Positions 1-29,495 of a stretch of DNA of 29,495 nucleotides are shown here, one piece after another; position 1 is the first letter of the stretch; every line of letters starts with the position of its first letter. The notes beneath the pieces are model-generated. The model was not told where the DNA came from and ran no database searches. It worked only from the letters and a program-made list of their open reading frames with translations. Origin of the DNA: a virus; IMG/VR virus record IMGVR_UViG_3300035670_000986, positions 1 to 29,495 of that record, one strand, 5' to 3'. A program made the translations under genes and the position numbers.

Positions 1-111
1 GCACTTGTCGCAGCTAAAGAAAGAGAGGCGTGTGCGAAGTTGTGCGAAGAGCTGTTACCCGGCAACGGTAGCCGGACAGCAGCAGCTATTAGAGCAAGGA
101 GTAAGCAATGA
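1..111 (+). CDS. C-terminal fragment of an unidentified phage protein
   Basis: An open frame runs in from the left edge and stops at a TGA at 109-111, overlapping the next ATG as ATGA. The visible 36 residues begin ALVAAKEREACAKLCEE and end AAAIRARSKQ. Short Ala/Glu/Arg-rich tails with a Cys-x3-Cys element and an 'AAAIRAR' end are common at the C-termini of small hypothetical proteins in phage early regions; that comparison is from memory. It is too short to assign a function. The ATGA overlap makes it the upstream member of the same operon as the following genes. Confidence 0.6.
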   Translation, partial: ALVAAKEREACAKLCEELLPGNGSRTAAAIRARSKQ

Positions 112-377
112 GTGGTGATCACAACAAGTATCAAAAAGCTAAAGGTGTTAAGAAAGGACTGTTTGATGACTTACCCATCGTTAACCATGAACGAGACAAA
201 GCGTGGGCAGCATTCATCAAGCGAAGAGATGTTAAAGCCATGATGAAAGGCAAAGAAGATTTTAAGTTTCCGCTCGATGGGTCGTATGACCTGTGGTGTA
301 TCGCTTGGGAGCAGGCTTGGCGTGAAGGTTTTTATGATGGTTGGAAAGAAGCAGGAGGAAAAATTCGTGAGCCCTGA
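108..377 (+). CDS. Small hypothetical phage protein, Trp-rich C-terminus
   Basis: An 89-residue protein of unknown function. The start is supported by an AGGAG element just upstream of the ATG and by the ATGA overlap with the preceding frame. The N-terminal 25 residues are Lys-rich and the middle is basic (KRRDVKAMMKGKEDFKF). The C-terminal third is a Trp-rich amphipathic helix with the pattern AWEQAWREGFYDGWKEAG. That spacing loosely recalls the helical repeat of ribosome-modulation-factor-like small proteins, but the match is weak and I do not assign it. It sits at the head of the visible replication operon and overlaps the next gene by 11 bases, so it is probably cotranscribed and translationally coupled. 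Confidence 0.7.
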   Translation: MSGDHNKYQKAKGVKKGLFDDLPIVNHERDKAWAAFIKRRDVKAMMKGKEDFKFPLDGSYDLWCIAWEQAWREGFYDGWKEAGGKIREP

Positions 378-576
378 TACAAAAGTAAAAATCAAATCAA
401 CAGGCGAGATTGGCTACGTTGTTAAGGTAGATGAGGATGGGTTCGTGTGCTTGCGCGTACCTTCTACCAACGGCTGGCCTTTCCCGCACTATGTGTTCCT
501 GCCACGCAATCAGATGCAAGTTGTTAAGCGTGATAAGCATGAAGACTTACAAGATGTTGAGGAGGCGCCATTTTGA
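367..576 (+). CDS. Small hypothetical protein with SH3/KOW-like beta pattern, GTG start
   Basis: A 69-residue protein. The same frame is open back to an ATG at 277, but that would overlap the preceding gene by about 100 bases and has no ribosome binding site. The GTG at 367 sits 8 bases after a perfect AGGAGG at 353-358, so I choose it. The sequence alternates short beta-like stretches with turns: VKIKSTGEIGYVVKVDEDG, a second strand around VCLRVPS, then an aromatic/proline segment WPFPHYVFLPRNQ. This resembles a small SH3- or KOW-type barrel, as in nucleic-acid-associated proteins, but no specific family is recognised. The TGA stop is shared with the TTG start of the next gene (TTGA). Confidence 0.75.
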   Translation: MSPDTKVKIKSTGEIGYVVKVDEDGFVCLRVPSTNGWPFPHYVFLPRNQMQVVKRDKHEDLQDVEEAPF

Positions 577-860
577 GAACACCAGAAGGCAAGGTCAAAG
601 ACAAAGTCGTCAAGATCCTTAAGCAGTACGGTGTGTATTACTTCTTCCCTGTAACAGGTGGTTACGGTGCGTCAGGCATACCTGACATCATCTGCTGTCA
701 CAATGGACGCTTCATTGCCATCGAGTGCAAAGCAGGGAAGAATAAGACGACACCCCTACAAGACGCGCACATTGCGCGTATTAGGGCAGCGGGTGGGGTA
801 GCAGTTGTTATTAACGAGGAGAACGTAGATGGACTTATTAACACAATCGGATGCGAGTGA
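573..860 (+). CDS. VRR-NUC domain endonuclease (TTG start)
   Basis: A 95-residue stand-alone VRR-NUC nuclease of the PD-(D/E)XK superfamily. The core is visible: GxPDII with catalytic Asp38, then a strand ending in the E-C-K triad Glu51 and Lys53, then Gln63 on the following helix. Stand-alone VRR-NUC proteins are common in phage replication modules and are thought to cut branched or flapped DNA during recombination and replication; characterised relatives act as structure-specific nucleases. The start is a TTG at 573, overlapping the upstream TGA as TTGA, with GGAGG at 561-565. No ATG or GTG fits as well. The next gene begins inside its last 32 bases. Family assignment is confident; the exact substrate is unknown. 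Confidence 0.9.
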   Translation: MRTPEGKVKDKVVKILKQYGVYYFFPVTGGYGASGIPDIICCHNGRFIAIECKAGKNKTTPLQDAHIARIRAAGGVAVVINEENVDGLINTIGCE

Positions 861-1062
861 CGCAGCACAGGAGCTTATAGCTCGTGCGGTTAAAAAAGAA
901 CTTGTTGGGGTCATGATCATGGTCGAGCCTGAATCAGGGAAGCTGCACATGATGGGGCTGAACGCTGACATGGAGGACATCGTCAACCTTATCTTTGAAG
1001 CACTGGCAAATGTGCAGAAACACTTCAAAGAAGACATGCGCCCTGACAGGACGTTGCAATGA
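829..1062 (+). CDS. Small hypothetical phage protein between VRR-NUC and DNA polymerase
   Basis: A 77-residue protein of unknown function. The start has a GAGGAG element 8-13 bases upstream (AACGAGGAGAACGTAG before the ATG). It begins with an acidic helix (DASDAAQELIARAVKKEL), followed by a hydrophobic strand VGVMIMVEPESG and a second helix ending in LANVQKHFKED. It overlaps the VRR-NUC gene by 32 bases and the polymerase gene by 4 bases (ATGA), so it is tightly coupled to both. Its position suggests an accessory role in replication, but that is inference from context only. No Cys, His cluster or membrane segment is visible. Confidence 0.75.
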   Translation: MDLLTQSDASDAAQELIARAVKKELVGVMIMVEPESGKLHMMGLNADMEDIVNLIFEALANVQKHFKEDMRPDRTLQ

Positions 1063-2996
1063 AAACACTTGTTGTTGATTTTGAAACACGGTGGGACAAG
1101 AAGTCATACACGCTCAGTAAGCTGACCACGGAGGAGTACATCAGGGACGAGCGGTTCAAAGCTTTCGGGTTGTGCGTTAAAGAGCTGGGCTCAGACGATG
1201 AACCTGTATGGATTTCTCACAAAGATATTCCTGAGTTCGTAGCATCGGTTGATTGGGCGAACACAGCGGTGCTGGCGCACAACGCGCAGTTTGATGTGGC
1301 GATCCTGTCATGGCGGTATGGGGCACAACCTGCACTGATCTTTGACTCGCTGTCTATGGCACGGGCGCTGCGCGGTGTGGAGGTGGGTAACAGTCTGGCT
1401 AAGCTGGCGCAGGAGTTTGGTCTGCCGCCTAAAGGTCAGGCTGTACACAGCACGGATGGGCTGGAGGAGCTGACCCCTGAGATTGAGAAAGAACTTGCTG
1501 AGTATTGTGCGCATGACACGTTCCTGTGTGAGGAGGTGTTCAACCGTCTGGTTGAGGGATACCCTGCCAAGGAACTCAAGCTGATTGACATGACGCTGAA
1601 GATGTTCACGCAGCCTCGGCTGATGCTGGACGTGGAGTTACTGAAAGAAGCTATCACTGATGAGGAGCGCAGACGTGGAGAACTATTGGGACGACTCGGT
1701 GTGGATGACAGCGCACTGGCGAGTAGTGATCGATTTGCAGATCTTCTCCGTGGATTGGGAGTGGAACCACCAACGAAGATCAGTAAGACCACGGGCAGAC
1801 CAGCTTATGCTTTTGCTAAGAACGACGCACTGTTCCAGGCTATGCTCAACGGTGATAACGAGGAACTTGCCCTGCTGTGCGAAGCAAGGCTCAGAGTTAA
1901 ATCAACGCTTGAAAGAACCCGTGCACAGCGATTCGTTGATATTGCATCGAGAGGCACACTGCCCGTTCCCCTTAATTACTACGGGGCTCATACGGGGCGA
2001 TGGTCAGCCAGTAGAGGTTCAGGGCTCAATCTCCAAAATCTCAAACGTGGGTCTTTCTTACGACGTTCCATTCTGGCTCCAGAAGGTCACAGCTTCGTCG
2101 TCTGCGACCTCTCCCAAATCGAACCCCGAGTCCTCGCATGGATCGCCGGATACGAAGAACTGCTAAACATCTTCAGGAGTGGGCAGGACGCATACGCTGC
2201 GTTCGGTGCACAGATGTTCGGCATACCCAACCTGTCCAAGGAGAGTCACCCTGAGCTACGACAGTCTGCCAAATCAGCGCTGCTGGGCGCTGGTTACGGT
2301 ATGGGTTGGTCGTCATTTGCTGCGCAGTTGTTGACAGGATTCCTCGGCGCACCACCCATGCGCTACGACAAAGCGTTTGCTAAACAAGTTGGTGTAACCG
2401 CAGTCACCGCGCACAAATTCCTGCACGACAAAGAAGCAATGGCTCGGCTGGAGAAGATACCGCACACCTGTACTGATGAAGAGCTGTTCGTCCATGCACT
2501 AGCTGCCAAGGCGATCATCGACAAGTACCGTCATGCGGCGCAGTTGGTGAAGGACTTCTGGGCGTTCTGTCAGTCAGCTATTGATGAGTGTTTGGTGAAG
2601 GGCAAGGACTTTTCATATAAAGGACTGCACTTCAGCAAGGAACAAATCCTCTTGCCAAACGGTATGAAGCTGCGCTATCCTGACATCCGAATCTCGAAAG
2701 AGAAAGGGGTGGTTTATGGCCCCGACGAGACTAAGCTGTATGGCGGGAAGCTGACCGAAAACATCGTTCAGGCGCTAGCTCGTATTGTGATGACCGATGG
2801 GATGCTGAGAACTCAAAAGAGGTACTCAGTGTGTTTAACCGTGCACGATGAAGAAGTAGTCATCGTGCCAGATGCCTATGTCCAAGAGGCAGAGCAGTGG
2901 GTTTTGGAACAGATGACCGTTGTACCGAAGTACATGCCGGGGTTACCTCTGGCAGCAGAAGTTAGTTCAGCAAAGCGTTATGGTGACGCAAAATAA
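1059..2996 (+). CDS. Family A DNA polymerase with 3'-5' exonuclease domain
   Basis: The phage replicative DNA polymerase, 645 residues, comparable to T7-type polymerases and lacking a 5'-3' exonuclease domain. The N-terminal DnaQ-like proofreading domain is intact: Exo I DFET (Asp7, Glu9), Exo II HNAQFD (Asp79) and Exo III YCAHD (Asp153). The palm has motif A DLSQIEPRV (Asp350, Glu355), motif B RQSAKSALLGAGYG (Arg401, Lys405, Tyr413) and motif C VHDEE (His596, Asp597, Glu598). Motif B has Leu409 where E. coli Pol I has Phe762 and T7 has Tyr526. This residue controls nucleotide selectivity and speed, and Leu variants are a recognised class in virus metagenomes. The start overlaps the upstream stop as ATGA. 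The family is certain; the replicative role is inferred from absence of another polymerase in the window. Confidence 0.97.
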   Translation: MKTLVVDFETRWDKKSYTLSKLTTEEYIRDERFKAFGLCVKELGSDDEPVWISHKDIPEFVASVDWANTAVLAHNAQFDVAILSWRYGAQPALIFDSLSMARALRGVEVGNSLAKLAQEFGLPPKGQAVHSTDGLEELTPEIEKELAEYCAHDTFLCEEVFNRLVEGYPAKELKLIDMTLKMFTQPRLMLDVELLKEAITDEERRRGELLGRLGVDDSALASSDRFADLLRGLGVEPPTKISKTTGRPAYAFAKNDALFQAMLNGDNEELALLCEARLRVKSTLERTRAQRFVDIASRGTLPVPLNYYGAHTGRWSASRGSGLNLQNLKRGSFLRRSILAPEGHSFVVCDLSQIEPRVLAWIAGYEELLNIFRSGQDAYAAFGAQMFGIPNLSKESHPELRQSAKSALLGAGYGMGWSSFAAQLLTGFLGAPPMRYDKAFAKQVGVTAVTAHKFLHDKEAMARLEKIPHTCTDEELFVHALAAKAIIDKYRHAAQLVKDFWAFCQSAIDECLVKGKDFSYKGLHFSKEQILLPNGMKLRYPDIRISKEKGVVYGPDETKLYGGKLTENIVQALARIVMTDGMLRTQKRYSVCLTVHDEEVVIVPDAYVQEAEQWVLEQMTVVPKYMPGLPLAAEVSSAKRYGDAK

Positions 2997-3006
2997 AGGA
3001 GAGTAA

Positions 3007-3291
3007 ATGGACATACCCAAGACAATACGGGTCGGTAACAAACGCTACACCATTAAGCTGCAACACGTTGACGAGCCATACACGACAGGCTACACCGTGG
3101 ACAACTTAATTGTTATAGCGTCCAGCAACAAGACCAAGCACACGACAGAGAACGAACGTGCCCTGACGTTCTGGCATGAGTTGACGCATGTCATCCTCGA
3201 TCATGTGCGCCCCAAGTTATCCAACGACGAACAGTTTGTCGAGCACTTTGCAGAGACAATGCACCAGATCGTCAAGTCAGCGAGGTTCTAA
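3007..3291 (+). CDS. Small HExxH zinc peptidase-like protein
   Basis: A 94-residue protein with the zinc-binding motif HELTH (His57, Glu58, His61), followed by ILDH and then an EHFAE segment (Glu79, His80, Glu83) that could give the third metal ligand. The arrangement resembles minimal ImmA/IrrE-like or SprT-like metallopeptidase cores, with a beta-rich N-terminus (TIRVGNKRYTIKLQHV) in front of the active helix. ImmA-like peptidases cleave repressors. In phages, small stand-alone versions are common next to replication genes and their targets are unknown. AAAGGAGAG lies just upstream of the ATG. The TAA overlaps the next ATG by one base (TAATG). The metal site is clear; whether it is an active protease is not shown by the sequence. 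Confidence 0.85.
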   Translation: MDIPKTIRVGNKRYTIKLQHVDEPYTTGYTVDNLIVIASSNKTKHTTENERALTFWHELTHVILDHVRPKLSNDEQFVEHFAETMHQIVKSARF

Positions 3292-3950
3292 TGAAAGCAT
3301 GGTCCCACTCAGCACTCAAAGACTTTGAAGGGTGTGCAAGACGTTATCACGAAGTACGGGTGTTAAAGAATTACGTACAGAAACCCACTGAACAAATCCG
3401 CTACGGTAAAGAGTTACACAAAGCCGCAGAAGATTACGTAAAAGATAACACCCCCATACCTCCACAGTTCTCGTACGTGCAGCCTACGATTGATGCGCTG
3501 CTTGCAAAGCCGGGGACTAAGTACGCTGAGCATGAGATGGGGCTGACCGTAGACCTGCGCCCATGTGGTTTCAAAGATGAGAACTGTTGGGTGCGTGGTA
3601 TTGCTGACTTGTTAATCGTTGATGAGGAGAGTCTGACTGCATGGGTGGTGGACTACAAGACGGGTAAGGACAAATACCCTGACAAAGAACAACTCACGCT
3701 CATGTCACTCATGGTGTTCGCACACTTCCCGATCATACGTATGGTGAAGTCTGCTCTGTTATTTGTAGTGAAAGACACAATGGTCAAGCACAAGGTCATG
3801 CTTGAAGAAGCCACGACTTATTGGCAGGACTATCGTGAACGGGTAGCGCGTCTTGAAGCAGCGTTTGCTAACAACGTGTGGAACCCAACCGCAACACCAC
3901 TATGTCCGTGGTGTCCTGTAAAGACTTGCGAATTTAATAAGGGGTATTGA
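3291..3950 (+). CDS. Cas4/RecB-like PD-(D/E)XK nuclease with four-cysteine Fe-S site
   Basis: A 219-residue single-strand-type exonuclease of the PD-(D/E)XK superfamily. The N-terminus begins with the RecB-family 'SxSxLxxFExCxRRY' pattern, here WSHSALKDFEGCARRYH. His43 lies in YGKELH, Asp106 in RGIADLL, Asp121 and Lys123 in VVDYKTGK and Gln134 follows, which completes the catalytic set. Cys15 together with C-terminal Cys205, Cys208 and Cys213 matches the 4Fe-4S arrangement of Cas4 and AddB. In phages these proteins (including the DUF2800 group) sit beside polymerase, SSB and SNF2 helicase genes and probably process DNA ends for recombination. There is no CRISPR array or Cas1 here, so an adaptation role is not supported. 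Confidence 0.92.
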   Translation: MKAWSHSALKDFEGCARRYHEVRVLKNYVQKPTEQIRYGKELHKAAEDYVKDNTPIPPQFSYVQPTIDALLAKPGTKYAEHEMGLTVDLRPCGFKDENCWVRGIADLLIVDEESLTAWVVDYKTGKDKYPDKEQLTLMSLMVFAHFPIIRMVKSALLFVVKDTMVKHKVMLEEATTYWQDYRERVARLEAAFANNVWNPTATPLCPWCPVKTCEFNKGY

Positions 3951-3951
3951 T

Positions 3952-4191
3952 ATGACACAAGTAAACGGCAAACGTGATTACAAACACGCTTATAAATTAC
4001 AGAAGAAATCAGGGGAAACCAAAGATCAGATTGAGCGCCAACGCGCAAGGAGAATGTATGACAAAGAAGGCATCGACCGTAGTGGTAAGCACATCGATCA
4101 CACCAACCCCATTCGTAATGGAGGAACTTCCAGTAAAGGAAACACAAGACTCAGACTCCCAAATAAAAATATGGCTGACAACGGCAAGTAA
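3952..4191 (+). CDS. Small HNH-like endonuclease protein
   Basis: A 79-residue basic protein. The N-terminus RDYKHAYKLQKKSGETKDQ is Lys-rich and typical of a group of short phage HNH proteins I recognise by pattern. The likely active site is KHIDHTNPIRNGG followed by KGNTRLRLPNKN, with Asp49, His50 and Asn64 in the positions used by HNH beta-beta-alpha-metal folds. The second zinc-ribbon-type Cys pair found in many homing nucleases is absent. It starts 2 bases after the preceding TGA. Small HNH proteins of this type can be structure-specific or nicking nucleases, and activity is unproven here. The C-terminus ends soon after the conserved Asn, so a final metal-binding His is not obvious; the protein may be minimal or degenerate. 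Confidence 0.75.
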   Translation: MTQVNGKRDYKHAYKLQKKSGETKDQIERQRARRMYDKEGIDRSGKHIDHTNPIRNGGTSSKGNTRLRLPNKNMADNGK

Positions 4192-4387
4192 CGATGAGTT
4201 GATTGCTTTGTGGGACGCACGTTATGGCGATGGCTGGCGTATCTCACATTTAGAAAGCATAACGCTTGCGTGGGATGACACTTTTGATGTTGCGTTTACC
4301 AGAGAAATGTCACGCAGAGGATTGATTGAAAGACACCATCACATGGCCGAGCAAGTAACCCTGTACAAACTAAAATGCAAATCATAG
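4058..4387 (+). CDS. Hypothetical protein nested at its 5' end in the HNH gene
   Basis: A protein of about 109 residues, function unknown. The frame is open from 3974 and the true start is uncertain. ATG 4058 has a good AAGGAG 5 bases upstream but overlaps the HNH gene by 134 bases. ATG 4118 gives an 89-residue protein with less overlap but no clear Shine-Dalgarno site. The globular part appears to begin near TTASNDELIALWDARYGDGW and continues to RGLIERHHHMAEQVTLYKL, a short alpha/beta protein. The Ser/Thr-rich N-terminus implied by the 4058 start looks like out-of-frame HNH sequence, which favours the shorter product. It overlaps the helicase start by 13 bases and is probably part of the same operon. 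Confidence 0.6.
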   Translation: MTKKASTVVVSTSITPTPFVMEELPVKETQDSDSQIKIWLTTASNDELIALWDARYGDGWRISHLESITLAWDDTFDVAFTREMSRRGLIERHHHMAEQVTLYKLKCKS

Positions 4388-5937
4388 AAAATAAAGCAGT
4401 GTTACTCAGGACACGCAAGCCTGACAAATACACTGTCATACCAAGGAGTAAGCACCTCGGAGAGATAGCGCCCGGACTGCATGAGGTGCTCGTGTTCTGG
4501 GGTTTGGACGAGATGCGTGTCTTGCGTAATCTGGGTGTTAAAGCTGTGCCGTCCCCCATCAAGGCTAAGTATGATTGGCCGGGAAAACACAAACCGTTTG
4601 CACATCAGATTGAAACCGCATCGTTCTTAACACTACATCGTCGAGCGTTTGTGTTTAACGACCCCGGTACAGGTAAGACGCTGTCTGCGCTGTGGGCTGC
4701 TGACTACTTGATGAGGAAAGGTTACGTAAGACGTTGTCTTATCTTGTGCCCTCTGTCCATCATGCACGATGCGTGGATGAACGGTATCAGTAAGAGTGTT
4801 ATTCATCGCAGTGCTATCGTGGCGCATCATCAGCAAGCAGTGCGGCGTATTGAGATGGTGCAGGGGGACTATGAGTTTGTCATCATTAATTATGACGGAC
4901 TGAACCTGATTGCTGATGAAGTTAAGGCAGACGGAAGGTTTGATCTTATTGTTGTAGATGAAGCGAATGCTTATAAAAATGTGAGCACTCGCCGGTGGAA
5001 AACGCTCAGTAAGTTACTTACACCGCAAACATATCTGTGGATGATGACTGGCACTCCTGCTTCGCAGTCTCCGCTTGATGCGTATGGCTTAGCTAAGCTT
5101 GTTAACCCAACGGGTGTGCCAAGTTTCTTTACGGCATGGCGTGATAAGACGATGAATAAGATCACGCAGTTTAAGTGGGCTCCCAAAAAGCAAGCCGCTC
5201 AACTTGTGTTTGATGCGCTGCATCCTGCAATACGTTATACAAAAGAAGAATGTACTGACTTGCCGCCTGTGCTTGTTGAGACACGTGACATACCGTTGAC
5301 GCCTCAACAAAGAAAATACTACATGCTGCTTAAGGAACTTATGCTAGTGCAGGCTGCGGGGGAAACAATCACAGCCGTTAATGCTGCGGCAGGGGTCAGT
5401 AAGTTATTGCAGATCAGCGCTGGTGCAGCGTACACAGACGGTCGAGAAGTTGTGGAGTTTGATTGCAGCCCACGTCTGTCCGTGCTCATGGAGGTGCTAG
5501 AAGAAACGAAACGCAAGGTGCTGGTGTTTGCCCCCTTCAGGCACAGTATTGACACAATCCATAACTATCTCAACAAGCACGGTGTTGCTAACGAGTTGAT
5601 ACATGGTGACGTGTCGGTAAAAAAGAGAACAGATATATTCAAGCGTTTCCAGACTGAAGACGCTCCGCGTGTTCTGGTGATTCAGCCACAAGCTGCATCA
5701 CATGGGGTAACGCTGACTGCTGCGGATACTGTCATCTTCTGGGGTCCAGTGATGTCTGTTGAGACTTATAAACAATGTATCGCTCGTTCAGATCGTATCG
5801 GACAGGACTCAACCAAGGTGACCGTCATTCACCTACAAGGCAGTGACATTGAGCGCAAGATGTTTAAGGTGTTGGAGGAGCGTGTGGACGACCACTCCAT
5901 GTTGATAAAACTTTATGAATCGGAGGTTGCACGATGA
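4375..5937 (+). CDS. SNF2-type superfamily 2 DNA helicase/translocase
   Basis: A 520-residue SF2 ATPase of the SNF2/DEAD-like group found in phage replication modules. Motifs in order: the Q-region KPFAHQIETASFL, Walker A NDPGTGKT (Lys101, Thr102), a DEAH-type Walker B VVDEAN (Asp195, Glu196), motif III MMTGTPA (225-229), motif V region around PQAASHGVTLTAADTVIFW and motif VI QCIARSDRIGQ (Arg471, Arg474, Gln477). The RIGQ ending is characteristic of SNF2 family proteins, which move along duplex DNA rather than classically unwinding it. It is compact, with no added chromatin-type domains. Next to Cas4-like and VRR-NUC nucleases it probably helps recombination or branch migration. The ATG at 4375 has only a weak ribosome binding site and overlaps the upstream gene, which suggests coupling. 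Confidence 0.94.
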   Translation: MQIIENKAVLLRTRKPDKYTVIPRSKHLGEIAPGLHEVLVFWGLDEMRVLRNLGVKAVPSPIKAKYDWPGKHKPFAHQIETASFLTLHRRAFVFNDPGTGKTLSALWAADYLMRKGYVRRCLILCPLSIMHDAWMNGISKSVIHRSAIVAHHQQAVRRIEMVQGDYEFVIINYDGLNLIADEVKADGRFDLIVVDEANAYKNVSTRRWKTLSKLLTPQTYLWMMTGTPASQSPLDAYGLAKLVNPTGVPSFFTAWRDKTMNKITQFKWAPKKQAAQLVFDALHPAIRYTKEECTDLPPVLVETRDIPLTPQQRKYYMLLKELMLVQAAGETITAVNAAAGVSKLLQISAGAAYTDGREVVEFDCSPRLSVLMEVLEETKRKVLVFAPFRHSIDTIHNYLNKHGVANELIHGDVSVKKRTDIFKRFQTEDAPRVLVIQPQAASHGVTLTAADTVIFWGPVMSVETYKQCIARSDRIGQDSTKVTVIHLQGSDIERKMFKVLEERVDDHSMLIKLYESEVAR

Positions 5938-5954
5938 CAGATTGCATGTATAAT
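5927..5954 (+). promoter_or_regulatory. Candidate sigma70-type promoter before the coiled-coil/SSB gene pair
   Basis: A perfect TATAAT lies at 5949-5954, and TTGCAC lies at 5927-5932 with a 16-base spacer. The -35 element overlaps the final codons of the helicase gene, and the -10 falls in the 44-base gap before the next gene, which has AAAGGAGAG ahead of its ATG at 5982. This is one of the few non-coding gaps in the left arm. A promoter here would allow the downstream SSB-like gene, a product needed in large amounts, to be expressed above the rest of the operon. The assignment is by sequence match only. Confidence 0.55.
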
Positions 5955-5981
5955 CTTTGACATAACAAAAGGAGAGATGAT

Positions 5982-6380
5982 ATGGAACAAATTCCAATGG
6001 ACAAGTTGGCGCGTGTGTATCTCAAGATACGTTCGCGTATTCAGCAACTTACACAGCAGTACGAGTCTGAGGTTGAAGAACTGAAGGCGCAGCAAGATGA
6101 AGTCAAGACTGCGCTCAAGGATCAATTGATGGCTCTTGGAAGTAAGTCGGTGCGAACCGACCAAGGAACTGTGATCTTGTCTACCAAGACACGGTATTTC
6201 ACACAAGACTGGGATTCATTCAAGCAGTTTGTTACGGAGCATGATGCGCTCGATTTATTTGAGCGGCGTATTCATCAAAGCAACATGGCAAAGTTTCTTG
6301 AAGAAAATCCTTCTCTTGTACCCCCCGGTCTTAACTCTGATAAAGAGTATGACGTATCTGTAAGGAAACCTACTAAATGA
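5982..6380 (+). CDS. Conserved phage coiled-coil protein upstream of SSB
   Basis: A 132-residue protein. Residues 8-50 form a charged coiled coil (KIRSRIQQLTQQYESEVEEL onward). A second half follows with SVRTDQGTVILSTKTRY, a DWDSFKQFVTEHDALDLFERR segment and the ending PSLVPPGLNSDKEYDVSVRK. I have the impression of similar proteins ending 'LPPGL..' placed directly before SSB-like genes in other phages, but no function is assigned. The last codon overlaps the SSB start as ATGA, so the two are likely made together, and a direct partnership with the SSB is a reasonable guess. It is the first gene after the candidate promoter at 5927-5954. Confidence 0.85.
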   Translation: MEQIPMDKLARVYLKIRSRIQQLTQQYESEVEELKAQQDEVKTALKDQLMALGSKSVRTDQGTVILSTKTRYFTQDWDSFKQFVTEHDALDLFERRIHQSNMAKFLEENPSLVPPGLNSDKEYDVSVRKPTK

Positions 6381-7285
6381 GTAACGTAACAGTTTTTAAC
6401 GCAAACAAAGCCCCTGCATTTGCTAAGTCGCGTGGGCTGTCCACCATAGCTAAATCACTTACTGGTGGTGGCGGTGCGAGTGGTAAGAACATCTCCATCA
6501 AAGGCGGTGTGTTTCGTTTGATTAGCGACGGTAAAGAGATCGCTGCGATTGATGATCGTCACCTTGACGTTGTGGTTGTTGCTGCTGCCCCCAAGGTTGG
6601 GCGTACGTTTTACATGGGCAAGTATGAGGAAGGTAAGACCACATCTCCCTCGTGCTGGTCTGCTGACGGTGATAAGCCTGACGCATCGGTACAAGAACCA
6701 CAACACGCTAACTGTGCGGACTGCCCCCAGAATATTCAAGGTAGTGGTGAAGGTACAAGCCGTGCCTGTCGTTTCTCTCAGCGTATTGCTGTGGTGCTTG
6801 CTAATGATGTTGAGGGTGATCCCTTGGCGTTGTCACTTCCTGCCACTAGTATTTTTGGTAAAGAAGTGAATGGCGACATGCCGCTCCAAGCTTACGCACG
6901 TTGGCTGGCTGCACAGAACATCAACCCTGAAGAAGTTGTCACGCGTCTGCGTTTTGATACCAAGGCTGCTGTACCCAAGCTTTACTTCAAGACCATGCGT
7001 TGGCTGACTGATGAGGAGTTTGCGTCAGTGACAACCCACATGGAAGCACCTGCTACGCAGAAGCTTGTGGTGATGTCTTTCCCAGCGCAGCAACAAGTCG
7101 CTGCCCCTGCTGCACCGCAGATCGAGGGCTCACGTCCTAAAGCCGCAGCTAAGAAGAAAGCTGAAGTCGTTGAGGATGCAGGTGATGACGAGCCTGAAGT
7201 GCGCAAAGAGTCAGCCCCTACTAACGCAGTACCCAAGAAGTCTGGGATTGCTGCTACTGTAGATGCTTGGGATACCGACGACTAA
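6377..7285 (+). CDS. Probable single-stranded DNA-binding protein with zinc site and acidic tail
   Basis: A 302-residue protein with SSB-like architecture. A basic, Gly-rich N-terminus leads into a beta-rich core (residues about 40-235). The core carries four cysteines, Cys93, Cys113, Cys116 and Cys131, in a C-x19-C-x2-C-x14-C pattern suited to binding one zinc ion. A low-complexity Ala/Pro/Lys linker follows (about 236-290), and the protein ends in an acidic-aromatic tip, VDAWDTDD. Such tips are how T7 gp2.5, T4 gp32 and bacterial SSB recruit replication partners. A zinc site inside the DNA-binding core recalls T4 gp32, though the sequence is not clearly related. The role is inferred from this layout and the position between helicase and primase genes. 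DUF2815-like SSBs occupy the same slot in other phages. Confidence 0.7.
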   Translation: MSNVTVFNANKAPAFAKSRGLSTIAKSLTGGGGASGKNISIKGGVFRLISDGKEIAAIDDRHLDVVVVAAAPKVGRTFYMGKYEEGKTTSPSCWSADGDKPDASVQEPQHANCADCPQNIQGSGEGTSRACRFSQRIAVVLANDVEGDPLALSLPATSIFGKEVNGDMPLQAYARWLAAQNINPEEVVTRLRFDTKAAVPKLYFKTMRWLTDEEFASVTTHMEAPATQKLVVMSFPAQQQVAAPAAPQIEGSRPKAAAKKKAEVVEDAGDDEPEVRKESAPTNAVPKKSGIAATVDAWDTDD

Positions 7286-7290
7286 TTAAC

Positions 7291-7308
7291 AGGGGGCGCA
7301 AGCCCCCT
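7291..7308 (+). terminator. GC-rich hairpin with GNRA tetraloop after the SSB gene
   Basis: A perfect 7-bp stem, AGGGGGC (7291-7297) with GCCCCCT (7302-7308), closed by a GCAA tetraloop. It lies 6 bases after the SSB stop and 8 bases before the ATG of the HTH gene. It has no downstream T tract, so it is not a classical intrinsic terminator. It may be an attenuator, an RNA stabiliser for the abundant SSB message, or a structure that hides the GGGGG that could serve as ribosome binding site for the next gene. Confidence 0.5.
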
Positions 7309-7316
7309 TACACACT

Positions 7317-7595
7317 ATGCCCTACTCTGAAAAAACCAAAAACGTAGTTAAACACGCCCCACGTACGCTCGGCTCGCGCCTCGGACGATGGGCCATACAC
7401 CGAGACTTCTCTGTACTACGTATTTCAAAATTTACGGGTGCGACAAGGCAGACAGTTTATAACTGGATGTCAGGCGTGGAGGTAACCCCAGCCTACCGCT
7501 CACGTGTACAGGAACTTATTAATATTCTTGAACGGCAACCAACAGCCGACCAAGCATGGAGACAGATATGCGAGGACTACAACCTACAAGCATGA
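7317..7595 (+). CDS. Small helix-turn-helix DNA-binding protein
   Basis: A 92-residue basic protein with a helix-turn-helix at residues 35-53: RISKFTGATRQTVYNWMSG, in which ATRQTVYNW is the recognition helix. This resembles Cro/CI-like or YdaS-like DNA-binding domains. The Lys/Arg-rich N-terminus (1-30) could also contact DNA. The C-terminal helix (RSRVQELINILER) may support dimerisation. It is likely a regulator of phage transcription. The start has no free Shine-Dalgarno sequence: the only G-rich stretch is locked in the hairpin at 7291-7308, so translation may depend on RNA structure or readthrough from the SSB gene. The target operator is not evident. HTH assignment is confident; the regulatory direction is unknown. 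Confidence 0.8.
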   Translation: MPYSEKTKNVVKHAPRTLGSRLGRWAIHRDFSVLRISKFTGATRQTVYNWMSGVEVTPAYRSRVQELINILERQPTADQAWRQICEDYNLQA

Positions 7596-7750
7596 CAGAC
7601 TCAGAGCTGTTGAACTACTGTGAAATAAACTGGGAAGAACTTGAACCTGACTATTTGAAAGAGTTGATACGACGTATGGCGCGATATATGGAAACGCACA
7701 TGCCTGATATTGCTGAACCAAAAGACGGACGCCAGTTACCCCTGTTCTGA
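7592..7750 (+). CDS. Small acidic hypothetical protein
   Basis: A 52-residue protein from the ATG at 7592, overlapping the HTH gene stop as ATGA. The frame is open back to 7556. An ATG at 7568 with GGAGA 5 bases upstream is an alternative start, adding eight residues. The sequence MTDSELLNYCEINWEELEPD is acidic and helical, continues YLKELIRRMARYMETH and ends in DGRQLPLF. A terminal 'QLPLF' resembles the short peptide QLxLF by which many proteins dock on the beta sliding clamp. That match is suggestive, and the small size and early location are compatible with a clamp-binding phage protein. Confidence 0.7.
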   Translation: MTDSELLNYCEINWEELEPDYLKELIRRMARYMETHMPDIAEPKDGRQLPLF

Positions 7751-7764
7751 CCTGTGGAGTCTTC

Positions 7765-10635
7765 ATGCAACCGCAAGAGTTTTTGGCGGCGGTACTCCCA
7801 TCGACGGGTGTGTACTGTGTTGCCGAGCTAACAAGTAAAAAGAAAGAGCATGTTTTTGCAACGAACTTAGGAGAGTTTGAGCATGTCGTAGATAAGTGGG
7901 TTAAGGACAGACGGGACGTTTACTTCGCGCTCGCTACGTTTAAAGAGGAAGGAAAACGCACGGCGAAGAATGCAGAGTACATACGCGCTGCATTTTTGGA
8001 TATGGACGGCTACGAAACCAAGCGCGATGCAGCGGAAGCGCTTGACGTGTTCCTTGAGAAGACAGACCTTGCACAGCTAGGCCAGCCACTCGTTGTTGAC
8101 TCAGGGGGTGGGCTTCATGTGTATTGGCCGTTTACTGAAGACATTCCGATTGATGTATGGAAACCTGTTGCAGAGAACTTAAAACGGCTGTGCGCTCAAG
8201 AGAACATGCGTATCGACAACACCGTGACTGCGGATGCAGCGCGTGTGCTGCGCATACCGGGGACGGTCAATTTTAAGCCTAAGTATCCTAAGCCCCGTGC
8301 TGTGCGCATCATGGTGGAGGCAAAGCCCAAGGCGTTTGACTTTGCTACGTTTTCTGGACAACTTATTAAGAAACTAAACGGCCATGCCTATAGTCCCTTA
8401 CTGGCGCAGAAGATTGAGATTGAAGGCGAACGACCTAAAGGCGCACGATCAGAAACATCCGTTAAATTGTTTGACAATTTGCAAAGCGAATTTAAGCTTC
8501 TGTGGATTAAGACGATTGAAGGCACGGGTTGTAAACAGCTTGAGTACTACAAAGAACACGCCAGCGACGACGGCATGGAACCAATATGGCGAGGCTTACT
8601 ATCTTGGACAACGCGTTGTACAGATGGAGGTGACTATGCGAGCCGCCTTTCGGAGATGCACCCGTATGACGAAGATCGTATGCGGCAGAAGCTGCGCGAG
8701 ATTAAAGGCCCATATCCGTGCGTCAAGATGGATAGCGAGAATCCGGGCGTTTGTACAAAGTGCCCGCACTGGGGAAAGATAACCAACCCGCTTGCTATAT
8801 GCCGTACTTTGGCAACAGATAACACTGAGAAACACATTGAGATACAGGATGAGGAAGAAGTAGTACCGTTTCAGATTACTCGTCCTGCACCTCCTCGTGG
8901 ATACAGCTATGGTGCAAAGGGTGGCATCTTTGCAGACAAGACGCTTGAGGATGACGAGGGGAAGAAAACTAAGAAGTCCGTCATGATTCTTCCGTACACG
9001 CTGTTCGCGGTGGACATTCTCAAACAGCCAACAGGCGAGCACGTTGTACACATGGTCGCTGAACGCGACGACGAATACCACGACATACTGATCAATCAAA
9101 AGTCAGTAGTCAGTAAAGACGAAACCGTTAAGACACTTGCAGCCCAGAACATCATTGCATCAACAGGTTCAGGCAATGACAAAAACTTGTTTGAGTACGT
9201 GCGTGGGTGTGTAGAGAAAGCTAGCGTATCTCAGCAACCGCTCATTATTCCGTCGAATTATGGGTGGCAGTCACACGACCGACTATTAACAGGACACAAC
9301 GCGCCCTTTGTGCATGGTGGCATGGTGTACCAGAACGGTGTAGCGCGTCGAGTGCCTATGCCTGATCTTCAGAACATCACGACTAGTATGCGCTCAATGG
9401 GCTCGCTGGACGGGTGGAAGAACATCATTCAGGTGCTGATTGATAAAGGGCTCGATGAGATTCTGGCTATGTTGTGCGTGGGGCTCGGGTCACCGTTCAT
9501 GGTGTTTAGCAAACTGGCGGGTATGACATTTCACTTGGGGTCTACGGAGTCTGGTACGGGTAAGTCGTTGGCGTTACGTTTAGCAGCAAGCGTGTGGGGG
9601 CATCCCGATCACTTCCGTGTCAGCCGCTCTACGTCAGACGTAGCCATGATTCACCACGCAGGGATGCTTGGTTCAGTGCCACTCATCTCTGATGAGATTA
9701 CCGTTAAGAACAGGCGTGACTTTGAATGGTTCCCTGCCATGCTGTTTGACTTCAGTGAGGGTAAGGGCAAAGAGCGTATGGAGTCAGGCGCTAACAAAGA
9801 GAGGATTAACACCACGGCATGGTCACTGCTTGCACTGATGGCATCGAACACTCACGTGGTGGACTACATGACGGGTAATCGCAAGCATTCATCAGAGGGC
9901 GAGCTGCGCCGTGTACTTGAGCTGACACTCACAAACACGTTGACATGGGATGATCATGAACGAGAAGCCATTGTGTCGTTGTCTCAAAACTATGGTGTGG
10001 TCGGTCCGCACTATGCGCAATGGCTATCAAAACATGCGCTTGAGGCGCAGAAGCTATACAAAAAGATTGAGAAGCACATACGCATGGACTTTCGATCTCC
10101 AGATGATGAGCGTTTCTGGACAGCAGGATGTACGGCGTGTGTTGCGGGGGCTGTTGTTATGGGCAGTAAGCATATGGGTATTGTTGACTTACCTGTAGAG
10201 CGCATCATGCGTGTGTTCCGCAACCTAGTGTTTAAGAGTCGGGAGACTGTGCAGAGCAGCAAGCGCACGGTTGAGGATGTACTCAACAGCTACACACGAG
10301 AGTTTTACGGTAAGTTTGTTGTCATCAAGGCTGTGGACGGTACGCTCGCTGCAACGCTCGGTGATGGTGGTGTGATTGATGAAACCATATCTCGGTCTGA
10401 GATAGCAGGGCGTGTGGAGCACGGACTGACGCCGGGGTACATTGATTACGTGATTGAGGAAAACTTACTGAAGTCTTACTGTGCGTCCATGAGTTTTGGC
10501 TACAGCGACTTTAGGAAACAGATTGAGAGGCTATACCGTGTGGGTTACGGTAAGACCGACTTGATGAAGAAAACCCGTGGGCCACAGATGCGCGTCAATG
10601 CAATCCGAATCTCAATGCCAGAAATCGAAGACTGA
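7765..10635 (+). CDS. Primase-helicase fusion: archaeo-eukaryotic primase-like plus DUF927-type ATPase
   Basis: A 956-residue replication protein. The N-terminal half looks like an archaeo-eukaryotic-type primase: an hDhD pair in FLDMDGY (Asp79, Asp81), the sxH motif in SGGGLHVYW (Ser113, His118), and a third acidic motif near TADAARVLRIPGT (Asp157). A Cys cluster (Cys319, Cys330, Cys333 with His335) suggests a zinc-binding linker. The C-terminal half is an ATPase like DUF927 proteins: Walker A STESGTGKS (Lys600, Ser601) and Walker B VPLISDEI (Asp643, Glu644), with a winged-helix-like tail. Such proteins make primers and unwind the phage fork. It is the last large gene of the left arm. A GTGGAG element precedes the ATG. 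Domain names are from motif reading; priming activity is inferred. Confidence 0.9.
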   Translation: MQPQEFLAAVLPSTGVYCVAELTSKKKEHVFATNLGEFEHVVDKWVKDRRDVYFALATFKEEGKRTAKNAEYIRAAFLDMDGYETKRDAAEALDVFLEKTDLAQLGQPLVVDSGGGLHVYWPFTEDIPIDVWKPVAENLKRLCAQENMRIDNTVTADAARVLRIPGTVNFKPKYPKPRAVRIMVEAKPKAFDFATFSGQLIKKLNGHAYSPLLAQKIEIEGERPKGARSETSVKLFDNLQSEFKLLWIKTIEGTGCKQLEYYKEHASDDGMEPIWRGLLSWTTRCTDGGDYASRLSEMHPYDEDRMRQKLREIKGPYPCVKMDSENPGVCTKCPHWGKITNPLAICRTLATDNTEKHIEIQDEEEVVPFQITRPAPPRGYSYGAKGGIFADKTLEDDEGKKTKKSVMILPYTLFAVDILKQPTGEHVVHMVAERDDEYHDILINQKSVVSKDETVKTLAAQNIIASTGSGNDKNLFEYVRGCVEKASVSQQPLIIPSNYGWQSHDRLLTGHNAPFVHGGMVYQNGVARRVPMPDLQNITTSMRSMGSLDGWKNIIQVLIDKGLDEILAMLCVGLGSPFMVFSKLAGMTFHLGSTESGTGKSLALRLAASVWGHPDHFRVSRSTSDVAMIHHAGMLGSVPLISDEITVKNRRDFEWFPAMLFDFSEGKGKERMESGANKERINTTAWSLLALMASNTHVVDYMTGNRKHSSEGELRRVLELTLTNTLTWDDHEREAIVSLSQNYGVVGPHYAQWLSKHALEAQKLYKKIEKHIRMDFRSPDDERFWTAGCTACVAGAVVMGSKHMGIVDLPVERIMRVFRNLVFKSRETVQSSKRTVEDVLNSYTREFYGKFVVIKAVDGTLAATLGDGGVIDETISRSEIAGRVEHGLTPGYIDYVIEENLLKSYCASMSFGYSDFRKQIERLYRVGYGKTDLMKKTRGPQMRVNAIRISMPEIED

Positions 10636-10852
10636 CCCAATCATCCCGTGGGAGCATATCCCACGGGGAGGTGGCTTCTTCATCCCTACGCTCAACCCAC
10701 AACAAACGATTGAGCAAGTCTTTCGCTCAGCAACTGAGCACCATATCTTTTACGTCAAGCACACCACGTGCATTGTCAACGGGCGGCTAGGCGTTTATTT
10801 TCAGAGACAGCAGCTATCATATCCTTGGCAAAAGCAATCCGCTCAGCCCTGA
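10598..10852 (+). CDS. Small hypothetical protein overlapping primase 3' end and convergent giant gene
   Basis: An 84-residue protein from ATG 10598 (the frame is open from ATG 10577). It overlaps the primase gene by 38 bases and runs 77 bases tail-to-tail into the 3' end of the giant minus-strand gene. It looks genuine rather than a shadow. After an unstructured start it reads WEHIPRGGGFFIPTLNPQQT, then a helix, then IFYVKHTTCIVNGRLGVYFQR. 'IPxGxxFFVPTL' followed by a helix and a short beta pair ending 'NGRLGV' is a pattern I recall in tiny phage proteins near replication genes. No function is known. The hairpin at 10645-10667 lies in its coding sequence. It could be a chance frame, hence the moderate score. 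Confidence 0.55.
   Translation: MQSESQCQKSKTDPIIPWEHIPRGGGFFIPTLNPQQTIEQVFRSATEHHIFYVKHTTCIVNGRLGVYFQRQQLSYPWQKQSAQP
10645..10667 (+). terminator. Perfect hairpin at the convergence of the two operons
   Basis: CCCGTGGGA (10645-10653) pairs perfectly with TCCCACGGG (10659-10667) around a GCATA loop, 10 bases after the primase-helicase stop. As a near-palindrome it can form on either strand's RNA, so it could terminate rightward early transcription and also leftward late transcription arriving from the giant gene. Neither side has a clean T tract, which argues for a weak or factor-dependent terminator, or an RNA-stability element. It is also read as codons of the small gene at 10598-10852. The rest of 10636-10775 holds only that small gene. 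Confidence 0.55.
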
Positions 10853-13800
10853 TCTCATCAAGCTCTTTGCGCTTTTGCGCAGGGGTCATGCCCGGATCTT
10901 CACGCACGATACGTTCTTCCTTGGCAAGATCACCCATTTTTTTCTTGAAGCGCCCTGCGTCTTTAGTCAGGTCAAGCAGGTACTCATTTTCTTTGTAAAA
11001 GATGTCTGCGTCTGCTTCACGTCCTGTGGCTTCAAGTTCCTTGAGCGTACGCTGGCGTTGCTGAATGTCATACACCTGCTCATAGGCGAAGTTGATAAGG
11101 CCCGTTGCGTCTTTAGGCTGGAACAGCCCACCAATCAGAATCGTACCGCTAGCGCGTGTCTCAGGTTTAACCTTGGTCGGCTCCTCAAGCACAGGGTTAG
11201 CCACACTCATCAGCGCAGGCACAAGCCCACCGAAATATCCGCGCATCAGGTGGTCAATCTCGATGGGAGACAGGCCGTATTCTTTAGAACCAACAGTGAC
11301 TGTGGTCATCTTGCTGAGCAGCTTGGACACTTCTGTGGTGTTCTGGCGCACACGTTCTGCTTTGGTCAAATCAAGCTCACGCTCACTCTCAATCGCCCGT
11401 CCACCAAAGAAGGAGTAATTCACAGCAACTTCAAGTGCTGGCTTGATGAACTGCGGCAGTCCAATAGGTATGCTGTTAACGACCATTGACTTGAGCGCAG
11501 GGATGTTTTTCTGCAACGTTTCATCTGTGGTCGCCATGTTGTACACCATCTCTGGCAGCGACTTAAAGATATAGCCAAGTTCAAACGGAATGGGTACGCG
11601 CAGAGGCTCACTGACACCGGGGATATATACAAAGAAGTTGTTGTACTTCTCATCAGCCGGTGCGTTCTGATACGCCTCATCGTCCTGCATCAACATGGCA
11701 TAAGCTATGGCAGTAGCGGCAAGCATCGCGCCACGTGTCATTAACTTCTTACGCACATTGAGTTGATCCTGCCCATACATCTTGCCAGTGAAAGCGCGGT
11801 ACACCACGTCCAGACCTTGTATCTGTGCGTTCATGAACGGCACTAACATGCTCAGCATATAAGCTGTTGGGGAGTACCCACGCCGTCCGAAGTTCATTGA
11901 CTCCAGCGCACCGAGGGTGGCTTCCATCTCCGACATACCTTTGGCACGGAAGTCCTCGTACAGTGTCATACGTGTGGCAGCATCTGCCTTCATCGACAGC
12001 TCGTCCAGACGTGCAAGCTGGAAGTTCAGGGTCTTGCCGCCTTTAGCCAGATCACGCAGCAGCTTCGCCATATCTTCTGACGAGCCTGTAATAGTCTGAC
12101 CACCAAACACTCCACGTTTTTTCAGTATCTCCTCAACATTGCTTGTGCCTTTAACCATTGAGGGGAACTGTTTGATTGCCGAGTACACAGGCGTAATGTC
12201 AGCGCCAGTCACCAACGCCGCTGCACTGGTATCCCGCACAATCTGACGCAACATATACACAGGGTTACGAGTAACAAACTTACGTAGTACCTGTGCTGGA
12301 CCTGTAAACATCCGTGCCATAAACGGCAGCGTCATTGATACGCCCTCAAGCCCTTTGACCAAGATACTTGCGTCAATGCCAAGCTCGTCAAGCTTCTCCT
12401 CGCTAAGCACGGCTGACTGCGTTTCTCCGTTAACTTTAAAGCGCACGACGTTCGGACCTTCAGGCTTAGCGTCAGGCTTAATCTCAGCAAACCCCAGCGC
12501 TTTGAGCGAAGTTGCCACACGGCTTGACGCTAAGTTGCGCAGGGCCATGTCCGTCAGGATGGTGGTGTTCTGAACCGAGCTGGTAAAGAAGTCAACGATG
12601 TGCTCGTTCCCACCAACAAGTTCACGTAGGTACGGCTGCTCTTTCAAGCTGCCAATATTGATGGGCACATCTTCTGTACCAATGCTTAAGAACACCTGTT
12701 CCTTCTTCTCATCAACACGGTAGAAGGGGATGTAGTCTTTGGTAGCGTTGAGTGTTTTTGCAAGATCTTTGGAAATAGCGCCCGTAGCCTCAAGGAAGTT
12801 GATGAGGTTCTTGTTGTACTCGTTGTATTGAGTACGTGCTTTTTCAAAGGCGTCTTTGATCTCAGGCTTGGAGTTGATGTATGCGTCAACGTCCTTCAGC
12901 ATGTCCACCGAGATACCCCCCTTGGCGGGATCCGTATTAAAGTTCAGCTTGCGCAGCCCCACGCTTGGGTTGTTCTTAGCGCGTTGGTGGGCCATGTAGG
13001 TTGTAAACAAACGGTTGGCAGCGTCAGCGTCAATGCCTGACTCGCGCAAAGACTCAGAGATCTCGCGCAGACTTACGCCAAACCCAGCCTCTGGGATGAA
13101 CTCCATACTGCCGTCAGCTTTGGGGCGCTGCACCATCTTCATACCGCCGTGGTTGACCACAGCAGACGTAAAGTTCATGCGCTGGTCGTGCATCCGTGAG
13201 TAGTACACAGCCTCAAACATCTGCTGAGCTTGTGCCAGTTCGTTGTCCTTGGCGTACTTGAGCACTTGCTCAAGCGGATCTAGCCTGTCCACAAACCGCG
13301 CTCTAAACTCTCCACCACGCAGGGTATTTTTTAACCGCTCAACAACACCTTGCTCAGCGCCCGTGATTCGCTGAACAGTGTCCGCAACATTGGCAGGCAT
13401 ATCAGCGGGGTAGTTGACCGAGAACAATACTTTAGGCGTTGTGCCTTTTGTGCCCAGTACGTCTTTAACACCTTCTTTAAGGTCACTTACTTCTGCGGCT
13501 GTAAGGATTTGCTGGTTTTTATCGTAGAAGTTAACGTAGTTAGCAGCTTTTGCGCCTTGGTGTTTATTGCCTGCAATTCCGTAAGACCAGAGTAATTCAG
13601 CCGTTGCTTTTTGTAATTGAGTGTGTGCCGCCCCTTCTCGAAAATACGGGTCTTTTGCAGAAGCAATAATAAGTTTTTTTCGATCACTAGTGCTGCTTTT
13701 GGAAGCACTACCAAACAAAGGCTGTTGCGCGTATAAATACGCAGGAAATAAATTTGCAGCAAATAAACGGTTGTTTTCTTTGTCAAGCAATTCTTTTAAC

Positions 13801-16800
13801 ATGGCAGCATCTTCAGGATTCGCCAAATCATTTAACAACGCATCAAAAGAGTTTTGTACGTGTTTGGATTGTTCGCTTAGCGGTTTTTCTAGTTCCCAGT
13901 ATTCATCTTCTTTACGCTCACGAATAACGCGTTTTAGATACGTGACAGGTTTGTTTTGAATCACTTCGTATTCAAACGAAAAATCTTTTAAAATATTGTA
14001 CAGCTCTTTAAAAGATATATTGTTATAAGTAGTAATACTTGAACGCTCTTTTAGTTCTCTGAACAAAGCATTAACAAGCTCAGTTTTGTCGTTTGAAATT
14101 AAAGCATCGTATAGATCTTTTCTTTTATATTCCTTCCCAAACTTAACAGCTAAAGCAATATAATCTGAAATCTCGTCAGCTATTTCGCTAATAACATTTG
14201 ATTTATTGCGTCTTTCACGATTTTCAACGCTAAGAGTATTTAGCCAATTGTCAAATGCCTTGTCTCTTATGGCGGACAGCTCTGCACGCGTTTTTCCATT
14301 AAATTTAACGCCTGTCTCTTTATCAAATTTTATTTCGGGCGTACGGGCTATTTTTTTCTCTAATTCTTGTCTAGCATAACTAAGCGCAGTCCCCGGTCTA
14401 GTAGCCGTGTACGTGCCCCACATATACGCTTGCATACCTTCGCCAGTGCCCATGTATGAATGGTCGAACTCTTGGAACGTAACCCCCGTGCCATGCCATT
14501 CACCACGCAGTTCAAAATCAGCAGCACCGTACGCAAAGTCCACAAAATCTTGCGCGGTCATGTTCTTAATTTGTTTGGCAAAGTCAGGCCCAAGCAACTT
14601 GCCAATAATCTTCTTGAAGTTCTCGTACAGGCGGTACAAGAAACCTGCGACTGGGCCTTTACCTTTTTCTGTGGGGTTAACGCCAGCTATAACAGCTTCT
14701 TCTACAAAATAAGCAAGTATCTCGTCATCACGTGTTTCAACATCAGGTGTTTCATCTGCAAACGCATAATTAACGCGCTGCATGGCTGCTTTAGCAATCT
14801 TGGATTCTTGTGATCCGTCGCCACGCTTAGCCCAAGTCTCAACCTGATTAACAAGCGCTTTGTATTGCGCATCGCCCAACATATTACGGAAGCCAACGTG
14901 CGCACCTACCTCATGGAGGAATACCGCAAGCTCTTGTCCTTTTGGGATATTGCTGGCGATTAGATACACTTCGCCATACGGTGTTACGAAACCACGAGCG
15001 TCAGTTGGGACGTTGTAGTATTCGCCAATGTTTTTCCCAAGAGATTTAACGTCAGGGTAAACGTATACGTTTTTGTTATCCCAATCGGTTACTAAGGGGA
15101 ATGCCCCTTGAATAACTTTACGAACCTCTGCAACCGTCGTTGGGTTTTCTACCTGCCCACGTGACTTCAGGATGCCCTTGCGTTCAAAGTACGCCCTTAC
15201 GCTCTGCGCTTGCGGCACATTTTCAAGCTCAGACATATGCGCCATTGCATTACGTCTTGCATCGCGCAGAGCACGTGCGTATTCCGCACTCTTAAACCCA
15301 TAATCTTTAGCTGCCTTCTTAACATCAGGCGCTGAGTAAGACATGGCATCAATTTCATATTGCAGCTTGGCTGCTTCTGTGGCCCGTGTCTTTGGCGTAC
15401 CTTTTGGCTTGTTAAAGTTTTCATCAATGATGGCAGCAATACGCTCGTTAGAAGCATTAATCAAGGTTTGAATTTCCTTGATGGCTTCCAGACGATTGTC
15501 TTTAGCCGTTATGAGCGTGTCGCGTAGTGGTCCTTCAATTTTAGTTTTCTTACCTTTTGCAGCAAGCGCTTTATCGATGGCTTTGATCTCGTTTTTGTAT
15601 ACGCCTACTTGTGCAGCAAGCTGTTCTTCAGAAATGCGGGGGATGGATTTATCTGCACGTACCGTACCCATCCTAGCGTTTTCAAGTGCTTGGGCAAGTT
15701 CAAGCGCCTGAAGGTCAACATTGCCGCCTGTGGCCTCAAATATTTCTTTTTGCTCAAGCAGTAATTTCTTTGTCTTACCCAACCGAGCGCGTTGTGCGCC
15801 TTTGGCCTCGGCAATTTGTTTATCAATATCTTGAATACGCTGCTCGTATTTTTGTTTTTCCTTTTCGGTAGCTTCTTGAACTCTGCCAAGCTGTGCTTTC
15901 TCAAGCGCTTCTAAATTAAACGGCGCAGCAGTAATGGGTTGCACATCAAGACGTTGAACAGGTTGATCTTGCAGTATGGCAAGGTCTTGCCGAAGCGCTT
16001 CCATTTTGCCGTAAAGCGCAGCCATCTTACTTGTAGCTGGACCTACCTTATCTTGTTCTCCCTTCTCAACTTGTTTCTTAAGCTTGGACAACTGACTACG
16101 GATGTTCTTAACTTCGCGGTCGTACTTCTTCTTAAGCTCAATCGTATCTTCGTCAGTTTCAACGACAACGTCCTTACGTTCAACTTTTGTTCCCGGTAAC
16201 CCAAGACCAACCTTGACGCCAACTTCAGCTTCTTTAGTTTTAGCGCGGAGGTCGGCTATCCTACGTTGCGTAGTTTCAAGTATTGCGATATTGCGTCGAG
16301 CAATGGCTTGAGGTTGTGCAGCTTTACGTTCGGCCACACGTGTTTCTTTTTCTGCTTGAAGCGATTTAAGTAATTTTATTTCAGCTTGCAAACGCTTGTT
16401 TACAGCAACTTCAGCGTTTGCTAAAAGTTTATCCTCCGTAGCCGGGGACGCTTCTTTAATCTCATTTCTCAAAGCTTCTAAGTCAGAACGCAGGTCTGCA
16501 AGATACGCGTCCGCTGCTGCACGGTCTTTATCAGGGATATAGTATTCAGCGCGGTTTGCTTTCTCAACAATCGACTTGTATTGTTTTGTTTTAGCTGCAA
16601 GTTCTTGTGACACAGCTTGCGCAATTGTTTGAAGATCCTTTAACCCTTCTGCATTGATGCGCTTGATAGCATCTTGTTGCACCTGTGCAGCAGTCTTTGC
16701 AACATCTTTACCTATTTCGGTAATTAAGCGATCAAGATTTTTTTCTGAAGTTGCGTCAGCAACTTTTCTGTCCTCAACAACAGTTTCAATTTTTCTCTTA

Positions 16801-19800
16801 GCGTCGTCTAATTGCTTACGCATATTAGAAACTTTTAGCGACCCAAGAAAACGCATAAACGCTTCTGGGGTTTTACGTATAGTTGCGCGAGGCTCAAGTA
16901 GTTTTTCAGGAAACAATTCTCTTTGTGCCCCGCCAACTTCTGGCGCAGCAGGTACTTCTTCTTTTTCCTCAGCAGCAACTGCTGCTTTACGTGGTGCAGG
17001 CTCAATCCCCGGCAGCGTAAACTGCTCACCGGGAATAAACGAACGAGCTGGACGTGCCTCACGTGCCAACGCTTTATCACGAATCTCTGCAAGTTCTTCT
17101 TGCGTCACAAATAGCGCACGTGCAAATGGACGTGCTGCCTGTGTGCCAGCCTTCATATCAAAAGCAAGCTGCTCGCGGGTGATGTTCTTACTGGGTGTAA
17201 AGCGTGGTAATTCTTGTGGCCTACGGCTTTCTTCTACAACTTTTTCGTAACGTGCGCTACGGATAACTTTGCCCTGCCGCATCACAGCAGGCTCGACAAG
17301 TATTTCAGACACTTTACGGGTCACAGGGTCGTACTCTTGCGCCCGGATCATCAGCTCGTCCATCTTTTTGGCAAGCTGTTTAGTTAACGCATTGCGTTCT
17401 TCAGGGGTAACTCCACGCACCCCTTCTGCACGTCGTGCAGCATCAATTTCATCGATAGTATTAGTAATGTAGTTGTTACGGTACGTTACAGCTTGCTGAA
17501 GTGCATCTTTACGTTTTGCAAGTGAATCTTTCTTAAACTGTTCAAACGTAGGCATCATGTATTCCTGCCCACGCGCTGCGGCTTCTTCAGCCATTGACGA
17601 TACGTAGTAACGATACCCGCGCTCAGTCTGCCCTAGTTTTGTCTGACGTAACTCATCAAGGGCAGAAGCAAAATTACTAAACTCCTGATCCTGACGACTC
17701 TGTGCATCTTTAATAGACTCACGTGCTTTTGCCCCGCCAACCTTGACCTTGGCTTTAATCTGCTCAATTTCTGTATCACGCTGAGTAACTGTTTGCAGTG
17801 CAGTGTCATATCGTTGTTGTGCTGCGGCAAGTTGTTCTTCGCTAGCTTCAGGCTGCGCAGTGAGCGCGTCAAGTGCTGTCTTGGCTTCTTGTGACTGCTT
17901 AACTGCCGCATCACGTTCCTTCTGAAGCTTGGCTATACGCAGTGCGTCATCGCCACGAACTAACAACTCCTCAGCAGGTGCCCCGAGATCTTCAACGCGC
18001 TTCTCAGGTTGATTCCGTTTGAGCGTGTCTAACTCATTGATTCGTACCTGTGTAGCAAACGCCTTCAAACCATCAGGCGTAAACGTATTGTCAGGCGTTA
18101 CAAGTTGCTTATCTTCTGCAAGATAACTCTGTAATTTCTCACGCTCTTGTGCAATACGCGCTTCAATCTGATCAATAGACTGAAGCCCCAGTGACTTCTT
18201 TACAAGCGGCGATAGTTCACCTGTACGAACAGCGTCCATATACTGGGCACGTTCTTCGGGTTTTGTCAGCCCTAGTGCACGGAGACTTACAGGACTATCA
18301 AGCGAACGCTCCACACGCTGGAGGGCAATGTCTTCAGTTTCTGCCGAACCCATCATGAGCTTGGCTAGTTGTTTTACATCACGGCGAGCTTGTTCTTCCG
18401 CAGCACGTGCTTCTTCCCCACGCATCTTTTCTTGGCGCTCAGCCATGCGCCCTTCCAAGGTTTCTGCTGTCTTAACGGGGGGCAGCTCTGCTTGATAACC
18501 AGTGTCAACTTCTTCTGCTGTACGTTCTGCACGTCTGGTTGCTTCAGGGTATGCAAACCCTGCTGGCGTTTCCATGAACAGTTGTTCACCACCAACCTGC
18601 GGTGCTTGCGCTTCAAGCCGCTGACGTTCAGCGCGTAGCGTTTTAATTTTCTGCGCAAGTTCTCCAGCCTTTTGACTTTCGCCAAGCTCGGCTTGCTTTT
18701 GCATATTCTTGAGCAGCTTAGCTTCTTCAGCCTGTAGTGCCTTGAGCGCTTCCATCGGATCAGGCACAGCGTTAATAGACGCTAGCTGTTCTTCAATCTG
18801 TTTACGCCCTTGGATTAATGGCGATAGTTGCTGGCTCATTGCCGCAACAGCATCCACGTCACCCGTCTGCGTAGCCTGTGCAATTTGTTTTTGGTAATCC
18901 TCTATTGCGCGAGATACACGCGCATAGTCTTGCTGTAACTCTTGGGTTTCTTGTGTGCGATCTACAACAGGCGCAGGAGCCTGCATTTGCGGCCCTGTCA
19001 CAGCAGCTTCAGCTAAATCTAAAGCTCGTTGGTCCGCAGCAAACAGAGGCACCCCTGCTTCTTCTGCACGACGTTGGCGGTCTGCAAGCTCTGCCGCTTC
19101 AACTTTGCCCCTTTCTTCTTCAGCACGTCTACGTGCAACTTCTTGCTTTATCTTTGTTTCAGCCCGTGCCTGTTCACTACCACGCTCAAAGTATCGACCT
19201 ACTGGAGATATAGCGCCGCCCAGCACTGCACCGCCAATAAAACTGTCCACGTACTCACGACGTGCGTCAGCGTCTGCAATCTTTAAGCCAGCTTGTAAAC
19301 GCTCAATAAACTGCTGGCCTGTTTCTGTAACACCTTCAATCCCGGCAGTACGCGCACCTGTCGCAGCGTAGTCTGCAAGGACACGCTTATATCCTTGCTT
19401 AGCTATTTCTTTAGCTTCGGCTTCTGTAAGTTCTTTACCAACGGACTTAAATAAGTTACGGACAAGTGGCAGCGCACGGAAACTAACCACATCAAGCGCA
19501 GCTTGCGGCACAGCCGCAATAAAAGCAGTTGCCCCACTGGTCTGCTCTAGCCCCGCGTTGGGATCAGTACGTTTGACTTCTTCAAGCTGCCTTGCAAGGT
19601 TTGATCCTGTGAATTGCGCGGCAGAGGTAAGCCCTGCGGCTGTACCGGCAGCTAACGTACCAAGCGTTAATCCACCAACAACAGGAGCGGCAGCGGCAGC
19701 GGCGGGTAAAGCAAGCGTAGCCCCGGCAGCGGCAAGCGGCGCCGCCATATAGGGTAGTGATCCACCTAGCGTTTCTTTAAACTTTTCAAAAGGAGCTTCG

Positions 19801-20090
19801 GTCCAACTTTTTTCCGTGGGCCTATATATGCGTTGTGCTTCAGCCTCACGCTCTGCCTGATACTTCTCTGCTTCAGGCAAACCCATCAAACCTAGTTTAC
19901 CCGCTGTAAGTGCTGCCTGCCCTTTTAGTGATTCAACGCCTGCTTTAAAAGCAGGTAAAAATCCGCTTTCGCCTTTAGGTCCAAACTCAGGGTATTTGGC
20001 AATAATACGGCGCTTAGCTTCTTCTGGCGTTACGGAATCCGGAATGTTTTCAACCAGCGTTCCGTCGGGTAAGCGTATGGAATAAGCCAT
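10776..20090 (-). CDS. Giant 3104-residue polyvalent virion protein with zincin-like, ADP-ribosyltransferase-like and LPD38-like domains
   Basis: The largest gene, last in the leftward operon, 2 bases after the preceding stop. Regions: residues 1-40, an N-terminal module (SIRLPDGTLVENIPDSVTPE); 110-160, an Ala/Gly-rich hydrophobic segment; about 310-1640, long Glu/Lys/Gln/Ala coiled coils; HEVGAH at 1726-1731 (HExxxH, zincin-like); about 1862-2195, an ADP-ribosyltransferase-like domain starting WHGTG (His1866), with MGTGEGMQAYMWGTY and closing NYVNFYDKN; and about 2200-3104, an LPD38-like region with hydrophobic helices (GAMLAATAIAYAMLM). Polyvalent proteins of phages and conjugative elements are predicted to enter the cell with the DNA and protect or reprogram it. 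It is probably packaged and ejected. No methylase, protease triad or lytic transglycosylase domain was recognised. Confidence 0.9.
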   Translation of the reverse strand: MAYSIRLPDGTLVENIPDSVTPEEAKRRIIAKYPEFGPKGESGFLPAFKAGVESLKGQAALTAGKLGLMGLPEAEKYQAEREAEAQRIYRPTEKSWTEAPFEKFKETLGGSLPYMAAPLAAAGATLALPAAAAAAPVVGGLTLGTLAAGTAAGLTSAAQFTGSNLARQLEEVKRTDPNAGLEQTSGATAFIAAVPQAALDVVSFRALPLVRNLFKSVGKELTEAEAKEIAKQGYKRVLADYAATGARTAGIEGVTETGQQFIERLQAGLKIADADARREYVDSFIGGAVLGGAISPVGRYFERGSEQARAETKIKQEVARRRAEEERGKVEAAELADRQRRAEEAGVPLFAADQRALDLAEAAVTGPQMQAPAPVVDRTQETQELQQDYARVSRAIEDYQKQIAQATQTGDVDAVAAMSQQLSPLIQGRKQIEEQLASINAVPDPMEALKALQAEEAKLLKNMQKQAELGESQKAGELAQKIKTLRAERQRLEAQAPQVGGEQLFMETPAGFAYPEATRRAERTAEEVDTGYQAELPPVKTAETLEGRMAERQEKMRGEEARAAEEQARRDVKQLAKLMMGSAETEDIALQRVERSLDSPVSLRALGLTKPEERAQYMDAVRTGELSPLVKKSLGLQSIDQIEARIAQEREKLQSYLAEDKQLVTPDNTFTPDGLKAFATQVRINELDTLKRNQPEKRVEDLGAPAEELLVRGDDALRIAKLQKERDAAVKQSQEAKTALDALTAQPEASEEQLAAAQQRYDTALQTVTQRDTEIEQIKAKVKVGGAKARESIKDAQSRQDQEFSNFASALDELRQTKLGQTERGYRYYVSSMAEEAAARGQEYMMPTFEQFKKDSLAKRKDALQQAVTYRNNYITNTIDEIDAARRAEGVRGVTPEERNALTKQLAKKMDELMIRAQEYDPVTRKVSEILVEPAVMRQGKVIRSARYEKVVEESRRPQELPRFTPSKNITREQLAFDMKAGTQAARPFARALFVTQEELAEIRDKALAREARPARSFIPGEQFTLPGIEPAPRKAAVAAEEKEEVPAAPEVGGAQRELFPEKLLEPRATIRKTPEAFMRFLGSLKVSNMRKQLDDAKRKIETVVEDRKVADATSEKNLDRLITEIGKDVAKTAAQVQQDAIKRINAEGLKDLQTIAQAVSQELAAKTKQYKSIVEKANRAEYYIPDKDRAAADAYLADLRSDLEALRNEIKEASPATEDKLLANAEVAVNKRLQAEIKLLKSLQAEKETRVAERKAAQPQAIARRNIAILETTQRRIADLRAKTKEAEVGVKVGLGLPGTKVERKDVVVETDEDTIELKKKYDREVKNIRSQLSKLKKQVEKGEQDKVGPATSKMAALYGKMEALRQDLAILQDQPVQRLDVQPITAAPFNLEALEKAQLGRVQEATEKEKQKYEQRIQDIDKQIAEAKGAQRARLGKTKKLLLEQKEIFEATGGNVDLQALELAQALENARMGTVRADKSIPRISEEQLAAQVGVYKNEIKAIDKALAAKGKKTKIEGPLRDTLITAKDNRLEAIKEIQTLINASNERIAAIIDENFNKPKGTPKTRATEAAKLQYEIDAMSYSAPDVKKAAKDYGFKSAEYARALRDARRNAMAHMSELENVPQAQSVRAYFERKGILKSRGQVENPTTVAEVRKVIQGAFPLVTDWDNKNVYVYPDVKSLGKNIGEYYNVPTDARGFVTPYGEVYLIASNIPKGQELAVFLHEVGAHVGFRNMLGDAQYKALVNQVETWAKRGDGSQESKIAKAAMQRVNYAFADETPDVETRDDEILAYFVEEAVIAGVNPTEKGKGPVAGFLYRLYENFKKIIGKLLGPDFAKQIKNMTAQDFVDFAYGAADFELRGEWHGTGVTFQEFDHSYMGTGEGMQAYMWGTYTATRPGTALSYARQELEKKIARTPEIKFDKETGVKFNGKTRAELSAIRDKAFDNWLNTLSVENRERRNKSNVISEIADEISDYIALAVKFGKEYKRKDLYDALISNDKTELVNALFRELKERSSITTYNNISFKELYNILKDFSFEYEVIQNKPVTYLKRVIRERKEDEYWELEKPLSEQSKHVQNSFDALLNDLANPEDAAMLKELLDKENNRLFAANLFPAYLYAQQPLFGSASKSSTSDRKKLIIASAKDPYFREGAAHTQLQKATAELLWSYGIAGNKHQGAKAANYVNFYDKNQQILTAAEVSDLKEGVKDVLGTKGTTPKVLFSVNYPADMPANVADTVQRITGAEQGVVERLKNTLRGGEFRARFVDRLDPLEQVLKYAKDNELAQAQQMFEAVYYSRMHDQRMNFTSAVVNHGGMKMVQRPKADGSMEFIPEAGFGVSLREISESLRESGIDADAANRLFTTYMAHQRAKNNPSVGLRKLNFNTDPAKGGISVDMLKDVDAYINSKPEIKDAFEKARTQYNEYNKNLINFLEATGAISKDLAKTLNATKDYIPFYRVDEKKEQVFLSIGTEDVPINIGSLKEQPYLRELVGGNEHIVDFFTSSVQNTTILTDMALRNLASSRVATSLKALGFAEIKPDAKPEGPNVVRFKVNGETQSAVLSEEKLDELGIDASILVKGLEGVSMTLPFMARMFTGPAQVLRKFVTRNPVYMLRQIVRDTSAAALVTGADITPVYSAIKQFPSMVKGTSNVEEILKKRGVFGGQTITGSSEDMAKLLRDLAKGGKTLNFQLARLDELSMKADAATRMTLYEDFRAKGMSEMEATLGALESMNFGRRGYSPTAYMLSMLVPFMNAQIQGLDVVYRAFTGKMYGQDQLNVRKKLMTRGAMLAATAIAYAMLMQDDEAYQNAPADEKYNNFFVYIPGVSEPLRVPIPFELGYIFKSLPEMVYNMATTDETLQKNIPALKSMVVNSIPIGLPQFIKPALEVAVNYSFFGGRAIESERELDLTKAERVRQNTTEVSKLLSKMTTVTVGSKEYGLSPIEIDHLMRGYFGGLVPALMSVANPVLEEPTKVKPETRASGTILIGGLFQPKDATGLINFAYEQVYDIQQRQRTLKELEATGREADADIFYKENEYLLDLTKDAGRFKKKMGDLAKEERIVREDPGMTPAQKRKELDEIRAERIAFAKDMIAAVSENKRLAAR
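13506..14507 (-). other. AT-rich ADP-ribosyltransferase-like domain segment inside the giant gene
   Basis: This stretch encodes about residues 1862-2195 of the giant protein. It opens with the HGTG...FDHSYMGTGEGMQAYMWG signature recognised in phage polyvalent proteins as an ADP-ribosyltransferase-like domain and closes with NYVNFYDKNQQIL. Base composition drops sharply inside it: by hand count 13981-14220 has 70 G+C in 240 bases (29%), against 35 in 60 (58%) at 12901-12960 in the same gene. The core (13741-14360) is Lys/Asn/Ile-rich, unlike its flanks. This suggests a domain acquired by recombination, or a fast-evolving insert within the ART fold. Confidence 0.65.
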
Positions 20091-20092
20091 GT

Positions 20093-21706
20093 TTAGATAT
20101 TGCCAAAATTAATGACACGTTGTCCAGAGGCGCCCGTCGCCCCACCAACATACTGCTTCTTCCAATCAGCATAATCAGGAAATGGTTTGTCGCGTGTTTT
20201 GCGATCTTCCATATGGGCTTGTCTAGCTTTATTGTACTCACGTACAAGTGTATCTTCGTCTAGCCCACCAGCAGCTCCAGTGCCACGTCTCATTTGCAGT
20301 ATGTCAGTAATTGGTTTGCCCGTCTCTTTTGCAATCATCTGCAATGTACGGAACTCCGGAGGCGGCATTTTGGCAACACGTTCCTGTACATCAAGTGAAG
20401 CCTTAGAAATAGCTTTTCTAGTCTCATCGTCCATCGTCTGCCATTTATCCTGCATCGCAAGACGCACCGCTTCACGACGTTCAATAGACGCAAGCTCCTT
20501 TTCCTTCTCCAACTCAGCAGAAGAACCTTTAACCAACTCAATAGCTTCCGCACGACGCGCACGTTCAATGGCAGACTGCATCTGGTTCATCGCCATCTTA
20601 TAGGTGCGATCTTCTGCACGTTGCGCTGCCACATCTTTGCCCAACGCCTGTGCAGCCGCACCAATTGCTCCTTTACGTGGCGCAGCAGCATACGCACCCA
20701 ATGCGTTCGCTAAAGCACCAAGTCCAGCAGACTCGCGCTGTTTCTTGTATTCCTCTTGCATTTCCTTAAGACGCGCTTCTTCTGCTTCACCACCAAGTCC
20801 TGCAACACCCATTTCTTTAAGCGCGTCCCGTCGTCCTTGGATAATGTCTTTTAAACTACGTTGCTGATATTGCGCAGGTAAAAATTGAGCCAATGGGTCA
20901 GTTCCGGGGGCTGCATTAGCCTCCATCATTTGATTTTGAATTAACTCTTCTGGTGAAATAGCAGGAACATTTGGCCCTGTCGGTAACGCGGGTTGTGCCC
21001 TTTGCCCACCCAGAGCGCGTTGGGGGGATGGTGTAGCGGCGGAGGGGGGTGCTGGGCGATTACGGAAAGTAAAATCAGGTCCAGATATATCTTGAGTATA
21101 AGAGGGCATACTTGCAGCGGGAGCTTTTGGAGGAGGTGGAACATTCCCTAACAGCCTTGCACGAATGCCGTTTGCTCGTCGTATTTCAGACGGTGTAGCG
21201 GTACCTTCTGCAATTTTCTGTTCAATTTCTCGCAAAATATCGCGCTCATCTTTTGAGCTAGCGCTTATAAGTGATTCGCCAAACAACGAGCGATCTTCAG
21301 GGGGACGCCCTGAAATATTCATACGCGGTGCTCCCCCAACCAAACTGCCGTCAGTAAGCCCCTGATAACGCTCAACACGCCCACCATCTTCAAAAGCAAC
21401 AATCCCCCCACTAGCAAACCCTCGCTCCATGTTGGGCGCGGGTAGTGAAGCTACACCTTGCATTTGCGGAGGTGGGGCTGGAGGACGAAAAGCTTGTTCA
21501 ATACCTTGCTTAACAGTGGGTTGTTGTTGCGGATTTTGTTGCATAGCAGCAGATTGTTTGGCATCTTGCTCCATCTTTTTTCGACGTTGCAATTCACCCA
21601 GCGCAATGTAGGGCGGCACCTCGGGGTTGGTTCCGTTGGCATACTGCATAACAGCTTGAAGGGGCATCCCCTTCAAACGCTCAGAAATTTGAATAAGGTT
21701 AAGCAT
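20093..21706 (-). CDS. Virion-associated protein, Gln/Ala/Pro-rich with coiled coil
   Basis: A 537-residue probable structural or ejected protein. The N-terminus has a short helical module (MLNLIQISERLKGMPLQAVM, then NPEVPPYIALGELQRRKKM), followed by a Gln/Pro-rich linker. Next comes the Gly-Gly element FASGGIVAFEDGGRVERY, a short motif I recall in many podovirus virion proteins. Residues about 110-290 are Pro/Ala-rich and disordered. The region from about 290 to 460 is helical with Ala/Arg/Glu coiled coil (AEEARLKEMQEEYKKQ, RARRAEAIELVKGSS). The C-terminus ends GASGQRVINFGNI. It starts 2 bases after the upstream TAA and is followed 2 bases later by the giant gene. Its role is inferred from the operon; an internal virion protein or scaffold is plausible. 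Confidence 0.8.
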   Translation of the reverse strand: MLNLIQISERLKGMPLQAVMQYANGTNPEVPPYIALGELQRRKKMEQDAKQSAAMQQNPQQQPTVKQGIEQAFRPPAPPPQMQGVASLPAPNMERGFASGGIVAFEDGGRVERYQGLTDGSLVGGAPRMNISGRPPEDRSLFGESLISASSKDERDILREIEQKIAEGTATPSEIRRANGIRARLLGNVPPPPKAPAASMPSYTQDISGPDFTFRNRPAPPSAATPSPQRALGGQRAQPALPTGPNVPAISPEELIQNQMMEANAAPGTDPLAQFLPAQYQQRSLKDIIQGRRDALKEMGVAGLGGEAEEARLKEMQEEYKKQRESAGLGALANALGAYAAAPRKGAIGAAAQALGKDVAAQRAEDRTYKMAMNQMQSAIERARRAEAIELVKGSSAELEKEKELASIERREAVRLAMQDKWQTMDDETRKAISKASLDVQERVAKMPPPEFRTLQMIAKETGKPITDILQMRRGTGAAGGLDEDTLVREYNKARQAHMEDRKTRDKPFPDYADWKKQYVGGATGASGQRVINFGNI

Positions 21707-21708
21707 AG

Positions 21709-23970
21709 TTAGCCACCATAGTACGTAAACCCGCCAGGACCGGATGTTCCCCCAAGGCTTTCAAGCGAAGTGCCTGAAAACAAATCGCTGATGTCAAAAC
21801 CAGCATTCTTTAAGTTTGCTGCAATCGACGCTAGCCCCGCAGCATTCTGAAGTGCGCTTGGGCCTTGTTGATAATACTGAGACGTAGCGATAGGGAGCCC
21901 CTGCATTAAACTTTGGCGCAACTTAAGCATTTCCATAGGATACTGATACTGTTCACGTTGAAATTCTGCTCTGTCTCTATCAATAGCAGCTTGGCGAATA
22001 GCTTGTTCTTGTGCCCCCATACCGTACATGGCTTGTAAACGAGAAATATCTCCAGCCTGCCCTTGGAGCCCTATATCTGCCAAAGCACGATTTGCAGCAA
22101 GCTGTCGATCAAGCGCGGATAGCCCGAGCTGTGCCTGTTGCTGCTTTGCCTGTTCTCCCAAGCGTTGTGCTTCCAAGCCATACTGTGCTGTTTGCTGCGC
22201 AGACGTCATACCTTGTTGGGCTCCAAACTGACGAGATTGTTCACCTAAACGCAAACCTTCTAAACCATACTGCGCAGCCTGCTGTGCAGCCGTCATGCCT
22301 TGTTGCGCACCAAACTGGCGCGATGCTTCCGCAGCACGTTGAGCGTCGAGTCCAAATTGCGCAGCCAATTGTGCAGCCGTCATGCCTTGTTGCGCACCAA
22401 ATTGTTGTGCTTGTTCTCTAGCTCTTGCTGCCTCTAACCCTAGCTGACCCGCTGTTTGTGCAGAACTTAATGCTTGCGCTCCTGCTGCTTGACGTGCAGC
22501 TTCCTGGGCTGTTAATGCTTGTAACCCTAACTGCGCTCTTGTTTGAGCTTCTTGAGAAGTTAATCCCGCACCAAATTGTTGTGCTTGTTCTCTAGCTCTT
22601 GCTGCTTCTAATCCTAATTGGCCCGCTGTTTGAGCAGATGCTAGTGATTGTTGACCTGCTGCCTGACGTGCAGCTTCCTGGGCTGTTAATGCTTGTAACC
22701 CTAACTGCGCTCTTGTTTGAGCTTCTTGAGAAGTTAATCCCGCACCAAACTGCCCAGACTGTTCCCTAGCTCTTGCTGCCTCTAACCCTAGCTGACCCGC
22801 TGTTTGTGCAGAACTTAATGCTTGCGCTCCTGCTGCTTGTCTAGCTGATTCCGTTGCTGTTTGAGCTTGAAGCCCAAGTTGAGCGGCTAATTCAGCCGAC
22901 CGTGCACCAAGCCCAGCACCAAACTGACGAGATTGTTCTCCAAGCTGCTGTGCTTCAAGTCCTTTTTGTATATTTAATTGCTGCGCCGTAGTACGGCGAG
23001 CTTGATCACGTTCAAATTGTTGTTGAGCATTTAAGAAAGCTTCTTGCTGCCCTTTGCCGTAAATATCCCCCAATTGCGTAGCAAGGTTGCGATTAAGTTC
23101 AGCTTCTGAAATAGCCTGACGTGACCCTCCAAACGATCCAGCTTTTGCCATACGAGCGGCATTTTGCATCCGAGTGATGTCTGCCTGCCTACGAGCTTCA
23201 CGCAACTGTGGATCAATAACTCCTTCTGTATAAGGAGACATATATTCTTGAGCTTGCGCTTGTCCGAATTTTTCAGCAGTAGCTCTTTCTGGGGTAAACG
23301 TACCCGCTTGATAAGCCGCTGGAGCTTGATAATTTGAAGTAACCGCATTTGCTTTATACAAATCCCCCGGAGCTTGATAAGTGCTTTGAATATTTGTTCC
23401 CGTATAAGGCGCAGTTCCTTGGTATGTAGATCCTATAGCCCCAGCTTTATACAAATCCCCCGGCGCTTGATAAGTGTTTTGAATATTCGTTCCCGTATAA
23501 GGCGCAGTTCCTTGGTATGTAGATCCTATAGCCCCAGCTTGATAAATATTGCTAGGAGCTTGATAGCCACTTTGAACGTTTGTGCCTTGATACGCAGTCG
23601 GCGAGGTAAAGCCGGACGTAAAATTTCCAGGAGTAAAAGCTGTGGGGGCATTAAACTGATTGCCAAAAGTACCTGCTGTATACGCAGCGGGGGCATTAAA
23701 TTGATTGCCAAAGGTGCCTGCTGTATATCCTGAACTAACACTAGTAGCAGGAGTCTGTAAATTTGATATTGCCGTTTGTGTACCTGTCGGAACCGTTAAC
23801 GATCCTATGCCCGTAAGCGCTGTAGTTTGGGGGGTGGTAAACCCTTCCGATAACGGTTTGTCGTACGAAGTGTATGGCAAATTAGCAAACGCCTCACCTT
23901 GTTGAAGCAAGCGTTCAACATAAGGCCCAGCCCATGAAGATAGCGTTGAAGATACAGTTGAGTCAGCCAT
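21709..23970 (-). CDS. Repeat-built virion protein, beta repeats then 29-residue helical repeats
   Basis: A 753-residue protein of unknown exact role. The N-terminal 55 residues (DSTVSSTLSSWAGPYVERLL onward, YTSYDKPL) match the start of phage tail or ejection proteins by general impression. Residues about 70-230 consist of 15-16 residue units (YTAGTFGNQFNAPAA; YTGTNIQNTYQAPGD), arranged partly as exact 31-residue tandem copies. A helical part follows with REARRQADITRMQNAARMAK, then about 353-613 of tandem 29-residue Ala/Gln-rich helical units. The C-terminal 100 residues are again unique and end GGFTYYGG. CGAGGTAA just before the ATG is the ribosome binding site. No Cys or enzyme motif was seen. 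It may be a length-setting or elongated structural component. Confidence 0.82.
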   Translation of the reverse strand: MADSTVSSTLSSWAGPYVERLLQQGEAFANLPYTSYDKPLSEGFTTPQTTALTGIGSLTVPTGTQTAISNLQTPATSVSSGYTAGTFGNQFNAPAAYTAGTFGNQFNAPTAFTPGNFTSGFTSPTAYQGTNVQSGYQAPSNIYQAGAIGSTYQGTAPYTGTNIQNTYQAPGDLYKAGAIGSTYQGTAPYTGTNIQSTYQAPGDLYKANAVTSNYQAPAAYQAGTFTPERATAEKFGQAQAQEYMSPYTEGVIDPQLREARRQADITRMQNAARMAKAGSFGGSRQAISEAELNRNLATQLGDIYGKGQQEAFLNAQQQFERDQARRTTAQQLNIQKGLEAQQLGEQSRQFGAGLGARSAELAAQLGLQAQTATESARQAAGAQALSSAQTAGQLGLEAARAREQSGQFGAGLTSQEAQTRAQLGLQALTAQEAARQAAGQQSLASAQTAGQLGLEAARAREQAQQFGAGLTSQEAQTRAQLGLQALTAQEAARQAAGAQALSSAQTAGQLGLEAARAREQAQQFGAQQGMTAAQLAAQFGLDAQRAAEASRQFGAQQGMTAAQQAAQYGLEGLRLGEQSRQFGAQQGMTSAQQTAQYGLEAQRLGEQAKQQQAQLGLSALDRQLAANRALADIGLQGQAGDISRLQAMYGMGAQEQAIRQAAIDRDRAEFQREQYQYPMEMLKLRQSLMQGLPIATSQYYQQGPSALQNAAGLASIAANLKNAGFDISDLFSGTSLESLGGTSGPGGFTYYGG
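22220..22915 (-). repeat. 87-bp helical repeats with a 174-bp higher-order period
   Basis: Copies of the same sequence start at 22220, 22307, 22394, 22568, 22742 and 22916 on the plus-strand numbering: 87-bp steps, then 174-bp steps. They encode 29-residue units such as QFGAQQGMTAAQQAAQYGLE plus nine more residues. The 174-bp units (22394-22567 and 22568-22741) are nearly identical at DNA level, so recent tandem duplication or gene conversion is likely. 29 equals 11+11+7, a spacing that can form a continuous coiled coil. Diverged copies extend to about 22133. Confidence 0.9.
23351..23741 (-). repeat. 93-bp and 45-bp tandem repeats encoding 31- and 15-residue units
   Basis: Two nearly identical 93-bp copies (23351-23443 and 23444-23536) are followed by a partial third from 23537. 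Further upstream in the gene, a 45-bp duplication lies around 23644 and 23689. All steps are multiples of three and keep the frame. The units share a Tyr-x-Ala-Gly / Tyr-Gln-x-Pro pattern of 15-16 residues, so the 31-residue unit is a pair of basic units. This is a coding tandem repeat: copies are directly adjacent with no unique spacers, so it is not CRISPR. Confidence 0.88.
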
Positions 23971-23972
23971 AA

Positions 23973-26900
23973 TTACCTCGGTATAAATTTAGCAGGATTT
24001 ATTTGTTTTCCCTGTTTTTTATTGCCTGTTCTTGCAACGCGAATGCGATCCATCATCTGGTACAACACTTTAGCTCCAGCGTTGGAATTACCGTTACCTA
24101 AATGGCTTACCACATCGGCAGGAATCACAAACTCACCATCACTAAGTGCAGCAGGGCGTCGTCCATCAATACTGGCAGGAACTTTATCAGCCATACCATC
24201 TGAATGTCCACCTAAATACCTTGGGGATAGCGTACGCCCACCCCGCGTCATTGCCAATCCAGCGAGTCCACCTTGGTTATACCCAGCCACAATGTCATCA
24301 ATTAATCCACCCGAAGCACCGCCGGGAGCGTTGATTGTTTTACCGCCCAAGTTATAAACAGTACCGCCATATTGCTGGGCGGCTTGGTCGGCTTCCTGCT
24401 GCGTGTCGTACCAGGAATAAGTTGGCGTTCCAGACATGCTTGGCGTTCTGACAACAAATTGTCTTGTGACGTCTCCAGCCATTTGCGGGGAGAGTGTTGC
24501 CAAGTTCTCCGATGTTGCGAGATCAAGTCCGAGCTTTTGTGCAAGTGCTTGAGATGCTGCAAGGCTATCCGTGGCTCCTGGCCCTTTTTGCGCGGCAAAC
24601 GGATCTTGCGTCCAGTCGTATGCGGCGCCAAGCTTATTTGCGGCAATGTCAGCAAAGTTAACACCGTGGCCTGATCCGGTGCCAGGGTAAAGCTGTCCAG
24701 GCTTATAGTTAATGCCAGCAGCGTCAAGTTTTTGACCTAACGAACCAATGCCGCCGAGGTTGATGCCAAACTCATTCGCATTTTTGTAAAGGTCCTCGGC
24801 ACTGACAATACTTCTTCTCAGCCGATTACCCTGAGGGTCGTAGTACCCAAGCTCGCCATCTTCCATGGATACGCCATAACCGCTCTTGGGGTCTCGGTAA
24901 ATATAAGGGTTACCTGTCTTGGCAAACCAATCCTCATCGGCCAGAGGTGGCGGATTCTCGTAAGCATACTTGGCGGCAGCGGCTTCGGCGTTAATGCCCT
25001 TCATGGTCTCGTTAAGCCAGTTGGTGTCCTTGCCGCCGTAATAGTTTGCTATGTCACGGTTCCACCAATCGTTGGGGAAGGCAACCTTTAGTGCTTCGAC
25101 GTTGTTGAGGAATCGATCCTTGCGAAGCTGCTCTGACCGCAACCCTGCCTGTGCATATTCTTCGGCTGTCATTGGGACGACATTCTCAGATACGCTTTGG
25201 GCAATGTCGGCCACTGAGCTTGGTATCGACTTAGGCTCTATAGCGGGTTGGGCCGTCTTGACGGTATTAGTGACGCCTGGGACGGCTGTTGATGCCCCCG
25301 CAACAAACCCTGCTCCTTCATATCCTGCCGGAGGTGTATACGTGATTGGCCCAAAACGCTGAAAGTACGGATCTTCAAAATAATCGTAGTCTTTTGGCGG
25401 GGCAGTATATGTACGTGATGCAGTCCACGGCTGCTTTAAGTTAGGGTTATACCCCGCATCGCCTTTGCCTTCTCCACCAATATTTTTAAAGATTGAAGGA
25501 AGTGCAAGTAAACCAACATTAACTTCGCACTTCCCCGTTTTAGGGTTAAGTGAGTATCCAGTTGGACACGTTTCTGGTTTTGGCTCACATAAACCAGTTG
25601 TGGGGTTGCGTACTTGTCCTTCTGGACATGATGTTGATTTAGGCGTCTCACATAAACCAGTTGTGGCATTGCGTACTTGTCCTTCTGGACAAGTAACAGG
25701 CGTATCAATAACAGGCGTCTCGCACAAACCCGTTGTGGCATTGCGTACTTGTCCTTCTGGACACGTAGACGTTACAGTAACACTAGGCCTACAAAGCCCT
25801 GTATCAGGATCGCGTGTTTGTCCTTCTGGACATGCTGTTGATTTAGGCGTCTCACATAAACCAGTTGTGGGGTTGCGTACTTGTCCAGCAGGACAAGTAA
25901 CAGGCGTATCAATAACAGGCGTTTCACATAAACCCGTTGTGGCATTGCGTACTTGTCCTTCTGGACAAGTTTTTGTTGTTGTAACTTCTACTTTAGGCGT
26001 CTCGCATAAACCCGTTGTGGCGTTGCGTACCTGTCCTTCTGGACAAGTTTTTGTTGTGTCGTCTGTTACAACAGGCGTATCAATAACAGGCGTTTCACAT
26101 AAACCCGTTGTGGGATTGCGTACTTGTCCAGCAGGGCAAGTTTTTGTAGTTGTAACTTCTACTTTAGGCGTCTCACATAAACCCGTTGTGGCATTGCGTA
26201 CCTGTCCTTCTGGACAAGTTTTTGTTGTTGTTGTTGTTGTGGATAAAATAGGCGGATTAACAATATCTGTGTCCCCGGTTAACGACGTCCCTTTTACAAC
26301 TACCGAGTCGTTTCCTAAACTACTGAGTAAAGAGTCATTCCCCGCAATGATGTCCTGAATTAATCCATCATCATCAAAATATCCGGGTATGAGGTCTTCT
26401 AGCTCAGTATCACTAAGTTTTGTACCAGGAACTTTTACATTACTGAGCGCACCGCCCACAAAACTAACTGCGGAATTACGTAAAACATCTTGAGCATCGC
26501 CCCCAGCAAGTGCCGTTGTTACCCCTGAAGTAATACTACTTTGAACTCCGTTTAACACACGGTTTGCTGTTTGGGGGTTTAGATCTAATCCAAGCGTTTC
26601 ATCTAGGCTGTCAACAATTGAACCGGCAACATTTTGAATAACTGGTCCTGCTATTGCGTTAAACGCAGTCCCACCGATTGTAGCTATCGCAGCTTTAGCG
26701 CCGTCCCCTCCAAGAAGTTCAGCGGTGCCTGCATTAACCGCAGAAGCTACAAGTGTTTTAGCAACAGTTACCTCAGCCCCCGTTAAACCTAACTGAGAAA
26801 CAATCTGATTTGTAACGGCTTCTGTTACAGGCTTAGTTATTAAACTTGTTGGATTTGTGATGATATTAGCTGCTTCACCAACAGTAAGATTTGAAGCAAG

Positions 26901-27440
26901 TGACCCAAGCCCTGCTTCTGCGCCTGGCACTGCACTCGCCGCTCCAGCACCCTCACCCAACGCGGCAAGTCCACCACTACTTGTTGCTGAAGATCCTAAT
27001 GAACTTAATACATCACCTGCGCCTAGTGCAGCACCAACAATACCTGCGGCTTGTAACCATCCTTGTGCTTCTGTAGGATTTGGCGAAGCTAAACGCGTTC
27101 CCATAGGTTGACCATACGCGTCATATGCCTGCACAACGTACTTGTCACCTTGCACACCAACGACTTGTTCGGTAACAACGTCCTCGCCTTTATCAAGCTG
27201 CCGGATACCTCGATCCGTTCCTATGGTGCGTTCTACATATCCTGTAAGCATAGTGCCCAGTGGAATACCGGCATCACGGAAATATTGATGAACTTTCTCA
27301 ACAGGAAAACCCGTAGCCTGCGCAAGTTCGTCATCCGTAACCCCAAACTGTTGCGCAGCCGCAGCGATTGATGCAGGGCTGTCAATGTTAGATATTACGT
27401 AGTCACGAATAGCGTTAAGTTCTTCAACAGAACGAGCCAT
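23973..27440 (-). CDS. 1155-residue virion protein with ten Cys-x12-Cys modules
   Basis: A large probable tail or ejected protein. Residues 1-60 resemble a helix-turn-helix pair (SIAAAAQQFGVTDDELAQAT, then FPVEKVHQYFRDAGIP). Residues about 125-370 are Ala/Gly/Thr/Val-rich and hydrophobic. A run of six Thr leads into residues 408-640, which hold ten modules of form CPEGQVRNATTGLC, each with two Cys 13 residues apart, joined by Thr/Val/Pro linkers. The C-terminal region has YxxP segments and a closing block HSDGMADKVPASIDGRRPA ... GEFVIPADVVSHLGNG ... KQGKQINPAKFIPR, which I recognise as a widely shared phage virion C-terminus of unknown function. It lies 2 bases from both neighbours. The modules may be disulfide-bonded outside the cell; that is inference. 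Confidence 0.85.
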   Translation of the reverse strand: MARSVEELNAIRDYVISNIDSPASIAAAAQQFGVTDDELAQATGFPVEKVHQYFRDAGIPLGTMLTGYVERTIGTDRGIRQLDKGEDVVTEQVVGVQGDKYVVQAYDAYGQPMGTRLASPNPTEAQGWLQAAGIVGAALGAGDVLSSLGSSATSSGGLAALGEGAGAASAVPGAEAGLGSLASNLTVGEAANIITNPTSLITKPVTEAVTNQIVSQLGLTGAEVTVAKTLVASAVNAGTAELLGGDGAKAAIATIGGTAFNAIAGPVIQNVAGSIVDSLDETLGLDLNPQTANRVLNGVQSSITSGVTTALAGGDAQDVLRNSAVSFVGGALSNVKVPGTKLSDTELEDLIPGYFDDDGLIQDIIAGNDSLLSSLGNDSVVVKGTSLTGDTDIVNPPILSTTTTTTKTCPEGQVRNATTGLCETPKVEVTTTKTCPAGQVRNPTTGLCETPVIDTPVVTDDTTKTCPEGQVRNATTGLCETPKVEVTTTKTCPEGQVRNATTGLCETPVIDTPVTCPAGQVRNPTTGLCETPKSTACPEGQTRDPDTGLCRPSVTVTSTCPEGQVRNATTGLCETPVIDTPVTCPEGQVRNATTGLCETPKSTSCPEGQVRNPTTGLCEPKPETCPTGYSLNPKTGKCEVNVGLLALPSIFKNIGGEGKGDAGYNPNLKQPWTASRTYTAPPKDYDYFEDPYFQRFGPITYTPPAGYEGAGFVAGASTAVPGVTNTVKTAQPAIEPKSIPSSVADIAQSVSENVVPMTAEEYAQAGLRSEQLRKDRFLNNVEALKVAFPNDWWNRDIANYYGGKDTNWLNETMKGINAEAAAAKYAYENPPPLADEDWFAKTGNPYIYRDPKSGYGVSMEDGELGYYDPQGNRLRRSIVSAEDLYKNANEFGINLGGIGSLGQKLDAAGINYKPGQLYPGTGSGHGVNFADIAANKLGAAYDWTQDPFAAQKGPGATDSLAASQALAQKLGLDLATSENLATLSPQMAGDVTRQFVVRTPSMSGTPTYSWYDTQQEADQAAQQYGGTVYNLGGKTINAPGGASGGLIDDIVAGYNQGGLAGLAMTRGGRTLSPRYLGGHSDGMADKVPASIDGRRPAALSDGEFVIPADVVSHLGNGNSNAGAKVLYQMMDRIRVARTGNKKQGKQINPAKFIPR
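25527..26240 (-). repeat. Array of ten Cys modules plus a GTT microsatellite
   Basis: Ten copies of a 14-residue module (Cys409 to Cys638 of the 1155-residue protein) are encoded here. Most copies are CPEGQVRN(A/P)TTGLC and near-identical in DNA. The last, CPTGYSLNPKTGKC, and the sixth, CPEGQTRDPDTGLC, are the most diverged. Linkers vary between KVEVTTTKT, VIDTPV, KST and longer, and themselves recur, so duplication happened in blocks of module plus linker. A (GTT)n run at 26221-26240 encodes the Thr stretch in front of copy one. Confidence 0.92.
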
Positions 27441-27442
27441 AG

Positions 27443-28081
27443 TTATTCGACCCCTGAAACAAACGTCACGGTGACAATAACCGAAGGTATTGCTGGTCTA
27501 GTCGGTGATGTGCCTGCGCTATAAGCTTCAATCCGTGCACTGGTATTTGATGTCCGCCACATAAGCTGGACATAATCATTTGTAGCAAGATCAAGAAGTA
27601 AGTTTACTGTCCCTACCGTGTGATACGGATCTCCTGCGCCTTTACGCTGTGACAAACCAAACCTTGTATTTGACTGATCAACATCAGTACCATTAACACG
27701 AAACCAAATATCAATATCTTGCGCTGCGTTGTCATCATTAGATAACTGTACACTGAATTGCACGTTGTAAACACCACTTTGCGCTACTGTGATCTGGCTA
27801 CTATTTTGAACCGATACACCGTTGCTAAGCGAAGATGAATTTAATGTGATGGCGTAAGCAGTAGTTGTGCTTGCTGCCGACTGATCTGTTGTATCGTAAA
27901 AATTACCGTAAGGCAACTGAAGATATTGCCCACCATCAGACCCAAAAAGCGAAAGTAAATTTTTATTAAGCTGGTTAAAGTATAAGCGCAAGACATTATT
28001 AAACTGTTCCTGATAGCCAGACTGATACTGCCCCGGTGCAAGGGGTAAGTTTGGAACCGCAGGTTGTCTGAGGAATGTCAT
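27443..28081 (-). CDS. Beta-rich structural protein, probable fibre or appendage
   Basis: A 212-residue protein. Residues 1-50 form a helical anchor (PNLPLAPGQYQSGYQEQFNN, then NQLNKNLLSLFG) followed by a short GGQYLQLPYGNFYDTTDQ link. From about residue 70 to the end it is a beta-sandwich-like domain with alternating strands: TTTAYAITLNSSSLSNGVSV, ITVAQSGVYNVQFSVQLS, then DIDIWFRVNGTDV and YVQLMWRTSN. This pattern is similar to C1q/TNF-like jelly rolls found in phage fibre and decoration proteins. The start overlaps the upstream stop as ATGA. It is probably a virion surface or adaptor protein; the fold is inferred from strand pattern only. Cys is absent. Confidence 0.8.
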   Translation of the reverse strand: MTFLRQPAVPNLPLAPGQYQSGYQEQFNNVLRLYFNQLNKNLLSLFGSDGGQYLQLPYGNFYDTTDQSAASTTTAYAITLNSSSLSNGVSVQNSSQITVAQSGVYNVQFSVQLSNDDNAAQDIDIWFRVNGTDVDQSNTRFGLSQRKGAGDPYHTVGTVNLLLDLATNDYVQLMWRTSNTSARIEAYSAGTSPTRPAIPSVIVTVTFVSGVE

Positions 28082-29495
28082 CGCTGCCCATCAATATTGA
28101 CATCAATTCGTGGTGCACCAAGCTGCCACGTTACCCCCAACCCATCAGACTGAGCTTTCATAATCATTTGGCGACCACGTATGCGGGTGTATATGATGTT
28201 TGTAAACTGTTCAATTACTGCGGTTGATGTGCGTGTAACACCTTTACTTGCGGTCTGATTAAATCCAGACCCCGAACCATTCATACCGTAAAGCGTCATC
28301 GTAAGCTGTGGAGAAGCCGTACTAGAACCTTGAAAAGTCACATCGGGCAACATGCGCCATACAAACCCAAAATTCTGCCCATCTTCAATATCAAATTCGG
28401 CAGACTCAATATAAGCAATAATTGGCTCCAATGTACCTGTCGTACCGTCGTCAACCCCTAATTCGTGACTGACTAGATTGTAGCTGTAAGTCGCTGCTTG
28501 TGGATAGTCCCGCAACCCTGAGTCAATCCAAGCCGTACGCCCAAGTGAGCCGTAATACCAAACATCTTCTAAGTAGTTATACACCACATAAGAGTCAACG
28601 ACTGTTGAATCAGCGGAACAGTAAAACCACCAAATTTCATTAAAGCCTTCGTTAGTCCCTGCAAAAACTTGTTGGTTTTGAGCAAGATTAATATCGTTAA
28701 AGACATGCCTGCGAAGATCACAACGCAACGTCTGCACCCGACCGTCGTAAACGTAAAACTTATCTACACCCATCCAGTACACCCGCCCAGAGGCAACAGC
28801 CTTAGCGTTTTGCCCAACAATTGAAATATTATCCCCAAGGATTTGTGCAGCCCAAACATCAGGTGGCCCAACATACTGCAAGGAATAAAGCGCAGAATCT
28901 GTCCAAACGACAATTTCCTGACGTGTTTGCAGTGCAGTGACAATCTCAGAACCGTTTGAAAGACGTATAGACCCTGCCTGATTTGTAGCCGCAGGTGCCC
29001 AATCAACCACAGACTCCTGATCTGACCAGCGAATAAGCATGGGATCAAGCGTTCCCGATAAATATTCATTCGTACCAAAGCACAACACAAACCGATAGAT
29101 GTCAGACACCACAATATAATTTTGCTTAGTCGGCACTCCTAATGCACCTGCCATAGTGACGACATTTACTCCTCGATTTGAAAATCCCGAAGTCACATCC
29201 CAGTAATACAGCCCGCCTCCACGAGGGCCAAACACAAGATCTTCACCAAAGTTTTGAGAAGACCAAATACGCAGTGCATCTTCGCTTGTAGCACTTAACC
29301 CCCAAGTACCTGAACCCCAAGTACCCGAACCCCACCCAGATAACGGTGCTTGAATTGCAGGGCCAGTGTTGATTTGATAAGACGCTAAGACAGCCGAGCC
29401 GCCATAAGTCCCGGCAGCAAGCACAGAAGGCGTTGTGATAGAAAAGGTATTAGAAGTCAAATAGGTGATTTGAAATTCAGCATTTAATATTGAAG
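28078..29495 (-). CDS. Nozzle/stabilisation-like virion protein, 5' end cut by window edge
   Basis: The frame stays open to base 29495, so the TTG at 29460 is internal and at least 472 residues are visible. The sequence resembles the beta-propeller-like tail tubular B/nozzle or DNA stabilisation proteins of podovirus-type phages. Landmarks are VFGPRGGGLYYWD, IRWSDQESVVDWAP, LQTRQEIVVWTDSALYSLQY, VYWMGVDKFYVYDG, NEIWWFYCSADST and the ending MKAQSDGLGVTWQLGAPRID. Repeated 'W' blade-like motifs and ILGDNISIVG are typical of this group. Such proteins plug the portal and form the tail tube exit, which would put the portal upstream, beyond the right edge. A 15-bp tandem repeat adds a WGSGT pentad. 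Family recognised by pattern; exact name uncertain. Confidence 0.82.
   Translation of the reverse strand, partial: SILNAEFQITYLTSNTFSITTPSVLAAGTYGGSAVLASYQINTGPAIQAPLSGWGSGTWGSGTWGLSATSEDALRIWSSQNFGEDLVFGPRGGGLYYWDVTSGFSNRGVNVVTMAGALGVPTKQNYIVVSDIYRFVLCFGTNEYLSGTLDPMLIRWSDQESVVDWAPAATNQAGSIRLSNGSEIVTALQTRQEIVVWTDSALYSLQYVGPPDVWAAQILGDNISIVGQNAKAVASGRVYWMGVDKFYVYDGRVQTLRCDLRRHVFNDINLAQNQQVFAGTNEGFNEIWWFYCSADSTVVDSYVVYNYLEDVWYYGSLGRTAWIDSGLRDYPQAATYSYNLVSHELGVDDGTTGTLEPIIAYIESAEFDIEDGQNFGFVWRMLPDVTFQGSSTASPQLTMTLYGMNGSGSGFNQTASKGVTRTSTAVIEQFTNIIYTRIRGRQMIMKAQSDGLGVTWQLGAPRIDVNIDGQR
29301..29330 (-). repeat. 15-bp tandem duplication encoding WGSGT pentads
   Basis: CCCAAGTACCTGAAC (29301-29315) is followed directly by CCCAAGTACCCGAAC (29316-29330), one base different, with part of a third copy after it. 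It adds five residues per copy to a Gly/Trp segment of the nozzle-like protein. Confidence 0.85.

What the first reader, a model, noticed from the sequence alone, without database searches (positions are those of the whole stretch)
10776..20090. 3104-residue polyvalent protein as a candidate injected effector
One gene takes nearly a third of the window and joins a hydrophobic segment, very long coiled coil, HExxxH motif, ADP-ribosyltransferase-like domain and LPD38-like region. Polyvalent proteins in this style are predicted to travel with phage DNA and act on the new host, yet few have been tested. The domain order here is worth comparing across phages.
Basis: partly seen in the sequence, partly recalled or inferred. 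Interest (0 to 1): 0.7.

Follow-up and report, generated by a model that had tools for sequence, protein, structure and literature searches.

The report
Phage delivery protein with swappable cargo
A bacterial virus carries one giant protein that probably rides inside the virus particle and enters the host; its middle part, a predicted cutting enzyme plus a predicted host-modifying enzyme, has been exchanged among related viruses while its tail end stays alike.

Summary
The gene is real: minus strand, 20090->10776, 3104 aa. LPD38 is over its Pfam cut-off. ART-PolyVal is below its cut-off, but profile comparison supports an ART with candidate triad H1866-Y1894-D2190. The HExxxH zincin is supported by a further conserved glutamate (E1790) and a profile match to N4 vRNAP. 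A long charged arm is present; a heptad coiled coil is not shown. The ~865-aa C-terminal module occurs in at least 586 matched stretches of viral contigs, usually behind a conserved run of genes. A Burkholderia podovirus homologue shares the module; its counterpart in phage JC1 was found in virions by others. The injected-effector reading is supported but untested for this phage. New point: the ART sits at one junction between zincin and C-module, and in relatives is present, absent or replaced. Cargo follows the zincin tree (3 changes, 0 of 500 shuffles as low), not the C-module tree (8 changes). In two pairs (L079/L084, L014/L111) both flanks are alike while the zincin-cargo block differs. 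The N-terminal arm is variable too (150 of 181 pairs under 45% identity), so only the C-module is constant. I read this as a delivery protein with an exchangeable protease-effector block: a new member of the polyvalent-protein kind.

The parts
10776..20090 (-). whole giant gene, 3104 aa, ATG at 20090, stop 10776-10778
19971..20090 (-). aa 1-40, small N-terminal segment, of several types among relatives
   Evidence: N-terminal sequences
19611..19754 (-). aa 113-160, Ala/Gly-rich hydrophobic stretch, candidate membrane segment (limits by eye)
   Evidence: hydropathy scan
15201..19163 (-). aa 310-1630, long charged arm, probably helical (coiled coil not shown); variable among relatives
   Evidence: weak period; variability
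14571..15173 (-). aa 1640-1840, zincin-like metallopeptidase domain
   Evidence: profile match to N4 vRNAP C1, 97.3%, E 2.1e-11; E1790 68/70; lethal factor rows Z 4.7-5.0
14898..14915 (-). HExxxH, aa 1726-1731
14721..14723 (-). E1790, candidate further zinc ligand
   Evidence: 68/70 rows
13461..14543 (-). aa 1850-2210, ADP-ribosyltransferase (ART-PolyVal-like) domain with a long internal insert; present in some relatives only
   Evidence: presence/absence
14493..14495 (-). H1866, candidate ART triad residue
   Evidence: invariant in five rows of A3
14409..14411 (-). Y1894, candidate ART triad residue
   Evidence: invariant in five rows of A3
13521..13523 (-). D2190, candidate ART triad residue (NYVNFYD)
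   Evidence: invariant in five rows of A3; exact residue uncertain
10779..13373 (-). aa 2240-3104, constant C-terminal module
11169..11681 (-). LPD38, aa 2804-2974
20093..21706 (-). 537-aa gene just upstream (P0003)
   Evidence: homologue upstream in 52 of 55 loci with at least 1.2 kb of flank
21709..23970 (-). 753-aa Ala/Gln-rich repeat protein (P0004)
   Evidence: hit in 44 of 44 loci with at least 3 kb upstream
23973..27440 (-). 1155-aa protein with Cys-rich repeats (P0005)
   Evidence: hits in 37 loci
27443..28081 (-). 212-aa protein (P0006), weak collagen-like minor tail hit
   Evidence: hits in 5 loci
28078..29493 (-). virion structural protein, runs off the record (P0007)
   Evidence: phrog_3287 E 1.5e-49; PDB 9nwi_Y 'Capsid and scaffold protein', six chains, E 1.4e-11; hits in 3 loci

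Best explanation
The gene encodes the large ejection-type protein of a probably short-tailed phage. The constant LPD38-bearing C-module, with the long N-terminal arm and its membrane-prone stretch, is the delivery part: packaged in the head, then passed into the new host with the DNA. The middle is a block that is exchanged between phages: a zincin and, here, an ADP-ribosyltransferase. After entry the zincin most likely cuts the chain near itself and frees or activates the ART, which modifies a host protein early in infection. Shown from sequence: gene, domains, conserved candidate residues, neighbourhood, block exchange. Shown by others for a homologue: presence in virions. Inferred: short tail, ejection, self-cleavage, ART activity and target.
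For: LPD38 hit. ART: profile match, conserved H/Y/D in five rows, fold rows PARP and MbcT and a cyanophage A4 pre-ejectosome chain, phage proteins named ART-PolyVal-like in BFVD. Zincin: E1790 in 68 of 70, motif in 69 of 69 against 16 of 1380 shuffles, profile match to N4 vRNAP domain C1, 97.3%, E 2.1e-11 (four negative comparisons 0.1-1.3%). Context: P0003 homologue upstream in 52 of 55, P0004 hit in 44 of 44 (0 hits in 3889 shuffled frames); P0007 matches a solved virion protein. C-module homologous to BcepMigl gp69 (E 9.9e-18; 98.0%, E 1.5e-13, 678 columns); JC1 counterpart in virions (PMC9144972). Block exchange: ART needs 3 changes on the zincin tree (0 of 500 shuffles as low) against 8 on the C-module tree (shuffled mean 9.5); alike zincins in 9 of 9 ART/ART and 0 of 48 ART/none pairs; two pairs with alike flanks and unlike middle.
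Against: No virion, injection or enzyme data for this phage. ART below the Pfam cut-off as a single sequence; of five ART pieces of other loci scanned, L036 passes, L028 is below, and L014, L039 and L076 give no ART-PolyVal hit at E 0.1. The third catalytic residue is uncertain: canonical relatives have F[DN][DE], the window FYD. The window shows no portal, capsid or terminase among the proteins scanned, so tail type is inferred from relatives (terminase Pfam hit in 10 of 12 records, 6 over cut-off). The C-module model is poor (pLDDT 64.2, pTM 0.51) without PDB match. P0003 and P0004 profiles do not find counterparts in four annotated phages (best E 0.21). The N-arm is not constant: under 45% identity in 150 of 181 pairs. 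N4 vRNAP is packaged uncleaved although it has a zincin (PMC5512222 section 8). Pairs are not independent.
Confidence: 0.6

Rival explanations
1. The giant is mainly a structural ejectosome component, like T7 gp16 or the C-terminal domain of N4 vRNAP. Its zincin and ART are degenerate or structural and do little in the host.
For: The motif of the zincin is in 69 of 69 giants but only 9 of the 69 have the ART-length gap; one ART (L119) looks degenerate at its strand-5 motif; a cyanophage A4 pre-ejectosome chain heads the fold list.
Against: E1790 kept in 68 of 70 beside the motif; H/Y/D of the ART kept in the five aligned; repeated exchange of the block fits selected activities better than filler.
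Confidence: 0.2
2. The zincin is itself an effector against host proteins and the ART is a second, independent effector; no self-processing happens and the two travel together only because they are neighbours.
For: 53 of 69 giants have 180 aa or less between zincin motif and C-module, so no room for a cargo there; the zincin is thus kept without one; PMC5512222 section 8 lists this option.
Against: Cargo type follows zincin type, as expected from a cognate processing pair, but simple linkage predicts the same; not decided here.
Confidence: 0.3
3. Tape-measure protein of a long-tailed phage.
For: Great length, charged arm, hydrophobic segment.
Against: Annotated phages with the C-module include HTVC010P, which has a head-tail connector and tail tubular protein B, and the module is shared with the gp69 type of the podovirus JC1; closed frames vary from 1959 to 3427 codons, in the arm as well as the middle (zincin position 953-2179).
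Confidence: 0.04

Closest known systems
Phage-type polyvalent proteins (Iyer et al. 2017, PMC5512222)
   Same: Giant protein near late virion genes; zincin incl. HEXXXH form, HYD-type ART, LPD38, which the paper lists as phage-only
   Different: Figures and architecture files were not seen, so I cannot say whether this exact order was drawn there; exchange of zincin plus cargo as one block is not in the sections I read
DarB-like protein gp69 of BcepMigl / JC1 (Bcep22-like podoviruses)
   Same: Homologous C-module, HExxH motif upstream of it, after virion-associated genes; JC1 protein with LPD38 found in virions
   Different: 4515-4658 aa; the JC1 table lists transglycosylase-like, COG4646, YtxK and HepA hits; P0003 profile does not hit the upstream gene gp68
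N4 virion RNA polymerase gp50 (PMC12633501)
   Same: 3500 aa, predicted membrane-spanning N-terminal domain, cargo enzyme, zincin-motif domain C1, large helical C2; homologous zincin; ejected with two smaller operon partners
   Different: Cargo lies before the zincin, not after it; C-terminal region not detectably homologous to the C-module (0.2%)
Cyanophage A4 pre-ejectosome chain 9k3a_B
   Same: Top fold row of the zincin-ART model, Z 9.2, 171 residues, rmsd 4.3; A-4L gp27, to which I assign the chain by residue numbers, has an HGT...GxGTYF motif
   Different: No sequence similarity found (0.1-0.7%); no HExxH motif in gp27; which part of the model gives the match was not shown
T4 Alt
   Same: Head-packaged, injected ADP-ribosyltransferase (as described in PMC5512222)
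   Different: R-S-E class, not HYD, not in a polyvalent protein

Membership tests
Phage-type polyvalent protein | two or more domains of disparate activity in one polypeptide | tested here: met
   zincin, ART and LPD38 in one frame
Phage-type polyvalent protein | gene near late virion genes | tested here: met
   P0007 virion structural in the same run; run kept in relatives
Phage-type polyvalent protein | delivered into the host with the DNA | not testable with these tools
   only a homologue's counterpart in virions, by others
LPD38 (PF18857) | score over curated cut-off | tested here: met
   94.7 bits against 27
ART-PolyVal (PF18760) | score of the single sequence over curated cut-off | tested here: not met
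   15.5 bits against 31.2; relative L028 15.9 bits
ART superfamily, HYD type | H in strand 1, Y in strand 2, D in strand 5 | tested here: inconclusive
   H1866, Y1894, D2190 invariant in five rows; which strand-5 acid is catalytic is unsure
ART superfamily, HYD type | profile similarity to accepted members | tested here: met
   hhalign 99.7%, E 4.6e-27 to six pieces, one of which (L036) passes PF18760; control 0.4%
ART superfamily, HYD type | ART fold | tested here: inconclusive
   model pLDDT 76.6, pTM 0.70; PARP and MbcT rows Z 4.6-7.6, with an unrelated anti-CRISPR at 5.7; BFVD ART-PolyVal-like rows E 1.5e-8 and 1.0e-6; Foldseek in PDB none at E 0.001
Polyvalent zincin, HEXXXH form | two His, Glu base, further Glu in the next helix | tested here: met
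   H, E, H 70, 70, 69 of 70 (rows placed by that pattern), E1790 68 of 70
Polyvalent zincin, HEXXXH form | peptidase activity | not testable with these tools
   none
N4 vRNAP-like protein | single-subunit RNA polymerase domain | not tested
   no direct search; no RNA polymerase family in the Pfam scan of the whole protein
N4 vRNAP-like protein | homologous C-terminal domain | tested here: not met
   0.2% against six schitovirus C-terminal regions

The most novel reading that the evidence does not exclude
These genes are delivery proteins with a standard rear end: the C-module is the packaging and ejection part, and a block of a protease with its matched effector is exchanged as one unit in front of it. 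The matching of zincin type and cargo type means that each protease is built to release its own effector inside the host.
Probability: 0.3. Interest if true: 0.75.

Novelty: new member of a known kind. Interest (0 to 1): 0.5.

Why it matters
Polyvalent proteins were predicted in 2017 to carry effectors into the host, with the zincin as a possible processing enzyme. The co-inheritance of zincin and cargo, and the two pairs of giants whose flanks are alike while that block differs (L079/L084, L014/L111), give a natural comparison that isolates the block and makes the processing idea testable. The constant C-module is a candidate for the packaging and ejection part.

Tried and rejected
Homology of the C-module to the N4 vRNAP C-terminal region: tested with N4 alone (0.5%) and with six schitoviruses (0.2%); not found. 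Sequence homology of the ART to cyanophage A-4L gp27: not found (0.1-0.7%). Solved relatives by sequence: nothing below E 0.4 for the C-module or zincin-ART. Foldseek of both models in PDB: nothing at E 0.001; the second look for the C-module listed mainly helical rows at its C-terminal end, Z 8.0 at most. NCBIfam: nothing for five proteins at E 1. The other cargo (L092, L094, L109, L113) has no family over cut-off in the two scanned, L094 and L113 (L113 had Kinase-PolyVal at 16 bits against 27). In genome contigs 3 of 50 candidate stretches encode relatives, so prophages look rare at that sensitivity. Coiled-coil periodicity: weak. P0003-P0007 profiles in four annotated phages: best E 0.21, one domain at 0.0018. 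No tRNA; promoter-like sites no more than in shuffles. Rows dropped before counts: of 106 frames matching the C-module, 98 are at least 1500 aa and 69 are non-redundant; the window was added as row 70 for the trees. The window's copy L002 and L004 fell out as redundant; L003, L006 and the window are near-copies. In one search five rows (L055 type) were measured from a second HExxxH; searches use the first. The C-module tree is a quick one, the zincin tree a careful one; L028, L099 and L111 have long branches.
Full report
What is there. The window is itself a 29,495-base virus record. On the minus strand one frame runs from ATG at 20090 to a stop at 10776 (3104 aa). Upstream on the same strand lie five further genes: P0007 (28078-29493, open end; phrog_3287 virion structural, E 1.5e-49; PDB 9nwi_Y, E 1.4e-11), P0006, P0005, P0004 and P0003, whose stop codon ends 2 bases before the giant's ATG. 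The plus strand holds genes of DNA polymerase, helicase and primase families.

Domains. Pfam finds LPD38 at aa 2804-2974 (E 9.5e-27, over cut-off); phrog_18222, of unknown function, covers aa 2421-3090 (E 1.1e-36). ART-PolyVal appears only when the piece is scanned alone and stays below cut-off (E 0.03, 15.5 against 31.2 bits). Five related ART pieces (A3) share H1866, Y1894 and D2190. A set of six more distant pieces (A5) includes L036, which passes PF18760 (34.3 bits); of the other ART pieces scanned there, L028 was below cut-off and L014, L039 and L076 gave no such hit at E 0.1. The profiles A3 and A5 match at 99.7%, E 4.6e-27; an unrelated pair gives 0.4%. PMC5512222 (section 9) describes the polyvalent ART as H-Y-D, which agrees; but canonical relatives read F[DN][DE] at strand 5 and the window FYD, so the exact acid is uncertain.

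Zincin. A HExxH or HExxxH lies before the C-module in 69 of 69 non-redundant giants, against 16 of 1380 shuffled sequences. In the 70-row alignment H1726, E1727 and H1731 are kept in 70, 70 and 69 rows, partly because rows were placed by that pattern; E1790, not used for placing, is kept in 68. The family profile matches the HExxH domain C1 of N4 virion RNA polymerase and four schitovirus relatives (97.3%, E 2.1e-11); four unrelated comparisons gave 0.1-1.3%. The HEXXXH form was already described (PMC5512222 section 8).

Structure. The zincin-ART piece was modelled with pLDDT 76.6 and pTM 0.70. Foldseek found no PDB match at E 0.001. The second-look aligner listed the cyanophage A4 pre-ejectosome chain 9k3a_B (Z 9.2, 171 residues, 4.3 A), then MbcT (7.6), many PARPs (mostly 5.7-6.2, one 4.6) and lethal factor (4.7-5.0), with an unrelated anti-CRISPR protein at 5.7 and further unrelated rows from 4.5 down. 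Only the first is above the 7 to 8 that the tool calls a typical best Z without a clear match; the run of ART and zincin structures agrees with the sequence result but does not prove it. In BFVD, proteins named ART-PolyVal-like match at E 1.5e-8 and 1.0e-6. The C-module model is poor (pLDDT 64.2, pTM 0.51) and has no match in PDB (mainly helical rows).

Relatives. tblastn finds parts of the C-terminal ~700 aa in 130 of 50,697 phage records, all under 60% identity (Vibrio 105, Bacillus 13, others); the 40 rows listed cover 17-49% of the 1505-aa query. In genome contigs 3 of 50 do. From the held loci 69 non-redundant frames of at least 1500 aa were compared; the 59 closed ones are 1959-3427 codons. 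In Pelagibacter phage HTVC010P about half of the module (profile positions 336-728 of 835) matches a 504-aa protein of its own (E 1.5e-33).

Neighbourhood. Of 55 loci with at least 1.2 kb upstream, 52 have a P0003 homologue on the same strand; of 44 with at least 3 kb, all 44 have a P0004 hit; shuffled frames give 0 of 3889. In a few loci one frame is hit by both profiles, and P0006 and P0007 are seen in only 5 and 3 loci; many flanks end before that point. In BcepMigl, Vibrio phage 1.232.O and Achromobacter CF418P1 the giant also follows virion or unnamed genes on the same strand, though P0003-P0007 profiles do not recognise their proteins (best E 0.21).

Virion evidence from others. JC1 gp69 (4515 aa; LPD38 at 4195-4401) was detected in CsCl-purified virions with 51 unique peptides, 15.6% coverage (PMC9144972, passages). 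I did not compare JC1 itself; its paper groups it with the DarB-like proteins of Bcep22-like phages, and I tested BcepMigl gp69, which matches the C-module (E 9.9e-18; 98.0%, E 1.5e-13, 678 columns).

Block exchange. The distance from HExxH to the C-module is 180 aa or less in 53 of 69, 181-400 in 3, 401-700 in 9, over 700 in 4. The 9, and the window, hold the ART (one, L119, looks degenerate); the 4 hold a different sequence with an AGT[PT]WCT motif. On the C-module tree the ART label needs 8 changes, all 8 forced by well-supported branches, against a shuffled mean of 9.5 (42 of 500 as low); the other cargo needs 3 (mean 3.9). On the zincin tree, built on 90 residues before to 115 after the motif and so short of the ART, the ART label needs 3 (0 of 500 as low), all ten lie in one 14-row clade (100/99), and the four other-cargo rows form one clade (93/98). 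Among 181 pairs whose C-modules are at least 62% identical, zincins are alike (45% or more over 150 aa or more) in 9 of 9 ART/ART, 1 of 1 other/other, 63 of 112 none/none, 0 of 48 ART/none, 0 of 10 other/none and 0 of 1 ART/other pairs; the pairs are not independent. Along the sequence, L079 and L084 are 75-92% identical over aa 151-1650, 33-42% with large gaps over 1651-2400, and 86-96% from 2401 on; L014 and L111 are 86-100% over 1-1650, 26-48% over 1801-2400, and 63-85% after that.

Limits of that picture. The N-arm (about 490 aa before the zincin) is under 45% identical in 150 of the same 181 pairs, and 60% or more over at least 300 aa in 10. So the arm is exchanged or diverges too, and only the C-module is constant across the family; the clean replacement of the middle rests on two pairs. 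Four rows of the ART-bearing zincin clade have no ART.

How it probably works. By analogy with N4 (PMC12633501; abstract, passages and Discussion seen) the giant would be the largest of a set of ejected proteins, P0003 and P0004 being candidate partners. After entry the zincin would release or activate the ART, which would modify a host protein early on, as T4 Alt does. Steps after packaging are inferred. The coupling of cargo to zincin supports a processing pair but is also what close linkage alone would give.

Novelty. LPD38, HYD ARTs, HEXXXH zincins and the processing idea are in print (PMC5512222). A full-text search for LPD38 gave 8 papers: two I opened (PMC5512222, PMC9144972), an Edwardsiella paper that I did not open (PMC12779148), and five that by title are on other subjects. 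Domain swapping between ejection proteins is known in principle (PMC8954989, passages). I saw no report of zincin and cargo exchanged as one block in the listings and the passages I read; figures and supplementary files were not seen, most listed papers were not opened, and the A4 structure paper is not held (known only from a reference list). Other papers seen only as passages: PMC9503650, PMC10386132, PMC12810830, PMC11654794.

Noticed in passing
window 23973-27440 (-): The 1155-aa protein has Cys-rich repeats (TCP[EA]GQVRN.TTGLCE) from aa ~408 on that score over the Pfam cut-off for CBM_14, a chitin-binding peritrophin-A domain (E 1.6e-10; TCP positions); it may be a true relative or a composition match.
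   Followed up: no
window 27443-28081 (-): The 212-aa protein has weak matches to BclA_C (8.9e-06, below cut-off) and TNF and to a collagen-like minor tail family.
   Followed up: no
window 21709-23970 (-): The 753-aa protein is made of near-repeats of Ala/Gln-rich, probably helical units; a profile hit lies upstream in 44 of 44 relatives with enough flank.
   Followed up: partly
L126 (Anabaena phage A-4L) gp27, residue 1426: An HGT...GxGTYF motif like that of ARTs in a protein that may be the chain of the solved A4 pre-ejectosome: possibly an ART already visible inside a phage head.
   Followed up: partly
L092, L094, L109, L113, between zincin and C-module: A second cargo, gap 809-998 aa, with an AGT[PT]WCT...GDF.IYY motif; the two scanned have no family over cut-off.
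   Followed up: partly
L111 aa ~1660-2470: Close to the ART-bearing L014 on both flanks, but its block holds two HExxH-type motifs and no ART motif by pattern: perhaps a second kind of zincin as cargo.
   Followed up: no
first ~40 aa of the giants: The N-terminal segment comes in several unlike types; window against L006 is 61% over aa 1-150 but 95% over 151-300.
   Followed up: no
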